Part shown: positions 1 through 64,000 of the stretch, piece by piece | Position numbering within the stretch: position 1 is the first letter of the stretch | How the letters are laid out: every line of letters starts with the position of its first letter | From: Candidatus Lustribacter telmatis | Lineage (GTDB): Bacteria; Vulcanimicrobiota; Vulcanimicrobiia; Vulcanimicrobiales; Vulcanimicrobiaceae | Length of the DNA stretch: 64,000 nucleotides | NCBI GenBank assembly: GCA_003164045.1 | Contig: PLRU01000071.1 | Coordinates: 118,383-182,382, forward strand | Direction of reading: 5' to 3' | The notes under the pieces: model-generated | What the model was told of the DNA's origin: nothing | Database searches by the model: none | What the model saw: only the letters and a program-made list of their open reading frames with translations | Translations under genes and position numbers: made by a program

Positions 1-390
1 AGCGTAGGCGCGGCGATCGCCGCTCTTGCATTCACCACCGCTACCGGCTTCGCACAAACCGCCGGGACGGTACCGAACAGTTCCGTGCCGGGCTCGGCCG
101 GATATTCGGGGTCGGCAACGACCAAAACGGCCTCGAAGAAGGCTATCACCAAGAAACAGAACATGGCGCTGAACCATACCGGCAGCAGCAGCAATCAGCC
201 GAACAGTGCCGTACCGGGTTCAAACGGCTACAGCGGCTCGGGAAAACTGCCGGGCAAAGCCGGTTCGCCGAAAGCGACGCTGAACAGCCTGCAAATGAAA
301 CGGAAATCGACCGCCCACAACAATCCGAATAGTGTGGTTCCCGGATCCGCTTCGTACTCCGGATCCGCCCCGAAGCCGGCCGGCACCTAA
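1..390 (+). CDS. Secreted small repeat protein, 5' end outside the window
   Basis: The reading frame is open from the first base, so the true start lies upstream. The visible N-terminal part is hydrophobic and ends in a plausible signal-peptidase site (TGFA followed by QTAG), so the mature protein is probably exported. The mature part is low complexity. It carries three copies of a motif of the form PNS-x-VPGS-xx-YSGS (codons at about 72-117, 198-243 and 333-375), separated by Lys/Ala/Ser-rich linkers. I recognise no domain and assign no function. It is the last gene before a hairpin with a T-tract and is convergent with the SBP gene that follows. A cell-surface or matrix role is only a guess from the export signal and repeats. 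Confidence 0.7.
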   Translation, partial: SVGAAIAALAFTTATGFAQTAGTVPNSSVPGSAGYSGSATTKTASKKAITKKQNMALNHTGSSSNQPNSAVPGSNGYSGSGKLPGKAGSPKATLNSLQMKRKSTAHNNPNSVVPGSASYSGSAPKPAGT

Positions 391-410
391 CTCGCCGGCC
401 CGGATGCACC

Positions 411-443
411 AAAGACCCGACTTACCATCGGGCTCTTTTTTTA
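411..443 (+). terminator. Probable Rho-independent terminator after the repeat protein
   Basis: The arms AAGACCCGA and TCGGG-CTCTT can pair with one bulged C around a 7-base loop, and a run of seven T follows at 434-440. It lies 20 bases after the stop of the first gene and immediately before the end of the convergent gene, so it could serve transcripts from the left. The stem is short, which limits confidence. Confidence 0.5.
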
Positions 444-1529
444 TTTGTGCGGACGGTAGACGCCCATCGTCTTCACCGCGTTCTCGGCGAACGACGTGTC
501 GACCGCGTCGTCAACGCTGACGTTGGGGTCGGTCAGCAAACCCTGATCGCGTAAGAACGCGAAGTCTTCTTTCAGGCTCGCGACGCTCACGTGGCCGTTC
601 GGGTCGTTGGCACTCGCCGTCATGTCCCGAAAGACGCTGGGGTCTTTCGTGCCGGTGACTTCGGTGAGCACGGCGATCACGTCGTTCGCGGTGCGGCCCC
701 GCAGGTGACCGCCTACCAAGGCGTCGTTGTAAAAGCGCACGCCCTTGAGATACGCCAGCATGAACTTCTGCGCCACGTCGCGCCGGCTCGCGATAAACGG
801 ACCGCCGTACATCAGCACGGTCAGCTGCTGGTTGGGATAGATTTGATCGTTGCCCATGATGCGCACGGCATAGCCGGCACGTTCGGCGATCGTCGCATTC
901 GGCTCGGGTAACGCCGCCGCGTCGATCGCGCCGTTGTCGAGCGCTGCGATCATCAGCGGAAAGCCGAGGTAGACGTGCTTGACGTCGTTGTACGACAGCC
1001 CGCCCAGCTTGAGAAACTTGGCCACGAACACTGCCGCTGCGGTGCCTTGCGCGCCTTCCGCAACCCGCATTCCCTTGAGGTCCTTCGGCGACTTGTACGC
1101 ACCGCTCGTCACCAGCGCCTTGCGCACGAGAATCGGCTGGAAGCCGTATCCCGGCGCCGACGATCCTTTGTCGGCAACGATCTTCACGTTGACCTTCGTC
1201 GCAAGCGCGTTATACAGCGCGGCCGATGGTGCGCCGGCCGCGACGTCGAGTTGCCCCGCGCCCGCGGGCGCCATCATCTTCGCGGCGGCATCGAACGGCA
1301 AGAGCTTTGCGTCGATGCCGACTTCTTTGAAGTACCCGAGCTTTGCGGCCAGCAAGATTGGTACGTCGGTCGTGCTGTTGGTGATGCCGACGGTGACGAC
1401 CGCATCCGGCGCGGTTTGCGCCACAACCGGGAGGCGGCCGGTCGCGATCAGCGCAAGCGCGAGCGCAGCGCCGCCTCCAAGCGCGGCGAGTTTACGCAAC
1501 GGCTTGACGATGGCGCGCGGTTCAGCCAT
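441..1529 (-). CDS. NMT1/SsuA-type ABC substrate-binding protein
   Basis: Predicted periplasmic binding protein of the NMT1/THI5 (SsuA/TauA) group, which usually captures small organic solutes for ABC importers. After a basic N-terminus there is a hydrophobic signal segment (about residues 11-37, ending VVAQ). The family opening follows: VTVGITNS, then LLAAKLGYFKEVGIDAKLLPF. The ATG at 1529 is chosen because it overlaps the stop of the upstream amidohydrolase gene (ATGGCTGA), the usual coupling here. A longer frame reaches 1574 but would run inside the amidohydrolase gene. The length (362 aa) is normal. It is the last gene of the Rieske / small protein / amidohydrolase / SBP operon, so it probably imports that pathway's substrate. 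No permease or ATPase is nearby. Confidence 0.85.
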   Translation of the reverse strand: MAEPRAIVKPLRKLAALGGGAALALALIATGRLPVVAQTAPDAVVTVGITNSTTDVPILLAAKLGYFKEVGIDAKLLPFDAAAKMMAPAGAGQLDVAAGAPSAALYNALATKVNVKIVADKGSSAPGYGFQPILVRKALVTSGAYKSPKDLKGMRVAEGAQGTAAAVFVAKFLKLGGLSYNDVKHVYLGFPLMIAALDNGAIDAAALPEPNATIAERAGYAVRIMGNDQIYPNQQLTVLMYGGPFIASRRDVAQKFMLAYLKGVRFYNDALVGGHLRGRTANDVIAVLTEVTGTKDPSVFRDMTASANDPNGHVSVASLKEDFAFLRDQGLLTDPNVSVDDAVDTSFAENAVKTMGVYRPHK

Positions 1530-2757
1530 GCGCCGCCGCCGGAATCTGCGCCAGCTTGGTCTTTGGAATCTCAAGGTTGAACACGCGGGCAGCGTTCTCG
1601 CCGAGGATGTTCTTGCGCGACTGGTCGCTCAGGAACGGCAGATCGTAGATCGTGCTCGGCAAATCGAAGTCCCAGTGCGGGTAGTCCGAGGAATACAAGA
1701 GCTGCGTATCCGCGTTGATCATGCGGAACGTGTTCTTGAGCGCCTCGAGGTCGTCGCCGACTTCCATCGGCTGCGAAGAGTAGAAGAAGTCACGCATGTA
1801 ATCGCTGGGCTTCTTCGTGAGCAGCGGGCACTCGTTGCTGCGCATCAGGTACTCGTTGTCGAGCCGCTGCATCATGAACGGAATCCACGCCAACCCCGAC
1901 TCCATCCAAATCGTCTTGAGCTTGGGGAAGCGCTCGGGGATGCCGTTGATCACCCAGTTGGTCAGGTGGACCATGTTGTAAAACGTGAAGCCCAGCGCAT
2001 GCGTCGAGATGAAGCGGTTGAACTGCTTGAACATGCTATCGCGCCAGTTGAAGTGCGCGTGAAACGCGATCGGCAGGTTCCGCTCTTCCATCGCGGCGTA
2101 GACTTTCATCAACGCGTTCGAGTGAACCGGCACGTCGTGGGTCGCAACGACCACGAAACCCGAGACGCCCGGCTTATCGCCGAACTCCTCGATCATCTTG
2201 TAGGACGCATCGGCGTCGTGCAACGGCAAGTAGAGCAGCGTGCGGATGCGCGGCTCGACGGCCAGCACGCGTTCGACGAGCCAGCGGTTGTAGGCCCGGG
2301 CAAGCGCGACTTGCATTTCGACGAGCGGGTGGAAACTCAACTGCAGCATGGGCGTTGGAAAGAGCATCGCCATGTCGACGCCCATGCTATCCATCCAGCG
2401 CGTCGTCAGCACCACGTCGCGCTCTTTGTCCTTCGGCGTCTTTTCATGCGGCCGCAGCGGATAGCGCGTCACGCGGCCGCTCTGGTCCTGATAGCCGATC
2501 GATTGCGGCAGCACGCCCGACGTGCGAGCGCCGCCGCCGGCAGCCGACTGCGCCATCTGCTTCATCACCGGTTCTTCGATAAACGTGATGATGTCGTTCA
2601 TGGCGGCCGATTCGTAATGATGGCAATCGACATCGACGATGAACAGCTTCTCGTATTGGCGCTGACGCGCTTGCTGGGCGGCGTGGTCGAGCAGCGTCGT
2701 CGTGTCGAACTCCGCTACGGTCATGCCCTGGAAGTCACTGGTGGGTAGCGTAATCAT
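1522..2757 (-). CDS. Amidohydrolase (Amidohydro_2, ACMSD-like TIM barrel)
   Basis: Metal-dependent hydrolase or decarboxylase of the Amidohydro_2 family, which acts on C-C or C-N bonds in aromatic and ring-cleavage intermediates. Visible marks are the metal-site region near the N-terminus (VDVDCHHYES, a variant of the usual DxHxH), the central FHAHFNW strand, WMESGLAW, and the late acidic site LLYSSDYPHWDF. The start at 2757 (411 aa) is preferred over the longer frame from 2796 because TAGGAG lies 6-9 bases before it and it begins just after the stop of the preceding gene. Neighbours are a Rieske protein, a 93-aa protein and an SBP, so a role in breaking down an imported cyclic or aromatic acid is likely. 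The substrate cannot be read from sequence. Confidence 0.85.
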   Translation of the reverse strand: MITLPTSDFQGMTVAEFDTTTLLDHAAQQARQRQYEKLFIVDVDCHHYESAAMNDIITFIEEPVMKQMAQSAAGGGARTSGVLPQSIGYQDQSGRVTRYPLRPHEKTPKDKERDVVLTTRWMDSMGVDMAMLFPTPMLQLSFHPLVEMQVALARAYNRWLVERVLAVEPRIRTLLYLPLHDADASYKMIEEFGDKPGVSGFVVVATHDVPVHSNALMKVYAAMEERNLPIAFHAHFNWRDSMFKQFNRFISTHALGFTFYNMVHLTNWVINGIPERFPKLKTIWMESGLAWIPFMMQRLDNEYLMRSNECPLLTKKPSDYMRDFFYSSQPMEVGDDLEALKNTFRMINADTQLLYSSDYPHWDFDLPSTIYDLPFLSDQSRKNILGENAARVFNLEIPKTKLAQIPAAAHG

Positions 2758-2767
2758 CGCAGAACTC

Positions 2768-3049
2768 CTAGCCGGCCCAGTTCTGCCAACAGCCAAGTTC
2801 GAACACTTGCACGTTGACGGCTTTGAGCAGGGCGGTGGTCGCGATCATCGCGTCGGTCGCGGTGATGGAGCCGCCCGAGACGGCCGGAAAACCGCCGAAG
2901 CGTTCGACCTTGTTCGAGTAGACGCGCACTGCGGCGGCGATCAACTGCTGCAGGCTCGCATCGCAGATATCGGCCGGGTCGCCGGCGTTGAGGCGTTCGA
3001 TGCAGGCCAGAATGGCCATGTCGCGATCGACGATGTCAGACGATAACAT
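2768..3049 (-). CDS. Small conserved-looking protein between Rieske and amidohydrolase genes
   Basis: A 93-aa protein of unknown function. The ATG at 3049 is chosen because it has AAAGGAGA about 8 bases upstream and overlaps the end of the Rieske gene by 14 bases. The open frame continues to 3142, but that extension lies inside the Rieske gene. The protein is acidic and mostly helical by eye. It has no signal peptide, no metal motif, and two cysteines in the first third plus one near the C-terminus (ELGCWQNWAG). Its fixed place between two enzymes suggests a helper or small subunit of the amidohydrolase. That is inference from operon position only. Confidence 0.65.
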   Translation of the reverse strand: MLSSDIVDRDMAILACIERLNAGDPADICDASLQQLIAAAVRVYSNKVERFGGFPAVSGGSITATDAMIATTALLKAVNVQVFELGCWQNWAG

Positions 3050-3401
3050 AAACGCTGTCTCCTTTGGTAACGACGTCGAATTTACGCAAGCGCTTGCGAC
3101 GGTCGGCGATGCATTGGCCGGTGGCGATGTCGTACTCGACACCGTGCCAGGGACAAACGAAGTTGATCTCCGTGTCGGAAAACCGTAGTCCGAGCGACGT
3201 CTTATCGGGAGCGAGGACGTCGATCACCCGGCCCATCATGATGCCCTCGCACGCCGGGCCGCCCTGATGGATGCAGAAATTGTTGTAGGCGTAAAACGTG
3301 CCGTGGCGATGCAGCACGCCGATTTCGAGTTCGCCTTGGCGGACGGTGCGGTGGTCGATATCGGCAAAATCGGTGACCTTGCCGACGTAGAGTTCACTCA
3401 T
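3036..3401 (-). CDS. Rieske [2Fe-2S] protein (ferredoxin-type)
   Basis: A 121-aa single-domain Rieske protein. The cluster ligands are visible: C43-x-H45 (FCIHQGGP) and C83-xx-H86 (CPWHG), with the usual spacing. Such proteins carry electrons to ring-hydroxylating oxygenases or form small oxygenase components in the cytoplasm. The start at 3401 gives the family length. The open frame extends to 3893, but the extension is arginine-rich shadow of the LysR gene and has no family features. It is the first gene of the minus-strand operon and is divergent from the LysR regulator, which probably controls it. No catalytic mononuclear-iron domain is fused, so the oxygenase partner would have to be elsewhere or absent. 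Confidence 0.88.
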   Translation of the reverse strand: MSELYVGKVTDFADIDHRTVRQGELEIGVLHRHGTFYAYNNFCIHQGGPACEGIMMGRVIDVLAPDKTSLGLRFSDTEINFVCPWHGVEYDIATGQCIADRRKRLRKFDVVTKGDSVYVIV

Positions 3402-3497
3402 GCACCGACGGTACGCCCGCGGGAATCGCTCGATCAATGCCGCAATGTACAGGATTCCAATGTCTTTTGACCATCGTTTCGGGATACGGAGGGCAGC

Positions 3498-4394
3498 ATG
3501 GAAACTCGAGGTCTCCGGTACTTCACGACGACCGCGCGGTACGAGCACATGGGCTTGGCTGCCGCCGAACTTGGAATCGATGAATCGACGCTGAGCCGTA
3601 GCATCGCGCGTCTCGAGAAACGCTACGGCGCACTGTTCGATCGCGTCGGCCGGCGCGTGCGCTTGAACGCCTGCGGGCGCGTGCTGCTCGCACATGCGGA
3701 GCGAGCGCTGGCCGAACTCGAGTATGCGACGCGGGAAATCAGCGAGCTGCGCGGCTCGGCGCCGCAGCCGGTGCGGTTGGGTTTCGTCCCGTCGCTCGGC
3801 ATGCACTTCGTTCCCGAACTCGTCACCGCGTTCAAGCGCAACAATGCCGGCGCACACTTTCGCTTCGTGCAAGCGCCGCGCGAACGCTTGCACGTTGCGC
3901 TACTGGCCGGCGATCTCGATGCATGCATCGCTTGCCACAAGTTCGCCGATGCGGCGCTGGCGTGGGAGCCGCTGTGGGACGAAGAATTGCTGGCGTTTTT
4001 GCCGCCCGCGCATCCGCTCGCGCGGCGCCGCCTCGTCGACCTGCGCGAACTCGCGGGCGAACCGATGCTCTCGTTCAAGGCCGGCGAACGCTTGCGCGAT
4101 GAAGTCGATGAATTGGCCCAGCACGCCGGCTTCTCCCCGAACGTCGTCTACGAAGCGGGTGATATTCCGACGTTGCTGGGCCTGGTGAGTTTGGGCTTGG
4201 GCATCGCGCTGCTGCCGGAAAGCGTTCAGGCCAATCGCGGCCGCGCCGCAGCCGTTCGCGTGCGCGATAGCCGCAAACGCACCGTCGGGTTATCGTGGGT
4301 GCGCGACCAATTCGATGCCGCTAACGCAACGGCGTTCCGCTCGTTCGTGGTCGAACGGCGTGCCTATCGGCCGTGGCAAGCGCGGTCGGCGTGA
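3498..4394 (+). CDS. LysR-family transcriptional regulator
   Basis: A 298-aa LysR-type regulator. The N-terminal winged helix-turn-helix (about residues 3-60) reads as a standard LTTR: LAAAELGIDESTLSRSIARLEKRYG followed by LFDRVGRRVRL. A periplasmic-binding-like effector domain covers about residues 90-290. The ATG at 3498 has GGAGGG 5-10 bases upstream. It is transcribed away from the Rieske/amidohydrolase operon across a 96-base gap, the classic arrangement for an LTTR regulating its divergent neighbour. It is also first in a plus-strand run with the PEP-mutase-family enzyme and an alpha/beta hydrolase, joined by a tight overlap. The ligand is unknown, probably a pathway intermediate. Confidence 0.92.
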   Translation: METRGLRYFTTTARYEHMGLAAAELGIDESTLSRSIARLEKRYGALFDRVGRRVRLNACGRVLLAHAERALAELEYATREISELRGSAPQPVRLGFVPSLGMHFVPELVTAFKRNNAGAHFRFVQAPRERLHVALLAGDLDACIACHKFADAALAWEPLWDEELLAFLPPAHPLARRRLVDLRELAGEPMLSFKAGERLRDEVDELAQHAGFSPNVVYEAGDIPTLLGLVSLGLGIALLPESVQANRGRAAAVRVRDSRKRTVGLSWVRDQFDAANATAFRSFVVERRAYRPWQARSA

Positions 4395-5215
4395 ACCTGC
4401 ACGATAAAGCGCAGGTGCTGCGCAAGCTCCACCACCAGCCGCAACCGCTTGTCTTCGTCAACGTGTGGGATGGCGCGAGCGCGCGCATCGTCGAGTCGCT
4501 CGACTTTCCGGCCATCGCGACGACCAGCGCCGGAATCGCCTACGTCGACGGTTTTCCGGACGGGCAAGCGATCTCGCGCGAAAAGATGCTCGCTCACGTT
4601 GCGGTCATCGCCGGCGCCGTCGGAGTGCCGGTGACGGCCGATCTCGAGGGTGGTTACGGCCCGACGGTCGAGGACGCCGCGGCAACGGCGCGCGGTGCAA
4701 TTGCCGCCGGCGCGGCCGGTATGAACTTTGAAGACAGCGTCGGCGGCGACGCGCCGCTCTTGCCGCTCGAGGCGCAGGCCGCGCGCATCGCGGCGATCCG
4801 CAGCGCGGGCGACGAGCTCGGCGTGCCCTTCGTCATCAACGCCCGCACCGACGTCTACCATCTGAGCGGCAGCGACGAGGCGAGCTTCACGGAAACGATC
4901 GCGCGCGCAAAAGCGTATCTTGACGCCGGCGCCGACTGCATCTTCGTGCCGTTCATTGCCGAAGAGGGGCTGATCGGGCGGCTCGCGGCGGCGATTCCCG
5001 GACCGCTGAACGTCCTCGCGGGCGGCACGTCGCCCGGCGTTGCTACGCTCGCGAATTTGGGAGTAAAACGCATCAGCCTCGGTTCGGCGCCGGCGGCGCA
5101 CCTGCTGGCGGCGTTCCGGCGCGCCGCACTTGAAGTGCGCGACCACGGAACCTACGACTTCGCATCCGACCGCATCTCGCATGCGGATCTCCAGATACTT
5201 CTCAATCGATCCTAA
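4373..5215 (+). CDS. Isocitrate lyase / PEP mutase family enzyme
   Basis: An alpha/beta-barrel enzyme of the PEP mutase/isocitrate lyase superfamily (about 280 aa, the short form). Diagnostic pieces are VWDG (31-34), the metal-site loop ADLEGGYG (89-96), NFEDS (118-122) and NARTDV (156-161). The family breaks or forms C-C or C-P bonds next to a carboxylate (2-methylisocitrate, oxaloacetate, phosphonates). The cysteine loop KKCGH of true isocitrate lyases is absent, so lyase activity on isocitrate is unlikely. A GTG at 4391 overlaps the LysR stop (GTGA) and is an equally good start. The GTG at 4373 gives a six-residue longer product. Context with LysR and a hydrolase suggests a catabolic role, substrate unknown. 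Confidence 0.85.
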   Translation: MASAVGVNLHDKAQVLRKLHHQPQPLVFVNVWDGASARIVESLDFPAIATTSAGIAYVDGFPDGQAISREKMLAHVAVIAGAVGVPVTADLEGGYGPTVEDAAATARGAIAAGAAGMNFEDSVGGDAPLLPLEAQAARIAAIRSAGDELGVPFVINARTDVYHLSGSDEASFTETIARAKAYLDAGADCIFVPFIAEEGLIGRLAAAIPGPLNVLAGGTSPGVATLANLGVKRISLGSAPAAHLLAAFRRAALEVRDHGTYDFASDRISHADLQILLNRS

Positions 5216-5227
5216 AGGGGAATTTCG

Positions 5228-6226
5228 TTGTCTGATCATCGCATCTCCCGCGCGGCGGTACTCGCGGGCGCCGCTCTGCTGGCGCCCGCCGCCGCCCTCG
5301 CGCAAAGCGGCGCGTCCGGACCGCCCACGGTGTGGAGCAAGGACTACACCGCCGCCAAAGGCGCCGTGCAACTGGCCGTGTACCGCAAGCGTCTGGGCGC
5401 GCCGCGCGCCGGCGAGAAGCCGCGGCCGGTCTTGCTGCTCGCCCACGGCTCGTCCGTCGCGGCCCAAGCGACCTACGATCTCTCCGTTCCGGGCGCCGGT
5501 GAATACTCGGTGATGGACGTCTTCGCCCGGCTCGGTTACGACGTGTGGGCGGTGGATTTCGAGAACTACGGACGTTCGTCGCGGACCGCGGCAACATCCG
5601 ACATCTCGAGCGGCTCGGACGATCTCAAAGCAACGGCCGACGTCATCGCGCACGAAACCGGTGTCACGACGTATCACCTCTTCGGTGAATCGTCGGGTGC
5701 GCTGCGCACGGCGCTCTTCGCATCGCGGTATCCCGAACGCACCGGCCGCATCGTGCTCGCCGCTTATACCTACACCGGAGCCGGTTCGCCGACGCTCGCG
5801 ACCCGCGCCAAGGATCTCGATTTCTACAAATCGCATAACCGGCGGCCGCGCACGCAGGCGATGATCGACAGCATCTTCACGCGCGACAAGACCGGTACCG
5901 CCGATCCGCGCGTGCCCGTGGCAATCGGCAAGGCCGAGCTGCAGTACGGTCAAGAAGTGCCGACCGGAACCTATCTCGACATGGTCGCGAACTTACCGAT
6001 CGTCGAGCCGGCCAAGCTGACCGTGCCGGTGCTCATGCTGCGCGGCGAGTACGACGGCATCGCGACGATGGAAGATCTCGTTGCGTTCTACCAAAAACTG
6101 CCGAACGGGGACCGCGCGTTCGCGGTGCTGCCGGGAATGGCGCACTCCGTGGTGTGGGGCATCAATCGTCAGCTATTCTGGCACGCCATGCACGGTTTTC
6201 TGGCCCAGCCGCACTACGGCGCGTAG
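5228..6226 (+). CDS. Exported alpha/beta hydrolase
   Basis: A 332-aa alpha/beta hydrolase with an N-terminal signal peptide (hydrophobic stretch 9-24, site ALAQ). The nucleophile elbow is GESSG (Ser155), with a strand-3 HGSS oxyanion region (73-76). Likely acid and base are Asp276 (GEYDG) and His306 (GMAHS). The start is TTG at 5228, with AAAGGGG about 8 bases upstream and no better ATG in frame. It probably acts in the periplasm on an ester or lactone. It follows the PEP-mutase-family gene by 12 bases, in the same direction. Its 3' end overlaps the convergent SBP gene by 13 bases. Confidence 0.85.
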   Translation: MSDHRISRAAVLAGAALLAPAAALAQSGASGPPTVWSKDYTAAKGAVQLAVYRKRLGAPRAGEKPRPVLLLAHGSSVAAQATYDLSVPGAGEYSVMDVFARLGYDVWAVDFENYGRSSRTAATSDISSGSDDLKATADVIAHETGVTTYHLFGESSGALRTALFASRYPERTGRIVLAAYTYTGAGSPTLATRAKDLDFYKSHNRRPRTQAMIDSIFTRDKTGTADPRVPVAIGKAELQYGQEVPTGTYLDMVANLPIVEPAKLTVPVLMLRGEYDGIATMEDLVAFYQKLPNGDRAFAVLPGMAHSVVWGINRQLFWHAMHGFLAQPHYGA

Positions 6227-7167
6227 ACGGTCGGCGAGAACAGGTCGGCGGCGCGCGGATTGGGCTTGAGCACCCCGTAGTGCGCCAGCATGTCGAGCAC
6301 CGGTTGCGCATCGGCGGCGCGCAGCCGCTCGGCGTAGGTGACGCGCGTGTAACCGGCGGGGATTGGCACGCCCGCATACTTCTCGAGAATCTTGGCGCTC
6401 GCAGCCTGATTCTTGTTTGCCCACTTGCCGGCCGCAACGATCGCCTCGGCGAACTTGCGCATCACGTCGGGGTGCGCTTTGGCGTAGTCGTCGGTGGTGA
6501 AGAACGCCGCGATGAGAAATTTGTCGCCGATCGCATCGTACACGGGGCCCAACATGCGGCCCTCGCCGTGAAGTGCGTCATCGAGTGCGGGCTCGCTGAC
6601 CGAGGCGGCATCGACGCGGCCCTGCTGCATCGCCGCGATGTCGGCCGTATCGGAGATCTCGATCCACTTCACCGACTTCGAATCGCCGCCGTTCTTATCG
6701 ATCCACGCGTTGGCGCCGTAGAAGCTCATGTTCGAGAGATCGCGCGTGGCCAAGGTCTTCCCGTTGAGGTCGGCTGCTTTGCGCAGGGGTGAATTCTTGA
6801 GCACGATGATGCCGGACGTCGGCGCGGCGCTCGAATAGATCGAACCGGGAGCGATGATCGTGATCGGGACGCCCTTCTCGCGCGCGATGGCCACCGACGG
6901 AACCGTCAAGCCACCGATCGTCACGGCGCCCGAAACGACTGCTGGTGCAACCGCGCCGGCATTGTTCATCGGCATGACCTTCACGTTGAGGCCGGCCTTC
7001 GCGAAAAAACCCATGTCGGCCGCGTAGAAGACTTCGCCCGACGAATCGTTCGGCGGCGTTGCAACGACGATCTGTTCCCCCGTTTGCGCCGCCGCGCGCG
7101 TTCCCGGCGCCATCAGCAGCAGCGGTGCGACGAGCAACGCGGCAGCGGCGATGCGCGCAGCGTTCAT
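6214..7167 (-). CDS. NMT1/SsuA-type ABC substrate-binding protein
   Basis: A 317-aa exported SBP. The signal segment (about residues 3-27, TRAAAQ) is followed by the family pattern VVATPPNDSSGEVFYAADMG and FFAKAGLNVKV. It shares a sub-family signature with other SBPs in this window: LNGKT, a W-(V/I)D-x-(N/H)GGD segment, an EPA/ADP strand, and FFTTDDYAKAHPDVM near the C-terminal third. The start ATG overlaps the stop of the VOC gene (ATGA), so the two are translated together. The ligand is probably the substrate of the VOC enzyme or a precursor of it. No transporter core is nearby. Confidence 0.85.
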   Translation of the reverse strand: MNAARIAAAALLVAPLLLMAPGTRAAAQTGEQIVVATPPNDSSGEVFYAADMGFFAKAGLNVKVMPMNNAGAVAPAVVSGAVTIGGLTVPSVAIAREKGVPITIIAPGSIYSSAAPTSGIIVLKNSPLRKAADLNGKTLATRDLSNMSFYGANAWIDKNGGDSKSVKWIEISDTADIAAMQQGRVDAASVSEPALDDALHGEGRMLGPVYDAIGDKFLIAAFFTTDDYAKAHPDVMRKFAEAIVAAGKWANKNQAASAKILEKYAGVPIPAGYTRVTYAERLRAADAQPVLDMLAHYGVLKPNPRAADLFSPTVYAP

Positions 7168-7970
7168 GCGGCCTTCCGTTCGCTGACGGCAAGCAGCACG
7201 CCGTCGAGGTCGGACATGTAGAGATCGCCGAGTTTGGTGCGTTCGAAGAGCGCGAGCCGCACTTTGCCCTCATCGCCCGAACCGAGCGCCTTCGGGATCA
7301 TCGACGGGTTGCGCGTGGTCATCTCCTCGAGATCGGCCTTGAACGCGGCCAGGCTTTCGACTTGAAAACCCAGATGGTCCAAGGCCGGCTTCTCGATGCC
7401 CGAACCGTAGAAATCGGAGATGCGCCACGGGATGATCACGAACGTGATGCGACCGTCCGAGAGCCGGTACGTCGTGCCGTCTTGCGCGATGTCCAGTTCG
7501 AAGATCTCGCGATAGAACGTGGCAAGCCGTTCCGGTTCGAGCGCGCGCACCGCAAAGTGGGTGAAGACGCGATCTTGTTCCCAGGCCGGCTTTTCGTAGA
7601 CGCCATCGCGGTTTTTGAGGCCCTTCGCCGAGAGGTCGAAGTAGTTGCCGGCGGGATCGTACATGCCGAACGCAGCAAACGGCCGGTTGCTCGGGCGCTG
7701 GATGATCTCGATCTGCGGATGGCTCTTGGCGACGCGCTCGCGTACCACATCGACGTCGTCGACCTGAACGCCGAAGTGGTCGAAACCACCCTGGCGGCCG
7801 GGAAAGCGCGGGATGATGTTCATGCCCACGTAGCCGTCGCCGATCGCGATCGCCGTCGATTCAAACTTCGCGCTCGACGCGGTTTTCAGATCGAACAGCG
7901 CTTTGTAGAAGATCGATTGCGCGCCGTAATTATCGGAGATGAGCGCGACGTGATTGAGCTTGGCAAACAT
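7164..7970 (-). CDS. Two-domain VOC (extradiol-dioxygenase-like) protein
   Basis: A 268-aa protein with two vicinal-oxygen-chelate modules, the architecture of type I extradiol ring-cleavage dioxygenases. Each half shows the beta-alpha-beta-beta-beta pattern and a histidine in the expected place: NHVALISD (His7), DHFGVQVDDV (His65), FTHFAVRAL (His138), DHLGFQVESL (His199). The C-terminal metal-ligand glutamate of classical extradiol enzymes is not obvious in the final strand (GVLLAV), so a different VOC reaction or altered metal binding is possible. It begins the two-gene operon that continues with the SBP. The gap to the plus-strand gene at 8040 can hold a promoter. Cytoplasmic, no signal. 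Confidence 0.8.
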   Translation of the reverse strand: MFAKLNHVALISDNYGAQSIFYKALFDLKTASSAKFESTAIAIGDGYVGMNIIPRFPGRQGGFDHFGVQVDDVDVVRERVAKSHPQIEIIQRPSNRPFAAFGMYDPAGNYFDLSAKGLKNRDGVYEKPAWEQDRVFTHFAVRALEPERLATFYREIFELDIAQDGTTYRLSDGRITFVIIPWRISDFYGSGIEKPALDHLGFQVESLAAFKADLEEMTTRNPSMIPKALGSGDEGKVRLALFERTKLGDLYMSDLDGVLLAVSERKAA

Positions 7971-8039
7971 GAGAAAACCCTCGAGTGAGCGACTAATCGA
8001 CCCTTCTTCGCGTTACCTGAGGGACCTATCTTCGGCGCG

Positions 8040-8384
8040 ATGGGGCGCCCGAAAGCGGGGTATATGGGAAGTATGAGCTCGCAATCGCTCACCAACCGGG
8101 CGCCGGAAACCGGCATCGATCCGGCGCGCCTGCAAGCGTTCGCAACCGCGATGGCTCACCGCGATCGTAGCCGTCATCGGCATTGGCTGAGCGACGGCGA
8201 TCTCGAGCGCGCGATTCGCGGTTATGCCTATGCGGCAGCGATCGCCGAACATCACGCGCTCACTCTCGGGGGCGACGACATCGCCGGAGCGATCGCGACG
8301 TATCGCCGCGTGCGCCGTCTGCCGAAGCGCACCGAGCCCTCGCAGCGCTCGCTGATCGCCTTGATCGACGCCGGAAACGGCTGA
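8040..8384 (+). CDS. Small hypothetical protein
   Basis: A 114-aa frame (or about 103 aa from the ATG at 8073) between two minus-strand genes. It is basic and helical by eye, with segments such as LSDGDLERAIRGYAYAAAIAEHH and a C-terminal KRTEPSQRSLIALIDAGNG. I recognise no family. It could instead be non-coding sequence, since GC-rich DNA keeps frames open by chance. The amino-acid balance is better than in the competing minus-strand frame, and it would otherwise leave about 420 bases empty. Three in-frame ATGs (8040, 8064, 8073) make the start uncertain, and no strong ribosome site separates them. Confidence 0.45.
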   Translation: MGRPKAGYMGSMSSQSLTNRAPETGIDPARLQAFATAMAHRDRSRHRHWLSDGDLERAIRGYAYAAAIAEHHALTLGGDDIAGAIATYRRVRRLPKRTEPSQRSLIALIDAGNG

Positions 8385-8391
8385 AGCGCGC

Positions 8392-9333
8392 TTAGCGTCC
8401 CGCGACGTAGACGAGATCTTGCGCCGGAATGTGTGCGAATTTTCCGTAGCGTGAAGCGTTGTCGATGCCGGGCTGTAAGAGTGCCGGCGTGAGTTTCTCG
8501 GCAAAGATCGAGCGCGGCGTTGCGGCCACCGTTGCGGGGTCGACTTTCAGGTAGCGCACGAGCGTGTCGGCCGCCTTGAGCGGGTTCGCGGTCGCCCAGG
8601 CCGTGGCGCGGGCGATCGCACCCGCGAAGCCCGCAACGTCGGATGCATTGGCAGCCGCCCACGCAGGCGTCGCGATCCACCCCGCAACGATAAATTCTTT
8701 GGCGACCGCGTCGAGTCCGATGCCCAGTACCCGGCCCGTTTCTTTCGCCTTGGAAAAGAACGGGTCGGCGATAAAGGCCGCATCGACACGGCCCGACGCC
8801 AGCGCTTCCGGCAACGCGGAGAACGGCAGTTCGACGAACTTCACCGTCGAAGCATCGCCGCCGTTCGCATCGATCCACGCACGCGGTGCGAATTCCGAGA
8901 GCGACCCCAAGCCCGCCGTGCCGAAGATTTTTCCGTTCAGATCGCGCGCGGAACGGATGGTCGAGGTCGCATTCACGACGATGCCGGTCGTCGGCTGCGC
9001 GCGCGCCGAGAATTCGTTTGCCGGTGCGATAAAGACGAACGGCAGGCCGCGGCTGTGTGCGGTTGCGACCGTTACCGTTGCGGCAAAACCGACGTCGATG
9101 GAATTCGCCGCGATGGCCGACGCGATCGCCGAACCGTACGGAATCGGCTGCAACTGCACGTCGAGTCCGGCGCTCTCGAAGAAGCCCTGCTCTTTCGCGT
9201 AAAAGACCTGCGCGCAGTTCTCGATCGGGATGTACGCCACGCGCAGCGTCGATTTGGCCACCGCCCCGCGCCTAACGGCGCCCCACGCTAGGGCGCTCGC
9301 GCCGACCGCTGCGAGTGCGCTCCGCCGCTTCAT
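8392..9333 (-). CDS. NMT1/SsuA-type ABC substrate-binding protein
   Basis: A 313-aa exported SBP with a short twin-Arg-like start (MKRRSALA), a signal segment and the pattern LRVAYIPIENCAQVFYAKEQG. It closely resembles the SBP at 32129-33106: both have VAYIP, QxFYAKE, LQP-x-PYG-x-AIA, and a C-terminal YAKF/YGKF segment ending in AQ(D/E)LxY. The two are probably paralogues binding related solutes. The start overlaps the stop of another SBP gene (ATGA), making three coupled genes hpnI-SBP-SBP. The ligand is unknown. It ends 8 bases from the end of the convergent small gene. Confidence 0.85.
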   Translation of the reverse strand: MKRRSALAAVGASALAWGAVRRGAVAKSTLRVAYIPIENCAQVFYAKEQGFFESAGLDVQLQPIPYGSAIASAIAANSIDVGFAATVTVATAHSRGLPFVFIAPANEFSARAQPTTGIVVNATSTIRSARDLNGKIFGTAGLGSLSEFAPRAWIDANGGDASTVKFVELPFSALPEALASGRVDAAFIADPFFSKAKETGRVLGIGLDAVAKEFIVAGWIATPAWAAANASDVAGFAGAIARATAWATANPLKAADTLVRYLKVDPATVAATPRSIFAEKLTPALLQPGIDNASRYGKFAHIPAQDLVYVAGR

Positions 9334-10277
9334 CCGACGCGCAATCCCGGCGCGATGAGGTCCTTGGCATCGAACGCCGCCGGAATCACCTTGTATTTGG
9401 CGCAGATATCGATCACCGGTTGAATGTATTTCGTTTCGAGCGGCGCGTAGCCGATACGATGCGTCTTGGCGATCACGTCGGGATCGACTTTGCTGAACTT
9501 CGCGAGCACGCTGACCGCATCCGCGGGATGCGCGACAACGTAGCTCGCCGCTTCGCGCATAGCGCGCGCGAACTTTTCCAGCACGGCTTGATTCTTAGCG
9601 GCATAGTCGGCGGTAACGAACCAGCCCGTCACCATGAACTGCAGCGCGACCGCGTCGAACGCGTGTGCGAAGATGCGCACTTTTTTTGCGTCGAGGGCCT
9701 GCTGCAAGATCGGATCGGCGATGAATCCGGCATCGACGCGGCCGGCCGCAAGCGCGTCGGGGATTTGCGCGAACGGATATTCGACGAGCTTCAACGTCGC
9801 CGAGTCACCGCCGTGGGCATCGACCCACGCTTTGGTCGCCATCGTCGTGAGATCGTTGAGCGCCGGAACGGCGAGCGTCTTTCCGTTGAGATCGGCCGCG
9901 TTCTTGAGCGGCGAGTCGGCCTTGGCAGCCAACACCGAGTACGGAAACTTCGTGTCGTACAAACTGCCGCCGGCAACGAACACGAACGGCAAACCCTTGG
10001 CGTGCGCCGTGATCACGGAGACCAGCGATGATTTGCCGACGGCATACGTGCCGCCCGCAACGCCGGCCGCAATCGCCGTACCGTTGCTCGCCGTCTGCAC
10101 GTCGACGTCGAGCCCGGCGCGGCGAAAGATCCCGCTTTGCTGCGCCCAAAGCGCGGGCGTCACGGACTCCTCCGGTACCGCGCCCAGCGTCATTTGCGCG
10201 AGACTTTGTGCGGCTGCTGCCGCCGGTGCGGCAAGGAACGCGCTCCCGAGCGCGACTGCGGTACGTCGGTTCATCAT
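9330..10277 (-). CDS. NMT1/SsuA-type ABC substrate-binding protein
   Basis: A 315-aa exported SBP. Signal segment MMNRRTAVALGSAFLAAPAA, then MTLGAVPEESVTPALWAQQSGIFRRAG. Sub-family marks LNGKTLAVP, WVDAHGGDSATLKLVEYP, DAGFIADP and WFVTADYAAKNQ are all present. The start is the ATG at 10277 (second ATG 10274), overlapping the stop of hpnI (ATGATGA). The open frame continues upstream to 10925 but lies inside hpnI. Coupling of a solute-binding protein to a hopanoid glycosyltransferase is unexpected. It may reflect insertion of an SBP pair downstream of hpnI rather than a shared function. Confidence 0.85.
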   Translation of the reverse strand: MMNRRTAVALGSAFLAAPAAAAAQSLAQMTLGAVPEESVTPALWAQQSGIFRRAGLDVDVQTASNGTAIAAGVAGGTYAVGKSSLVSVITAHAKGLPFVFVAGGSLYDTKFPYSVLAAKADSPLKNAADLNGKTLAVPALNDLTTMATKAWVDAHGGDSATLKLVEYPFAQIPDALAAGRVDAGFIADPILQQALDAKKVRIFAHAFDAVALQFMVTGWFVTADYAAKNQAVLEKFARAMREAASYVVAHPADAVSVLAKFSKVDPDVIAKTHRIGYAPLETKYIQPVIDICAKYKVIPAAFDAKDLIAPGLRVG

Positions 10278-11443
10278 GGGCGCTCTTCGAGGAAATCTCC
10301 GGCGGCCATTTGCAGCGGTGCGCCGCGCCAGCGTACGTTGTGGCCGGTGAGGGCCCGTGCCCAGACCGCGAGGCCGAAGCAATCGCGCGCGGGGATCATC
10401 CAGAGCGGCGCGGGTGGCACGCCGAGTGCTCGTGCGGCGACGCGCTGCAATGCGACGCGCGCGAGGATGGCCGTCGCGAGCAACGTACCGGCTGGAACGC
10501 GGCGCCGCGCCAGGATGAATCCGAGCAGCGCCAGCGGCACCGGAAACGTAAGGAACATACCGGCGTAACCGAGCGGCTGCAGGCCGCGAATCGTACGGTG
10601 CCAGCGCAATTCGTGTTCCCACAATATCGGCAGCGTCGAATCGGAGACCATCGTGCGGATCACGTACTTGGAAATGACGACGCGTAGGCCCCGCTGCGCG
10701 ATGAAATGGCCGAGCATGAAATCGTCTGCGAGATGCGGCGCGAGCGCTTCGAACCCGCCGATCGATTGCAGCACCGCGGCGCGAAAAGCGTTGGTCGGAC
10801 CGAAGCAGTGACGCAACGGGCCAAACAGCCGGTCGACCAGCGCTGACGGAATGAACTGTTCGTTCATGAACATCGCGCCGAGCTGCGAGGCGAACGTTTC
10901 GTCGGGCACGCCGGCAAAGAGGCACGTCACCGCGCCGATCTCCGGCGACTGCAGCGGCGCCGTCACCGCGCGCACGTAATCCGCATCGACGCGCGTATCG
11001 CTGTCGGCAAGAATGAGCGTGGTGTTGCGCACGAGGCGCATCATCGAGAGCACGTTGGCGAGTTTGGGATTGCGCGCGCTCGCATCTTCACCGATATCGA
11101 TGTCGATGCGGCGCTCCGGCAGGGCGGCGGCGACGCGGCGCGCGATCGGCAGCGCCGGATCGTCGGCGCGCGCGACGCCGAGCACCAATTGCAGCTCGGG
11201 ATAGTCTTGCTCGGCAAAGGCGCGCAAGTTTTCTTCGAGCAGCGGTTCTGCGCCGCGCAGCGGCACCAGCAGCGTGACCGGCGGCGCCGCCTCGGCTCGC
11301 TCGCGTTCGCGCCGGCCGAAATGCGCCGACGCTGCTATTGCCGCGGCCGTATACCCGAGCGCCGCGAGCGCCGCGAGCTCAACCGTCAGCGCAGCGGCCC
11401 GGCGCAGCGACCTTGCGAATCCCACGCCGCCCGCCTTCCTCAT
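10274..11443 (-). CDS. hpnI: HpnI-type hopanoid glycosyltransferase (GT2)
   Basis: A membrane GT2 glycosyltransferase resembling ceramide glucosyltransferase and HpnI, which adds an N-acetylglucosaminyl group to bacteriohopanetetrol. It has one N-terminal membrane segment (about 17-40). The GT-A domain shows the nucleotide-sugar DxD site LADSD (146-149), NPKLANV (125-131), the catalytic-acid segment HLADDFMLGH (about 237-246) and the (Q/R)xxRW-like site HELRW (277-281). C-terminal membrane helices follow. 389 aa is normal. hpnJ lies 5 kb away, which supports the assignment. hpnK, hpnH, hpnG and the squalene-hopene cyclase are not in this window. Two SBP genes are translationally coupled downstream. 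Confidence 0.82.
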   Translation of the reverse strand: MRKAGGVGFARSLRRAAALTVELAALAALGYTAAAIAASAHFGRRERERAEAAPPVTLLVPLRGAEPLLEENLRAFAEQDYPELQLVLGVARADDPALPIARRVAAALPERRIDIDIGEDASARNPKLANVLSMMRLVRNTTLILADSDTRVDADYVRAVTAPLQSPEIGAVTCLFAGVPDETFASQLGAMFMNEQFIPSALVDRLFGPLRHCFGPTNAFRAAVLQSIGGFEALAPHLADDFMLGHFIAQRGLRVVISKYVIRTMVSDSTLPILWEHELRWHRTIRGLQPLGYAGMFLTFPVPLALLGFILARRRVPAGTLLATAILARVALQRVAARALGVPPAPLWMIPARDCFGLAVWARALTGHNVRWRGAPLQMAAGDFLEERP

Positions 11444-11490
11444 AGCGCCAGGCGGGCCCGCTCGCCGCTTGCGCGAAGCGGTACCGGTCG

Positions 11491-12699
11491 ATGGAGAGTA
11501 CGAGTACGGAGCGCTTTCGCAACCGCGATCACCTTGCGATCAACGCGTTATGGGTCGGGGTGCACTTTCAAGACGCCGCGTTGATGACGATCTTGGTCCC
11601 GGCCCTCCTGCTCGTTCTCGCACCTGCGAACCACCTCAACGTGCTGGCGGTCCTATCGACGATCGCCGCCATCGCGACGGCGATCGTCCCACCATTCGCC
11701 GGTGCGCTCTCCGATCGTTCCCGGCGCAAGGGCGGCGACCGGCGCGTGCAGACCGCCGTCATCTTAGCCATCGATACGGTCGCGCTGCTCGTAATGGCGC
11801 AGGTCTCGACGGTGTTCGAACTCACCGGAGCCGTCGTCGTCGCCACCGTCGCGCTGATGAGCGGATCGACCGTGTACCAAGTGCTGCTGCCGGAGATCGT
11901 TCCGCGCCCGTTTTGGGGCACGGCAGCCAGCTTCCGCGGCGGCCTGACGCTCGTCGGTACGATCGTCGGCCTCGCGCTCGCGGCACTGCTGCCCGCACGC
12001 CAGGCGTTGCTCGCCGACGCAGCCGGCGTCGCCCTGAGTGCCGCCACGCTCTTCTTCGTCCCCGCTTCGCCCCCGTTCGTCGCAACGGTGCGTTCGGGCG
12101 CGCAGGTGCGCGACCGGTGGGATTTCTTCGTCACCCTCATCGGCCGCGCGTGGGTCGTGCTGGGGATGACGCTTCTGAATACCTACGTGCTGTTTTTCTT
12201 TCACGACGTGCTCGGCATTTACAACGCGTCGCTCAATACCGGCCTCGTTGCCGGTGCGGCGCTGGTCGGCGCCGTCGCATCGAGTGTCGCGGCCGGCGTG
12301 TACGCCGATCGGATCGATCGCCGGCTCCTCGTATGCCTCTCCGGCTTGCCGATGACGCTCGCGGCGCTCGGCTTCGCGCTCTTCCCCGATCCGCGCGTCA
12401 TCTTCATCTTCGCGGCGATGTTCGGTCTCGGTTACGGCGGCGTGTTCTCCGTCGGCTGGGCGCTCGCGCTCGACGCCGTGCCGGAACTCGGGGACGTTGC
12501 GCGTGACCTCGGCATTTGGAGCACGCTCTCGAACGCACCGGTCGTGATCGCGCCGGCGCTCGGCGCCGTGATCATCGCCCACGGCGCGACGCCGAGCGAC
12601 GGCTACCGCTGGCTGTTTGCAACCGCCAGCGCGAGCTTCTTGCTCGGATCGCTCACCGTGCTCGCCGTCCGCAACGCAAACGGCAAGAAACCGGCGTGA
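11491..12699 (+). CDS. MFS transporter
   Basis: A 402-aa major facilitator protein with about 12 hydrophobic segments in two sets of six. The cytoplasmic loop after helix 2 reads GALSDRSRRKGGDRR, the usual A-motif of the family. It lies in the plasma membrane, probably as an exporter or proton-coupled carrier. The substrate is not readable. It starts 47 bases from divergent hpnI and is coupled to the acyltransferase gene downstream (GTGA overlap). That pairing, plus the hopanoid genes around it, suggests a lipid or lipid-precursor role, but this is inference. Confidence 0.85.
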   Translation: MESTSTERFRNRDHLAINALWVGVHFQDAALMTILVPALLLVLAPANHLNVLAVLSTIAAIATAIVPPFAGALSDRSRRKGGDRRVQTAVILAIDTVALLVMAQVSTVFELTGAVVVATVALMSGSTVYQVLLPEIVPRPFWGTAASFRGGLTLVGTIVGLALAALLPARQALLADAAGVALSAATLFFVPASPPFVATVRSGAQVRDRWDFFVTLIGRAWVVLGMTLLNTYVLFFFHDVLGIYNASLNTGLVAGAALVGAVASSVAAGVYADRIDRRLLVCLSGLPMTLAALGFALFPDPRVIFIFAAMFGLGYGGVFSVGWALALDAVPELGDVARDLGIWSTLSNAPVVIAPALGAVIIAHGATPSDGYRWLFATASASFLLGSLTVLAVRNANGKKPA

Positions 12700-13850
12700 A
12701 AACGAATCCGCTGATGCAGTTTGCGGCCAGCGCCGCGCGCCGCATCTATCTGCCGTCGAAGATCCGGATTCGCCAGTGGGGTGCACTGCCCGCGCCGCGC
12801 GGACCGACGGTCCTGATCACCAACCACCAGCACGTCGACGAAGGCGAGATCGTGTTCGCGCGGACGTTCTTGAAGCATCCGCACATCCCGATCATCGCCG
12901 TCAATTCACGCCGCACGTTCGAGACCGGTTTCTTCGCCGCGCGCTTACCGTGGACCGCACCGTTGACACGCCGGCTCAATCCGACCGGACTCTGGCTGCG
13001 CTGCGGGCTGCTGCCGATCGAAAACCACCTGCACTCGCGCGCGCTGATCAGCCTCGCCGAAGAAGTGCGCGCGAAGCACGGCGACCTGCCGCTCGAATCG
13101 ATTCTCCCCGACGACGTTCTCGCCAAGCTCGATTTGAGCGGGCGGCGCTTAGCCGATCTCTGGACACCGGCATACTTCGCGCGCGCGCAAGAAACGGTGA
13201 AGCTGGCGAACCTCAAACAGCCGTACCGCCGTGAAGCGCTGGAAAATTTCCGCGCGACGATGACGGCCGACATCGCGCTCGTCGTCGAGCGCGTGCGCGA
13301 GGGCGCGACGTTTTATGTGACTCCCGAGGGGGACTTCAGCCACGACGGCCGCATGCGCCCGATGCGCAACGGCCTCACCGAAGCCGTCCTGCCGGTCGCC
13401 GAGCCGTGGCTCTGCGCGATTGCCTACGATCCGTTCCGCGGCCGCCGCCTCTCGATGCTCTACCGCGTCGTTCCGCCGGCGAATCGCGACGACCTCGGCA
13501 CGTCGCTTGCCGCCGCGCGCGCCGTGACGACGAGCGCACTGCTTGCGACGTTTCTGTGCAGCATCGACCGGCCGTTCACCGCGGAGGACGCGCTGGCGAA
13601 CGTGTGCGCGCAACTCGCGGCGCTGCCGCCCAACGTCTTCGCGGATCCCGAATTGCGCAGCGATCCCGATGCCGTCGTTACGGAAGCGCTGACCGTGCTC
13701 GTGCGGCTGCGTATGCTCGCCGCCGACGGCGCGCGCTACCGGCTCACCGAAACGCGCGCCGACGCCCGCTTCCCGCACGTCGCCGACATGGTAACCTTTC
13801 AGCGCAACATGCTCGAAGAAACGCTCGCCGCCGCAGCGCGTCTCGCGTGA
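12696..13850 (+). CDS. PlsC-like acyltransferase with altered HX4D box
   Basis: A 384-aa protein of the glycerolphosphate/LPLAT acyltransferase type. Motif I reads TNHQHVDEG. The usual NHxSxxD spacing is off by one: His-x3-Asp, or His-x4-Glu counting from the first His. Motif III is well kept (TPEGDFSHDGRMRP, equivalent to FPEGTRS). The C-terminal 150 residues are extra and contain a wHTH-like region. The GTG at 12696 overlaps the MFS stop, and an ATG at 12714 is an alternative. The expected reaction is acyl transfer to a lysophospholipid or polyol lipid at the inner membrane. The altered motif leaves activity open. Confidence 0.72.
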   Translation: MKTNPLMQFAASAARRIYLPSKIRIRQWGALPAPRGPTVLITNHQHVDEGEIVFARTFLKHPHIPIIAVNSRRTFETGFFAARLPWTAPLTRRLNPTGLWLRCGLLPIENHLHSRALISLAEEVRAKHGDLPLESILPDDVLAKLDLSGRRLADLWTPAYFARAQETVKLANLKQPYRREALENFRATMTADIALVVERVREGATFYVTPEGDFSHDGRMRPMRNGLTEAVLPVAEPWLCAIAYDPFRGRRLSMLYRVVPPANRDDLGTSLAAARAVTTSALLATFLCSIDRPFTAEDALANVCAQLAALPPNVFADPELRSDPDAVVTEALTVLVRLRMLAADGARYRLTETRADARFPHVADMVTFQRNMLEETLAAAARLA

Positions 13851-14401
13851 CGCCCATCATCGCGCTCCTGCGCGCGGTCAACGTCGGCGGCACCGGTAAG
13901 GTTGCGATGCCCGAACTCTGCAAGCTGCTCACCGCCCTCCGCTTCACCGGCGTGAAGTCGCTGCTAAACAGCGGCAACGTGGTCTTCGGCACAAACGAAC
14001 CCGCCGGCGCTGCGCTCGAGACCAAGCTCGAGGCTGCCGTCGCAAAGAAGCTGGGCGTGCCGGCGACGTTTTACGTGCGCACCGCGCGCGAGTGGGACGC
14101 GATCGTCGCGAACAATCCGTATCCCGACGCCGCCCGCAACGATCCGAGTCATCTCGTCGTGATGTATTTCAAGTCGGCCGTCGCCGCCAAAGACGTCGCC
14201 GCGCTGCAAGCCGCCGTCACCGGACGCGAAACGGTCGAAGCAAACGGAAAACAGGCCTACTTCGTGTATCCCGACGGCATCGGAACGTCGAAACTCACCA
14301 ACGCCGTCATCGAACGCAAACTCGGCCAATCCGGCACGGCACGCAACTGGAACACCGTGCTGAAACTTGCGGCCGCGGCCGCGTTACTCGAGCGGGCCTA
14401 G
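13847..14401 (+). CDS. DUF1697 family protein
   Basis: A 184-aa protein matching the DUF1697 pattern: IALLRAVNVGGTGKVAMPEL at the start, then LNSGNVVF and the C-terminal segment KLTNAVIERKLGQSGTARNWNT. The family is widespread, cytoplasmic and of unknown function. The GTG at 13847 overlaps the acyltransferase stop (GTGA) and gives the family's usual length. The open frame reaching back to 13406 is shadow of the acyltransferase. It is third in the MFS / acyltransferase / DUF1697 run and overlaps convergent ispH by 18 bases. Confidence 0.85.
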   Translation: MTPIIALLRAVNVGGTGKVAMPELCKLLTALRFTGVKSLLNSGNVVFGTNEPAGAALETKLEAAVAKKLGVPATFYVRTAREWDAIVANNPYPDAARNDPSHLVVMYFKSAVAAKDVAALQAAVTGRETVEANGKQAYFVYPDGIGTSKLTNAVIERKLGQSGTARNWNTVLKLAAAAALLERA

Positions 14402-15337
14402 GATCGCCGCGAGTTCGCGAGGCGGGCGGAACGTCATCGCGGGCTCGCCCGTTCCGACCGGTTGCACGGTCACGAAGTGCGGATCGAGTTGCCGCACGCG
14501 TTCGATCACGTCGGCCACCAGCGTTTCGGGCGTCGATGCGCCGGCGGTGACGCCGAGGGTGGTAACGCCGGCGAGCCACGCCGGTTGGATCATGGCCGGG
14601 TCGTCGATCAGGTACGCCGGGCGTCCGCCGTCACCGGCCGCGTCGCGCAGGCTGCGCGAGTTCGAGCTGTTGTTCGAACCGATGACCAGAATCGCGTCGC
14701 AATCCGGCGCCATCGCGCGCACCGCGGCTTGCCGGTTTTCGGTCGCATAGCAGATATCGCTCTTCGCCGGCAGATGGATGCCGGGAAAGCGGCGCTGCAG
14801 CACGTCGATCACGTGCTGCACTTCGCTCACGGCGAGCGTGGTTTGCGAGACGAGCGCGAGCGGTTGCCCGGCCGTCGGTTGATACGCTTCGGCTTCGGCT
14901 TCATTTTGAATGAGCGTCACGTGGCCGCCGGCTTGACCCATCGTGCCGTCCACTTCTTCGTGACCGGCGTGACCGATGAGCAGCACGTGATAGCCTTCGC
15001 CGACGAAGCGGGTGACTTCGCGATGCACTTTGACGACCAGCGGACACACGGCGTCGATCGTGCGCTGATCGCGCGCCTCCGCGCGCTCGCGGACCGCGGG
15101 GGCGATACCGTGGGCGCTGAACACCAGCAGCGACGACTTCGGCGCGTCTTCGACGTCATCGACGAAGATCACGCCGCGGCGCTTGAACTCATCCACGACG
15201 ACGCGGTTGTGCACGACTTCCTTGCGCACGTACACGGTCTCGCCCGAGCGGCGCACCAGCTCGTCGATGATCTGTACCGCACGTTCCACACCCGCGCAGA
15301 AACCGCGCGGCTGGCAAAGGAGGATCGTTTTTTCCAT
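14384..15337 (-). CDS. ispH: 4-hydroxy-3-methylbut-2-enyl diphosphate reductase
   Basis: IspH (LytB), the last enzyme of the MEP isoprenoid pathway. It reduces HMBPP to IPP and DMAPP with a [4Fe-4S] cluster in the cytoplasm. The three cluster cysteines are present: Cys14 (RGFCAGV), Cys98 (DAVCPL), Cys196 (DICYAT). The substrate-binding His43 (VVHN), His76 (SAHG), His126 and Glu128 (HAGHEEVDG) and the SNNSSNS segment are also there. 317 aa is typical. It is the last gene in the hpnJ / ferritin-like / ispH series, consistent with supply of C5 units for squalene and hopanoids. Confidence 0.96.
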   Translation of the reverse strand: MEKTILLCQPRGFCAGVERAVQIIDELVRRSGETVYVRKEVVHNRVVVDEFKRRGVIFVDDVEDAPKSSLLVFSAHGIAPAVRERAEARDQRTIDAVCPLVVKVHREVTRFVGEGYHVLLIGHAGHEEVDGTMGQAGGHVTLIQNEAEAEAYQPTAGQPLALVSQTTLAVSEVQHVIDVLQRRFPGIHLPAKSDICYATENRQAAVRAMAPDCDAILVIGSNNSSNSRSLRDAAGDGGRPAYLIDDPAMIQPAWLAGVTTLGVTAGASTPETLVADVIERVRQLDPHFVTVQPVGTGEPAMTFRPPRELAAILGPLE

Positions 15338-15342
15338 CGTCT

Positions 15343-16212
15343 CTACGATGCAACCGCCAAGGGCCGCTTGAGGGTTTCCGCGCGCGGCGGAAGCATCCGC
15401 AGACCGAGCAGTGCGGCGCTTGCCAGGAACGGCACGATGCGCGGACGCAGCAGGCGGGGGTCGATCCGCGCCATCATCGCGCGCTCTTCGGCGAGCGCGA
15501 TCTCGAGAAACATTTTCGGCGAGACGCCCTCGAGGATCGCTTGCGAGCCGCCGCCGGTCAGGTCGAGCGGCGCCGGAACCACGGCCGCGCCTTGCGCGCC
15601 TTGCGCCGTGTGCATCACCGCTCGAACGTGATACTTCAGCGCGCTAACCGTGCGTGCGATCGCGCTCGTGTTGCCGGCGAGGGCTTCTTCGTAGCGCCAC
15701 CAGTTGATGAAGAACACGATGTGCCGCGCTTCTTCGAACAAGATGTGTTCGAAGATGTCGAGCAAGCCTTTGGGGAAAATCTGCTTCTGCCGCGCGAGCG
15801 CAAACCCGCCGAAGCCGACGAACGAATCGGTGCACTCGCTGAACCCGAACACGACGAAGTCGTCGCGCGTCACCGGTAGATTCGAGAGCGGCACCGACGG
15901 CACGTCGATCTCGTATCGTTCGAGCATGTGGTTGAGCAGGCGGCCGTGCCGGCCTTCTTCGTACCCTTGCAGCTCGACCGCCTCGCGGATGACCGGATCG
16001 GCGAGCGTCTTGGAAAACGTAGCGATCATCCGGTCCGCTTCTTGTTCCATGCTGCGCGCGAAGCTCCAGAACGGAAACGCGCGCAACAGGTCGACATATC
16101 GCGGCTCGAGCTTCGGCCACGGCAACCCTTCGGGCTCGAAGGGCAGATGCGTCTCGATGAATGTTTTGCAGAACAGATCGCGGTGCGCGATCGAGCCGAC
16201 CCGCGGTTTCAT
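15343..16212 (-). CDS. Ferritin-like di-iron protein in the hopanoid region
   Basis: A 289-aa helical protein with two carboxylate-histidine motifs expected of a ferritin-like di-iron site: GYEEGRHG (Glu85/Glu86, His89) and FEEARH (Glu160/Glu161, His164). Possible further ligands lie around Glu56-Glu58 and Glu126. The C-terminus has a hydrophobic stretch (about 255-275) that may be membrane associated. Such folds include oxidases, desaturases and hydroxylases. The start is coupled to the hpnJ stop (TAATG), and ispH follows after 5 bases. An oxidative step on hopanoid or another isoprenoid lipid is a reasonable but unproven role. I do not recognise a named subfamily. Confidence 0.78.
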   Translation of the reverse strand: MKPRVGSIAHRDLFCKTFIETHLPFEPEGLPWPKLEPRYVDLLRAFPFWSFARSMEQEADRMIATFSKTLADPVIREAVELQGYEEGRHGRLLNHMLERYEIDVPSVPLSNLPVTRDDFVVFGFSECTDSFVGFGGFALARQKQIFPKGLLDIFEHILFEEARHIVFFINWWRYEEALAGNTSAIARTVSALKYHVRAVMHTAQGAQGAAVVPAPLDLTGGGSQAILEGVSPKMFLEIALAEERAMMARIDPRLLRPRIVPFLASAALLGLRMLPPRAETLKRPLAVAS

Positions 16213-17666
16213 TACGCCGTGACGGCCTCACCGCGGCGCTTGGCCGTCGAGATGTGGCGCTCTTTGAGATAGCCGAAGAACTCGCCGCCCTCGCGCAGCC
16301 GGCGCGCCATCATCTGGCGGCTGGTCATCATCTCGCCGACGATCTTCGCAATCTTCTTCGGGCGGAAGTAGAACTCGCGATACATGCGTTCGACCGAGTC
16401 TTCGATCTCGGCGGTCGAGAGCGTATCGTAGCTGAGCGTCGAGGTTTGAATGCCGTTCGAACCCGAGACGAGATCCTGGCGCGCGAACCAGCCGTTCGCA
16501 AGAGCCTGATCGTAGAGCGCCGTGCCCGGATAGGGCGAAGCGATCGACACTTGGATCGTGTGCGGGTCGAGTTCTTTGGCGAACTCGATCGTTTCCCGAA
16601 CCGTCTCCGGCGTTTCGACCGGTAAGCCGATGATGAACGTGCCGTGCACCTTGATGCCGAGCTTGTGGCAGTTCTTCATGAACTCGCGCGCCATGCCGAG
16701 GTTGAGGCCCTTGCGAATGCGGTGCAGAATTTCTTGATTGCCCGATTCGAAACCGACGAGCAGTACGCGCAGACCGTTGTCGCGCAGCGTCTTGAGCGTG
16801 TCGTAATCGACGTGCGCGCGGGCGTTACAGGCCCAGCTGAGCTTGAGCCGCTTCATGTGTTTGCTCAGCGCGATCGCGTATTCTTTTTCACCGGTCAGCG
16901 TGTCGTCGTCGAACATGTACTCGGCAACGCGGTCGCCGAAGATGCTCACCGCTTCATCGAGATCGCGGCCGACGGCCTCCGCCGACTTGTGGAAAAACTT
17001 GTGCCCGCCGATCGTGTGCGGCCAGAGGCAGAACGTGCACTTCGCAACGCAGCCGCGGCCGGTGTACCACGAGACGTACGGGTGCAGCAAGTAGCCGTTG
17101 TAATACTTACGGATGTCGAGGAACTTATCGTAGGTCGGCAGCACGCTCGGCATCGCATCCCAATCGGCGATGTCGGGGCGCTCTGCGTTCTTGTGCAGTT
17201 CGCCGTTCGCATCGCGGTACGAAAGTCCGAGGATCTCTTCCCACGGACGGCCTTCCGAGAGTTCCTTACACGTGTAATCGAAATTGTTGCGGCAGACGAA
17301 ATCGATGACCGGATTCATCTCGAGCGTCAGCTCGGGCAGCACCGCGACGTGCGCGCCGATGAAGCCGACCTTCACGTTCGGATTCTGCTCTTTCACGCGG
17401 CGCGCGCACTCGACGTCGTTGGGCAGCGACGGGGTGCTGGTGTGCATGATGACGAGGTCGTGACCGACGGCCGTCTTGAGCACGTCCTCGGTTGAGAGAC
17501 CGTGCGGCGCCGCATCGACCAGCGTGCTCCCCGGGACGAGGGCCGCCGGCTGGGCCAGCCAGGTCGGGTACCAGAACGACGTAACCTCGCGTTTTGCCTG
17601 ATAGCGCGCGCCCGCGCCGCCGTCGAAACCGTCGAACGACGGGGGACTGAGAAACAGAGTCTTCAC
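16212..17666 (-). CDS. hpnJ: HpnJ, hopanoid B12-binding radical SAM enzyme
   Basis: A 484-aa radical SAM protein with an N-terminal cobalamin-binding-like domain. The opening FLSPPSFDGFDGGAGARYQ and SFWYPTWLAQPAALV are characteristic of HpnJ as I remember it. The SAM cluster motif is C206-xxx-C210-xx-C213 (GRGCVAKCTFC). HpnJ is linked to making the cyclitol-ether head group of composite hopanoids from the glucosaminyl form, downstream of HpnI and HpnK. It is first in an operon with the ferritin-like gene (overlap) and ispH. No HpnK-type deacetylase is visible, so that step must be encoded elsewhere. Confidence 0.88.
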   Translation of the reverse strand: MKTLFLSPPSFDGFDGGAGARYQAKREVTSFWYPTWLAQPAALVPGSTLVDAAPHGLSTEDVLKTAVGHDLVIMHTSTPSLPNDVECARRVKEQNPNVKVGFIGAHVAVLPELTLEMNPVIDFVCRNNFDYTCKELSEGRPWEEILGLSYRDANGELHKNAERPDIADWDAMPSVLPTYDKFLDIRKYYNGYLLHPYVSWYTGRGCVAKCTFCLWPHTIGGHKFFHKSAEAVGRDLDEAVSIFGDRVAEYMFDDDTLTGEKEYAIALSKHMKRLKLSWACNARAHVDYDTLKTLRDNGLRVLLVGFESGNQEILHRIRKGLNLGMAREFMKNCHKLGIKVHGTFIIGLPVETPETVRETIEFAKELDPHTIQVSIASPYPGTALYDQALANGWFARQDLVSGSNGIQTSTLSYDTLSTAEIEDSVERMYREFYFRPKKIAKIVGEMMTSRQMMARRLREGGEFFGYLKERHISTAKRRGEAVTA

Positions 17667-17755
17667 GTGGGTCTGCTTCGGGCCGGAGCGCGGCGATTCC
17701 CCACGCTGGAGGGTGCCCTTCCGCCGGGCGGAACCCCGACGCTATCGGAGGACGA

Positions 17756-18067
17756 ATGATCGAAGAATTGCGCCACTACGTGGCAACGCCGGGCAATCGC
17801 GATGCCCTGCTCGCTCGCTTCAAGAACGACACGATGAGCCTTTTCGCGCGCCACAACATCGAAGTGACGGCGTTTTGGACGGCTCGCGACGAGCCCGACA
17901 CCCTCTATTACCTCTGCCGCTACGCCGACGGCGCGGCCCGCGACGCCGCCTGGAAAGCGTTCCAAGCCGACCCCGACTGGGCAGCGGCCCGGACGGCGAG
18001 CGAACGCAACGGCCCGCTCGTGGCCTCCCTCAAAGGCATCATGCTCGAGCGCGCGGACGGCTTCTGA
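17756..18067 (+). CDS. NIPSNAP-family protein
   Basis: A 103-aa protein of the dimeric ferredoxin-like NIPSNAP type: IEELRHYVATPGNRDALLARF, then a central IEVTAFWTARDEPDTLYYLCRYA and a C-terminal LERADGF. Bacterial members often sit in catabolic operons and have no agreed reaction. The ATG at 17756 has CGGAGG about 6 bases upstream. The next gene (FAD hydroxylase, GTG) starts on the very next base, so the pair is co-translated. No signal peptide. Confidence 0.82.
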   Translation: MIEELRHYVATPGNRDALLARFKNDTMSLFARHNIEVTAFWTARDEPDTLYYLCRYADGAARDAAWKAFQADPDWAAARTASERNGPLVASLKGIMLERADGF

Positions 18068-19201
18068 GTGGCGAATCAACCCTCGGTCGCGATCGTCGGC
18101 GCGGGCATGGGCGGCCTGGCAACGGCGGCCGCGCTGCGCCGCGTCGGCATCGTCGCCACGGTCTACGAACAAGCTTCGCAATTTGCGCGGCTGGGCGCGG
18201 GGATCCAAATCGGCTGTAACGCCATGCAGGTGCTGCGCGGGCTCGGCCTCGAGCCGCGACTGCGCGGCGACGCGTTCTATCCGCGCTCGTGGAACAACAA
18301 AGACTGGCAAACCGGCGACGTTCGCTTCGATATGATCTTCGGTGAATCGGCCGAGGAGAAGTTCGGCGCGCCGTATCTGCTCGCGCATCGCGGCGACTTG
18401 CATGCCGCGCTCGCCAGCGCGGTTCCGGCCCAGGACGTGAAGCTCGGACATAAGCTCACCGCGCTCGAGCAAACGGCGAAGGGCGTCGAGCTCGCGTTTG
18501 CCAACGGGGTTCGCGTGACGGCGGACGCCGTGGTCGGCGCCGACGGCGTCCACTCGCTCGTGCGCAGCACGCTCTTCGGCGACACCGCGCCGAACTTCAC
18601 CGGCAAGATCGCGTACCGCACGACGTTTCCCGCGAGCCTGCTGAACGGCTATGCGATCGACGACTGCACCAAGTGGTGGGGTGAGGATCGCCATATCGTG
18701 ATCTACTTCGTCAAGCCCGATCGCAGCGAGGTATACTTCGTCACGAGCCAGCCCGAACCGGGCTTCCGCATCGAGTCGTGGTCGGAAAAAGGCGACGTGA
18801 AGCTCTTGCGCGCGGCGTTCGAAGGTTTCCACCCGCAAGTCCAAGCCGTGTTGCATGCATGTCCCGACGTGCACAAGTGGGCGTTGCTCGAACGCGAACC
18901 TATGGAACGCTGGACCGAGGGCAACATCACGCTGCTCGGTGATTCGTGTCACCCGATGACGCCGTACATGGCGCAGGGCGCCGCGATGGCGATGGAAGAC
19001 GCCGCGGTCTTGTCGCGCTGCCTCGACGGCGTTGAGCGTGACGGCGTCGCCGCAGCGTTGCGCCGGTTCGAAGCCAGCCGCAAAGAACGCACGTCGCGCG
19101 TGCAATTGAGTTCGCGCACGAACACGTGGCTGAAAAACAAGACCGACACCGATTGGGTCTACGCCTACAACGCTTGGACCGCACCCTTGGCCGCGGCATG
19201 A
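18068..19201 (+). CDS. NicC-like FAD-dependent aromatic hydroxylase
   Basis: A 377-aa flavoprotein monooxygenase. It has the FAD Rossmann motif GAGMGG (11-16), the DG motif VVGADGVHS (156-163) and the late FAD site LLGDSCHPMTPYMAQGAAMAMEDA. Compared from memory with 6-hydroxynicotinate 3-monooxygenase (NicC), it shares KWWGEDRHIVIYFV (His209, Tyr213), the GD loop and a C-terminal NTWL...DWVYAY segment. The active-site residue that is His47 in NicC is Gln47 here (LGAGIQIG). It is therefore an NADH-dependent hydroxylase of a pyridine or benzoate-type acid, probably with altered substrate. GTG start, coupled to NIPSNAP upstream and an SBP downstream (ATGA). Confidence 0.85.
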   Translation: MANQPSVAIVGAGMGGLATAAALRRVGIVATVYEQASQFARLGAGIQIGCNAMQVLRGLGLEPRLRGDAFYPRSWNNKDWQTGDVRFDMIFGESAEEKFGAPYLLAHRGDLHAALASAVPAQDVKLGHKLTALEQTAKGVELAFANGVRVTADAVVGADGVHSLVRSTLFGDTAPNFTGKIAYRTTFPASLLNGYAIDDCTKWWGEDRHIVIYFVKPDRSEVYFVTSQPEPGFRIESWSEKGDVKLLRAAFEGFHPQVQAVLHACPDVHKWALLEREPMERWTEGNITLLGDSCHPMTPYMAQGAAMAMEDAAVLSRCLDGVERDGVAAALRRFEASRKERTSRVQLSSRTNTWLKNKTDTDWVYAYNAWTAPLAAA

Positions 19202-20166
19202 AACGCGCGCTGCTCGGGTTCGCGTTGGGTGCAGCGGCGTTCGGATTCGCGATCACGTTCGCAGCGCCGGCCGGCGCCGCTCCGCCGGATACGATCCGCG
19301 TGGCCTCCGCCGGCGACGATAACGCCGCCCCGCTGCTGTACGCCGACAAGGCGGGTCTGTTCCGCAAAGCCGGACTCGACGTGCAGATTTCCAAGATGAA
19401 CAGCGGCTCGGCCGTTGCCGTCGCAATTGCCGGCGGCGCGCTCGAGATCGGCAAGTCGAGCCTCACCGGACTGATCGCAGCGCACTTGCGCGGCGTCGAC
19501 TTCGCGCTCGTCGCACCGTCGGGACTCTACGTCAAAGAGCATCCGATCGGCGCACTGGTCGTCGCGACCGATTCGACGATACAAACGGCGCGCGACTTCG
19601 TGGGGAAAACGATCTCGGCGTCGGCGCTCAACGACATCAACGTCGTCGCGGCGCGCGCGTGGCTCGAGCAGCAAGGCGTCGATCCGGCAACGGTCCACTT
19701 CATCGAATTGCCGGAATCGGCCGTGAGCGCCGCGCTCGTGCAACATCGCATCGACGCCTCGACCGTGCTCAACCCCGTCCTCGCGGGGCTCGTGAACAGC
19801 GGCAAAGCACGCGTCGTCGCGCCGGTGTTCGACGCGATCGCAGGCCGCTTCATGATCTCCGGCTGGTTTGCCAGTGCGGACTACGTTGCGAAACATCGCG
19901 ACGTGGTGGCGCGTTTCGCGCGCGTCATGCAGCAAGCCGAAGACTACGCCAACAACCACCATGCCGAGACGCTGGATCTGGTTGCGCAGTTCACCGGCAT
20001 GGATGCCGCCGTCATCGCGGGCATGGTGCGGCCGACGTATCCGGCCGCACTCGATCCGCGCGACATCCAGCCGATCATCGATGCGGAAGCCAAGTACAAG
20101 GCGATCGACCACGGATTTCCCGCGGCCGAACTGATCAGCCCGGCGGCGCTGCGAGCGCCGAAGTAA
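19198..20166 (+). CDS. NMT1/SsuA-type ABC substrate-binding protein
   Basis: A 322-aa exported SBP: MKRALLGFALGAAAFGF signal segment, site AGAA, then TIRVASAGDDNAAPLLYADKAG and LFRKAGLDVQI. It carries the shared marks of the local SBP set (LEQQGVDPATVHFIELP, WFASADYVAKHRDVV). The ATG at 19198 overlaps the hydroxylase stop (ATGA). An open frame from 19126 is overlap with the hydroxylase gene. It probably captures the aromatic or pyridine acid that the NicC-like enzyme uses. It is convergent with the membrane/nuclease pair that follows. Confidence 0.86.
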   Translation: MKRALLGFALGAAAFGFAITFAAPAGAAPPDTIRVASAGDDNAAPLLYADKAGLFRKAGLDVQISKMNSGSAVAVAIAGGALEIGKSSLTGLIAAHLRGVDFALVAPSGLYVKEHPIGALVVATDSTIQTARDFVGKTISASALNDINVVAARAWLEQQGVDPATVHFIELPESAVSAALVQHRIDASTVLNPVLAGLVNSGKARVVAPVFDAIAGRFMISGWFASADYVAKHRDVVARFARVMQQAEDYANNHHAETLDLVAQFTGMDAAVIAGMVRPTYPAALDPRDIQPIIDAEAKYKAIDHGFPAAELISPAALRAPK

Positions 20167-20172
20167 TCGGCG

Positions 20173-21483
20173 TTACTTCACCATCCAGCGCTTGCGGCTT
20201 CCGATCAGTCGTTCCGCGAGCGCGTTTAGCTCCGCGAGCCCCGCTTGAAACGCGTACGGGTGTATCGCCGAGCGTTTTAACAGAATGAGCGTGCGTTGCC
20301 AAACGGTTAGTGCCGGCATCGAGCGCATCTCGCTCCGCGACCGATCGAGCAACTCGGCATTGTGCTCCATATACGTCCAATTTTCGTCGTGACAACGCGC
20401 GACGTACGATCCGACGTCTCGCGCTTGCGGATCCTCGCGAACGACATCGGCGAGCAGCGATCGTTTCCGCTCCCAGGCGCCGCGCTTCATCGGCAGCGCT
20501 TCAAGTGCTAGGGTCGCCGTCGTTGCGGCGGCGTCCCGCAGCGCATCTTCCTCGTCGCGCGTGAACGAACGGCGCGCCACTCCAGCCACTTGCCGCCCGG
20601 CGACCGAACCCGCGATCGAACCGAGTGCAAGGCCGATAACGGCTCCAGCCGGCCCGAACAACATCGCGCCGGCGACGGCGCCGCTCTTCCCGCCGATCGA
20701 TCCTCCGGCCAGGCGTCCGCCGGTATTCGTCGTGATGACCGTGACGGCACCCACGAGATCCGTTTCGCGTTTGTACAGCCGATAGAGCGGCAACGGTGAC
20801 GACGCGAGGAACGAGATCCACGGCACGTGCCCTTCGGCTAGGCCATGCCCGTGCACGATATTGCTCTGCACCATGTCCCGAACATCAGCGCGATGAACGT
20901 CGTAATCGACAAAGACGTTGTGCATGCCCTCAGTTTGCTCCGCGAGATCGGCGTTAACGATCATCGGACAGGTGTAGTCCCTGAAATGCTCGTGCACTCC
21001 CGACATACTACCGAGCGTTTTCATTTGGAATTTTTCACCGTCAACCCAACGGTCGAATTCAGGGTTGTTCGGGGCCGCCGGCGCCTCGACGGTAAAACCT
21101 TGCTCCTCGAGATGCAGGCTCATCAGTTCCTCGCCGACATAGCCCTGTAGGCCGTTCACCGCACCCCGTCCGGCCGCGTCGTTGACGTCGTCGAACTTGC
21201 CGGCCCAGACCGCGAATGAGAAGAGTCCGTCAACATCTCGATGAGAAAATTCGGCAGCGGCGAGAACCATCGGATTGAGATGAACGTAGTCGTATATCAG
21301 CTCGCCGACCGTCATGCCCGCGAACGCTCCGTCTTCCGTCGCACCGTCTCGGCTAAGCATTGCGCGTAGGGGATCCGCGGCTGTCGAGCGGGCGTGCAGC
21401 GGCTCCCGCATTGCTTCATCAAAACGCCCATCGGCCAACAGCGCGCGTGCGCGCGGGTTCGAAATCAAGGGATCGCAGTCCAT
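20173..21483 (-). CDS. Possible PD-(D/E)XK nuclease domain with a glycine-zipper membrane region
   Basis: A 436-aa protein that I do not recognise as a named family. Residues about 110-200 look like a restriction-endonuclease fold: helix GYVGEELMSLHLEEQG (Glu118/119), then NPEFDRWVDGEKFQMK with Asp144, and Gln153-x-Lys155 in place of (D/E)xK, then strands CPMIVNADL and NVFVDYDV. Residues 256-301 form a glycine zipper (repeated G-xxx-G/A, as in GGKSGAVAGAMLF) able to insert in or disrupt a membrane. The basic C-terminal 130 residues are helical. The ATG at 21483 overlaps the stop of the partner gene. By eye the third-position GC is lower than in its neighbours. Nuclease assignment is inference; a defence or toxin role is possible. 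Confidence 0.65.
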   Translation of the reverse strand: MDCDPLISNPRARALLADGRFDEAMREPLHARSTAADPLRAMLSRDGATEDGAFAGMTVGELIYDYVHLNPMVLAAAEFSHRDVDGLFSFAVWAGKFDDVNDAAGRGAVNGLQGYVGEELMSLHLEEQGFTVEAPAAPNNPEFDRWVDGEKFQMKTLGSMSGVHEHFRDYTCPMIVNADLAEQTEGMHNVFVDYDVHRADVRDMVQSNIVHGHGLAEGHVPWISFLASSPLPLYRLYKRETDLVGAVTVITTNTGGRLAGGSIGGKSGAVAGAMLFGPAGAVIGLALGSIAGSVAGRQVAGVARRSFTRDEEDALRDAAATTATLALEALPMKRGAWERKRSLLADVVREDPQARDVGSYVARCHDENWTYMEHNAELLDRSRSEMRSMPALTVWQRTLILLKRSAIHPYAFQAGLAELNALAERLIGSRKRWMVK

Positions 21484-23018
21484 CAGTCTTCAAGCCCCCA
21501 GTAGATGCTCTGGGCCGCGAGAGTGCTCTCCTTCGCGCGCAACACCTGTTGTTCGTATGCGTGCAGCTCCGATTGTGCGCGCTTCACTTGCACGTTGAGG
21601 TCGTCGCGAGCGGCGCGATCCACTGCGAGCCGCTCTTCGGTGCGCCCTAGCGTACGAACGATCTCCACCGCCGGGAACGTTGCCGTAAGTGTGCCTGCAA
21701 GCTCGAGCCGCAGCGCGGCATTCGCTGCTTCCTCCGAAGCGGGGACCACGGCGACCCATGCTGCACCACCTCCGACTGCGCGCTTGAAATGACCGGTGAG
21801 CCCACGGATGAAACCCTTACCGAGCGGGGCTTCGACAGCTTTTTCATGTGCCTTGAGCGCAGCCCGTAAACTCAATCCCGTCGCACAAAGTTCGGAACCC
21901 CACCGGCCCGCCGCCAAGCCTTCGGCATCCGTTCTGCATGCGTCCGTCAGCTGCGTAAAGAGCTGTTTGCGCCGGTCTTCGCTTCGACTCATCGCATCTT
22001 CGGCCGTATGCCGCGCGCTTTCCAACGCTCCGAGTGACGCCTTCCGGTTCGTTGCTTCGCGCTCTACGTCACGCTGGGTCCGGAGTAGACCTTGCGCCGC
22101 CGTGCGGGCCTCTCGCCATTCCTCGATGACACGCGCGTCTCGCCCGTCGGTGCACGACTCGGCCGCCGCGCCGGCTAGCGCGAGCTGCACGACCGCATTC
22201 ACAGCAAGCTTACGCTTGAGTTCGGAGTCCTTGCCATGAAATAGCCACACCCCGCCGCCCAGAACGAGCGGTAAGAAAAACAACGGATTGGCCACGACGG
22301 CGACCAGTGATGACATCGTCGTGTAGAACGCGAACGGCAGCGTAAGTCCAGCTAGGCCCGCTATCGTCGCCACGAGCGATGCTGCGCCCATGTAGAATCC
22401 AAATCCGCCGATGCTTACAGCGCCGGCGAATGCGCTGGCGAGGGCACCGCTCACCAAAACCTTCTTGAGATAGTCGTCCGAGAGTGAGTCGAGACCCAAG
22501 CGCGCCCGGATCGCCTCTTGTTCGGCGTGCGGCAGTTGTTCGATGAAGCGCCGCACTTCCGAAAGAATGTCCGATTGTTCGCTAGCGCTTAAATCGTCAA
22601 ACCGCTTTCCGACCTGGCCGAACATCGCCTCAACGCTATGCTGCACCGCATCTTGGATCGTCGCCCCCTTGAAAGCACGGTCGGACGCGCGCAACGAGGC
22701 GACCGCGGCCGCCGCGATGGCATCGTTGGCGTCGGAAAAACTGCGCGGCGCCACAAACGCGATCGGTCCGAGTTCAAAAATACGCGCCAACTTTGTCAGC
22801 AATCGGAGCGTGAGGTCCCCGCCGTCATTCGTGCGCACCAATTCAGCCGTGTTGCTCGCGATAACGTCTCGCAGCCGCCGCCCGTCTGAATCCAGCATGC
22901 TTCCGACTTTATCTTTGATGAGAGCGGAAAGGCTGACATCTTCCAGAAGCGCGAGATGGCCGGCGATGACTTCCGGCGGCAAGGTGAGGGCCGCGTCGGT
23001 TATTACAGGTCGTTCCAC
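21483..23018 (-). CDS. Membrane protein with coiled-coil cytoplasmic parts, partner of the 20173-21483 gene
   Basis: A 511-aa protein from the GTG at 23018, chosen because AAGGAG lies 10 bases upstream. The frame continues to 23330, but the extension is antisense to the flavoprotein gene and has no protein character. Residues 1-185 are helical and soluble (GLDSLSDDYLKK just before the membrane). Residues about 186-262 hold two to three transmembrane helices rich in Gly/Ala. Residues about 296-360 and 455-500 are probable coiled coils with many Arg, Glu and Gln. No catalytic motif is seen. It is coupled by ATGA to the nuclease-like gene, so the two likely work as one unit. I know of no named system with this pair. 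Confidence 0.68.
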   Translation of the reverse strand: MERPVITDAALTLPPEVIAGHLALLEDVSLSALIKDKVGSMLDSDGRRLRDVIASNTAELVRTNDGGDLTLRLLTKLARIFELGPIAFVAPRSFSDANDAIAAAAVASLRASDRAFKGATIQDAVQHSVEAMFGQVGKRFDDLSASEQSDILSEVRRFIEQLPHAEQEAIRARLGLDSLSDDYLKKVLVSGALASAFAGAVSIGGFGFYMGAASLVATIAGLAGLTLPFAFYTTMSSLVAVVANPLFFLPLVLGGGVWLFHGKDSELKRKLAVNAVVQLALAGAAAESCTDGRDARVIEEWREARTAAQGLLRTQRDVEREATNRKASLGALESARHTAEDAMSRSEDRRKQLFTQLTDACRTDAEGLAAGRWGSELCATGLSLRAALKAHEKAVEAPLGKGFIRGLTGHFKRAVGGGAAWVAVVPASEEAANAALRLELAGTLTATFPAVEIVRTLGRTEERLAVDRAARDDLNVQVKRAQSELHAYEQQVLRAKESTLAAQSIYWGLED

Positions 23019-23124
23019 GCGAATCGAACTCCTTGCTGCTCGGGCGACGGGCACTGTTCGTTCCGTCCGCCGGCTTCGTCTTCCCGGGGAGTCCTTCGCT
23101 CGCGCCATACCGAAACGACGCAAA

Positions 23125-24354
23125 ATGCCCGTACCCACCGTCACGCGCTGCTGCATCGCCGGGGGCGGTCCGGCAGGCGTGATGCTCGGCTTTCTGCTCG
23201 CCCGCGCCGGCATCGATGTCGTCGTCTTGGAGAAGCACGCCGACTTCTTCCGCGATTTTCGCGGCGACACCATCCATCCATCGACGCTGCAATTGATGCA
23301 CGAACTCGGTTTGCTCGACGCATTTCTCACGCGGCCGCATCAAGAGATCCGGCAATTCCGCGCCCAGATCGGCGACACGCTGCTCACCGTCGCCGACATG
23401 ACGCACGTGCCCACGTTCTGCAAGTTTCTCGTACTGATGCCGCAGTGGGAGTTTCTCAATTTCCTGGCGGAGGCCGGCCGTCGATATCCGTCGTTCCGGC
23501 TGCTCATGGAAACGACGGTCACGGATCTCATCATCGAAGACGGCGTCGTGCGCGGCGTGCGCACGCAAACGGGCGACGTCCCGGGCGAGATCCGCGCCGA
23601 ACTGATCGTGGGCGCCGACGGACGCGGCTCCACCGTGCGGGCGGCCGCCGGGCTTGAAGTGCTCGAAATCGGCGTGCCGATGGACGTGCTGTGGATGCGC
23701 GTATCGCGGCGGCCCGACGATCCGGCCCAAGTCTTGGGCCGCATCGACTACGGCAAGATGATGGTGATGCTCGACCGCGGCGACTACTGGCAATGCGCGT
23801 ACGCGATTCGTAAAGGCGCCTTCGATGCGATGCAAAGCGCGGGCATCGATGCATTTCGCGGCGAGATCCTCTCGCTCGTACCGTGGCTCGGCGAGCGCGT
23901 CGCGGAGTTGCGTGACTGGAACGACGTCAAGCTGCTGACCGTCACCGTCGACCGGCTGCGCGAATGGTACCGTCCGGGGCTGCTGTGCATCGGCGATGCC
24001 GCGCACGCGATGTCGCCGATCGGCGGAGTGGGCATCAACCTCGCCGTGCAAGATGCGGTCGCTGCGGCGAACGTACTCTACCCGGCGTTCGTGCGCGGCC
24101 TACCCGCGACGAGCGATCTGGCCGCCGTACAGCGGCGCCGCACGTTTCCGATGAAGATCATCCAAGGCATTCAAGTCGCGGTGCAAAACGGCTTCCTCGG
24201 GCGCATCTTCGACATCAAGACCAAGATGAAGCCGCCGCTCGCCGTGCGGCTCATCGCGGCGGTTCCGCTGCTGCGCCGCATTCCAGGTTACCTCGTCGGG
24301 GTCGGCGTACGGCCCGAGCACATCCGCACTCCGGAGGTCGCACACCATGCCTAA
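23125..24354 (+). CDS. FAD-dependent monooxygenase (PHBH-like)
   Basis: A 409-aa flavoprotein hydroxylase: FAD motif GGGPAG (13-18) with LLARAGIDVVVLEKH, mid-motif LIVGADGRGSTVR, and late motif CIGDAAHAMSPIGGVGINLAVQDA. These are the three fingerprints of class A monooxygenases acting on aromatic rings with NAD(P)H. A hydrophobic C-terminus (IAAVPLLRRIPGYLVG) suggests membrane association. The ATG at 23125 is the first start after the divergent gene. Its 3' end overlaps the following SBP gene (start 24347), so hydroxylase and uptake protein are coupled. Substrate unknown. Confidence 0.87.
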   Translation: MPVPTVTRCCIAGGGPAGVMLGFLLARAGIDVVVLEKHADFFRDFRGDTIHPSTLQLMHELGLLDAFLTRPHQEIRQFRAQIGDTLLTVADMTHVPTFCKFLVLMPQWEFLNFLAEAGRRYPSFRLLMETTVTDLIIEDGVVRGVRTQTGDVPGEIRAELIVGADGRGSTVRAAAGLEVLEIGVPMDVLWMRVSRRPDDPAQVLGRIDYGKMMVMLDRGDYWQCAYAIRKGAFDAMQSAGIDAFRGEILSLVPWLGERVAELRDWNDVKLLTVTVDRLREWYRPGLLCIGDAAHAMSPIGGVGINLAVQDAVAAANVLYPAFVRGLPATSDLAAVQRRRTFPMKIIQGIQVAVQNGFLGRIFDIKTKMKPPLAVRLIAAVPLLRRIPGYLVGVGVRPEHIRTPEVAHHA

Positions 24355-25375
24355 TATCGATCGGCGCACGGCACTGGCGGCGTTCGCCGCTACGGCGGCC
24401 GCGACGGGCTGGCCACACATCGCCCGCGCGGCCGTGACGACCGTGCGCTTCGGGTCGGTCGGCGGTCTCAGCGACGCCGGCATCTATCTGGCCGACGAAC
24501 TCGGCTACTTCGCCGCCGCCGGCATCGCCGTCGAGCTGCTGCAGATCAATTCGGCGCCCACCCTCGTGCAATCGATCGCGGCGAGCCAAATCGACGTCGG
24601 CGGCATCTCGGTGACGCCGGGCTTGTTCGCCTCGGTCGCGCTGAAGATCAACCTGCGCATCGTCGGCGACAAACAGAGTTATCGCCACGGGTTTTCGGGC
24701 CAGCGCCTCGTCGCCCGGCCGCAGGTGATCCTCGGCAGCGAAGCCGCGACGATTGCCGGTCTGAAGGGGAAGAATATCGGCCTGAGCACGAAGGCCGGCG
24801 TGACCTACTACCTGCTCGACCGCGTGCTCGCCTCGCAGAAGCTCACCCTGAACGACGTCAAGGTCGTCGAGTTACCGTACGGAAGCATGTTTCCGGCGTT
24901 TACCACCGGCGCGATCGACGCGGCGATCGTCATCGAACCGGCGCTGACGGAAATGCTGCAGCAAGGCGCGGCCAAGCAAGTCTCCGACATGATCGAGTTC
25001 GCGCCCGGCGGAAACATGACCAACGTACCGCTGATCTACAGCGAAACGTTCGCGGGGAACAAAGCGCTCGCGCAAGGCTTCATGACGGCCTACGTGCGGG
25101 GTGTGCGCGTCTACAACGATGCCTACGAGCGCGGCAAAGACAAGGATCGGGTCATCGACATCATCGCCCGCCATGCGAAGCTCGCACCGGCCATCGTGCG
25201 CAGCTCGTTTCCATGCGGACTCGATCCGAACCAGCACGTCACGACCGACGTGCTCGACGACATCCAGCAATTCTTCGTGCGCCAAGGGATGCTCGCGCAG
25301 CCCGCGCTGATGAGTCAGGTCGTCGACGGCTCGTTCGCGCGCACCGCGGTTGCTCACCTCGGCGTACGTACCTGA
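24347..25375 (+). CDS. NMT1/SsuA-type ABC substrate-binding protein
   Basis: A 342-aa exported SBP with signal MPNIDRRTALAAFAATAAATGW, then VRFGSVGGLSDAGIYLADELGYFAAAG. It is more distant from the other SBPs here and closer to the one at 441-1529: both carry a YNDA(Y/L) segment in VRGVRVYNDAYERG and a C-terminal LxDIQQFF/LREDFAFL-like region. Overlap with the monooxygenase gene argues for a common substrate. A LivJ-type binding protein follows 50 bases later. Confidence 0.86.
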   Translation: MPNIDRRTALAAFAATAAATGWPHIARAAVTTVRFGSVGGLSDAGIYLADELGYFAAAGIAVELLQINSAPTLVQSIAASQIDVGGISVTPGLFASVALKINLRIVGDKQSYRHGFSGQRLVARPQVILGSEAATIAGLKGKNIGLSTKAGVTYYLLDRVLASQKLTLNDVKVVELPYGSMFPAFTTGAIDAAIVIEPALTEMLQQGAAKQVSDMIEFAPGGNMTNVPLIYSETFAGNKALAQGFMTAYVRGVRVYNDAYERGKDKDRVIDIIARHAKLAPAIVRSSFPCGLDPNQHVTTDVLDDIQQFFVRQGMLAQPALMSQVVDGSFARTAVAHLGVRT

Positions 25376-25425
25376 CCTGGGAAACACGCCGGAACCCACC
25401 GAATGCGGCAGACGTGAAAAATCGT

Positions 25426-26610
25426 ATGCTGCATCGATTCATCGGCGCCATCGCCGTTGCCGCGCTGGTCGCCGGCCCGCTTACGCCGGGGCCCGCCGGC
25501 GCTGCCGAACCCTACGAGATCAACGCCATTCTTTCACTCACCGGCACGTTCGCGTTTCTCGGCAACGCCGAAGCGACGTCGCTGCGCACGCTCGAGCCGC
25601 TGATCAATAAGCAAGGCGGCATCAACGGGCAGCCGGTGCACTTCAACATTGCCGACGATCAATCGCAGCCCGCGGTCGCGGTGCAGCTCGCGAACGCGAT
25701 CATCGCCAAGCACGTGCCGGTGATGCTCGGACCGACGTACGTTGCATCCTGTCTCGCCGTCGCGCCGCTGGTGCGCGCAAACGGGCCGGTGCAGTACTGC
25801 TTCGCACCGACGATCCATCCGCCGGCCGGGAGCTACACGTTTTCCGGCGGGGCATCGAGCTACGATCAAGCGATCGAGTCGCTCGTGTTCGCCAAAGCGA
25901 AGGGCTGGAAGCGCCTCGCCGTCGTCTCGACGACCGACGCGACGGGCCAAGACATTGAAGAGCAGTTCAAAGAAGCGATCAAAGACCGCCGCTTCGGCGG
26001 GATGAGCTTCGTCGTCACCGAGCACTACAACCCGACCGACGTCAGCATCGCCGCCCAGCTCGCCAACGTCAAGGCGGCGAACCCCGATGCGATTCTCGGC
26101 ATGACCGTCGGAACCGCGACCGGCACGCTCTTGCGCAGTCTGCGCGACGCGGGCCTTGAAAAAGTGCCGCTGATGTCCAATCTTGGGAACATCATCAACA
26201 CCGCCCTCGCGCAGTATGCGAGCTTCATGCCCGATCAGTTCTATTCGACCGCACCGCGCTTCTATGCGCACGACGTCTCGGGCAAGGGCCCGGTTCGCGA
26301 CGCGCAGAGTGCGTTCTATAAAGCGTTCAATGCCGGCGGCATCGACCCCGACGTCGGCAACGGGTTCCCATGGGATCCGACCGTGATCGTCATCGCCGGC
26401 TTACGTAAGCTCGGTACGAAGGCCGATGCGAAGTCGCTCCTCGCCTACATGGAGAGCGTGCACGACTTCGCCGGCGTCAACGGCATTGCGGATTATCGCG
26501 GCGGCGACCAGCGCGGCCAGGGACTGACCGCGCTCGTCATCGTGAAATGGGACCCGGCCAAGAAGCACGTCTTCACGGTCAGCGAACCCGGCGGCAAACC
26601 GCTGCACTAG
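25426..26610 (+). CDS. LivJ-type (Peripla_BP_6) substrate-binding protein
   Basis: A roughly 394-aa binding protein of the branched-chain amino acid / aromatic acid type. Signal segment FIGAIAVAALVAGPL, then INAILSLTGTFAFLGNAEATSL and INKQGGINGQPVHFNIADDQSQP, which are typical of the family (substrate loop, 'GGINGxPV'). Other family marks are VPVMLGP and the C-terminal YMESVHDFAGVNGIADY. ATG at 25426; a GTG at 25414 is a possible start. It lies in the same operon as the monooxygenase and the NMT1-type SBP. No LivHMGF core is encoded near it. Likely ligands are aromatic or branched carboxylates. Confidence 0.88.
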   Translation: MLHRFIGAIAVAALVAGPLTPGPAGAAEPYEINAILSLTGTFAFLGNAEATSLRTLEPLINKQGGINGQPVHFNIADDQSQPAVAVQLANAIIAKHVPVMLGPTYVASCLAVAPLVRANGPVQYCFAPTIHPPAGSYTFSGGASSYDQAIESLVFAKAKGWKRLAVVSTTDATGQDIEEQFKEAIKDRRFGGMSFVVTEHYNPTDVSIAAQLANVKAANPDAILGMTVGTATGTLLRSLRDAGLEKVPLMSNLGNIINTALAQYASFMPDQFYSTAPRFYAHDVSGKGPVRDAQSAFYKAFNAGGIDPDVGNGFPWDPTVIVIAGLRKLGTKADAKSLLAYMESVHDFAGVNGIADYRGGDQRGQGLTALVIVKWDPAKKHVFTVSEPGGKPLH

Positions 26611-27377
26611 CGTACGATCGAAGCCGCGCCGTCGGCGAGCACGATTTGTCCCGTCACCATCCGCCCGTGGGCGTCGGACGCGAGCGAGACGTAGAGGCCG
26701 GCGTAGTCTTCGGGCTGCGGAACGAAACCGAGCGGAAACGTCCCGGCGGGCGGCGGCGCCGGCCGCTCCCGTGCGCCCTGCCCGAGCGCATCGAGGCCGC
26801 GCAATCCGGTCTCGATGTAGCCGGGTGCAACCGCGTTCACCCGCACGTCGGGCGCGAGTTCGAGCGCTAGTTGCTTGGTGAGACCGGCAACGGCGTGCTT
26901 TGCCGTAATGTAGAGCACGCCGCCGAAGCCCGGGTAAAAACTCGAGATCGACGCCGTGAAGATCAGCGAGCCGCGCCGCTCGCGAAGCTGCGCGAGCGCA
27001 GCTTTTGCACCGAGCAAATACCCCTTCACGTTCACGGCGAACAGCTCGTCGAACGCGGCGCCGAGACGTTGGGCGGGAATATCGGCGAGCGTCGCCTTGT
27101 CGTCGTAGAGGCCGGCATTGCCGACGAACACGTCGACGAAGCCGAAGCGCTCGACGGCGGCGGCGACGGCGCGCTCGTTATCGTCGAACCGCGTCACGTC
27201 GCCGTGCACCGCGACCGCGTTCGCGCCGAATTCGGCGCTCGCCGCTGCCAGCGCATCCGCGTTGCGATCGAAGATCGCGACCTGCGCGCCCTCCGCGATG
27301 AAACGCCGCACGATCGCGCGGCCGAGACCCGCCGCGCCGCCGGTGATGACGGCGACGCGGCCTTCGAGTAATCCCAT
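26607..27377 (-). CDS. SDR oxidoreductase, cis-diol dehydrogenase-like
   Basis: A 256-aa classical short-chain dehydrogenase: TGGAAGLG nucleotide site (12-19), NAG (87-89), catalytic Ser143/Ser145, and Tyr156-xxx-Lys160 (LYITAKHA). The opening MGLLEGRVAVITGGAAGLGRA and the GLYDD segment recall cis-dihydrodiol dehydrogenases of the BphB group, though that assignment is tentative. It probably oxidises a hydroxyl on a ring or ring-derived compound with NAD(P). The gene is on the minus strand, converges with the LivJ-type gene (4-base overlap), and starts 26 bases after the TonB receptor gene's end in transcript order, so it is not clearly part of another operon. Confidence 0.88.
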   Translation of the reverse strand: MGLLEGRVAVITGGAAGLGRAIVRRFIAEGAQVAIFDRNADALAAASAEFGANAVAVHGDVTRFDDNERAVAAAVERFGFVDVFVGNAGLYDDKATLADIPAQRLGAAFDELFAVNVKGYLLGAKAALAQLRERRGSLIFTASISSFYPGFGGVLYITAKHAVAGLTKQLALELAPDVRVNAVAPGYIETGLRGLDALGQGARERPAPPPAGTFPLGFVPQPEDYAGLYVSLASDAHGRMVTGQIVLADGAASIVR

Positions 27378-27403
27378 CGTCTCCCCTTAGCCCGGGGCCG
27401 AAG

Positions 27404-29851
27404 CTACTTCCCGCTAAGCCGGAAGCCCAACTCGAACGTGCGCGGCGGCGCGTAGTGGTTGCCTTGCGCGTTCAAGAACGTCACCAGATACTGATCGTTG
27501 AGCAGGTTCTGAATTCGTAACGTCATCACGACGGCGGGCGAGAGCGCGATGCCCTTCTCGAGGTCGAACGTCACGTGCGGCGTGAACTTACACGGGCCGC
27601 CCACGTTCGATGCGTAACCCGGTCCGGCACACGTGATGCCGCCGGTGGGATCGAGTGACGTTGAGAGGCCGCTGCCGTACTCACCGTCCACCGCAAACCA
27701 ACCCCCGCGGCGGTCGTTCGCGATCACGCCCGACGAGATGTCGATGCGCTGATCGTGATCGGCGGGCGTCCAATCGTCGGATTGTCCGAAACAGGGTGCC
27801 AGCAACTGCGTCTCGCAGCCTTTGTTCACGGAGTACGTATGCGTGACCGAGGCGTAGAAGCGGCTGGCGCGCGCGAAGCCGACCTGATAGTACGCCGATT
27901 GCGTGGCGATGCGGCCCAGCGCGTAGTTGATGTCCTGGTGCAGGTTGGTCGCGCCGACTTGCGTGTCGTCGATGAGGTCGGTCGCGTCCTTCTGCATCAC
28001 GCGCAGACCGAGATCGCCCTTCCCTACCCCGAAGTGACCGCCGATCTCGTAGGCCGAGTCGCGTTCGGGTTTGAGATCGAACTGCGCGACCGACGTTTGC
28101 AGCGGCAGATTCAGCGTGTACGCTGCGACCGGTGAGACGTTCTCGAGTGAGAACGGCGTGAAGTACCGGCCGTAGAACACGTAGACGCTGTCGCGCGCGT
28201 TCAAGTTCCGCGTCAGTTTAATGCGCGGGCTCAGTTGAGCCGACCCGGCGGCGAACTGCGTGGACGACACGAGGAACGTGTCCGAGCGCAGGCCGTAGTC
28301 GAGCTGGTACTTGCCCATCTTCCACGAGTCTTGCAGATACAACGCGGCCAGATGACCCACGTTCGGCGCGTTGTCCACCACCGTGAACGGCGCGCCGGGC
28401 GTCAGCGGCGTGAAGACCGGGGCGAGGAAGTTACCGGGCTGCAGCGTGATCGCGTAGTTCTTGGCGACGGTCGTCGCATCGTACACGCCGCCGAAGCGCA
28501 CGTCGTGGACGTTGCTGTGGTTGTCGTAGTCGAGCACGCCGCCGACGTCGATCGCCACGCGATCGCCGAAGAGCGAGAATCCGCACGTGGCGTTGGAATA
28601 GGCGACGCCCGGATTCGCAACGGGATTCGTAACGATGCCGTTGACGATCGGCCCGGTCGAACTCAGCGCATCGGCGCAATCCGTTGGGGCGCCGGGGTTA
28701 CCGGCGATCCCGTACGTGAAGTCGTTGTTCGCATCGCCGAAGTCGCGGATCTCCGAGCGTTTGTACGTCGGGCCGAACGAGAGCGAACCGTGATCGCCGA
28801 TCGGGTGACGATACTGCAGCGTGCCGAAGTAGTCGTTCTGCGTTTCGTTATCGTCGGTCGAGGCGGGTTCGCCGCCGGCGACGTCGTTCGGAATCTGGTA
28901 GGTTTGGTATGCGTGACTGAGCGTGAGGTTGAGAAAGTCGTTGCCCATCGGTTGCGTGTAGCGCAGGAACTGGTTCGTGTTGCTGAAGTTGTCGTGCGGC
29001 GAGTTGAGATTCGGCGGATCGAGGCCGCGCGTGCTCTGCTCGTTGCGCGTAGCGACGACCAGCGACCCGATGCCGATCGTCGCGTGATAAGCGATGTCGG
29101 AGTCGAGATGGGTGAACGAGCCGGCGTCGAGTTGCGCGGTGAAACCCGCCGGGCCCGCACCGTTGCGCGTGTTGGCGTTGATGACCGCGGCGAAGCGTTC
29201 GCCGTATTGCGCCGGATACGCGCCCTCGATCGTTTCGATGAACGCGATGTCGTTGGGATCGAACTCCGTGCCGATGTTGCGGTTGAGTTCTTGCGGAATC
29301 GGCACGCCGTCGACGATGTAGTTCACGTCGCCGTGATCGCCGTTGATGTGCACCACGCCGTTCGCGCCGCGCGCCGCACCGGGAAGCTGCAAGAGCAAGG
29401 CCGGCAGGCTGCCGTTGGCGGGCGAACGCTTGAGCAGATCGCCGCTGAGGTTGAGATCGGTGCCCGATCCGCCGAGCGGCGGCCGCGCGGCAACGCTGGT
29501 GCGGCCGATCTCCTTGAGACCGGTAAGCGCGACGGTAACCGACGCGCCGGCCGACGGAACGTCGACGCGGAGCGCGGCGCTGCCGTCGGACGCGATCACA
29601 TCGACGTCATACGTCCCAATCGGCACGGCTGGAAAGACGAACCGGCCTTGCGCATCCGTCTGCACGTGCAGTGCCACGTTGCTGCCGACGGCCGTAACGT
29701 TCGCGCCCACGACGGGCTTGCCGGCGGCGGTCACGATACCGCTCAGCGAGGTGGTCGCTTGCGCTACGGCCGTGCCGAACGACGAAGCGGCCAAAAGAAA
29801 AATAAGGCAAAACGTCGGCGCCATGCGCGCCGCACGTTGAAAGTAACCCAC
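27404..29851 (-). CDS. TonB-dependent outer-membrane receptor with an N-terminal CarboxypepD_reg domain
   Basis: An 815-aa outer-membrane transporter. Signal peptide (about 1-31, ending AVAQ), then a carboxypeptidase-regulatory Ig-like domain at about 33-110 (SGIVTAAGKPVVGANVTAVG, a SusC-like feature). A TonB plug follows (VHINGDHGDVNYIVDGVPI through AAVINANTRNG, about 165-230). The long beta-barrel ends in ELGFRLSGK, as expected for a barrel strand. Start ATG 29851; the ATG 27 bases later (MAPTF) is an alternative. It imports a large or scarce ligand using TonB energy. A small membrane protein gene and an HbpS-like gene lie upstream on the same strand. The ligand cannot be told. Confidence 0.92.
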   Translation of the reverse strand: MGYFQRAARMAPTFCLIFLLAASSFGTAVAQATTSLSGIVTAAGKPVVGANVTAVGSNVALHVQTDAQGRFVFPAVPIGTYDVDVIASDGSAALRVDVPSAGASVTVALTGLKEIGRTSVAARPPLGGSGTDLNLSGDLLKRSPANGSLPALLLQLPGAARGANGVVHINGDHGDVNYIVDGVPIPQELNRNIGTEFDPNDIAFIETIEGAYPAQYGERFAAVINANTRNGAGPAGFTAQLDAGSFTHLDSDIAYHATIGIGSLVVATRNEQSTRGLDPPNLNSPHDNFSNTNQFLRYTQPMGNDFLNLTLSHAYQTYQIPNDVAGGEPASTDDNETQNDYFGTLQYRHPIGDHGSLSFGPTYKRSEIRDFGDANNDFTYGIAGNPGAPTDCADALSSTGPIVNGIVTNPVANPGVAYSNATCGFSLFGDRVAIDVGGVLDYDNHSNVHDVRFGGVYDATTVAKNYAITLQPGNFLAPVFTPLTPGAPFTVVDNAPNVGHLAALYLQDSWKMGKYQLDYGLRSDTFLVSSTQFAAGSAQLSPRIKLTRNLNARDSVYVFYGRYFTPFSLENVSPVAAYTLNLPLQTSVAQFDLKPERDSAYEIGGHFGVGKGDLGLRVMQKDATDLIDDTQVGATNLHQDINYALGRIATQSAYYQVGFARASRFYASVTHTYSVNKGCETQLLAPCFGQSDDWTPADHDQRIDISSGVIANDRRGGWFAVDGEYGSGLSTSLDPTGGITCAGPGYASNVGGPCKFTPHVTFDLEKGIALSPAVVMTLRIQNLLNDQYLVTFLNAQGNHYAPPRTFELGFRLSGK

Positions 29852-29888
29852 GAAAACGTCCCTTTACGAGAAAAAAGTTAAGTTGGAA

Positions 29889-30482
29889 TCAGGCGCGGGA
29901 CGCGCACGGTGGGGGACGGTTCGGAACGAAGAGTGAGAACGCGGCCGCGGCCGCGCGCGGAATCGTGACGATGCGCCGGCACGCAAGGGCGAGCCGGCCG
30001 GGCACGCGCGGGCGCGCAACGGCGCCCGCAAGTGCGCCGGCAACGAGCGAGCGGCCCCAAAAGTAGATGACCAGCGCCGAGAGCAGCGAGCCGATGACGG
30101 CGGCGGTGAGACCGGTGCCGATTGAGGCCGACGCAATCGGCACGCCTTCCAGCACTTGGGTCAGGCCGAAAAACGCCAGGTTCGCCGCCGCGAAAGCAAG
30201 GATCGTCGAGCCGCCGCCGGCGCGGCGCAGCTGCGCGCGCACGAGCGCGCAGCGCCGGATCATCTCCGAACGCGGCACGCCCAGGCCAACTGTCTTGCTA
30301 AACGACCAGAGCGCGAGGGCCAGCGGCACGACCAAGTAGGCGTGCCGTAGCCAGAAGTCGGGATCGATCGCGCCCGCGCCGAGTGCGAGCGCTTCGGCCA
30401 CGAGATGGACCGCGATCGCAAACGGGACGACGACCGAAGTCGCTCCGGCGAGCGTACGCAAAGATGAGAACGATAGCCTCAT
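29889..30482 (-). CDS. Hypothetical membrane protein upstream of the TonB receptor
   Basis: A 197-aa protein with four hydrophobic stretches (about 11-35, 45-63, 93-115, 122-150). The first contains His and Glu (VHLVAEALALG), the second is preceded by RHAYLVVP. The C-terminus is basic and ends in PNRPPPCASRA. I do not recognise the family. It lies just before the TonB receptor gene on the same strand, with 37 bases between. It could be a TonB-system accessory or metal or haem handling protein, but that is only position-based inference. A palindrome lies 10 bases before its start. Confidence 0.65.
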   Translation of the reverse strand: MRLSFSSLRTLAGATSVVVPFAIAVHLVAEALALGAGAIDPDFWLRHAYLVVPLALALWSFSKTVGLGVPRSEMIRRCALVRAQLRRAGGGSTILAFAAANLAFFGLTQVLEGVPIASASIGTGLTAAVIGSLLSALVIYFWGRSLVAGALAGAVARPRVPGRLALACRRIVTIPRAAAAAFSLFVPNRPPPCASRA

Positions 30483-30491
30483 CCCGCGATT

Positions 30492-30552
30492 CTCGCATTC
30501 CGCATATTGCGAGGTTATTTCGCACGGGCGGAAGTTTTCTCATGCCCGTGCG
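30492..30552. repeat. Two inverted repeats in the gap between the HbpS-like and membrane-protein genes
   Basis: CTCGCA (30492-30497) pairs with TGCGAG (30508-30513), and CGCACGGGC (30521-30529) pairs perfectly with GCCCGTGCG (30544-30552) around a 14-base loop. Both sit in the 79-base gap of the minus-strand genes. The second could be an attenuating or termination hairpin after the HbpS-like gene, but no T-run follows it in that direction. The first, 10 bases before the membrane-protein start, could be an operator. Function is not established. Confidence 0.35.
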
Positions 30553-30561
30553 GCGTGACGG

Positions 30562-30996
30562 TTAGTCTTGGCCCGGATCGCCGGTCAGGCCGGCAGCCGT
30601 AATGCCGGCCATGGCCGCCGCTTCGTCGTTGTCGGAGTTGTCGCCGGAAATGCCGACCGCGCCGACGACGTCGTCACCCGAGCGGATTAACACGCCGCCC
30701 GGAACGGGGATCAGGCCGTTCGCAAACACTTGACCGACGGCGTTGACGAACTGCGGTGCTTCGCGGCCGCGCTTAGCGAGCGTGCGCGAACCCATGCCCA
30801 TCGAAATCGCGCCGCTGGCTTTGCCGATCGCAACGTGCGCGCGGCCGAGCGTCGCGCCGTCCTCGGCGCCGTACGCCGTCAACGCGCCGCGCACGTCGAG
30901 CACCGCCACGCCGAGCGGCTTGAAGTCATTTTTCCGCCCGTGCGCGAGCGCGCCGGTGATGATGGCTTGGGCCTGTGCGAGCGTGATCGTTTTCAT
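30562..30996 (-). CDS. HbpS/GlcG-like (DUF336) protein
   Basis: A 144-aa protein of the GlcG/HbpS fold: ITLAQAQAIITGALAHGRK, then PLGVAVLDVRGALTAYGAED, and the conserved C-terminal GGVLIRSGDDVVGAVGISG. The family binds haem or small molecules and often accompanies catabolic enzymes. The start at 30996 has AAGGAGGAG 5-8 bases upstream. The frame extends to 31581, but that part is antisense to the luciferase-like gene. It is divergent from that monooxygenase across 84 bases, so the two may share a control region. Confidence 0.87.
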   Translation of the reverse strand: MKTITLAQAQAIITGALAHGRKNDFKPLGVAVLDVRGALTAYGAEDGATLGRAHVAIGKASGAISMGMGSRTLAKRGREAPQFVNAVGQVFANGLIPVPGGVLIRSGDDVVGAVGISGDNSDNDEAAAMAGITAAGLTGDPGQD

Positions 30997-31080
30997 GTGC
31001 TCCTCCTTCGCTGCCTGCCGGCGCTCCACCACCGAGGGTTGGAAAAGCAGACTCCGCGCGCGCATAGAGAAGCCTTCCCC

Positions 31081-32163
31081 ATGCAGTTCGGACTCTTCGA
31101 CCACATCGACCTCGCCGGCGATCGGCCGCTCGCCCAACAATATGACGAACGCCTGCAATTGATTGCAGCCGCCGATGCCGCCGGGTTTTATGCCTATCAT
31201 CTGGCCGAACATCACGCGACGCCGCTCAATACCACACCGATTCCCGGCGTCTTCCTCGGCGCCGCCGCGCGGCTTACGAAGCGCATCCGCTTCGGACCGA
31301 TGGTCTATCTGCTGCCGCTCTACTCGCCGCTGCGTCTGATCGAAGAGATCGCGATCCTCGATCATCTTAGCCACGGCCGCATGGAGATCGGCGTCGGCCG
31401 CGGCGTGTCGCCGTTCGAGCTGAACTTTCACAACGTCGACCCGGAGAAGTCGCGCGACATCTTCATCGAGGGCTATGACTGCCTCATCGAAGGCCTCACG
31501 CACGATCGGCTCACGCATCACGGCAAGTATTACAACTACGATGACGTGCCGATGATTCTGCGTCCGCTGCAGCAGCCGCACCCCGCGATGTGGTACGGCT
31601 CATCGAACACCGTCGGCTCCACCTGGGCCGGCGAGCGCGGGTTGCATTTCGCATCCAACGGACCCAGCGCACGTGCCAAGGGCAACATCGACGCGTATCT
31701 GGCGGCGCTCGCGCAGCGCGGAACCGGCGTCGAAGTTCCGCACGCCGAATTTCCGGGGGGCGCAGCGATCGGAATCTCGCGTCAGATCGTCGTCGCGGAT
31801 ACGTTGGCCGAAGCGCGCCGCATCGCGGAGCCCGCACATATCCATATCCATGCGAACCAAACGTACCTGCGGCGCGAATCCGCGAAACGTGCCTCGATGA
31901 AGGGCGACCCCGCCTACGGCAACACGCCGTCGGCGGCCGATTTCGACTTGGCGGTGGCCGAGGGTTCGACGATCGTGGGCACGCCCGACATGGTGCGCGC
32001 CGAGATCGAGAAGCAGCAAGACGCGCTGGGAATCAACTACGTCATCGGGTACTTCATGTTCGGCACGATGACGCTCGCCGACGCCCTGCACTCACTCGAG
32101 TTGTTCGCAACCGAAGTGCAGCCCAAGGTTAGAACAGCTTCCGGCGCGGCGGCGTATAAATGA
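31081..32163 (+). CDS. Luciferase-like (LLM) flavin monooxygenase
   Basis: A 360-aa bacterial-luciferase-fold oxidoreductase. It begins MQFGLFDHIDLAGDRP, with the typical AEHH (FMN pocket) at about 41-44, RIRFGPMVYLLPLYSPLRLIEEIAILDHLSHGRMEIGVGRG (written here in parts: SPLRLIEEIA and GRMEIGVGRG are the family core), and a C-terminal IGTPDMVRAEIEKQ-like segment. It uses FMNH2 from a reductase to oxygenate a substrate, often C-S or C-N bonds or a ring. It starts at the ATG after AGAGAAG. Its end overlaps the convergent SBP gene by 35 bases. No dedicated flavin reductase is nearby. Confidence 0.88.
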   Translation: MQFGLFDHIDLAGDRPLAQQYDERLQLIAAADAAGFYAYHLAEHHATPLNTTPIPGVFLGAAARLTKRIRFGPMVYLLPLYSPLRLIEEIAILDHLSHGRMEIGVGRGVSPFELNFHNVDPEKSRDIFIEGYDCLIEGLTHDRLTHHGKYYNYDDVPMILRPLQQPHPAMWYGSSNTVGSTWAGERGLHFASNGPSARAKGNIDAYLAALAQRGTGVEVPHAEFPGGAAIGISRQIVVADTLAEARRIAEPAHIHIHANQTYLRRESAKRASMKGDPAYGNTPSAADFDLAVAEGSTIVGTPDMVRAEIEKQQDALGINYVIGYFMFGTMTLADALHSLELFATEVQPKVRTASGAAAYK

Positions 32164-33106
32164 GCTCCTGCGCCGGGAACGTGGTGAACTTGGCGTACTT
32201 CGCGGTGAGGTCGATGCCCGGCTGAACGTTGGCCGGGTCGAGCGACTTGGCGAAATACGTGCGCGGGCTCGCGGCGACTTGCGCCTGATCGACCTTCAGA
32301 TACTTGGCGAGGATCTCGGGACACTTCGCCGGGTTCGCCTGCGCCCAGACGACCGCATCGTGCATCGACTGGGCGAACAGCGCGACCGCCTTCTGATGTT
32401 TCTTCGCCCAATCGTCGGTCGTGAACCAGCCGGCAACGAGAAACGCGTTGGCGATCGCGTCGAACTCCACGGCAACCGTGTGCGCCACTTTCTTAGCCGG
32501 CGTCAGGAACGGTTCGGCAACAAAGGCCGCATCGATGCGGCCGGTTGCGAGCGCCGCCGGCATTTCGGAGAACGGAATCTCGACGAACTTGAGCGTCGTT
32601 GCATCGCCGCCGCCCGCATCGACCCAGGCGCGCACGCCGTATTCGCCGAGCGTGTTGAGGCCGGGACTGCCGATCGTCTTACCGTTGAGGTCGACGCCTT
32701 TGCGCACGTCTTTGCTCGCGCTCATCAGCATGCCGCCGGGCGGTTGCGTTACGTCGAACGCGTTCGCCGCCGCGATGATCGTAAACGGAAGCTTTTTCGC
32801 GTGCGCCGATGCCAGCGTCATTACGGTCGCGTAGCCGATATCGACGGCGTCTGATGCCACCGCCACGGCGATCGCCGCTCCGTACGGGTTGGGCTGCAGT
32901 TCGACGTTGAGCCCCGCCTTGGTCCACAATCCCAACTCTTTGGCATAGAACAACTGCGCGCTCGCCTCGAACGGGATGTACGCGACGCGAATCGTCATGT
33001 CGCTCTGCGCTGCGGCCGGCGCGCCCGTCAGCGGCAGTGCGGCAGCACCTCCCAGCAGCGCGAGAGCGCCGCGGCGGTCGACGGAACGGCAGGAAAGCTT
33101 TTTCAT
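32129..33106 (-). CDS. NMT1/SsuA-type ABC substrate-binding protein
   Basis: A 325-aa exported SBP: signal MKKLSCRSVDRRGALALLGG ending PAAAQ, then TIRVAYIPFEASAQLFYAKELG. It is the closest local relative of the SBP at 8392-9333. The frame continues to 34402, but that part is antisense to the Rieske oxygenase. The chosen ATG (33106) has GTGGGG a few bases upstream. It is divergent from the Rieske oxygenase gene across 57 bases, in which CCATT and AATGG (33113-33129) form a weak inverted repeat. Likely the uptake protein for the oxygenase substrate. Confidence 0.85.
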   Translation of the reverse strand: MKKLSCRSVDRRGALALLGGAAALPLTGAPAAAQSDMTIRVAYIPFEASAQLFYAKELGLWTKAGLNVELQPNPYGAAIAVAVASDAVDIGYATVMTLASAHAKKLPFTIIAAANAFDVTQPPGGMLMSASKDVRKGVDLNGKTIGSPGLNTLGEYGVRAWVDAGGGDATTLKFVEIPFSEMPAALATGRIDAAFVAEPFLTPAKKVAHTVAVEFDAIANAFLVAGWFTTDDWAKKHQKAVALFAQSMHDAVVWAQANPAKCPEILAKYLKVDQAQVAASPRTYFAKSLDPANVQPGIDLTAKYAKFTTFPAQELIYTPPRRKLF

Positions 33107-33163
33107 GCCCCACCATTCCATGCAAATGGCCCGCGCCATGCTGCCGGCCGTTCGGAGAAGCGA

Positions 33164-34390
33164 ATGCTGAGTAAAGAAGACAACGAACTGATCACGCGGG
33201 TCGGCCCCGGCACGCGCGGCGGTGCGTTGCTGCGGCGCTACTGGTATCCGGTGCTCAAGGCAGACGCGCTCGAACCGGACGGCGCGCCGAAGAAGGTTCG
33301 CTTGCTCGGCGAGAACTTCGTGGCGTTTCGCAGCGGCGACGGCCGCGTCGGCATGATGGAGGAACTCTGTCCGCACCGGCGCGCGTCGCTCGTGCTCGCG
33401 CGCAACGAGGATTGCGCGCTGCGGTGTCTCTTCCACGGCTGGAAATTCGATCTCGACGGTAAGCTCGTCGAGGCGCCGAGCGAGCCGGCCGACCGCGTTT
33501 CGTTCGTCAACAAAGTGCGCACGCGCAGCGTCGCCGTGCGCGAGAGCAGCAAGCTGATCTGGGCTTACATCGGCCCCGGTGAGCCGCCGCAGTTTCCCGA
33601 CTTCGAGTTCACCGCGCTGCCGCTCGATCACGTGCAGATCGCCGAAGTCCCCGGCCGCTGCAACTGGGTGCAGTTGGCGGAGGGACAACTCGACTCCGCG
33701 CACATCTCGCACTTGCACGCGTCGGCGTCGGCCGGGAACCTGACCCGGCTCTCGCTCGCGGACCGCGCGCCGCTCTTCGACGTCGAGATCACCTCGTGGG
33801 GCATGCACGCTGCGGCAACGCGCACGATCGGCCCCGACGAACGCTACACGCGCGTGACCGAGTTCGTGATGCCGAGCTGGGAGTTCATCCCTCGCCCCAC
33901 CTCGCCGGGCACCGCCGAATATGACGCCATGCCGCGCTTCGTCGTGCACCAAACGCCGGTCGACGATACCAACACGATCGTGTGGTACATCAATTGGCAT
34001 CCGGATCATCCGATCTCGTATGAAGACGCGCGCTGGACCGTATGGAACGACGAATACATCTCCGTGATCGACGAGCCGCTGATGGGTCAGGATCGCGCGA
34101 AGATGAAAGCCGGCCACATGACCGGCGTGAACAACCTGCTCACGGAAGACATGCTCGTTGCCGAGACGATGGGGCCGATCGCCGATCGCACCGGCGAGTA
34201 TCTCGGTTCGAGCGACGCGGCGGTCGCGCGGTTCCGCCGCATATTTATCGAAGCGATTCGCGATGAGGAAGACGGCAACGTGCCGCGCGGGTGTTCGGGC
34301 AACGAACCGTACCGGCGGATCGTCGGCCAGGGCGTGCTGCATCCCGCGCGCGTCGATTGGCGCGACTGCGTGAACGACCTCGTTACATAA
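33164..34390 (+). CDS. Rieske non-haem iron oxygenase (phthalate-dioxygenase-like)
   Basis: A 408-aa oxygenase alpha subunit. The Rieske site is C69-x-H71 (CPHRR) and C88-xx-H91 (CLFHGW). The mononuclear iron site is in NWVQLAEGQLDSAHISHLHAS (given by parts: Asp177, His180, His185). The sequence type is that of phthalate 4,5-dioxygenase and similar single-component alpha subunits that hydroxylate or O-demethylate aromatic acids. ATG at 33164 with GGAGAAG upstream. It is first in the run Rieske / IclR / CMD, the IclR ATG following its TAA with no gap. Reductase not seen nearby. Confidence 0.93.
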   Translation: MLSKEDNELITRVGPGTRGGALLRRYWYPVLKADALEPDGAPKKVRLLGENFVAFRSGDGRVGMMEELCPHRRASLVLARNEDCALRCLFHGWKFDLDGKLVEAPSEPADRVSFVNKVRTRSVAVRESSKLIWAYIGPGEPPQFPDFEFTALPLDHVQIAEVPGRCNWVQLAEGQLDSAHISHLHASASAGNLTRLSLADRAPLFDVEITSWGMHAAATRTIGPDERYTRVTEFVMPSWEFIPRPTSPGTAEYDAMPRFVVHQTPVDDTNTIVWYINWHPDHPISYEDARWTVWNDEYISVIDEPLMGQDRAKMKAGHMTGVNNLLTEDMLVAETMGPIADRTGEYLGSSDAAVARFRRIFIEAIRDEEDGNVPRGCSGNEPYRRIVGQGVLHPARVDWRDCVNDLVT

Positions 34391-35185
34391 ATGAAGTCGC
34401 ACGGGCCGCGGGCGTCGGGCGGATATACGGTCGAGGCCCTCGCCAAGGGTCTGCGCGTGCTCGCGCTTTTCTCCGAACGCCGTTCGTCTATGCGCCTCAC
34501 GGAAATCGTCGCGCTGACCGGTATGCCGATGCCGACCGCTTTTCGTCTCGTCGCCACGCTTGAAGGTGAAGGCTATCTCGAACGCATGCCTGACGGCTCG
34601 GTTCGTCCGGGCGCGGCCGTATTAACGCTGGGATTTGCCGCGTTGCGCGGACTCGATCTCGTGGAAACATCGTCGGTGATCCTCGGCGAACTCTTCCAAA
34701 CGACGCAGCAAACCGTGAATCTCGGCGTGCGCTCGTTCGACCGCGTCGTCTACATCGCACGTCTGCAAAGCGATACCGTCCTGGTCACCGCAAACGTAAC
34801 GGTCGGCTCGACACTGCCGGCGATCGTGACCTCGATGGGCAAAGTGCTTCTCGCCTTCATGCCCGAGGCAGAACTCGCGCAATGCATTACGGCCGCCTCG
34901 TTCGGAGGCGCTTGGGGACCGAACGCGCTGCGCACGATGCCGGCACTCGAGACGGAGCTCGCCCGTGTGCGCGCCGCCGGTTTTGCCGTACAGGATGAAG
35001 AATTAGCATCGGGCTTACGCTCGATCGCCGCGCCCGTGCGCGGAAATGACGGCCGCGTTGTTGCGGCCGTTAACGTGGCGGTTCCCGCCCGGGAGTTTAC
35101 CGTGAACGATCTTCGCAAGCGCGTGCGCGAGCCGCTCCTGGCCGCCTGCGCGCAAATCTCACGCCGCCTCGGAGCGCCGGTATGA
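34391..35185 (+). CDS. IclR-family transcriptional regulator
   Basis: A 264-aa IclR-type regulator: winged HTH at about 14-75 (MRLTEIVALTGMPMPTAFRLVATLEGEGYLER, in parts), then the effector domain with GSTLPAIVTSMGKVLLAFMP and the C-terminal ELASGLRSIAAPVRG, where ligands bind. IclR proteins bind short palindromes and usually regulate catabolic genes next to them. It starts on the base after the Rieske oxygenase stop and is coupled to the CMD gene by ATGA. It is the best candidate to bind the TTTCAC palindromes at 35842 and 40603. Confidence 0.93.
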   Translation: MKSHGPRASGGYTVEALAKGLRVLALFSERRSSMRLTEIVALTGMPMPTAFRLVATLEGEGYLERMPDGSVRPGAAVLTLGFAALRGLDLVETSSVILGELFQTTQQTVNLGVRSFDRVVYIARLQSDTVLVTANVTVGSTLPAIVTSMGKVLLAFMPEAELAQCITAASFGGAWGPNALRTMPALETELARVRAAGFAVQDEELASGLRSIAAPVRGNDGRVVAAVNVAVPAREFTVNDLRKRVREPLLAACAQISRRLGAPV

Positions 35186-35778
35186 AGACGCATGGCCGGT
35201 TGCCCTGGCTCGCGCCGGACGAACTCGATGCCGGCGCGCGGGCACTCTACGACCGCATCGCCGGCGGGCCGCGCGCTCAAGGGCCGCAAGCGTTCTCGCT
35301 AACCGACGAAGCCGGCCGCTTACACGGCCCGTTTAACGCAATGCTCGTCAGTCCCGACGTGGGCTCGGCGCTGCAAGAACTCGGCAGCGCGATCCGCTAT
35401 AAGAGCGGTCTCACGCCGCGCGCGAGAGAGATCGCGATTCTCGAGCTCTCCGTCCTGCGCCGGTCGGTGTTCGAGTGGTACGCGCACGAACGCGTCGGCA
35501 AACAAGCCGGTTTGAGCGATGCGGAAATTACGGCCCTGCGGGACGGCGGTCCGGCACCGACATTCGATGCGACCGAATCGCTCGTGCGCGAACTCGTGCG
35601 CACGCTCGCACGCGAGCGCGATCTCGACGAGAGCGCGTTTGCCGCCGCAGTGAGCGCACTCGGCGAGCGCGTGCTGATGGATCTGATCGCACTCGTCGGC
35701 TACTACGATTTGCTCGCACTGAGCCTGCGCGTTTGGCGCACGCCGTTGCCCGCCGGCGCGGAAGCGCCGTTCACGTAG
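35182..35778 (+). CDS. Carboxymuconolactone decarboxylase family protein
   Basis: A 198-aa protein with the CMD/AhpD fold. The core segment is LTPRAREIAILELSVLRRSVFEWYAHERVGKQAGL, of which FEWYAHERVGKQ is the conserved active-site helix (Glu, His). The CxxC of AhpD peroxidase-type members is absent, so the decarboxylase/lactone-type group is more likely than the disulfide-type group. It acts on ring-cleavage products in the cytoplasm. It is coupled by ATGA to the IclR gene and followed after 85 bases by the TRAP operon. Confidence 0.88.
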   Translation: MKTHGRLPWLAPDELDAGARALYDRIAGGPRAQGPQAFSLTDEAGRLHGPFNAMLVSPDVGSALQELGSAIRYKSGLTPRAREIAILELSVLRRSVFEWYAHERVGKQAGLSDAEITALRDGGPAPTFDATESLVRELVRTLARERDLDESAFAAAVSALGERVLMDLIALVGYYDLLALSLRVWRTPLPAGAEAPFT

Positions 35779-35841
35779 GCACATCTTCGGCGAAGGAGAG
35801 TTTCAGCGACGCGCAAATCACGCGGTAGATCGTAAACTCGC

Positions 35842-35857
35842 TTTCACGATATGAAAG
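35842..35857. promoter_or_regulatory. Palindromic operator before the first TRAP operon
   Basis: The sequence TTTCACGATATGAAAG forms an inverted repeat (TTTCA-N5-TGAAA) ending 6 bases before the dctP start at 35864. Its GAAAG also fits as the ribosome site, so a bound protein would block transcription start or translation. A nearly identical copy lies at 40603. The IclR gene just upstream is the likely binder. Sequence identity is seen; regulator assignment is inference. Confidence 0.6.
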
Positions 35858-35863
35858 TCTTCT

Positions 35864-36889
35864 ATGACGCATCGGATAACCCGCCGCTCGTTTTCCGCGC
35901 TGCTGGCAGCGGCCGCGGTCGCACCACCGCTCGCAGCGCGAGCGGCGGACCCGGTTAAGCTCAAGCTCGCCTTCTTCGCCGACGACGCTGAGATGACGTG
36001 GGTTACCGTCATCAAGCCGTTCGTGGACAACGTGAACCGCGATGCGAAGGGCGCCGTTCAGATCGACGCCTTCCTCAACGGCGCGCTCGGACGCGCGCTA
36101 CCCGATCAGCCGCAGATGGTGCTCGACGGCGTCGCCGACATCGCGTTTTGCATTCCGGGTGTGACGCCGGGGCGCTTCGCCGACAACGGCGTCATGGAGT
36201 TGCCGGGCCTGTTCCGCAATTTGCGCGAGTCCTCGCTCGTCTACACGCGCATGGTTGCCGCGAACCGCCTGCGCGGTTTCGAAAACTACGATGTGATCGG
36301 CGCCATCGGAACGCCGCCGTTCAGCGTGCACTCGAAGACGAAGGTGACGTCGCTGGCGGATTTGCGCGGCTTGCGCGTGCGCACAACCAATGCGACCGAA
36401 GCCCAAACGCTCAAGGAGCTCGGCGCGATTCCGGTGCTGATGCCGGTCAACGAGGTTCCCGAAGCGATCGGACGCGGCACGATCGATGCAGCGACGGTCC
36501 ATCCCGGGCCGCTCTTCGATTTCGGCATCAACAAGGTGACGAAGTACGACTACTTCATCGGCTTCGGCTTCTCGCCGCTCAATCTGCTTATGAACAAGAA
36601 AGTCTTCGACGGACTGCCGAAAGCGGGTCAAGATGCGATCCGCAAATACAGCGGCGAATGGTTCGCGACCACGTACATCAAGGGCTACAGCGTCTATACG
36701 GATTCGCTGATGGCGAAACTCAAGGCCGATACCAGCCGCACGGTCACGTTCCCGACACCGGCCGACGATACCGCGGCGCAAGCGGCGTTCAAGCCCGTCT
36801 TCGAAGCATGGCTCGCCAAGGATCCGCGCAACCCGCAACTGCTTAAAGACGTGCAGGCCGAGATCGCCCGGGTTCGCGCGAGCCATTAG
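35864..36889 (+). CDS. TRAP transporter substrate-binding protein (DctP type)
   Basis: A 341-aa periplasmic protein, first gene of a dctP-dctQ-dctM operon. Twin-Arg-like/Sec signal (MTHRITRRSFSALLAAAAVAPPLAARAA). The DctP core LADLRGLRVRTTNATEAQTLKELGAIPVLMP contains the conserved arginine that binds the solute carboxylate. It also shows the MNKKVFDGLP and WFATTYIKGY segments. It delivers an organic acid to the QM membrane part, driven by the Na+ gradient. It lies under the palindromic operator at 35842-35857, so it is probably induced by a pathway acid. Confidence 0.93.
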   Translation: MTHRITRRSFSALLAAAAVAPPLAARAADPVKLKLAFFADDAEMTWVTVIKPFVDNVNRDAKGAVQIDAFLNGALGRALPDQPQMVLDGVADIAFCIPGVTPGRFADNGVMELPGLFRNLRESSLVYTRMVAANRLRGFENYDVIGAIGTPPFSVHSKTKVTSLADLRGLRVRTTNATEAQTLKELGAIPVLMPVNEVPEAIGRGTIDAATVHPGPLFDFGINKVTKYDYFIGFGFSPLNLLMNKKVFDGLPKAGQDAIRKYSGEWFATTYIKGYSVYTDSLMAKLKADTSRTVTFPTPADDTAAQAAFKPVFEAWLAKDPRNPQLLKDVQAEIARVRASH

Positions 36890-37385
36890 CAGGGTCGATC
36901 GCGTCGCGACGATCGTCGCACAAGCCTGCGCCGTCGTCGGCCTCGTGCTCCTGGTGGCGTTTGCGGTCGGCACGCTGGGCGACGGATTGCTGCGCCGCTT
37001 CGCCGGCCGCCCGATCGAAGCCGTGCGCGACGTCGGCGGCCTCGTGGTCGCCATCGCCGTCGTGTGTTGCATGCCGCTGGCCCTGCTGCAGCGCGCCAAT
37101 ATCACGATCAAGTTCGTGCAAGCATTTTTCGGCGCACGCGCGGGCAGTTATTTCGATGCGGTCGCGTCGGTCGCGATCGAAATCGTGCTCGGGCTCATCG
37201 CGCGGCAGTTCTTCATCTACGCCTCGGCGCTCGCGCGTACCGGCGACACGACGACGATGCTCTCGATCCGGACCGCACCATTTTGGTTCGTCGTTTCGGC
37301 GGTGCTGTGGATCGCGGTCGCCACGCAGGCGGTGGTCGTCGTGCAACAGATGCGAACGGCGTTCGCTCCGCGCGCGCCAACGTGA
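36885..37385 (+). CDS. TRAP transporter small permease (DctQ type), start uncertain
   Basis: A four-helix membrane protein. The hydrophobic segment that should be TM1 (ATIVAQACAVVGLVLLVAF) starts well before the first ordinary start codon in frame, GTG at 36945. That GTG would cut TM1 in half. No ATG, GTG or TTG lies further upstream in this frame. An ATT at 36885 overlaps the dctP stop (ATTAG), which fits the coupling in this operon, so I place the start there, giving 166 aa. Starts at ATT are rare but known (infC in E. coli). The frame ends in an overlap with dctM (GTGA). If 36945 is used, the product is 146 aa. Confidence 0.75.
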   Translation: MSRVDRVATIVAQACAVVGLVLLVAFAVGTLGDGLLRRFAGRPIEAVRDVGGLVVAIAVVCCMPLALLQRANITIKFVQAFFGARAGSYFDAVASVAIEIVLGLIARQFFIYASALARTGDTTTMLSIRTAPFWFVVSAVLWIAVATQAVVVVQQMRTAFAPRAPT

Positions 37386-38686
37386 GCCCGCTCGAAATCG
37401 GCGGGCTCGGCCTGGCCGGACTCTTCATCCTCATTCTCTGCCAGGTACCGATCGCGTTCGCGATGATCATCGTCGGCGTCATCGGCTTCGGCCTCGAGCA
37501 AGGCTGGTCGCCGGCGCTGACGTTTCTCGCCAGTCAGCCGGCGGGTTCGCTGGCCAGCATCGATCTGGCCACGCTGCCGCTGTTCCTTTTGATGGGAACG
37601 TTCGCGAACGCCGCCGGCTTCTCGGAAGATCTCTACAACGCGGCGGCCGCCTTCGTCGGTCACAAACGCGGCGGCTTGGCGTATGCGACGATCGGCGGTT
37701 GCGCCGCGTTTGGCGCGGTCTGCGGCTCGACCACCGCAACGGCCGCGACGTTCGCCAAGGTCGCGTTGCCGCAAATGTTGCGGCGCGGCTATTCGCCCGC
37801 ATTTTCCACCGGCAGCATCGCCGGCGGCGGCACGCTCAAGTCACTCATCCCGCCTTCGCTCGTGATGATTCTCTACGCGATCATTGCCAAGGTGTTCATC
37901 TTCCAGCTCTTCGTCGCGGCGATCTTTCCGGCGCTGCTCACGATCGGCTTGAACATGCTCGCGATCGCCGTTATGGTGAGGCTGAATCCTGCGGCGGCGC
38001 CGACGAGCGCGCGCCTGCCCTGGAACGAACGCTGGCGCGAAGCGCGCACCGCAACGCCCGCGATCGTGTTGATCGTCGCGGTGTTCGGCGGATTGTACAG
38101 CGGTATTTTCACCGTGAACGAAGCGGCGTCGGTGGCCGCCGTTTTGGCGCTCGCCTTCGCCATCGTGCGCGGCCGCTTGACGTGGACGAGCCTCATCGAC
38201 GGCCTGCGTTCGTCGGCCGGGGCGGCCGTGATGCTCTACATGATCCTCATCGGCGCGTCGATTTTCACCTACTTCATCACCGTCGCGCGGCTCCCCGACA
38301 CGCTGCTCGCAGCGATCGGTTCGATGCACCTCGCGCCGCTGGCGATCATCGCGCTCTTACTCGTCGCGTACATCATCCTCGGCACGGTGTTCGAAGAAAC
38401 ATCGGCAATCGTCGTCACGCTGCCGTTCGTGTTGCCAATCATATTGCACGCCGGCTACGATCCGGTCTGGTGGGGCATCATCATGGTCGTACAAGTGGAA
38501 CTGGCGATGATCCACCCGCCGATCGGTGTGATCGTATTCTTGCTGCACGGACTTGCGCCCGATATCCCGATGAAGACGATCTATCGCGGCGTCGTCCCGT
38601 TTATCATTGCCGATCTGTGCGTCTTGATTTTACTGACGGTTTTTCCCGACATCGCACTTTGGTTACCGCGAAAGCTGGGCATGTGA
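37382..38686 (+). CDS. TRAP transporter large permease (DctM type)
   Basis: A 434-aa membrane protein with about 11-12 helices, the Na+/organic-acid transport subunit. Marks: PLFLLMGTFANAAGFSEDLY, AFGAVCGSTTATAATFAKVALP, and AGGGTLKSLIPPS, all typical DctM (GSxxATaa, sodium-site-like loop). The second half has VFEETSAIVVTLPFVLPI and IHPPIGVIVFLLHGLAP. The GTG start overlaps the DctQ stop (GTGA). The last gene of the operon runs into the Vgb-like gene (GTGA again). Confidence 0.94.
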   Translation: MSPLEIGGLGLAGLFILILCQVPIAFAMIIVGVIGFGLEQGWSPALTFLASQPAGSLASIDLATLPLFLLMGTFANAAGFSEDLYNAAAAFVGHKRGGLAYATIGGCAAFGAVCGSTTATAATFAKVALPQMLRRGYSPAFSTGSIAGGGTLKSLIPPSLVMILYAIIAKVFIFQLFVAAIFPALLTIGLNMLAIAVMVRLNPAAAPTSARLPWNERWREARTATPAIVLIVAVFGGLYSGIFTVNEAASVAAVLALAFAIVRGRLTWTSLIDGLRSSAGAAVMLYMILIGASIFTYFITVARLPDTLLAAIGSMHLAPLAIIALLLVAYIILGTVFEETSAIVVTLPFVLPIILHAGYDPVWWGIIMVVQVELAMIHPPIGVIVFLLHGLAPDIPMKTIYRGVVPFIIADLCVLILLTVFPDIALWLPRKLGM

Positions 38687-39582
38687 TCGCAACGTTCCGC
38701 GAATACCGTATTCCCTCGGCGGATAGCAAGCCGTACATCGTCGCCTACGGTCCCGATGGAAATATCTGGTTCTGTTCGAGCGGAACCGGAAAGATCGGGC
38801 GGCTTTCATTGCGCGATGACCGGATCACCGAGTTCGCGTTACCGGATGCGCGTTCGCAGCCGATCGGTATCGTCGGCGGCTCCGATGGGAACCTGTGGTT
38901 TACCGAATATGCCGGCCATCGGGTCGGACGGATCACGCCCGACGGCGAGATCACCGAGTTTGCTTTGCCGACGCCGAATGCCGGACCGAACGGCGTCACG
39001 CTCGGACCGGACGGCAACGTATGGTTTGCCGAAACCGATATCGACCGCTTCGCCAAGATCACCCCCGCCGGCGACGTGACCGAATACCACCTCGGCATTA
39101 CGCCGCGCAGCAAACCGCTCGCACCCACGACCGGGCCCGGCGCCGTGTGGTTCAGCGAAGCCGACGGCAACAATATCGGCCGCATCACGCCCGATGGGCG
39201 CATCGTCGAGTATCCGATCCCGACGCCCGATAGCGGACCCCGGGCGATCGTGCAGGGACCGGACGGGGCGTTTTGGTTCGTGCAATCCACGGCCAACGCG
39301 ATCGGCCGGATCGACTTTGAGGGCAACGTGACATCGTTTCGGATTCCGCGCGAGCATACGAGCCCGCGCGGCATCGCCCTCACGCCGCACGGCGACTTTC
39401 TGATCACGGAGAACTTCACCAACATCATCGCGCGCATGACGGCCGACGGAACGGTTGCGGATGAGTATCCAATTCCGACGGCCGGCAGCGGGCCACGCGC
39501 GTTGCTCGTGACACCCGGCGGACGCGCGTTCTTCAGCCAGCACGACGCCGGCCAAATCGGCGAGATCATCGTCGCGCGATAA
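38683..39582 (+). CDS. Virginiamycin-B-lyase-like beta-propeller protein
   Basis: A 299-aa protein built from repeats of about 42 residues, each with a GPDGNxWFxE-like segment (GPDGNIWFCSS, SDGNLWFTEYAGH, GPDGNVWFAETD, PGAVWFSEAD, GPDGAFWFVQ), the seven-bladed propeller of Vgb and related lyases. No signal peptide. In this operon it is more likely to open a lactone or cyclic ester of the pathway than to inactivate an antibiotic. The catalytic His-Glu-His set of Vgb cannot be placed with confidence. GTG start overlapping dctM (GTGA). The next gene overlaps by one base (TAATG). Confidence 0.8.
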   Translation: MIATFREYRIPSADSKPYIVAYGPDGNIWFCSSGTGKIGRLSLRDDRITEFALPDARSQPIGIVGGSDGNLWFTEYAGHRVGRITPDGEITEFALPTPNAGPNGVTLGPDGNVWFAETDIDRFAKITPAGDVTEYHLGITPRSKPLAPTTGPGAVWFSEADGNNIGRITPDGRIVEYPIPTPDSGPRAIVQGPDGAFWFVQSTANAIGRIDFEGNVTSFRIPREHTSPRGIALTPHGDFLITENFTNIIARMTADGTVADEYPIPTAGSGPRALLVTPGGRAFFSQHDAGQIGEIIVAR

Positions 39583-40529
39583 TGCCGCGCCCGGTCATCC
39601 TCATCTACCATCCGGAAGTCGCCGAGATCTGGACCGGCGTGCGCGATGCGAACATCGATGCCGAGTTTCTGCTGGCCGCGACCCTCGAAGAAGCACGCGC
39701 AGAATCGGCCCGGGCTGACGCCCTCGTCGCGCTCGATCCGGAAATCACCGAAGATCTCGTTACCGGCCCGCATTTGCGCTGGGTGCAAGCACTAACATCC
39801 GGCATGGAACGCGTGCTCACGTTCCCCGGCGTCGGCAAGGGCGTCATGCTCACCTCGATGCGTGGCGCCCACGGGCCGCAAGTTTCCGAACTCGCGTTTT
39901 TGCTGATGCTCGCCGTGTCGCGACGCTTTCCGGCCATGGTCGATAACCAGCGCCGCCGCACGTGGGACCATTGGCGCCAGCCGCCGCTCTACAAACGAAC
40001 GGTCGCCATCATCGGCGTGGGAGCGATCGCCTCGGCATTTGCGCCGCGCTGCAAAGCCTTCGAGATGAACGTCATCGGCGTCGACGACCGCGTGACCGAG
40101 GCGGCGTTCGTCGACCGTATCTATCCGCCGGCGCAATTGCACGTCGCGCTTGCCGCAGCGGACTTCGTCGTGCTCCTCGTGCCGCACGTTCCATCGACGC
40201 ATCACCTGATCGATGCGCCCGCGCTCGCGGCGATGCAGCCGCAGGCGTATCTGATCAACGTCGCTCGCGGCGCCGTCGTCGACGAACCGGCGCTGATCGC
40301 GGCGCTGCAAAACGGAACGATTGCCGGTGCCGGACTCGACGTGTTCGCGAGCGAGCCGTTGCCGCCGGAGAGCCCGCTCTGGACAATGGAAAATGTTGCG
40401 ATCACGCCGCACGTCGGCGGCAACAGCACGACCTACATTCAGCAAATGAACGAGACGCTGGTGCACAATCTGCGCGCGTACGTCGAGAACCGTCATGGCG
40501 ATCTGCGCAACCGGATCGAACGCGCGTAG
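39582..40529 (+). CDS. D-2-hydroxyacid dehydrogenase family protein
   Basis: A 315-aa NAD(P)-dependent 2-hydroxyacid dehydrogenase. Catalytic set Arg229 (NVARG), Glu258 (SEPL), His277 (TPHVGG). The nucleotide site is G145-V-G147-A-I-A150, so the last Gly of GxGxxG is Ala, a variation tolerated in some members but worth noting. It reduces a 2-oxo acid or oxidises the hydroxy acid in the cytoplasm. It begins in the Vgb-like gene stop and ends the first TRAP transcription unit; the next unit has its own operator. Confidence 0.88.
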   Translation: MPRPVILIYHPEVAEIWTGVRDANIDAEFLLAATLEEARAESARADALVALDPEITEDLVTGPHLRWVQALTSGMERVLTFPGVGKGVMLTSMRGAHGPQVSELAFLLMLAVSRRFPAMVDNQRRRTWDHWRQPPLYKRTVAIIGVGAIASAFAPRCKAFEMNVIGVDDRVTEAAFVDRIYPPAQLHVALAAADFVVLLVPHVPSTHHLIDAPALAAMQPQAYLINVARGAVVDEPALIAALQNGTIAGAGLDVFASEPLPPESPLWTMENVAITPHVGGNSTTYIQQMNETLVHNLRAYVENRHGDLRNRIERA

Positions 40530-40602
40530 TACGCAACCGGCGACCGCCGCCGGCCGCAGGTCCCGAAACATCCTTGCCGGAATTATAGAAATGGAAAGTT
40601 AA

Positions 40603-40618
40603 TTTCACGATGTGAAAG
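40603..40618. promoter_or_regulatory. Palindromic operator before the SDR-Rieske-TRAP2 operon
   Basis: TTTCACGATGTGAAAG: perfect TTTCAC-GAT-GTGAAA inverted repeat, 15 of 16 bases identical to the copy at 35842. It ends 9 bases before the ATG of the SDR gene. A TATAGA-like box lies at 40585-40590, which would put the palindrome just downstream of a start point, a repressing position. The operon it precedes holds SDR, SDR, FAH, Rieske, DctP, DctQM and Rieske genes. Confidence 0.62.
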
Positions 40619-40627
40619 TGAGTGGGG

Positions 40628-41416
40628 ATGGACGTATCGGTCGCGCCGAATGCTTCAGCAGGCGCTTGGCTCGGGCTCGATAACGCGGCAGTGCTGATCG
40701 CGGGCGCCGGCGGCATCGGCCGCGGGCTGATCGAGGGCTTCGCCGACGTCGGAGCCCGGGTGGTGACCGTCGACGGCGATGCCGGCCGCGTTCGCGCCGC
40801 CGTCGAGGAACTCGAACTCGAACGCCGCGGAGGGCACGGGCTGGTCGGCGATCTGCGCGATCCCGACCGCGCACGGAAGATCGTCGCCGAAACCCATGAG
40901 CGGCTCGGCCGGCTCGACGTGTTCATCCACGCCGTCGGCATGAACGATCGTCGCCCGATCCTCGACTATACCGACGAGGATTGGCGCACGTTCATCGACG
41001 TGAACCTCAATAGTGCGTTCTGGCTCGGCCAGGCGGCCGGCAAGATCATGTGCGCACAGGGCAGCGGCCGCCAGATCTATTTCTCATCGGTCGCAGGTTC
41101 GCTCGCACATAAACACCACGGTCCCTATGCAGCCAGCAAAGGTGCCATCAACCAGATGATGCGCGTCATGGCGAACGAGTGGGCGAACTCGGGCGTCACG
41201 GTCAACGCGCTCGCGCCGGGTTACATCGAAACGCCGCTCACGGCCGAACATCTCAAGAAACCCGGCGTGCGGCCCGCACTCGAAGCGCTGGTGCCGGCCG
41301 GCCGGCTCGGCGTCGTCGAGGATGTCGTCGGCCCCGCGCTCTTCCTTGCCTCACGCCACGCAGCATTCGTCACCGGACATATCATGTACGTTGACGGCGG
41401 CCGCACGCTCATTTAG
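40628..41416 (+). CDS. SDR oxidoreductase
   Basis: A 262-aa short-chain dehydrogenase: cofactor site AGAGGIGRG near residue 25, catalytic Tyr in GPYAASKGA and the late GYIETPLTAEHL, HIMYVDGG ending. Reduces or oxidises a hydroxyl/ketone, NAD(P) dependent. ATG at 40628; a GTG at 40622 is also in frame. It is the first gene after the operator palindrome, so its expression is the most direct reporter of that regulator. It is followed after 10 bases by a second SDR of the same family. Confidence 0.88.
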   Translation: MDVSVAPNASAGAWLGLDNAAVLIAGAGGIGRGLIEGFADVGARVVTVDGDAGRVRAAVEELELERRGGHGLVGDLRDPDRARKIVAETHERLGRLDVFIHAVGMNDRRPILDYTDEDWRTFIDVNLNSAFWLGQAAGKIMCAQGSGRQIYFSSVAGSLAHKHHGPYAASKGAINQMMRVMANEWANSGVTVNALAPGYIETPLTAEHLKKPGVRPALEALVPAGRLGVVEDVVGPALFLASRHAAFVTGHIMYVDGGRTLI

Positions 41417-41426
41417 GAACGTTTAC

Positions 41427-42215
41427 ATGGCAACGGTTTCGCGCGTTTTTCCGCGCTTCGAAAACAAATGGATGATGGTTACCGGCGCCGGCACCGGCTT
41501 CGGCCGCACGCTTGCAACGCGCGCCGCCGCCGAGGGCGCGAACGTCGTCGTCCACTACAACAATTCCAAAGCCGGCGCCGATGAAACGGCAAAGGCCGTG
41601 CGTGCGCTCGGCCGTGAAGCCTTCATCGTGCAGGGCGACATCAAGAGCTGGGACCAGATCAAAGCGATGATCGACGCCGCGTGGAAACACAGCGGCGGGA
41701 TCGACGTGCTGATAAACAACGTAGGCGACATCGCAACCGATCAAGTGGATTGGAAAGAGATCGATGAGAAGATCATCGATCGCGTGCTCGCCGTCGACAT
41801 CAAGGGCACGATGCTGATGATCCACGAGATGGGCACCCGGATGCTCGAGCGGGGCAAGGGCAACATCGTCAACATCGCCTCGACGGTGGTCGTGCGCGGC
41901 AGCCCGCGCGCGCCGCAGTATGCCGCCGGAAAATACGGGATCATCGGTTTGACGAAATCCTACGCCTACGCGTTCGCGCCGACGGTGCGCGTCAACGCCT
42001 TCGGTCCGGGCTTCATGGAAACCGAAGCGATCCTCACCCGGCACGATTGGAACAACGGACGCAAGGAACGCGTCCTCGCACAAACCCCGATGGGGCGCGT
42101 ACCCGCCCCCGAGGAGCTCGCTGCCGCGGCGCTGTTCCTCGCTACCGACGATGCGGCGCACATGACGGGCAACTTCATCATGTGCGACGGCGGCTACAGC
42201 ATGATCGGCGCTTAG
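41427..42215 (+). CDS. SDR oxidoreductase
   Basis: A 262-aa short-chain dehydrogenase with TGAGTGFGRT, DVLINNVGD (NNxG), QYAAGKYG (Tyr-xxx-Lys) and NFIMCDGGYSM. The sequence class is that of 3-oxoacyl reductase-like enzymes. AGGAAC lies about 8 bases upstream of the ATG. Two successive SDR genes suggest two oxidation steps on the same carbon chain or ring (for example diol to ketone), which is inference. The FAH-family gene follows 12 bases later. Confidence 0.88.
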   Translation: MATVSRVFPRFENKWMMVTGAGTGFGRTLATRAAAEGANVVVHYNNSKAGADETAKAVRALGREAFIVQGDIKSWDQIKAMIDAAWKHSGGIDVLINNVGDIATDQVDWKEIDEKIIDRVLAVDIKGTMLMIHEMGTRMLERGKGNIVNIASTVVVRGSPRAPQYAAGKYGIIGLTKSYAYAFAPTVRVNAFGPGFMETEAILTRHDWNNGRKERVLAQTPMGRVPAPEELAAAALFLATDDAAHMTGNFIMCDGGYSMIGA

Positions 42216-42227
42216 GAGCACAACAGC

Positions 42228-43106
42228 ATGAAACTGGTTACGTTCAATGAGGGCCGCGTCGGGCGGATCCGCGACGGCAAAACGATCGAGGAGCTCGACG
42301 TTCCCTCGATGCGCGAATATTTCGAAGGCGGCGAGAGCGCGAAGCCCACGGGCAAGACGTTTCTGCTCGACGACGTGCGCCTGCGCGCGCCGATCGTGCC
42401 GAAGAAGTTCTTCCACACCGCGGGCAACTATCAGGAACATCACGAGGAATCGCTGCGCGTCGGCTGGTCGCACCCGGTGCGGCCGTGGATCGTCTTCTTC
42501 CAGAACGTCGATGCGATCATCGGCCCGGGCGATGAAATCGTCTACCCCGAACACTTGACGAGCGAACTCGATTACGAGCTCGAACTCGCCGTCATCATCA
42601 AGAAGGCCGGCAAGTTCTTTACCGCCGAGGAAGCGCACGAGTACATCGGCGGCTTCATCGTGTTCAACGACATCACCGCGCGCGACATTCAACGCCGCGA
42701 AATGCGCTCGGGCGTGTTCTCATTCTGCAAGGCGATCGACACCTTCGTGCCGATCGGTCCGTGGATCGTTACCCCCGACGAAATCCCCGATCCGCATAAT
42801 CTCAACGTCGAACTGCGCGTCAACGGCGAAAAGCGCCAGAGCTCGAATACGAGCCACATGTCGTACTCGATCGAAGAGATCATCGCGCACTACTCGCCAC
42901 TCGGCTATAGCGCCGGCGACATTCTCTCCACCGGCACCGTCTCGGGCGTCGCCGGCTTCAGCCCCGATGCTGCATCGCTCTACATGAAACCCGGCGATGT
43001 CGTCGAGGCGGAAATCGAGAAAGTCGGGATCTTGCGCAATCCGATCGTGTCGTGGCAACACGCGCACGGCGTGCCGGCCCCGGCCAAAGTTGAGTGGGGC
43101 GCGTAA
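42228..43106 (+). CDS. Fumarylacetoacetate hydrolase family protein
   Basis: A 292-aa FAH-family enzyme. The metal site is Glu117-x-Glu119 (DYELELAVII) with Asp148 (FNDITARDIQ), and the late loop is ILSTGTVSGVAGF. The group hydrolyses C-C bonds of acylpyruvates or isomerises and decarboxylates ring-cleavage products. AGGAG lies 9 bases upstream. It is followed by the Rieske oxygenase with 6 bases between. It marks the lower end of an aromatic or keto-acid degradation path. Confidence 0.92.
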   Translation: MKLVTFNEGRVGRIRDGKTIEELDVPSMREYFEGGESAKPTGKTFLLDDVRLRAPIVPKKFFHTAGNYQEHHEESLRVGWSHPVRPWIVFFQNVDAIIGPGDEIVYPEHLTSELDYELELAVIIKKAGKFFTAEEAHEYIGGFIVFNDITARDIQRREMRSGVFSFCKAIDTFVPIGPWIVTPDEIPDPHNLNVELRVNGEKRQSSNTSHMSYSIEEIIAHYSPLGYSAGDILSTGTVSGVAGFSPDAASLYMKPGDVVEAEIEKVGILRNPIVSWQHAHGVPAPAKVEWGA

Positions 43107-43112
43107 TACCCC

Positions 43113-44210
43113 ATGTATCCGTTCGGGCCGGGTCTCGATTACGTCCGTAACGGCTGGTACGCGGCTGGCTGGTCGGGCGACTTCGGCGAGGCTCTGCTCA
43201 CGCGGACGTTCCTTGACGAACCGGTCGTGCTGTATCGAACGAGCGCCGGCGAAGCCGTTGCGCTCGCCGACCGCTGCGCGCACCGCGCGTATCCGCTCTC
43301 GCTCGGCACGCGCCTGGGCGATACGGTGCGCTGCGGCTATCACGGCTTCACCTACGACGGGCACGGCCGCTGCGTCGCAATCCCCTCGCAGCAGCACGTT
43401 CCGGCGGCCTACGGGGTACGGCGCTACCCCACGCTCGAACGCGGCGGCGTCGTGTGGATATGGATGGGCGAACCGAACGCAGCCGATGAGGCCGCCCTGC
43501 CCGATCTGCACGAGCTGGGCCTCACGGATCCGAATTTCCACGTCGACGTCGGCGGTGTCAACACGTGGCGCAATCGCTACCAGCTCATAAACGAGAACCT
43601 GCTCGACCTCTCACATATCGAGTTCTTGCACCTCGGCACGATCGGCACGCCGAACGTGGCGGCCTCGCCGGTCGTCACGACCGTGCACCCGCACATGATC
43701 GAAGCGACGCGTACGATCCACGGCGACCAAGCGACGCCGCTCCACAAGCGCGCGCTCGGCATCGATGGTTCGATGGACCGCACGACGCGCTCGCTCTTCT
43801 TTCCACCCGGTGCGCACGTCACGCAAGTGCTGATGGTCGCGCCCGGCTCGAACGCACGCTTCGGCCAACCCGGCTACTTCGGCGAGTTCAAACAGGCGCA
43901 CCTGATCACGCCGTCGACCGCGATTGAGACCTACTATTTCTGGTCGATCGCGCGCACCTCACACAAAGACGCGCAGACCAGTGCGTTTATGCTCGACGCA
44001 TTTCGCACCGTCTTCGCACAAGACGGCGTCGCACTCGAGGCGCAAGAGCGCTCGCTTCAGCGCGATCCGCACTTTCACGAACTCAGTTGTAAGGCCGACG
44101 AGGCCGCGCTAAAAGCGCGGCGTCTCTTAGCCGACGCGATGACCGCGGAAAACACCGTTCCGCGACCGCTTCACGCCGTTTCCGCATCTTCTTCCCGGAG
44201 GCCCCAATGA
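43113..44210 (+). CDS. Rieske non-haem iron oxygenase (VanA-like)
   Basis: A 365-aa oxygenase: Rieske site C55-x-H57 (CAHRAYPLS) and C74-xx-H77 (CGYHGF), iron site in NENLLDLSHIEFLH (Asp165, His168, His173). The NENLLDLSH motif marks the vanillate/toluenesulfonate demethylase-like group. It probably oxidises an O-methyl, methyl or ring position on an aromatic acid. A Rieske reductase is not visible in the window. It is coupled to the dctP gene by ATGA. It is paralogous to the one at 47052. Confidence 0.93.
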   Translation: MYPFGPGLDYVRNGWYAAGWSGDFGEALLTRTFLDEPVVLYRTSAGEAVALADRCAHRAYPLSLGTRLGDTVRCGYHGFTYDGHGRCVAIPSQQHVPAAYGVRRYPTLERGGVVWIWMGEPNAADEAALPDLHELGLTDPNFHVDVGGVNTWRNRYQLINENLLDLSHIEFLHLGTIGTPNVAASPVVTTVHPHMIEATRTIHGDQATPLHKRALGIDGSMDRTTRSLFFPPGAHVTQVLMVAPGSNARFGQPGYFGEFKQAHLITPSTAIETYYFWSIARTSHKDAQTSAFMLDAFRTVFAQDGVALEAQERSLQRDPHFHELSCKADEAALKARRLLADAMTAENTVPRPLHAVSASSSRRPQ

Positions 44211-45232
44211 CCGATTACCCCCGTTCCACGATGAATCGCCGCCGCTTCGCGTCCGGTGCGGCCGCCGCGTTCGCCGGCGTTGCCATCGTGCGCGCACCCG
44301 CGCGCGCGGCGCAGTTCAATTTCAAAGTCGGCTATCCGCTGCCGCAAGGTCACCCCCAGCACATTCGCATGGTCGAGGCGGCAGCGCGAATATTGACCTC
44401 TACGAATGGGCGCTTGCAGCTCCAGCTTTTTCCGAACAGCGAACTCGGGAGCGACGATTCGTCGGTCGCTCAATTACGTTCCGGTGCGATGGAGATGTAT
44501 ATCGGCAGCGACGGCGTGCTCTCGACCATCGTCATGGATGCCGCGATCGAAGGCGTCGGATTCGCCTTTAAGTCTCAGCCGCAGGCGCTCGGGGCAATCG
44601 ATGGGCCACTCGGCGATCTGGTGCGCAAGCAGATGGTCGCCAAGGGGATCTACCCGTTTGCGACGTGCTGGGTGAACGGATTCCGGCAAATCGTCACCAG
44701 CACGAAACCGATCAAGACCGTCGACGACCTCGCCGGCCTCAAAGTGCGCACGCCCGGCGCCAAGCTGTATGTCGATATGTTCAAGACGCTCGGAGCGGCG
44801 CCGACACCGGTCAATGTCGCCGACGTCTATACGGCGCTGCAAACGAAGGTGATCGATTCGGTAGAAGTCCCGATGGCTATCATCGAGGCGTCCAAGTGGT
44901 ACGAACCGACGAAATACTTGAGCATCACCAATCACATTTGGGGCAACCTCTTTGCCGTCGTGAACCTCGACGCGTGGAAGTCGCTGCCGCCCGATATTGC
45001 GGCGATCCTCAATCGAGAAATCGATCGCGCCGGGATGCTCGAGCGCGAGGATATGCTGCACGCGGACGCTGCGCTACGGACGAAGCTGCAAGGACAGGGG
45101 CTGACGGTGAACGAGGTCGCAGACCTCGCGCCGTTCCGCGCCAAGCTGAGGCCGTTTTATACCGACATGAAATCGGCGTTTTCACCGGAAGCGTGGGCGT
45201 TACTCGAAAAAACGACCGGCCGCCTGACCTGA
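44207..45232 (+). CDS. TRAP transporter substrate-binding protein (DctP type)
   Basis: A 341-aa binding protein, second of the window. Signal MNRRRFASGAAAAFAGVAIV (after an eight-residue extension; an in-frame ATG at 44231 is the alternative start). The DctP core is DDLAGLKVRTPGAKLYVDMF and the Arg of KVR is the expected carboxylate binder. Otherwise NGRLQLQLFPNSELGSDDSS fits the family. It overlaps the Rieske stop (ATGA) and precedes the fused DctQM gene by 2 bases. It likely imports the acid used by the flanking VanA-like oxygenases. Confidence 0.93.
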   Translation: MTDYPRSTMNRRRFASGAAAAFAGVAIVRAPARAAQFNFKVGYPLPQGHPQHIRMVEAAARILTSTNGRLQLQLFPNSELGSDDSSVAQLRSGAMEMYIGSDGVLSTIVMDAAIEGVGFAFKSQPQALGAIDGPLGDLVRKQMVAKGIYPFATCWVNGFRQIVTSTKPIKTVDDLAGLKVRTPGAKLYVDMFKTLGAAPTPVNVADVYTALQTKVIDSVEVPMAIIEASKWYEPTKYLSITNHIWGNLFAVVNLDAWKSLPPDIAAILNREIDRAGMLEREDMLHADAALRTKLQGQGLTVNEVADLAPFRAKLRPFYTDMKSAFSPEAWALLEKTTGRLT

Positions 45233-45234
45233 GG

Positions 45235-47055
45235 ATGCGCAAGCAGGTCGACCGGCTGATCCGCGCCGTCGTCGAGCCGCTCTGCGCGCTTTTAATCGTC
45301 GCCGAGGTGATCATCCTTGCCGCGGGGGTTCTGTTCCGCTACGGTTTTCACAACGCGCTCATTTGGAGCGATGAGCTCTCCGGCGTGCTGCTGCTCTGGC
45401 TCGCGATGCTCGGCGCCGTCGTCGCGTACCGGCGGCGGGAGCACATCCGGATCACGGCGCTCGAGCGCGTGGTGTCGCCCGCTACCGGCGCGCTGCTCGA
45501 TGCCGTCTCCTCGGTTGTCGTCGCGCTGTTTTGTCTTGAAATGCTGCCGGCTTCGTACCGGCTGCTCGTCCAGGAGTCATCACAAGTCACCGCCGCACTG
45601 AGCATTCCCCGCTCGTGGATCGTCGCGGGCATCGTTCTGCCGATGGGCCTAATCTTCGTGCTCGCGGTGCTGCGCCTACTCGAGAGCAAACCGCGTGATG
45701 CCATGCTCGCGACGCTCGGCGGCGTCGTTCTCTCGCTAGCGGCCTACCTCGGCCGCGACGCGTTTGCCGCGCTCGGCAATCTCAACTTGCTCGTTTTCTT
45801 CGTCTTTTTCGTCGGCATCGTGGTGGCGATCGGCGTCCCGATCGCGTTTGCGTTCGGCACCGGAACGCTGAGTTATCTCGCGCTCACCACACACGTTCCG
45901 CTCAGCACCGTTGCCGATCGCATGAACGAAGGTATCGCCAACATCATCTTGCTCGCGATTCCCCTTTTCGTCTTGCTGGGGTTGTTGGTCGACTGTTCGG
46001 GGATGGCTCGGCGGCTCGTCGACGCGATCGCCTCGCTGGTGGGTCACGTCCGCGGGGGCCTCAACATCGTCCTCGTCGTCACGATGTATCTGGTCTCCGG
46101 CATTTCCGGTTCGAAGACCGCCGATATGGCCGCCATCGCGCCCGTCTTGTTTCCCGAGATGGAACGGCGCGGACAAGACCGCGGCGAGATGATCGCCCTC
46201 CTCTCGACGTCGGCGGCAATGGCCGAGACGATTCCGCCTAGCATCGTGTTGATCATCGTCGGCACGGTCGTCGGCCTCTCGATCAAGGATCTGTTCACGG
46301 CCGGACTGCTACCCGCGGCCGTCGCCTCGATCGCGCTCGTCATCGTCGCACTCGCGCGATCGCGTCGAACCGAACTCGCCGAGCGCGCAACGTTGCAACG
46401 GATCGCGCGCGCCTTTTTCGTGGCGATCCCGGGCCTTGCGCTGCCGCTGATCATCCGCACCTTCGTCATCGGCGGAATCGCGACGACGACCGAGGTCAGC
46501 ACGGTCGGCATCGTGTACACGCTGCTCGTCGGCATCTTCATTTACCGCGAACTCGATTGGCGGAGACTGTACCCGATGCTGCGCGAAACGGCCTCGCTCA
46601 CCGGCGCCATCATGTTGATCATCGCCACTGCAACGGCCATGGCATGGGCGCTCACGCAGTCCGGCTTCGCCCAGCAACTCGCCGCGACGCTGGCCACGGC
46701 GCCGGGCGGACGAGCGGGCTTCCTTGCGGCGTCCGTCGTCGCATTCGTCGTCCTCGGCTCAGTTCTGGAAGGTATTCCGGCGATGGTGCTCTTTGGGCCA
46801 CTGCTGTTTCCCATCGCGATCCAACTCGGGATCAACCCGATCCATTATGCAATCGTCGCCGTCCTGGCAATGGGCATCGGCCTTTTCGCGCCACCGCTTG
46901 GCGTCGGGTATTATGCCGCGTGCGCGATCGGGAAGGCCTCCGCCGACGACGCTGCCCGTCACGTCATCCCGTACATCCTTGCGCTGACGGTCGCGCTCGT
47001 CATCATCGCAGCGTTTCCGCAGATCTCACTCATCCTCATCGGGGCAAAATCATGA
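45235..47055 (+). CDS. TRAP transporter fused small and large permease (DctQM)
   Basis: A 606-aa protein with a DctQ part (about residues 1-150: IRAVVEPLCALLIVAEVI, RYGFHNALIWSDELSG) joined to a DctM part (about 180-600: FGTGTLSYLAL, MYLVSGISGSKTADMAAIAP, MAETIPPSIVL). Fused QM permeases are known, for example SiaQM. The start at 45235 has TGAGG right before it. The 5' extension of the frame to 44665 lies inside dctP. It ends in an overlap with the Rieske gene (ATGA). The other TRAP system in this window has separate Q and M. Confidence 0.93.
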   Translation: MRKQVDRLIRAVVEPLCALLIVAEVIILAAGVLFRYGFHNALIWSDELSGVLLLWLAMLGAVVAYRRREHIRITALERVVSPATGALLDAVSSVVVALFCLEMLPASYRLLVQESSQVTAALSIPRSWIVAGIVLPMGLIFVLAVLRLLESKPRDAMLATLGGVVLSLAAYLGRDAFAALGNLNLLVFFVFFVGIVVAIGVPIAFAFGTGTLSYLALTTHVPLSTVADRMNEGIANIILLAIPLFVLLGLLVDCSGMARRLVDAIASLVGHVRGGLNIVLVVTMYLVSGISGSKTADMAAIAPVLFPEMERRGQDRGEMIALLSTSAAMAETIPPSIVLIIVGTVVGLSIKDLFTAGLLPAAVASIALVIVALARSRRTELAERATLQRIARAFFVAIPGLALPLIIRTFVIGGIATTTEVSTVGIVYTLLVGIFIYRELDWRRLYPMLRETASLTGAIMLIIATATAMAWALTQSGFAQQLAATLATAPGGRAGFLAASVVAFVVLGSVLEGIPAMVLFGPLLFPIAIQLGINPIHYAIVAVLAMGIGLFAPPLGVGYYAACAIGKASADDAARHVIPYILALTVALVIIAAFPQISLILIGAKS

Positions 47056-48089
47056 TCGCACCATATCTGCTCGACACGTGGTACGCGGCTATGTGGTCCG
47101 CCGATCTTCCGGCGGGAGCGCTCGTTCCGCGCACGATCCTCGATGAGCCGCTCGTCTTTTGGCGCACGAGCGGCGGCGAGGTCGCGGTCCTCGAAGATCG
47201 GTGCCCGCATCGCTTCGCTCCCTTGAGTATGGGACGCATACTCGGCGACCATCTGCAATGCGGATATCACGGCCTCGAGTTCGACGTTAACGGCGCGTGT
47301 GTGAACAACCCGCATCCCAATCGCGCCGTGCCGCCGGGAACGTTCGCGCGAACGCATCCGGCGCTAGAACGCCACTCGATCGTTTGGATATGGATGGGCG
47401 ATAGCCAACCCGACACGAGCACACTTCCGGACTACGGGCTGATCGATACGGCGCCGGCCGATCAGGTCAGCAAGCGCGACTACTTGCTCATGGCGGCAAA
47501 CTACGAACTCATCGCCGACAATTTACTCGATCTCAGCCACGCATCGTATTTGCACGCCGGACTGTTGGGCAATGACGCGATGGTCGACACGCGCACGGAC
47601 GTGGAGCGTCAAGGAAACACGCTCTGGGTCTCCCGCTTCACGCCGGACGTCCCGGTACCGCAACTCTACGATCTCATGTTCCGGCAGGACGGACGCAACG
47701 TCGACATTTGGACCCGCATCCGGTGGAACGCACCGGGTTGTCTGTTGAACGACACGGGCGCCTGCGCGCCCAACACCGATCGGAGCACCGGGACCGGTCT
47801 CTACGGCATTCATCTCCTCACGCCGGAAACCGCGACAACGACGCACTATCATTTCTGTGCGGTGCGCCAAAACACGGTGCAGCGAGACCCCGCCGCCGAC
47901 GAACATATCCGTGGCCAGCTCTCCGAACTTCGCCATCGAGCTTTTGAAGAACAAGATCGCGCGATGATCGAGGCGCAACAACGCAACATCTCACGCAGCA
48001 ACGGCGACTTGCGTCCTGCCCCGCTCAGCGTCGACGCGGGCATCGTTCGCTACCACCGTATTATCGACGAGCTGCGATTACCGGCCTAG
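47052..48089 (+). CDS. Rieske non-haem iron oxygenase (VanA-like)
   Basis: A 345-aa oxygenase: Rieske site C51-x-H53 (CPHRFAPLS), C70-xx-H73 (CGYHGLEFD), iron site IADNLLDLSHASYLHAG with Asp160, His163 and His168. It is of the vanillate O-demethylase oxygenase type, a second such enzyme in the operon. A dedicated reductase is not visible. It is the last gene of the operon and overlaps the convergent gene at 48086 by 4 bases. Confidence 0.93.
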   Translation: MIAPYLLDTWYAAMWSADLPAGALVPRTILDEPLVFWRTSGGEVAVLEDRCPHRFAPLSMGRILGDHLQCGYHGLEFDVNGACVNNPHPNRAVPPGTFARTHPALERHSIVWIWMGDSQPDTSTLPDYGLIDTAPADQVSKRDYLLMAANYELIADNLLDLSHASYLHAGLLGNDAMVDTRTDVERQGNTLWVSRFTPDVPVPQLYDLMFRQDGRNVDIWTRIRWNAPGCLLNDTGACAPNTDRSTGTGLYGIHLLTPETATTTHYHFCAVRQNTVQRDPAADEHIRGQLSELRHRAFEEQDRAMIEAQQRNISRSNGDLRPAPLSVDAGIVRYHRIIDELRLPA

Positions 48090-48499
48090 GTCTTTCCGGT
48101 TTTGTAGGCGGCTTGGAAACAGCGCTGGTGATAGTGCGAGCCGTCCACGCCGGTGACGTCGGGCCGCGCATCCCCGCAGAACTTGCACGTATCCGGTGCG
48201 GCCGCAACCAGGCGGCCCGATTGCACCGCTGCGACGAGCGCCGCGACTTCATCGGCGGTGTAAAGGCGTTCGGTTGCGACGGGCTCCTCGTCCGGCTCCG
48301 GGGTGAGGATCGAGTGAATCCCGCCGAAGCCGATCGCCGCGATGACCAAGATGACGCCGATCTTGACCGGCAATTTCATGTCGTGCGCGCTGTAGATCTG
48401 ACTTGCGAAAAAGGTGAGGATCACCGCCGAGGCAAGGCTCACGATGATGCGCACGTAACCCGACGTCCCGCCGCTGCTACGCTTCGCTAGTTCTTGCAT
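48086..48499 (-). CDS. Membrane protein with a C-terminal zinc-ribbon-like site
   Basis: A 137-aa protein with two transmembrane segments (about 17-37 and 45-65) and a soluble C-terminal part carrying CKFCGDARPD and GSHYHQRC. CxxC and a later HxHxxC can form a zinc site. Ribbon proteins of this type often bind partner proteins at the membrane. It is the last gene in the minus-strand run that also holds two paralogous coiled-coil proteins and an acyl-CoA ligase. Unknown function. Confidence 0.72.
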   Translation of the reverse strand: MQELAKRSSGGTSGYVRIIVSLASAVILTFFASQIYSAHDMKLPVKIGVILVIAAIGFGGIHSILTPEPDEEPVATERLYTADEVAALVAAVQSGRLVAAAPDTCKFCGDARPDVTGVDGSHYHQRCFQAAYKTGKT

Positions 48500-49111
48500 C
48501 TATAAGTCGCCGATTCCGTCGGCCGGCTGCTTTTGCAGATCTGCGCGTAGCGCTTTGAGCTTCTGATACGCGACGTTGAGCAGCGGGTCGCGCTGAAGCG
48601 CCGACTGCAGGCCGCGCGGCGATTCCATTTGCCGGATCAGCGCCGCCTCGCGTTCGTCGAGCGCCGTACGGAGATCCGCTTCCATCGTGATCAGCTGATC
48701 GCGGCGCTTCGCGAGCAAATCGCGGATCTCGACGTATTCTTTCGCCGCCCGCGCGGCGAGTTTATAGAAGCGCTCCGAACCATAACCCGCACCGATCTTC
48801 TCGGTGTGCGCGGGCGGTTGAATCCACGTCTTGCCGACGCGATGCGGAAGAATCTGGCCATAAGCGCGCGCGTGTTCGACCGCCGCTTCATGGCGCGCGC
48901 GCACGAGCACGCGCAAGTTGTCGATCTCCACGCGGAGTTTCGCGCGGCGCGCAGCGGCGTGTTCCACGATGCGCGCGACGCCGTCGCCCGTGAGCGTGCG
49001 CACGAAGCGCGTCTTGGCAAAATCGTAGTTCCCCTGGGCCAACATTTCATCGAAGCCGGGCTGGCCCGGCAGCAACTCGCCTGAAGAACCGAACTCATCC
49101 GAACTACTCAC
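48500..49111 (-). CDS. Coiled-coil protein, paralogue of the neighbouring 49104-49715 gene
   Basis: A 203-aa soluble protein, charged and almost fully helical, with heptad-like stretches (EIRDLLAKRRDQLITMEADL). It has the same length as its neighbour and shares segments: RFVRTLTG against RYIRTVTT, and MESPRGLQSALQRDPLLN against LESPTGLEGAFKRDPLLA. They are a tandem duplication. No catalytic motif, no signal peptide. It overlaps the paralogue's stop by 8 bases. Coiled coils could make scaffolds, tethers or partner-binding rods. Not recognised as a family. Confidence 0.75.
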   Translation of the reverse strand: MSSSDEFGSSGELLPGQPGFDEMLAQGNYDFAKTRFVRTLTGDGVARIVEHAAARRAKLRVEIDNLRVLVRARHEAAVEHARAYGQILPHRVGKTWIQPPAHTEKIGAGYGSERFYKLAARAAKEYVEIRDLLAKRRDQLITMEADLRTALDEREAALIRQMESPRGLQSALQRDPLLNVAYQKLKALRADLQKQPADGIGDL

Positions 49112-49715
49112 TAACCGGGGCCTGACTCGCCGGAGCTTCGGCCGGCGTCGACTCGAGTACGGATTCGCGCCGCGCTTCGGCGGCCAGCATGCGCGCGTGC
49201 GCCCGCGCGAGGAGCGGATCGCGCTTGAATGCGCCTTCGAGCCCGGTAGGTGACTCCAACTGCGCGATCAGGTCGCGACCGTGCTGCTCGAGCACCGTAC
49301 GCACTTCGTCGTCGATCTTGTCGAGTTTTTCCTTGCGCTTCTTGATGATGTCGTTGACCTCGTTGAACTCTTCGGCGGCCTTGACCGCGGCTTTGTAGAG
49401 TTTGTCGATCCCGCCGATCATGCGTTCGGCAGGCGAGGGCGGCAGCAGTCCGCCGGCGCTGACGCGGCCCGGCGCCTTCGCGGCGTAGGCGCGCAACGTC
49501 ATTTGACGCGCCTCGAACCGCGAGCGGGCGAGCGCGGTGAGGTTATTGATCTCTTCCTTGAGCGGGTCGCGCCGTTTGGCGACCGTCTCCATCAGCTTCT
49601 TCTCGGTGTCCGTCGTCACGGTGCGAATGTAGCGCGCGCGCGACGCGTGATATTCACGGACCGATGCATCGTAGTCGGGAACGCGTGCGTCGCTGACGTG
49701 CTGATCGGTGCTCAC
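49104..49715 (-). CDS. Coiled-coil protein, paralogue of the 48500-49111 gene
   Basis: A 203-aa protein with the same plan as the previous one. N-terminal SVREYHASRARYIRTVT, a coiled-coil centre (EVNDIIKKRKEKLDKIDDEV), the LESPTGLEGAFKRDPLL signature, and an Ala/Pro-rich C-terminal tail (ESTPAEAPASQAPVSE). It is translated from an ATG that overlaps the stop of the acyl-CoA ligase gene (ATGA). Both paralogues may form a heteromer. Function is not recognised. Confidence 0.75.
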   Translation of the reverse strand: MSTDQHVSDARVPDYDASVREYHASRARYIRTVTTDTEKKLMETVAKRRDPLKEEINNLTALARSRFEARQMTLRAYAAKAPGRVSAGGLLPPSPAERMIGGIDKLYKAAVKAAEEFNEVNDIIKKRKEKLDKIDDEVRTVLEQHGRDLIAQLESPTGLEGAFKRDPLLARAHARMLAAEARRESVLESTPAEAPASQAPVSE

Positions 49716-51217
49716 GGCTTCTCCTCGCTCGCCTTCAAACGTTGCTTTTCGACTTTGCCCATCGCGTTGCGCGGCAGCGCATCGACAATCCGGACGGCCT
49801 TCGGCAGTTTGAAGCTCGCTAACCGGTCGCGCATCGCTGCGACGAACGCATCGCTATCGAACCCGGCGTCGGCCTCGATGAATGCAACCGGGATTTCGCC
49901 GCGCGCGGCGTCGTGAATCCCCACCAGCGCCGCATCCCGCACGCCGGGATACAGCCGCATCTCCGCTTCGACTTCCAGCGGGTACACGTTGAAGCCGCCG
50001 CTGATGATCAGCTCTTTGAGCCGGCCCATCACGACGTAGACGCCGTCAACCGGATCGAAGCGCATCGAATCGCCCGACCGGAACCAGCGGCGGCCGTCGA
50101 AATCGGCAAACGCGTCGGCCATCGCTTCGGGCCGGTCCCAATAGCCGATGCACACGTTCGGGCCGGAGACGAGCAGTTCACCCACCTCGCCCGGCGCGAC
50201 CCGATCGGTCGTCTTCGGTACGACGATCGTGACTTCGACGCCCGGCATCGGCACGCCGACGCTGCCCACGACGCGCGGACCCTCATACCGATTGCCCAGC
50301 GCAAAGCCAAACTCCGTCGACCCGTAACGCTCCAGAATCGAGGCGCCGAACTTTTCTTCGAACGCGCGGTGCACGTCGGCCGGCAACGCTGCCGAACCCG
50401 AAACGAACAGACGCACGTGCTCGAACTTCTGCGGCGGAATTTTCTCGATGAAGCGCACGTACATCGTCGGTACGCCGAAGAACATCGTCACGTCGCCGGA
50501 TTGCAGCAGCTTCGCGACTTCGTTGACGTCGAAGCGTTCGCGAATGAGCGCGTGGGCACCGGCGGCGAGCGTGCCGTTGAGGCCCGCGCAGAGTCCGTGC
50601 ACGTGAAAGAGCGGCAAGGTGATCAACAGAGTGTCGGCGCTCGTCCAGCGCCACGCTTCGTTCAACTGCGCGGCGATCGCGGCGAGGTTGCCGTGCGTGA
50701 TCAGTGCGCCTTTGGCGCGGCCGGTCGTGCCGCTGGTGTAGATCATCACGGCGATGTCGTTGGGCTCGACGCGCGCGTCGTCGTGTTCGGTCGAGAGCGA
50801 TGCATCGGTCGCCCACGCCTCGACGTCGGCCGCGTCAACGAACGGCACGTCCGCCGGAACGTGCGGCCGGGTTTGCGCCGAACCCACGACGAGCCGCGGT
50901 TTTGCGTCGCTCAGAATATTGCCGAGGTCGGCGGCGCGGTAGAGCACGTTCGTCGGCACGGCGATCGCGCCGAGGCGCTGCAGCGCAAGATAGGCCAGCA
51001 CGAAGCCGCGGCGGTTCTCCGAGTAGATCGCCACGCGGTCGCCGGCCACCACGCCCCGGGCCGAAAGCTTGCCCGCTACCCGGGCGGTCTGGCCCCAGAG
51101 TTCCCCATACGTGAGTTCGTCGACCGCGAGGGCATTCGTCCGCTGCGCGGCCACGCGCCGGACGACGTCGATAAACGGTTCGGTCCCGAGCGCTACGGCC
51201 AACGCTGCCGGCCCCAC
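49712..51217 (-). CDS. Acyl-CoA synthetase, MatB-like
   Basis: A 501-aa AMP-forming acyl-CoA ligase from the GTG at 51217; the open frame to 51448 has no family feature beyond it. The ATP loop is YTSGTTGRAKG (160-170). The middle LPLFHVHGLCAGLNGTLAAGAHAL is typical of malonyl-CoA synthetase (MatB). Also seen: ERYGSTEFG, GELLVSGPNVCIGYW, GRLKELIISGGFNVYP and the C-terminal lysine in GKVEKQRL. It activates a carboxylic acid, perhaps malonate or another short diacid, to its CoA thioester. First in the minus-strand unit with the coiled-coil genes. Confidence 0.88.
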   Translation of the reverse strand: MGPAALAVALGTEPFIDVVRRVAAQRTNALAVDELTYGELWGQTARVAGKLSARGVVAGDRVAIYSENRRGFVLAYLALQRLGAIAVPTNVLYRAADLGNILSDAKPRLVVGSAQTRPHVPADVPFVDAADVEAWATDASLSTEHDDARVEPNDIAVMIYTSGTTGRAKGALITHGNLAAIAAQLNEAWRWTSADTLLITLPLFHVHGLCAGLNGTLAAGAHALIRERFDVNEVAKLLQSGDVTMFFGVPTMYVRFIEKIPPQKFEHVRLFVSGSAALPADVHRAFEEKFGASILERYGSTEFGFALGNRYEGPRVVGSVGVPMPGVEVTIVVPKTTDRVAPGEVGELLVSGPNVCIGYWDRPEAMADAFADFDGRRWFRSGDSMRFDPVDGVYVVMGRLKELIISGGFNVYPLEVEAEMRLYPGVRDAALVGIHDAARGEIPVAFIEADAGFDSDAFVAAMRDRLASFKLPKAVRIVDALPRNAMGKVEKQRLKASEEKP

Positions 51218-51267
51218 AATATGGACATGATCACATTTTGAGCGTCCGGTGAAGGGACGCCTCCCGA

Positions 51268-52572
51268 CTAACAGCCCACGAAAGCGAGTTGCGTTTTCGT
51301 CGGGTAGAAGTCGATGGTGAATCCGGGCGGCGGTCCGACCGCCGGGATCGTCACGCTGTTGCCGGCGACGTTCGCTTGAGCGCCGGGGACCTGCAGCCAC
51401 GAGAACGGTCCGCCGCCGCTGCCGTTGGCGTAGATGAATAGACTGCACGTGTTGCTGCTGGGGAAGCTGCTGGTCGTGACCGTAATGGCCGGCGTTTGCG
51501 AAAACGACACGGGCGCGTTCGGGGTGAGGAGCACGTAGAACAGCGGCGTCGCGGCGCTTCCGGTGTAGAACGGGAACGAGCCGGCCGGGCTGATATCGGC
51601 CGCGGTGCTGCCGAGCGCCGCGGTCATGGTGAACGCACCGCTCGTCGTCTCCGCGCCGAACTGGATCGTGACGTGCGCGCTGTAGGTGCCGTAGCCGCCG
51701 GAGGCCGGAACGACCAGGGGCCCCGGCTGCGTCGGCGGGGTCACGCTCGCCGTCGTCGCGGTCGCACCGCTCGAGAAGGTGAAGGCCGGGACCGGCGATG
51801 ACGTGCCGGTCGGCGTAGGCACCGGCGTCGGCGAGGTCGACGGCGTCGCGCTCGGCGTCGGCGTTGGGAACGGTGTGGCCGTCGGCGTCGGGGTCGGCGT
51901 CGGCACCGGCGTGGCCGTCGGCGTCGGGGTCGGTCCCGGGATCGCCAGATCGTAATACTGGAAGAGATACGTGTGGCCGGCCGTGAGCGACGGGCCGGGA
52001 TTGCCCGGGATGGAATTCGAGATCGTCACGGTTTGGCCGGATGCGACTGCGGGACCGAAGGTGGCGATCTTGCTGGCCGGGGTCGCCGTGATGTCATCGA
52101 TTTCGCAGAAAAAGTTGAGGCCGCTGGTCGCCGTCGTGCTCGAGAACGTGAGCACTTCCGATGCGACCACGCCGGCGGGAACGTTCGCCGAGAACGTTGC
52201 CGTCACGTATAAGAACGGCGCGATCCCGGTCGTCGCGGCTGCTGGTTTGCGGACGAGTGCCGATGGCGACGGCGCGTTGGATGGGGCGCTGAAGCTTGCG
52301 AACGCGCTCATCGTCAAGCCCGACGGGGCGCCGGTTCCGACGCCGAAGGCCGGGGTGACAAAGCCGAGGGCTTGCAGCGATACCGTTCCGGCCGTACCGG
52401 GGATTGCGACGAGTTGGACGCCCGAAGGTCCCGGACTCGGTGAATTGCTCGGTTGTACGCTCGGCGCCGAACTCGTGCTCCCGCCGGCACACCCGGCAAT
52501 GGCCGCAGCAGCCAGAAACATCACAACGGGAACAAACCGGCGTTGAAAAAGCACGCGCTGGGCCTTCCGCAA
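51268..52572 (-). CDS. Secreted lipoprotein with a Pro-Thr repeat linker
   Basis: A 434-aa lipoprotein: basic start, hydrophobic segment and lipobox AIAGC with Cys28, so it is anchored by an N-terminal lipid. A beta-rich first domain (about 50-205) is followed by a long PT-rich linker (about 212-260, repeats of PTPTPT-x-TP) and a second beta-rich domain ending FVGC. Linkers of this sort appear in secreted proteins of several soil phyla. No catalytic motif. It is separated from the acyl-CoA ligase by 50 bases. Confidence 0.8.
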   Translation of the reverse strand: MRKAQRVLFQRRFVPVVMFLAAAAIAGCAGGSTSSAPSVQPSNSPSPGPSGVQLVAIPGTAGTVSLQALGFVTPAFGVGTGAPSGLTMSAFASFSAPSNAPSPSALVRKPAAATTGIAPFLYVTATFSANVPAGVVASEVLTFSSTTATSGLNFFCEIDDITATPASKIATFGPAVASGQTVTISNSIPGNPGPSLTAGHTYLFQYYDLAIPGPTPTPTATPVPTPTPTPTATPFPTPTPSATPSTSPTPVPTPTGTSSPVPAFTFSSGATATTASVTPPTQPGPLVVPASGGYGTYSAHVTIQFGAETTSGAFTMTAALGSTAADISPAGSFPFYTGSAATPLFYVLLTPNAPVSFSQTPAITVTTSSFPSSNTCSLFIYANGSGGGPFSWLQVPGAQANVAGNSVTIPAVGPPPGFTIDFYPTKTQLAFVGC

Positions 52573-52649
52573 AACGAGAGGTCGACATACTTATCCAGGC
52601 CCGCGAGCGGACCCTCGCTCTGCCGTACCCTCGTGTTACCATAGCGGCG

Positions 52650-53201
52650 ATGTTCGACTCGGGCTGGGCCGCGGCACTTGCCGCAATCATCACCGCGCTC
52701 ATCGTTGCGGGCACGGCCGTCGCTGCGTTTCGCCAGTTGCGTCACGGGCGCAACGCCAACGACATCGTGGTCTATCTGCGGCTGATCGATTTCATGGATT
52801 CGCCGGCAACGTCGGCCACGCGCATCAGCCTCATGGCGATCGCCGAACGCCTCGCTACCGATCCGGCGTATTGCGAGGACCTGAAGAATCCAGGGCTCTT
52901 TCCCGAGGAGTTTCGGAACGCCGGCGAGATGCTGCGCTTCCTCGAACATATTTCGGTGCTGGTTACGAAGGGCGGCGTTGCCGAAAGCCTCGTGCTGGCC
53001 GAATACGCCGACACCTTCGTCGACATATGGGAAATCTTACGGCCGGCCATCCTCCTGCGGCGCAACGCGCTCGGACCATATCTCGGCCGCGCGTTCGAGC
53101 ATCTCGCGATGCGCGCGAAGCGTCACATCGATAGCGGCGGCTGGGACCGCGAATACGCTGCGCTCGAACGCGACCCGCGGGATCCGCCGCGCCGGGAGTA
53201 A
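52650..53201 (+). CDS. Small protein with an N-terminal membrane helix (DUF4760-like)
   Basis: A 183-aa protein. One N-terminal membrane segment (WAAALAAIITALIVAGTAVAA) is followed by a soluble helical domain: LRLIDFMDSPATSATR, EMLRFLEHISVLVTKG, and a C-terminal LGRAFEHLAMRAKRH. The pattern matches DUF4760-type proteins as I remember them; their function is unknown. The start at 52650 gives one well-formed helix. The longer frame from 52404 lies antisense to the lipoprotein gene. Confidence 0.75.
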   Translation: MFDSGWAAALAAIITALIVAGTAVAAFRQLRHGRNANDIVVYLRLIDFMDSPATSATRISLMAIAERLATDPAYCEDLKNPGLFPEEFRNAGEMLRFLEHISVLVTKGGVAESLVLAEYADTFVDIWEILRPAILLRRNALGPYLGRAFEHLAMRAKRHIDSGGWDREYAALERDPRDPPRRE

Positions 53202-53258
53202 CCGCGGCGCCGCATCGCAAAGAGCGTCCGCCCCACCGCTCGAGAGCAGGAGCAACCC

Positions 53259-54167
53259 ATGCGTGACGATACCGCTCGCGCGATCGCCGGGATCGGCATC
53301 CCGATTTCCCCCGAGATGATCGCCGCGTCGCAAGACCTCTACCAATCACAACACGAGACCGTGCCCTATCGCGACGTAACCGTCACGCGCGATCACACGT
53401 ACGGCCCGCACGAACGGCAGCGGCTCGACGTCTTCCGCTCGACCGCTGCGGGCGGCGGCGCAAAACCCGTGCTCGTCTACGTCCACGGCGGCGGCTTCGT
53501 CGCCGGCGACAAGCGCATCGGCGAGACGGCGTATTACGACAACGTCGGCCTGTGGGCGGTGCGCAACGGCATGGTCGGCGTGACGATCACCTACCGGCTC
53601 GCACCCGAAGCACAATATCCCGCCGCTGCGGCCGACGTCGGCGGTGCGGTGAAGTGGGTGCTCGAGAACATCGCCGAACACGGCGGCGACCCCGAGAACG
53701 TCGTGCTGCTCGGGCAGTCGGCAGGTTCGACGCACGTTGCGACATACGCTGCGCGCCCCGAATTGCACCCGCGCAAAGGCGGCGGCGTGCGTGCGATCGC
53801 GATGCTCTCCGGCGTGTACGATTTCACCTTGATGGAATTGGCCGGCAACGCGCGCGCGTATTTAGGCGACGCACCCGACGCGGCGGCACGAGGCTCCGCC
53901 CTGCCGGCGCTCGCGACGGCCGGCATTCCGCTGATGTACGGCATTTCCGAATTCGACCCGCCGATGTTCCACGAGCAGGCGAAGGCGCTCACCGATGCGC
54001 TCTACGCCCAAACCAAGCGCTTCCCGAACGTGCTGTATCTGCCGCGCCACAACCACATCTCGCAGATCGCCCATCTCAACGCATCGGGCACCGAGGACCG
54101 GCTCTTCTCGGACCGGCTGGCGGAATTCATCCGCGTGAACACCGCGCGAGCGCTTACGGCAAAGTAG
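53259..54167 (+). CDS. Alpha/beta hydrolase (HSL-type esterase)
   Basis: A 302-aa esterase or lipase of the hormone-sensitive-lipase type: oxyanion loop HGGGF (76-80), nucleophile GQSAG (Ser154), likely acid Asp233 (or Glu231), and base His266 (RHNHIS). Cleaves short-chain or aryl esters. No signal peptide, so it is probably cytoplasmic. CAGGAGC about 6 bases upstream of the ATG supports the start. It is convergent with ureD (14-base overlap). Confidence 0.9.
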   Translation: MRDDTARAIAGIGIPISPEMIAASQDLYQSQHETVPYRDVTVTRDHTYGPHERQRLDVFRSTAAGGGAKPVLVYVHGGGFVAGDKRIGETAYYDNVGLWAVRNGMVGVTITYRLAPEAQYPAAAADVGGAVKWVLENIAEHGGDPENVVLLGQSAGSTHVATYAARPELHPRKGGGVRAIAMLSGVYDFTLMELAGNARAYLGDAPDAAARGSALPALATAGIPLMYGISEFDPPMFHEQAKALTDALYAQTKRFPNVLYLPRHNHISQIAHLNASGTEDRLFSDRLAEFIRVNTARALTAK

Positions 54168-54876
54168 CGCCCGCTATTGCAAGAGCCGCGGCGCGCACGT
54201 CCCACACGCGCGCGCCGTGCAGGCGCACGACCGCCGCCGCCGCCGTTTCGCCGCAACCGGCGCGCACGGCGGTTGCGAAGTTCGCGCTGACGGCATGCGC
54301 GCGTTCGAGGAACGCGGCGCGTGCGCCGGCGTCGGCCGCAATCAACGTGACCGTGCCGAATGCGCCGGCGAGGTCGCCCGAGATGTCGTACGCATCACGA
54401 TAGACGAGCTTACCGTCGAGCGTCGCGCGCGTGCGCATCGACAAGCGTGCCGAACCGCGCAGGCCGAACGTATCGACGACGATCGCCGTACCGCTGCCGA
54501 GCACGGCGAACGTCGCGCCCGCCGCGTGCGTGCTGTCCGGCTCGAGCAAGAGCGGCTCGCCCGCGACCAGTAGCGTCGCACCGTCGGCAATTTGCCAGCC
54601 GGCATCGGTCTGCGACGGTGACGTGCCCGCAAACACGGGTGTTGCCATCTGACCGCACGCAATAAGCGATGCGCGTTCTGCAACGTCGCCGGTAACGGTG
54701 AAGCGATCGCCGGCGAGCACGCCGGGGCCGAGCGTCGAGAGTACCAGGCGAATTGCGCCGGACGGCACGGCGAAGGCGCGGCTCGAACGCGAAAGTCCCT
54801 CGCAGCGAATCGCGCGCAAGCGCGTGCGCCCGGCGCCCGCATCGCAGGTGAGCGCGATGCTGCCGGCCGCTCTCAC
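54154..54876 (-). CDS. ureD: Urease accessory protein UreD
   Basis: A 240-aa UreD (UreH), a scaffold that, with UreF and UreG, loads nickel into the urease apoenzyme. Characteristic parts: [30 protein letters not shown], and [23 protein letters not shown]. It is coupled to ureG (overlap 54873-54876). It is the last gene of the urease operon. All seven structural and accessory genes follow the order A-B-C-E-F-G-D. Confidence 0.92.
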
Positions 54877-55484
54877 GTCGCGGCGTCGAGTAATGCGGCG
54901 TTCGACACAAATTCCATCAGTGGTTCGAGCCCCGTACCGTGCCGCAGATCCGTGAACAGATACGGGCGCGTTCCGCGCGCGGCGCCGGCGTCGCGGCGCA
55001 TGCGTTCGAGATCGGCGCCGACGTGCGGCGCGAGATCGATCTTATTGATCACGAGCAGATCGGCGTTGGTGATGCCCGGGCCGCCTTTGGCCGGGATCTT
55101 GTCACCGCCGGCGACGTCGATGACGTAGATCGTCACGTCGGCGAGATCGGGGCTGAACGTCGCGGCGAGATTGTCGCCGCCGCTCTCCACGATCACGACG
55201 CGCAGTTGCGGGAAGCGCGCTTCGAGTTCGGCGATCGCTTCGAGGTTCATCGATGCATCCTCGCGGATCGCGGTGTGCGGACAGCCGCCGGTTTCGACGC
55301 CGACGATGCGTTCGGCCGGCAGACAGCCGCTGCGCGTGAGGATCAGTGCGTCTTCGCGCGTGTAGATGTCGTTCGTCACGACCGCGAGGTCGACGCGCGG
55401 ATAGAAGGCTCGCGCCAAGCGCTCCACGAGCGCCGTTTTTCCGGCACCGACCGGCCCACCGATGCCGATGCGCACCGCGCTCAT
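54873..55484 (-). CDS. ureG: Urease accessory GTPase UreG
   Basis: A 203-aa UreG, the GTPase that delivers nickel to urease. P-loop GPVGAGKT (10-17), metal CPH motif (Cys68-Pro69-His70, [15 protein letters not shown]), [12 protein letters not shown], and [10 protein letters not shown] for guanine recognition. The ATG at 55484 overlaps the ureF stop (ATGA). The longer frame from 56126 runs inside ureF. Normal length. A nickel-uptake system is not present in the window. Confidence 0.97.
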
Positions 55485-56152
55485 GATGCGAACAGCCGGG
55501 CGTCGAGGCCGGCGTGCCGCATCGCGTCGATCTCGCAGATCAGCGCGCTCGAGGTCAGATCGTCGAGCGCCTGCGCGGCGCAGGCGCTGCGCACAAAATC
55601 CGCGATCGGCGCGCGCAGCGACCACAGCAGCGCACCGACGTCGCGTTGACCGAGCGGCACGGCTCGCGCGGCAACGGCGGCGAGGGCCGCGGCCGCCGAA
55701 CTCAGGTAACCGCAAACGGCGTCTTCGACCGGCGCACCGATCGCGCGATAGCCGAGCATGCACGCGAGCGCGTGCTGACCGCTCGCGGCGCCGCCGGCAA
55801 TCGCATCGCGATACGCCGCGATCGTGTCGTCTACGATTCCCATAGCGAGATATGCCTCCAAGGTAGCGCGCGCCAAACGGCGATTTGCCGCCCGGACGTC
55901 GCGCGGAAATACGGATGCGGCGAGGACCGCGTCGAGTTCGTCGACGCTTACCGTGCCGCGCATGCCCAAGACGAACGCGCGCGCATCGAGCGTCGCCAAG
56001 CTCCGTTCGAGGTAGTCGGCGATCCACGCGCGCACGCCGGCGGCGCCGGCCAACCCGCGCTCGGCGATCGCCGTTTCGAGGCCGAACGAGTGCGAAAACG
56101 CACCGCTCGGGAACACGCTGTCGCACAGCTGCAGAAAGCGCGCGTCAATCAT
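55481..56152 (-). CDS. ureF: Urease accessory protein UreF
   Basis: A 223-aa UreF from the ATG at 56152, a GTPase-activating partner of UreG that binds UreD. Family marks: [21 protein letters not shown]-type opening (here [19 protein letters not shown]), then [29 protein letters not shown] and [10 protein letters not shown] second ATG at 56167 is five codons upstream and overlaps the ureE coding end more deeply. The 56152 start sits at the ureE stop with 2 bases in between. Confidence 0.93.
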
Positions 56153-56600
56153 GCGTGTGCGGCGCATGCGCGTAGACGAACGGCCGCTCCATGACGCGCG
56201 CGGTGCGCTCGTATCGCACGCCGCTGCGTTCGAGCAGTTCTTCGAGCGGCCCGGCGTAACCGACCACGATCGCGTCGCCGTCGCGAATGACCGGGATGTG
56301 CCGGTTGCCGAACGCGTGCGCGATCTCGACCGCTTGTGCGATCGAATCGGGATAGGCGATCAACACGTCGTCCGGGATCACTTCGAGGGCAATCACGCGC
56401 GTTTCGTCGGCGACCAAGACGTCGCCGTCCCGCACGCGCACGTCGCCCGCGAGCATGAGTCCGAGATCGCCGATGCTCGAGGGCAAGCGCAGCACGCGAT
56501 GCGTCATCGCGCTGCTCGACACGCGCAGCCGTTCGACCGCGCGCGCGCCGACGGGAAAGTCGTCCAGGTTGCCGAGGAGCGTCTCGATGCGGCGGTGCAT
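56145..56600 (-). CDS. ureE: Urease accessory protein UreE
   Basis: A 151-aa UreE, nickel chaperone of urease. N-terminal domain (residues 1-75) with the peptide-binding fold, then VIPDDVLIAYPDSIAQAVEIAHAFGNRHIPVI, where the central His is the conserved dimer-metal ligand. The C-terminal tail HAPHTHD is a short His-rich segment, much shorter than in some species. The ATG at 56600 is coupled to the ureC stop (ATGA). Frames extending to 58316 are shadow of ureC. Confidence 0.93.
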   Translation of the reverse strand: MHRRIETLLGNLDDFPVGARAVERLRVSSSAMTHRVLRLPSSIGDLGLMLAGDVRVRDGDVLVADETRVIALEVIPDDVLIAYPDSIAQAVEIAHAFGNRHIPVIRDGDAIVVGYAGPLEELLERSGVRYERTARVMERPFVYAHAPHTHD

Positions 56601-58312
56601 CAGAACAGCGCGTAGCGCTGCGCGAGCGGCAAGACGGTGGCGGGTTCGCACGTCATGAGCACGCCGTCGGCCCGTACCGCGTAGGTTTTCGGATCGACCT
56701 CGATATTCGGCAGCGCGTCGTTGTGCACCATGTGGCGTTTGCCGATCTTGCGGCAGTTCGACACCGGCAAGAACGTGCGGCGCGAGCGCACGCGTTCCAC
56801 CATGCCGCATTCGAGCCCGCGGCGCGAGACGAACGTGAACGAGCCGGCCGTCGGCGCGGCGCCGAACGCGCCCCACATCGGCAGCATCCGTTCGGGCTGC
56901 GGCGTCGGGATCGAGGCCGACGGATCGCCCATCGCGGCATAGGCGATCGTGCCGCCCTTGAGGATGAGTTCGGGCCGGAAGCCGAAAAACGCCGGCTTCC
57001 AGACGACGAGATCCGCGATCTTTCCCGTTTCCACCGAACCCACGTAGGAACTGATGCCGTGCGCGATCGCCGGATTGATCGTGTACTTGGCCACATAGCG
57101 CTTGACGCGCACGTTGTCGCTGCCCTCGTTCTCGCCGGGCAGCGGTCCGCGTTGCACTTTCATCTTGTGCGCGGTCTGCCAGGTGCGCGTGATGACTTCG
57201 TGCACGCGGCCCATCGCCTGCGAATCCGACGACATCATGCTGATCGCGCCGAGATCGTGCAGCACGTCTTCGGCGGCAATCGTCTCGCCGCGAATGCGCG
57301 AGTCGGCGAACGCGACGTCTTCGGGAATCGACGGATCGAGATGATGGCAGACCATCAGCATGTCGAGATGCTCGGCCAGCGTGTTGACGGTGTAGGGCCG
57401 CGTCGGGTTCGTCGATGAAGGCAGCACGTAGGGTTCGCCCGCAATGCGGATGATGTCGGGCGCGTGTCCGCCGCCCGCGCCCTCGGTGTGATAGGTGTGG
57501 ATCGTGCGGCCCGCAATCGCGCGAATCGTCTCTTCGAGAAAGCCCATCTCGTTGAGCGTATCGGTGTGAATCGCCACTTGGACGTCGGTCGCATCCGCTA
57601 CCGTGAGGGCGGCATCGATCGCGCGCGGCGTCGAGCCCCAGTCTTCGTGCAATTTCAAACCGAGGCAGCCCGCGTCGATCTGTTCGTGGAGCGGTGCGAG
57701 TCCGGTCGCATTGCCTTTGCCGAGAAAGCCGACGTTGACCGGCAGCAGTTCCGTTGCGAGCAGCATCTGGTCGAGATGCCACGCGCCCGGCGTGCACGTG
57801 GTCGCGTTCGTTCCCGATGCGGGCCCGGTGCCGCCGCCGATCATCGTCGTCACGCCGCTGCCGATGGCCGCCGTCACTTGCTGCGGCGAGATGAAGTGGA
57901 TGTGCGTGTCGATCGCGCCCGCGGTAACGATCATGTTTTCGCCCGCGATCGCTTCCGTCGATGCGCCGACGACCATGCCGGGCGTGATCCCGTCCATGAT
58001 GTACGGGTTGCCGGCTTTGCCGATGCCGGCGATGCGGCCGTCGCGCAACCCGATGTCGGCTTTGTAGATCCCGCTTGCATCGATGATGATCGCGTTGGTG
58101 ATCACCGTATCGAGCGCACCTTCGGCGCGCGATATCGTGGGGTGCTGGCCCATCGCATCGCGGATCACTTTGCCGCCGCCGAAACTCAACTCGTCGCCGT
58201 AACCCGTGAGGTCGCGTTCGATCTCGACGATCAGCTCGGTATCGGCCAGCCGCAAACGGTCGCCCGTCGTCGGACCGTAGAGCCGCGCATACTGCTCGCG
58301 CGAAATCTTCAT
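56600..58312 (-). CDS. ureC: Urease alpha subunit UreC
   Basis: A 570-aa catalytic subunit. Nickel and active-site residues are all present: His137 and His139 (THIHF), carbamylated Lys220 (GLKLHEDWG), His249 (AIHTD), His275 (YHTEG), the flap Cys322/His323 (MVCHHLD), and Asp363 (SSDSQAMGR). It hydrolyses urea to ammonia and carbamate in the cytoplasm. The start overlaps the ureB stop. The sequence is strongly conserved and full length, so the enzyme should be active when nickel is available. Confidence 0.99.
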
Positions 58313-58584
58313 GCAAACCGCCGTTCCCCGGCCGCTTCGACCAAATCCACCGGCCGCTCGATCCCCGGCTCGAAGCGTACCGCCGTTCCGGCCGGAATGT
58401 CGAGCAGCATGTTGCGCGCCGCCGCGCGATCGAACGCGAGCGCCCGGTTCACATCGGCGAAGTGCGCGTGCGAGCCGACCTGAATGGGCCGGTCGCCGGT
58501 GTTGCTCACGATCACTTGCACGCGCCGGCGGCCGGGTTTCAATTCCACTTCGCCCGCGCGAATAAAACTTTCACCGGGGGTCAC
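58309..58584 (-). CDS. ureB: Urease beta subunit UreB
   Basis: A 91-aa UreB from a GTG, somewhat shorter than the usual 100-110 residues but complete in the core: [21 protein letters not shown], the [14 protein letters not shown] segment and the C-terminal [12 protein letters not shown]. It forms the trimer of UreABC heterotrimers with A and C. Overlaps both neighbours by 4 bases (ureA stop and ureC start), so all three subunits are translated in register. Confidence 0.95.
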
Positions 58585-58883
58585 GGAATCGGCTCGTGTA
58601 CGGTGACGAGTTTGGTTCCATCCGGAAACGTGGCCTCGACCTGCACCGACTCGATCATCTCGGGAACACCCTCCATCACGTCGTCGCGGGTGAGAACCGC
58701 ACGGCCGGCCTGCATGAGATCGGCAACGCTGCGCCCATCGCGCGCGCCCTCGAGCACGAACGACGCGATGATCGCGATCGACTCCGGATGATTGAGCTTC
58801 ACGCCGCGGGCATGCCGCCGCCAGGCCATTTCGGCGGCATAACTGAGCAGCAGCTTGTCGCGTTCGACATCCGTCAGGTGCAT
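58581..58883 (-). CDS. ureA: Urease gamma subunit UreA
   Basis: A 100-aa UreA from the ATG at 58883 ([13 protein letters not shown]), exactly the family length; an extension to 58925 is not conserved. Contains [21 protein letters not shown] and [18 protein letters not shown]. It is the first gene of the operon. The 116-base gap to the divergent xanthine-dehydrogenase-type gene must hold promoters for both. Confidence 0.96.
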
Positions 58884-58999
58884 GGTGCTACGTTGCGGGC
58901 CCGGCCGCGCGTTGCCGTGCGCCATTCGTCGGGGAGCGATGCGCGCAAACCTGACAATCTGGAGGAAGAGAGCCCGCCCCGTAATCCGAACATGCTGAG

Positions 59000-60418
59000 A
59001 TGATCGAGGTCTATGATCGGCCTACCTCGCTGGCCGATGCACTCGCCAAACTCGCCCTCGCGGGCGCCGATACCCGGCTGATCGCCGGCGGCACCGACGT
59101 GATGGTCGAGCTTGGGCGGAGCAGCAAGCCGGCCAAGCGATTGATCGATCTGACCGCCCTCGAACCCGAGCTGCGCTTCATCACCGAAGACGACACCCGC
59201 CTAACGCTGGGCGCGCTCACCACGCACAACGACGTCCTCGGTTCGCCCGCATTCCGGCGCGACGCGCTGCCGCTGGTTCAGGCGTGCGTCGAAGTCGGCG
59301 CGCCGCAGATCCGCACGCGCGGCACCGTCGCCGGAAACCTTGTCACGGCGTCGCCGGCCAACGACACGATCACGGCCCTCTACGTCCTCGACGCGGAAGT
59401 AGAACTCGCGAGTGCGGCCGGCCGGCGGCGCATGAGCGTCGAGGCGTTCTGCACCGGCTTCCGCAGCACGGCCCTCGCACCGGGCGAACTCGTGCGTTCG
59501 ATCTCCGTCCGCAAACTCGGCGCCTCGCGCCGCGGCATTTTTCTCAAACTCGGCTTGCGCAAAGCGCAAGCCATCTCGGTGATCAGCGTCGCGGTAGTGG
59601 TGGAATTCGACGGACCGCGCGTTACCGGCGCCCGCATCGCGCTCGGCTGCGTCGCGCCGACGATCGTGCGCGTCCGCGACGCCGAGGCCTCGCTCACCGG
59701 CGGCTCGCTCGATCGCGCCGCTCGCACGCGCGCCGCAACGATCGCCGCCGCGGCGATCGCGCCGATCGACGATATCCGCGCGTCCGCCGCCTATCGGCGC
59801 ACCACGATCGCCGCGCTCGTCGAACGCGCGCTCGATCAAATCGCCGACGGTACGGAAGCCGGCGGTCTCGCCGCCGAACCCGTGCTGCTCGAAACGCCGG
59901 AACGCGAAGCGCAGATCTTGCCGTTCACGGGCCGGGTCGAAACCACGATCAACGGCCGCCGTCACGAACTCGACGGCGTGCAGCACCTCTCGCTGCTCGA
60001 TGCGTTGCGCGATGAAGCCGGCTTGACCGGTGCGAAAGAAGGCTGTGCCGAGGGCGAGTGCGGCGCGTGCACGGTGTGGCTCGACGGCCGCGCCGTGATG
60101 TCGTGCCTCGTACCCGCGCCGCAAGCGCACGGTGCGACGATCATCACGATCGAAGGCTTGGCCGACGGCGATGTGCTGCATCCGGTGCAGCAGGCGTTCA
60201 TCGATCACGGCGCAGTACAATGCGGTTTCTGCATTCCCGGCATGATCATGGCCGGCGCGAAGCTCGTCGATGAGTGTCCGTCACCGACGACGGCCGACAT
60301 CCGCAGTGCGATCAGCGGCAACATCTGCCGCTGCACCGGCTATGCGAAGATCCTCACCGCGATTACGTCGGCGGCCGAAGTCGATGCCGAACCGCAGCGG
60401 GTCGAGGTCGGCACGTGA
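59000..60418 (+). CDS. Xanthine-dehydrogenase-type FAD subunit fused to a [2Fe-2S] subunit
   Basis: A 472-aa fusion. Residues 1-290 are the FAD-binding (CoxM/XdhB-like) domain: [29 protein letters not shown]. Residues about 310-460 are the two-cluster [2Fe-2S] domain: C349, C354, C357 and C369 ([12 protein letters not shown]), then C408 and C411 (CGFC), C443 and C445 (CRC). In XdhA of bacteria the order is [2Fe-2S] first, then FAD; here it is reversed. It passes electrons from the molybdenum site to FAD and NAD. It is coupled to the large subunit gene by GTGA. Confidence 0.9.
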
Positions 60419-62598
60419 AGCACATCGGCACCTCGCACCCGCGTCACGACGCGCTCGATAAGGTCACCGGTGCGGCAAACTACCCGGCCGATCTGATCAA
60501 ACCGGGGATGTTGCGGCTGAAAACCGTCTTCGCGCGCCGCGGGCACGCCCGCATTCTTTCGATCGACACCTCGGAAGCGCTGGCGGTGCCCGGCGTCGTC
60601 GCCGTACTCACCGCGAAAGACGTACCCCATAACCGTTACGGATTGATCGATTCCGATCAGCCGGTGCTGTGCGACGACACCGTGCGTCACGACGGCGACC
60701 GCGTGGCGCTCGTTGCAGCCGAAACCGACATCGCCGCCGCACTCGCCGCCACACTCGTGCGCGTCGAGTACGAAGATCTGCCGCTGGTGAGCGATCCGCG
60801 CGAGGCGATGCTTCCCGGCAGTCCGCGCGTGCATCACGACCGCGAGAACGTGCTGCTACGCCAGAAGATTCGGCACGGCGATACAGCTCGCGCCTTCGAT
60901 GAGGCCGACGTCGTCGTCGAAGGCAGCTTTACGACGCAATGGCAAGAACACGCCTACCTGCAGCCCGATGCCGGCATCGCCTCCATCGATAAACACGGCC
61001 GCATCGTTATCGAAACGGCTGGGCAGTGGCTGCACGAAGACCGCAAGCAACTCGCGGAAATTCTCGCGTTGCCCGAAGACCAGGTCGTAGTCAAGTACGC
61101 GAAGATCGGCGGCGCGTTCGGCGGGCGCGAAGACATGTCGGTGCAGTGCCTCGTTGCCGTCGCAACCTGGGTGCTCAAGCGGCCGACGGCAATTCGCTGG
61201 AGCCGCGAAGAGTCGATCATCGGCCATCACAAGCGCCACCCGTTCTTCATGACCGCGAAATGGGGCGCGAAACGCGACGGTACGGTCACCGCGGTCGAGA
61301 CGACGCTGATCGCCGACGGCGGCGCCTATGCCTCGACGAGCATCGAAGTGCTCAAGGGCGCGATGACGTTCGCGCACGGACCCTACGACATCGCCAACGT
61401 CAGCGTCGATGGCGTCGTCTGCTACACCAACAACGTGCCGAGCGGCGCGTTTCGCGGTTTCGGCGGTCCGCAGGCGCACTTCGCTGCGGAATGCATGATG
61501 ACGCGCGTCGCCCACGCGCTCAAGCTCGACCCGCTCGACGTGCGGCGCGCTAACCTCTATCGCGAAGGCAGCATCAATTCATCCGGTAGCGTGATGCCGG
61601 CCGGCGTCAGCGCCGTTCCCGTGCTCGACCGCTGCATCGAAGAAGCGACGCTGCGTCTCACGCCCGTGCTGCACGACGTCCATTCGCGCAAACGCCGCGG
61701 GATCGGTTTCGCGAGCGGCATCAAAAACGTCGGCTATTCGTTTGGATTTCCCGAGCAAGCCACCGCAACGGTGGAACTCGTCGTGCTCGACGGCGTCCGG
61801 GCGGCCCGCGTGAGCATCGGCGCGGCCGACGTCGGTCAGGGCGCGCATCTCATCCTGCGCCAGATCGCCGCGGAGACGCTGTCGCTGCCGCTCGACGCGG
61901 TGTCGATCATCGCCGAGGACACGGTCGATGCCCCGAATGCCGGCTCGGCGTCGGCGTCGCGCATGACCCTCATGGGCGGGCGCGCGGTGAAAGACGCCGC
62001 CGAACTCGCGCTGCGTAACCTCGCGACCGACGGCGTGCCTTCAGCGACGGTGCAATTCCGCCCGGCGCCCACGACGCCGTTCGACGAAGAAGGTCGCGGC
62101 ACGCCGCACTACGCCTACGGCTACGTCGCGCAAGCGGTTGAGGTAGAAGTCGACGTGACGACCGGCGAAGTCGCGGTGCTCAACGTCGTCAGCGTCAACG
62201 ACGTGGGCCGCGCGATCAACCGCCAGCAGGTCGAAGCGCAGATCGAAGGCTGCGTGGCGCAAGCGATCGGCTATGCGCTGACCGAAGATTTCCGCATCAA
62301 GAACGGCCGGATACTCACGCCGCACTTCAGCAACTATTTGCTGCCGACGGCACTCGACGTGCCGGCGCAAATCTATTCCGTCATCATGGAGACGCCCGAC
62401 CCGCAAGGCCCGTTCGGCGCGCGCGGGATGTCGGAAATGCCGCTGGTGCCGTTCGGCGCCGCCGTGGCCTGCGCGATCCATCACGCCACCGGCGCGTGGG
62501 TCTCCGATATGCCGTTCACCCCCGAACGCGTGCTCGCCGCGATCGCCGCGCAGCGCGCAACGGAAGCCGAACCGCTCGCTATGTCATCCCGAGCCTAG
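60415..62598 (+). CDS. Xanthine-dehydrogenase-type molybdopterin subunit
   Basis: A 727-aa large subunit. Cofactor and substrate segments: GAFGGRED, the AFRGFGGPQ loop, QGAHLILRQIAAE, GSASASRMTLMGGRAV, and the late GARGMSEMPLVPFG with the glutamate expected to be the catalytic base. It hydroxylates a purine or other N-heterocycle next to nitrogen. Adjacent 8-oxoguanine deaminase and urease favour purines. GTG start; overlaps the fused FAD/[2Fe-2S] gene. Molybdopterin-cytosine insertion chaperone (XdhC) is not visible in the window. Confidence 0.93.
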   Translation: MKHIGTSHPRHDALDKVTGAANYPADLIKPGMLRLKTVFARRGHARILSIDTSEALAVPGVVAVLTAKDVPHNRYGLIDSDQPVLCDDTVRHDGDRVALVAAETDIAAALAATLVRVEYEDLPLVSDPREAMLPGSPRVHHDRENVLLRQKIRHGDTARAFDEADVVVEGSFTTQWQEHAYLQPDAGIASIDKHGRIVIETAGQWLHEDRKQLAEILALPEDQVVVKYAKIGGAFGGREDMSVQCLVAVATWVLKRPTAIRWSREESIIGHHKRHPFFMTAKWGAKRDGTVTAVETTLIADGGAYASTSIEVLKGAMTFAHGPYDIANVSVDGVVCYTNNVPSGAFRGFGGPQAHFAAECMMTRVAHALKLDPLDVRRANLYREGSINSSGSVMPAGVSAVPVLDRCIEEATLRLTPVLHDVHSRKRRGIGFASGIKNVGYSFGFPEQATATVELVVLDGVRAARVSIGAADVGQGAHLILRQIAAETLSLPLDAVSIIAEDTVDAPNAGSASASRMTLMGGRAVKDAAELALRNLATDGVPSATVQFRPAPTTPFDEEGRGTPHYAYGYVAQAVEVEVDVTTGEVAVLNVVSVNDVGRAINRQQVEAQIEGCVAQAIGYALTEDFRIKNGRILTPHFSNYLLPTALDVPAQIYSVIMETPDPQGPFGARGMSEMPLVPFGAAVACAIHHATGAWVSDMPFTPERVLAAIAAQRATEAEPLAMSSRA

Positions 62599-63957
62599 TC
62601 GAGGGGCGCTAACCATCGCGCGCGCGAGCTCGTTGTGCTTCGCCACGAGACGCTCCACATCGAGCTTGGTGAACGCACCATGCTCGACGACCGGCACGCC
62701 GTTGACGATCGTGAAATCGACGTTGGGCGGCCGGCAGAACACCAGCGCCGCGAGCGGATCGTGAACGGCGCCGCCGGCGAGCGCGAGCGAATCGATGCGT
62801 ACGCCTGCGAAATCGGCCGCCATGCCCGGCGCCAGATACCCGACGTCGTCGCGGCCGAGCACGGCCGCGCCGCCGCGCGTTCCGAGCCGCAGCATCTCGC
62901 GTGCGCTCGCCGCCTTTGCACCGCGTCCCACCCGCTGTAGCAGCATCGCGTGACGCACCTCATCCAGGAGGCTCGAGCTATCGTTGGATGCCGAGCCATC
63001 GACGCCGATGCCGACGCGCGCACCCGCATCGACCAGCGCGCGGATCGGCGCGATCCCGCTGCCCAGGCGCATGTTGGACGACGGACAGTGGGCGACGCCG
63101 GTCTGCGTCGCGCCGAGCGTGGCAACTTCCGCCGCCGACGGATGCACCATGTGCGCGTGCCACACGTCGGCGCCGAGCCAGCCCAGCTGCTCGGCGAGTT
63201 CGACCGGGCGGTATCCGAACTTCTCGATGCAATAGCGTTCCTCGTCGAGCGTCTCAGCGAGGTGCGTATGGCAATGCACGCCGTAGCTACGCGCCAGCGC
63301 GGCGCTCTGCCGCATCAAATCGGGCGAAACGGAAAATGGCGAGCACGGCGCGACGACGACCCGCGTCATCGCGAAACGCTTCGCATCGTGGAACGTTTCG
63401 ATCACGCGCTGCGTATCGGCGAGAATGGCCGGTTCGTCCTCAACCACCGCGTCGGGCGGCAAGCCGCCCTGCGACTGACCGACCGACATCGAGCCGCGCG
63501 CGGCGTGAAAGCGTATGCCGATCTCGCGCGCGACCTCGATCTCATCATCGACACGGCAGCCGTTGGGCCACAGATACGTATGATCCATCGAGGTCGTGCA
63601 GCCCGAGAGCAGCAGCTCGGCGCAGGCGACGGCCGTGGCACTGCGCAGCGACTCCGGCGTGAGCCGGGCCCAGATCGGATAGAGGGTGGTGAGCCAATCG
63701 AACAATTCGACGTCTTGCGTGCCGGGAACCGCGCGGGTCAACGTCTGATAGAAGTGATGATGGGTATTCACCAGCCCCGGAATGACGATGCAGCCGCGCG
63801 CATCGACGACGCGATCGGCCTCGCGCGGCAGATCGGCCGCCGGCCCGATCGCCTCGATCGCGCCGTCGCGCACGAAGATCGATGCGTCGCGCAGCACCCG
63901 GTCCGCGTCGTCGAACGTCTCGACGTGCGCGGCATCTCGAATCAACAGCGTAGCCAT
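62584..63957 (-). CDS. 8-oxoguanine deaminase-like amidohydrolase
   Basis: A 457-aa amidohydrolase in the subtype-III deaminase group. Zinc site NTHHHFYQ (His66-His68), HCHTHLAE, WHAHMVHP and GVDGSASNDSSSLLDE. The segments LTRAVPGTQDVELFDWL and LYPIWARL match 8-oxoguanine deaminase (the enzyme that makes urate from 8-oxoguanine) as I remember it; related proteins deaminate triazines or S-adenosylhomocysteine. Its end overlaps the molybdopterin gene by 15 bases and it starts 14 bases before a possible divergent gene. Confidence 0.88.
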   Translation of the reverse strand: MATLLIRDAAHVETFDDADRVLRDASIFVRDGAIEAIGPAADLPREADRVVDARGCIVIPGLVNTHHHFYQTLTRAVPGTQDVELFDWLTTLYPIWARLTPESLRSATAVACAELLLSGCTTSMDHTYLWPNGCRVDDEIEVAREIGIRFHAARGSMSVGQSQGGLPPDAVVEDEPAILADTQRVIETFHDAKRFAMTRVVVAPCSPFSVSPDLMRQSAALARSYGVHCHTHLAETLDEERYCIEKFGYRPVELAEQLGWLGADVWHAHMVHPSAAEVATLGATQTGVAHCPSSNMRLGSGIAPIRALVDAGARVGIGVDGSASNDSSSLLDEVRHAMLLQRVGRGAKAASAREMLRLGTRGGAAVLGRDDVGYLAPGMAADFAGVRIDSLALAGGAVHDPLAALVFCRPPNVDFTIVNGVPVVEHGAFTKLDVERLVAKHNELARAMVSAPRLGSG

Positions 63958-63971
63958 GCGGGCGCTCTTCG

Positions 63972-64000
63972 ATGACCACGATCGATTACCTCAATGCATG
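63972..64000 (+). CDS. First codons of a divergent gene, possibly uraD
   Basis: Only nine codons are inside the window: an ATG at 63972 gives MTTIDYLNA. This opening is of the kind found in OHCU decarboxylase (UraD), which acts in the uricase pathway, and the neighbours (8-oxoguanine deaminase, XDH-type enzyme, urease) fit. So few residues are far from proof, and the gene could be something else or not a gene. Confidence 0.3.

Follow-up and report, generated by a model that had tools for sequence, protein, structure and literature searches.

Within the window, the whole 64-kb stretch of DNA that was analysed, genes for an IclR-family regulator, Rieske oxygenases, two TRAP transporters and several further enzymes follow one another on the forward strand, and two of the operons formed by them are each preceded by a putative operator (Table 1). 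For the TRAP binding proteins there are many matching solved structures. For the FAH protein the nearest match is 2,4-didehydro-3-deoxy-L-rhamnonate hydrolase, which at 154 bits lies far under the 500-bit cut-off; an α-L-rhamnosidase is also present in one of the distantly related loci described below. A literature search on this gene combination returned nothing directly relevant.

Table 1 Genes and putative operator sites of the IclR locus, in coordinates of the window
Feature	Position	Strand	Remarks
Rieske oxygenase (Rieske + LigXa_C)	33164..34390	+	IclR ATG directly after its stop codon
IclR-family regulator, 264 aa (HTH_IclR + IclR_C)	34391..35185	+	Proposed repressor for both operators
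Carboxymuconolactone decarboxylase family protein (CMD)	35182..35778	+	
Putative operator 1, third box TAAA	35833..35836	+	N5 upstream of TTTC
Putative operator 1, TTTC-N7-GAAA	35842..35857	+	Upstream of TRAP-1 operon; centre 15 bp before dctP1 ATG
TRAP solute-binding protein DctP1	35864..36889	+	First gene behind operator 1
TRAP small membrane subunit DctQ1	36883..37385	+	Open frame, start not fixed; named by position
TRAP large membrane subunit DctM1	37382..38686	+	Named by sequence and position
Virginiamycin B lyase-like (Vgb-like) beta-propeller protein	38683..39582	+	
D-2-hydroxyacid dehydrogenase family protein	39582..40529	+	Last gene of operator-1 operon
Putative operator 2, third box GAAA	40594..40597	+	
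Putative operator 2	40603..40618	+	Upstream of SDR/FAH/Rieske/TRAP-2 operon; conserved in G001, C77:204797
Short-chain dehydrogenase SDR1	40628..41416	+	First gene behind operator 2
Short-chain dehydrogenase SDR2	41427..42215	+	
Fumarylacetoacetate hydrolase family protein (FAH)	42228..43106	+	
Rieske oxygenase (Rieske + VanA_C)	43113..44210	+	
TRAP solute-binding protein DctP2	44207..45232	+	
DctQM2, fused TRAP membrane subunits	45232..47055	+	Named from sequence
Rieske oxygenase 3	47052..48089	+	Last gene of operator-2 operon; named from sequence

The regulator is a member of the IclR family by its matches to PF09339 (61 bits) and PF01614 (130 bits) and to IclR-type structures. Its best NCBIfam match is PcaR/PcaU/PobR (TIGR02431), of which it is not a member, scoring 184.4 bits against a curated cut-off of 284.75; one of the solved structures closest to it in sequence is that of a Pca regulon regulator (8eju). 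The GTNCG-N5-6-CGNAC operator of PcaR/PcaU/PobR does not describe the sites at this locus, which read TTTCA-N5-TGAAA. Usually an IclR protein controls its own gene along with one or two neighbouring operons, mostly for aromatic compounds. The genome encodes several IclR relatives.

The palindromes upstream of the two operons are TTTCACGATATGAAAG at 35842-35857 and TTTCACGATGTGAAAG at 40603-40618, which differ by a single base, exactly as the earlier note had placed them. The ATG of DctP1 (35864) follows 6 bases after the end of site 1 and that of SDR1 (40628) 9 bases after the end of site 2, and 4,761 bp separate the two sites, in agreement with the 6 and 9 bases and 4.7 kb given before. Both start codons are credible, since SDR1 is conserved with its counterpart in a related genome (G001) from residue 1 and the N-terminus of DctP1 resembles a twin-arginine signal sequence. 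The gaps holding the sites have a GC content of 49% and 54%, compared with 65% for the window.

These palindromes are rare. In the 64-kb window no other match to the 16-mer was found at up to two mismatches, while at up to three the count is 3, with 0.33 expected. Pattern searches over the whole 4.99 Mb assembly located TTTCACGATRTGAAA without mismatches at the two sites only. Of the loose palindrome TTTCA-N5-TGAAA the assembly contains three copies, two of these being the window sites, and of the reversed control pattern one, so that one stray copy per genome is expected by chance, whereas two copies inside 4.8 kb, each directly upstream of a gene start, exceed that expectation. The third copy (C7:103084) lies about 9 bp upstream of a WD40-like ORF with no related gene nearby. 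As the remaining palindrome matches in the genome fall within genes or next to unrelated genes, the regulon is apparently confined to this locus, and we rejected the idea of a genome-wide regulon. Across 198 genomes, TTTCAC-N3-GTGAAA yields scattered single matches.

Upstream of each palindrome a further half-site box stands in the same register, TAAA at 35833 for site 1 and GAAA at 40594 for site 2. Site 2 is thereby a complete GAAA-N5-TTTC-N7-GAAA and the sole exact match to this arrangement in the genome; site 1 departs from it by the one mismatch in its third box. A degenerate three-box pattern, composed after the sites were seen, has exactly two matches in the window and a single one in 35 kb of G001; of ten distant loci, eight show it once, at the SDR-side promoter. 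The third boxes at 35833 and 40594 had been overlooked in the earlier note.

Known IclR sites were sorted by Suvorova and Gelfand (2021, PMC8222616) into group 1 (KTYC-N7-GRAM), group 2 (GRAA-N5/6-TTYC) and three-box sites that combine both. Both window sites contain TTTC-N7-GAAA, an odd palindrome by a gene start, with centres at -15 relative to the dctP1 ATG and -18 relative to the SDR1 ATG, which is close to the centre favoured in the IclR family, 22 nt upstream of the start (PMC8222616). Judged by their letters, the sites are of group 1, subgroup WTT-11-AAW, plus an outer box that completes a group-2 pair, exact at site 2 and with one mismatch at site 1. They share with group 1 the odd palindrome of 15-17 bp near a gene start and beside the regulator gene, and with the subgroup consensus (WTTYCRYW3RYGRAAW; PMC8222616) the TTTC-N7-GAAA core, but carry a G in place of one of the three central Ws and another at the outer 3' base. 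Likeness to KdgR-type GAAA/TTTC palindromes, as drawn in the earlier note, did not survive this comparison: KdgR and E. coli IclR belong to the same protein family and use the same half-site letters, but their sites run GAAA...TTTC (group 2), opposite to the main group-1 palindrome here.

Three-box sites are described for PcaU, PobR and HmgR and predicted in 32 groups (PMC8222616). The arrangement here shares a box between a group-1 and a group-2 pair in the same way, and the spacings of GAAA-N5-TTTC-N7-GAAA are published ones. It differs from those of PcaU, PobR and HmgR, which have GTTCG/CGAAC boxes and serve activation, in its TTTC/GAAA boxes, the predicted repression and the third-box mismatch at site 1. 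A functional parallel is PheR of Sphingobium, an IclR-family repressor shown experimentally to govern phenanthrene uptake and catabolism (PMC13273656). PheR likewise stands by a catabolic operon and reportedly controls both uptake and breakdown; its motif, however, has a GCAACG core and its enzymes are others.

Conservation of the palindrome was followed in G001, the one further genome of this genus within the searched set, and in ten more distant loci. The G001 IclR orthologue is 76% identical, and its gene comes immediately before SDR1, SDR2, FAH, a shortened Rieske gene, DctP2, DctQM2 and Rieske 3, most of which are 82-93% identical to their counterparts in the window operon. TTTCACATGCTGAAA lies upstream of iclR, 42 bp before its ATG (C77:203561), and TTTCATTGTATGAAA upstream of SDR1; these are the sole TTTCA-N5-TGAAA copies in 35 kb, and the other two palindrome copies of this genome fall within unrelated coding regions. 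The two genomes differ in the palindrome centre at the SDR1 promoter, while both half-sites were retained.

In the ten distant loci, one from an Actinomycetes MAG, as labelled, and nine from relatives of its genome, the IclR is 51-54% identical and adjoins CMD, SDR2 and FAH. A weight matrix built from four sites only, two each from the window and G001, has its best match in 13-19 kb at the iclR start in all ten, typically TTTCACACYATGAAAGC, and its best remaining match in the SDR/CMD promoter region in nine. Column-permuted palindromic matrices never reached 10/10 at iclR (0 of 500 trials); 17 of the 500 scored 9/10 at the SDR promoter, which means that AT-rich promoters account for part of the latter signal. 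At iclR the right half (ATGAAAG) doubles as the first codons of the gene (ATG AAA), leaving the left half alone free of coding constraint in these loci. The ten are also mutually related, with IclR 70-97% identical among them, and are not ten independent tests. The SDR-side promoters carry tandem sites 20 bp apart, and published IclR tandem sites are 18-22 nt apart (PMC8222616). Overall, in each of the 12 loci the palindrome accompanies the IclR orthologue, and in all 11 relatives it is at or before iclR. All 12 proteins share the recognition-helix stretch PMPTAFR without change, as expected if they read the same site.

The adjacently encoded IclR (34391), which the earlier note had picked for its proximity, thus gains comparative support, and the two palindromes are very probably its docking sites. 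The sites are rare, have a three-box form and are conserved with IclR in 12 loci; from this we infer that this protein would bind both three-box sites and repress both operons jointly until released by a pathway metabolite, a reading we consider likely. An IclR dimer (or tetramer) would sit on GAAA-N5-TTTC-N7-GAAA over the transcription start, and both operons, TRAP-1/2-hydroxyacid dehydrogenase and SDR/FAH/Rieske/TRAP-2, would be blocked at once. It would be released by a pathway substrate or intermediate, probably an organic acid of aromatic or related type, and uptake and breakdown would then be induced together. In the SDR-side promoters of the distant loci, TTGAC...TAGATT (TTACAT in L061) stands just upstream of the boxes, which places these at about +1, where bound protein would cover the start. 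A repressor had already been proposed from the overlap of the palindromes with the ribosome-site region. This geometry fits repression, but because the ribosome site of the distant SDR promoters is separate from the boxes, the overlap is better read as one with the transcription start. At the two window sites themselves a consensus scan detected no promoter of sigma-70 type, so that the start there is placed by analogy with the relatives.

The same protein and sites could instead serve activation, or both modes, as with PcaU and PobR, IclR recruiting polymerase in the presence of inducer. Activators do occur in the IclR family, including in the PcaR/PcaU/PobR group that is closest to this protein among named groups, and 8eju points in the same direction. 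We nevertheless regard activation as unlikely, given the missed cut-off of that group, the distances of only 6 and 9 bases to the start codons, and the position of the distant SDR sites behind TTGAC...TAGATT, where a bound protein would stand in the way of polymerase instead of recruiting it.

It is very improbable that a regulator encoded elsewhere binds the palindromes and that their closeness to iclR is incidental. Motifs of different regulators can overlap, and the other IclR relatives of the genome would be candidates, but the motif tracks this IclR through 12 loci of differing gene order, and no such motif was found near iclR for homologues of about 40% identity (G099, G101), which marks it as specific to the closer orthologues.

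The palindromes might also work at the RNA level, as hairpins that cover the ribosome site, and not as operators in DNA; each site allows a 6-7 bp stem adjoining the start codon. We give this reading scarcely any weight and discarded such a role, as neither site folds better than its shuffled versions (z -0.77 and -0.34), one G001 copy stands 42 bp upstream of the iclR ATG, the distant SDR boxes precede a separate ribosome site, and the spacing of the three boxes agrees with IclR sites in DNA. Chance, or a recent functionless copying of one promoter into the other, can practically be dismissed: the sites differ by one base within 5 kb, but their flanks differ, the diverged G001 site 2 (TTTCATTGTATGAAA) kept both half-sites, which points to selection on these, and a duplication may account for the origin of operator 1 but not for the persistence of the motif in 12 loci.

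Returning to joint repression by IclR, its reach within the locus appears to have shifted. One regulon including the Rieske oxygenases had been suggested before. Its main point is supported by the present comparison, which gives no sign, however, that the first Rieske gene belongs to it: no operator was found in the window before this gene, which opens the operon carrying iclR. G001 and the ten distant loci, in contrast, have a site at or before iclR, and IclR autoregulation therefore seems to have been lost or changed in this genome. DctP1 has no close homologue among the 147 other relatives searched, including G001; with the TRAP-1 operon absent from relatives, it probably joined the regulon later. 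The TRAP-1 block looks like an insertion between iclR and the SDR operon that brought or gained the same operator. We consider it evenly balanced whether a broader account holds, namely that an undescribed IclR group governs an undescribed SDR-FAH-CMD core of two distant lineages, and that here a TRAP-1/Vgb-like/2-hydroxyacid dehydrogenase module was recruited through a gained three-box operator while the regulator moved to another operon and lost its own.

The switch proposed here is of an ordinary bacterial type, found in a poorly studied bacterium, and provides a concrete, testable regulon for its lineage. One signal would tie together two TRAP transporters, SDRs, a FAH-fold enzyme and Rieske oxygenases, and the locus would illustrate clearly how a transport operon can be drawn into an existing IclR regulon. 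Since the compound that releases IclR is likely to be a metabolite of the pathway, it may also help to identify the substrate.

In the distant loci carrying an IclR orthologue (L107 to L115 and L061), the right half of the palindrome forms the iclR start and first codons (ATG AAA G), and a -10-like element lies immediately 5' of it. As judged from sequence, this arrangement suggests that the iclR transcript of these loci is leaderless and autoregulated. The third TTTCA-N5-TGAAA of the host genome (G000) precedes a WD40-like ORF by approximately 9 bp and is probably there by chance.

The Rieske oxygenase gene at 43113-44210 in the window has a truncated counterpart in G001, the other genome of the genus. 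Residues 1-85 match the window gene, beyond which an internal deletion and a frame change are followed by the C-terminal part; the shortened form may reflect either a pseudogene or a fault of the assembly. Relatives of the substrate-binding protein gene beside the Rieske/IclR operon are found at several places in both genomes.

Coordinates of features in the window and at other loci
Feature	Location	Context
ABC-transporter-type substrate-binding protein gene	window 32129-33106	divergent from Rieske/IclR operon
Truncated Rieske gene	G001:C77 about 207293-207770 (L086/L087)	
Third palindrome	G000:C7:103084-103098 (L008 1501-1515)	
Alpha-L-rhamnosidase gene	L061 2477-5140	adjoins SDR/FAH/FAH block of distant IclR orthologue

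The alpha-L-rhamnosidase neighbour at L061 is a possible hint that the substrate is a plant glycoside or rhamnose-related.

Follow-up and report, generated by a model that had tools for sequence, protein, structure and literature searches.

Why should two paralogous helical proteins and a small protein with hydrophobic segments be encoded directly behind an acyl-CoA ligase, and does their standing together have a functional meaning? The question arises from a window of 64,000 nucleotides of Candidatus Lustribacter telmatis, a member of the Eremiobacterota. The phylum has few cultured members, and a first isolate was reported in 2022 (PMC9758169). The original prediction, made from this stretch of DNA, had described the two proteins, here called A and B, as coiled-coil paralogues that arose by tandem duplication and form a heteromeric rod or scaffold, which is tied to the membrane by a third protein, C, and coupled to a MatB-like ligase. 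We compared the genome from which the window comes (G000; 5.0 Mb, 93.5% complete, 6.8% contamination) with the sole genome listed for the same genus (the congener, G001; 84% complete, 8% contamination) and with a sample of 149 genomes of the phylum. Gene calls in the neighbourhoods were taken from a codon-usage script, not from a curated gene finder. The coordinates of all features are collected in Table 1.

Table 1. Features of the ligase-A-B-C gene set and of the related loci. Plain coordinates are positions in the window; coordinates with a locus prefix are positions in that locus.
Feature	Coordinates	Strand	Remarks
A, 203-aa short member of the hairpin family, GTG start	49104..49715	-	88-89% identical in congener
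B, 203-aa short paralogue of A, GTG start	48500..49111	-	81% identical in congener
C, 137 aa, two hydrophobic segments and C-terminal zinc-finger-like motif	48086..48499	-	64% identical in congener
MatB-like AMP-forming acyl-CoA ligase	49712..51217	-	start by codon-usage script; longest ORF starts at 51448
P/T/S-rich gene upstream of ligase	51268..52521	-	lipoprotein-like start by eye
End of helix 1 and loop of A, residues 77-102, with Y77, P82, P93	49410..49487	-	conservation and model
First hydrophobic segment of C, residues 13-37	48389..48463	-	Kyte-Doolittle 19-residue scan, both genomes
Second hydrophobic segment of C, residues 40-67	48299..48382	-	Kyte-Doolittle 19-residue scan, both genomes
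CxxC-x15-HxxC motif of C, residues 105-127	48119..48187	-	same spacing in three other genomes
Seven longer paralogues in G000	contigs C98, C93, C43, C51, C80, C74, C44 (loci L021-L025, L083, L084)		most stand alone
D (L021:7415-8497) with membrane-fusion/AcrB-type RND efflux pair	L021:7415-13437 and L027:1924-7937
I with cupin gene	L083:4943-6533 and L085:5042-6578

Transcription of the set runs on the minus strand from the P/T/S-rich gene through the ligase, A and B to C, and the coordinates, lengths (203, 203 and 137 aa) and orientation originally given for A, B and C proved correct. In G000, the overlap is 4 bases between the ligase and A and 8 bases between A and B, and C follows B without a gap; in the congener, with starts set by the codon-usage script, the same junctions consist of a 4-base overlap, an 11-base overlap and a 1-base gap. 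The ligase-A-B-C order is identical in the congener, and both genomes that contain A and B (2/2) have C adjoining. The set ends with C, on which a Rieske oxygenase gene (Pfam Rieske and VanA_C) converges from the opposite strand. Synteny between the two genomes is present on the ligase side, with urease genes beyond in both, but absent on the C side. Because the set is found in two congeners with a common order on the ligase side, the kept order says little about function there. Between the two genomes, the NG86 estimates of dN and dS were 0.074 and 1.03 for A, 0.121 and 0.855 for B, 0.261 and 0.928 for C, and 0.066 and 0.789 for the ligase, by which all four genes look constrained, C being the least so. 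The transcription unit may begin with the P/T/S-rich gene, which also precedes the ligase in the congener and matched nothing in Pfam at E-values up to 0.1.

A and B are homologous, with 35% identity over 186 aligned residues (E 6e-35). Their local alignment score of 289 was reached in none of 1000 shuffles (mean 34.8, maximum 69), and none of 1000 shuffles that kept the heptad phase reached it either. The motifs quoted for the pair are present: RDPLL and R(F/Y)(V/I)RT(L/V)T occur in all five short rows and in none of the 14 long rows of the 19-row family alignment, and (L/M)ESPxGL occurs in three of the five short rows (it is missing from A of G001 and from A2) and in no long row. In this alignment, the signatures are marks of the short clade. 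Since A and B contain neither Cys nor a hydrophobic segment, both proteins are probably soluble.

The proposed tandem duplication stands as far as the common origin is concerned, the short forms being one clade, but the pair is not self-contained: G000 has seven further copies of the family, nine in all. The congener likewise has nine copies, and the family comprises ten types, the short A, B and A2 and the long D to J, with 328-445 residues in the long members. Types A, B, D, E, F, G, H and I are common to both genomes; J was seen in G000 only and A2 in G001 only, absences that carry little weight in two incomplete MAGs. G006, which belongs to the same taxonomic family, has one long copy. At E 0.001, 3/149 genomes of the phylum (G000, G001 and G006) matched a profile built from the long members, and at E 0.01 a profile of all 19 rows matched 6/149. 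The three extra genomes were discounted, as their matches covered 48-62 positions at E 0.003-0.007; in one of them, G125, the ligase is present as well, but on a different contig. When B alone was used as query, 3/60 genomes matched, G000 included. A search of genome contigs with B alone that extended beyond the phylum, in a mode that finds close relatives only, gave 53 candidate stretches, and the one relative among them was the congener. Plasmids and phages searched with D gave no match, and none of the 43 candidates obtained from viral contigs with the long profile was confirmed. With the profile run on the genomes of the phylum, the family is so far known from a narrow part of the Eremiobacterota only, and distant relatives may exist outside the phylum.

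A profile built without the short rows matched A at E 1.2e-29 and B at E 8.2e-25, in the N-terminal hairpin region. Types D to H share a C-terminal domain of approximately 130 residues, the ends of I and J are diverged, and A, A2 and B terminate where the C-terminal domain of the long paralogues begins, so that the short forms lack it. A maximum-likelihood tree of the 19 rows unites the five short ones with a support of 98/95 (364 columns) and places D as their nearest type; with the shared region only (224 columns), the support for the short clade was 97/94. In an AU test, the alternative groupings of A and A2 with D (p 0.0255) and of B with D (p 0.0277) came at a cost of 8.85 log units, the groups having been chosen after the tree was seen, and treekit warned that long branches meet at the A-B join. 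The single short clade supports a duplication of A and B from a short ancestor, and the simplest account would be one loss of the C-terminal domain, followed by the duplication that gave rise to A and B.

The AlphaFold2 model of A, calculated from four sequences (mean pLDDT 85.9, pTM 0.62), is a long antiparallel helical hairpin, in which a helix of residues 13-80 is followed by a loop with short strands, a second helix of residues 103-154 and two short helices. For A, the model thereby bears out the rod-like helical shape that had been foreseen. R49, E55, Y77, P82 and P93 are invariant over 15 rows, and three of them (Y77, P82 and P93) are located at the loop; when the divergent types I and J and the G001 copy of G were added, R49 alone was invariant over the resulting 19 rows, with the Y, P and P kept at 90% or more. 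Ten rows (each type except A2 once, plus the G006 copy) gave a mean BLOSUM62 score of 1.24 in the loop, compared with 1.14 both in the first half of helix 1 and at the start of helix 2, and 1.1 in residues 155-188. By this measure, the loop appears only slightly ahead in conservation and is not a clearly dominant conserved site.

Database searches placed neither the family nor C in a described group. No match at cut-off was obtained from Pfam or NCBIfam for A, B, C, D to H, I, J, A2 or the G006 copy, the best Pfam match being that of A2 to YkyA (E 0.0038, 17.4 bits vs a cut-off of 28.8). For eight C-terminal domains out of the 14 long rows (one for each long type plus that of the G006 copy), the best Pfam E-value was 0.026. 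Among PDB sequences, nothing fell below E 0.03: the best values were 0.037 (Nsp1) for all 19 rows, 0.049 for the A/B profile, 0.14 for the long profile, 0.26 for the profile of the C-terminal domain and 1.3 for C. The best PADLOC match of 15 rows had an E-value of 0.0034. The same 15 rows matched PHROGs with E-values down to 9.4e-5 (2 rows), to a family of unknown function, and 3 rows matched phrog_20356, also of unknown function, at E 2.7e-4, in A at residues 65-146 and thus spanning the loop; two tape-measure families were among the 14 PHROGs matches listed. We tentatively read these matches as coiled-coil likeness, the alternative reading being a weak phage link. Foldseek with the model of A returned 0 matches at E up to 0.001. 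In the VIA fold comparison, the best 50 of 902 chains included HlyD, F-BAR, AhlC, Rad50 and others at Z 8.3-9.5; the several F-BAR chains, which represent a membrane-bending helical dimer fold, scored Z 8.4 to 9.3, below the value of approximately 13 that VIA gives for long helices. In these fold comparisons, A showed nothing beyond a likeness to long helices. Word searches of titles and abstract beginnings in the open-access subset found no paper on the hairpin family.

The membrane character attributed to C agrees with its two hydrophobic segments, which are present in both genomes and are likely to be membrane helices. Due to three Lys between the segments in the congener, the topology of C is ambiguous. 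Of the description 'CxxC and HxHxxC', the CxxC and the HxxC are kept in both genomes as C105-x2-C108-x15-H124-x2-C127, but the first His of HxHxxC is replaced by Arg in the congener. Overall, C was modelled poorly (mean pLDDT 58.4), with values of approximately 75-80 for residues 101-130, which form short strands and then a helix. A profile of C matched 16/149 genomes at E 0.1, two of them with full-length C. In three genomes of another genus (G084, G085 and G070), the tail motif alone matched, at E 9e-5 to 6e-4 and with the same spacing. These three genomes gave no match to the A/B family, indicating that the tail is not special to A and B. The corresponding loci (L055, L056 and L057) contain ORFs of 204-216 aa, hydrophobic by eye, with a second Cys-rich motif in addition to the C-like CxxC-x15-HxxC tail. 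The 11 other genomes with partial matches (E 0.002-0.093) were not retained as relatives of C, and five loci in four of them contained no C-like ORF; three of the 11 (G125, G128 and G129) also encode the ligase.

Only A and B, of the ten types, adjoin C. No adjacent gene on the same strand is kept in both genomes for E, F and G, and for H, judging by the gene starts listed, no same-strand neighbour is common to both. A2 (L028 in G001) stands alone, with no same-strand neighbour, so B and C may not be needed for an A-type protein to act. Two long types keep same-strand genes downstream in both genomes: behind D come a membrane-fusion gene (HlyD_D23) and an AcrB-type gene (ACR_tran), the domains having been tested in G000, and behind I comes a cupin gene (Cupin_2) of 180-187 aa. 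The copy in G006 (L032:2176-7475) faces an opposite-strand run with MreB_Mbl and penicillin-binding transpeptidase genes, and the gene between these has a weak MreD match below the cut-off. The original prediction had set the trio against homologues that occur singly and never near the membrane gene. Such isolation does describe the wider family but not A and B, with C adjoining in 2/2 genomes, and the trio sought in other genomes was found for A and B in the congener but not for the family at large.

The ligase contains the Pfam domains AMP-binding and AMP-binding_C. Its best NCBIfam match was malonyl-CoA synthase PRK07514 (NF005702) with 431.8 bits, and because this is below the cut-off of 558 we do not call the enzyme a malonyl-CoA synthase. 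Among solved structures, MatB and MatB chimeras come closest, and the ligase of the window aligns to the MatB malonyl-CoA synthetase (4fuq) over residues 41-507 (phmmer E 2e-96). The resemblance noted earlier is supported by both searches, and 'MatB-like' is a fair label, with malonate as a possible substrate. At E 1e-100, the ligase was detected in 31/149 genomes of the phylum, 29 of which had neither a family match at E 0.001 nor full-length C, the exceptions being G000 and G001. At ten ligase loci outside the genus, drawn from the 29 genomes and read with flanks of at most approximately 1.5 kb, the downstream ORFs varied and no A/B-like gene was seen. As judged from these genomes, the ligase is older than the A-B-C association.

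As a whole, the set is best explained by a helical-hairpin assembly of A and B that is held at the membrane by C, a reading to which we assign a probability of roughly 0.35. A and B would be cytosolic helical-hairpin proteins, duplicated from one short ancestor without the C-terminal domain of approximately 130 residues, and, made from overlapping reading frames, they would assemble with each other via their helices into a heteromer. C, with its two membrane segments, would keep this assembly at the inner membrane. Its zinc-finger-like tail, which may bind zinc, would provide the contact with A and B and would be cytosolic if the N-terminus is inside, whereas the hairpin loop with the kept Y, P and P might bind a further partner. 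An older ligase enzyme would have gained A-B-C as downstream genes, so that a link to the product of the ligase is possible but secondary.

We regard the finding as real and of modest interest; the larger observation is that the hairpin family has expanded privately in this genus. With nine copies per genome and no database match, such a family is a mark of something in which the lineage has invested. A speculative extension, to which we give little credence, is that the approximately ten hairpin types constitute a genus-private, cytoskeleton-like toolkit, in which the C-terminal domain of the long types would act as cargo adaptor and A and B would be a heteromeric core fixed to the inner membrane by C. 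The RND efflux pump and the cupin gene could then be examples of cargo, and the G006 copy lies beside mreB and a penicillin-binding protein gene. Should the paralogues assemble with one another, the family would offer a compact example of how scaffolds diversify in bacteria; otherwise it is still a new protein family with defined members. The short two-gene version, A and B, should be the easiest to express and test.

Since the set is known from two congeners only, it is nearly as likely as a membrane-held A/B assembly that A, B and C settled as bystanders behind an old ligase, and that the link of A and B with C and the ligase is without functional meaning. A and B would then act like the other, mostly stand-alone, paralogues. 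This possibility, itself tentative, fits the solitary position of most family members, the presence of the ligase in 29 further genomes without the set and the differing neighbours at the ten ligase loci read outside the genus, and regional synteny explains part of the conservation. It is less easily reconciled with the gene junctions: in both genomes the four reading frames overlap or abut, whereas synteny is lost on the side of C. The 4-base overlap between ligase and A in both genomes would also be compatible with A and B as scaffold or regulatory partners that hold or localise the ligase, with C bringing the enzyme to the membrane where the acyl-CoA is used. We consider this unlikely: 29 of the 31 genomes with a close relative of the ligase had no family match and no full-length C, indicating that the enzyme does not need A, B and C.

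Among described proteins, those of the zf-RING_7 type (PF02591; HP0958, CT398 and MSMEG_4306) invite comparison with the A/B-C assembly. According to PMC5947703, they combine a hairpin and a CxxC-x18-26-CxxC motif in one chain. Their long antiparallel helical hairpin may be comparable to that predicted for A, and a zinc-type motif is encoded in the same gene set here. The adjoining hairpin and zinc-motif genes, together with the appearance of CT398 (4ilo) and MSMEG_4306 (5y06) among the Foldseek matches to A, could suggest a split version of such a protein, with the hairpin in A and B and the zinc part in C. However, the Foldseek E-values of 0.39 and 0.56 are within the noise of helical proteins and no better than those of unrelated long helices listed, and A and B have neither a zf-RING_7 match, or indeed any Pfam match, nor a C4 zinc ribbon in the same chain. 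In contrast to the zf-RING_7 proteins, the motif is carried by a separate membrane protein and is of the CxxC-x15-HxxC type, not CxxC/CxxC, which makes a split protein very improbable. The second comparison is with the long paralogues D to J. Their N-terminal region is homologous to A and B (A-D 38%, B-D 37% identity) and has the same Y, P and P around the loop, whereas D to H continue into the approximately 130-residue C-terminal domain that is missing from A, B and A2, and the long forms are mostly encoded by single genes.
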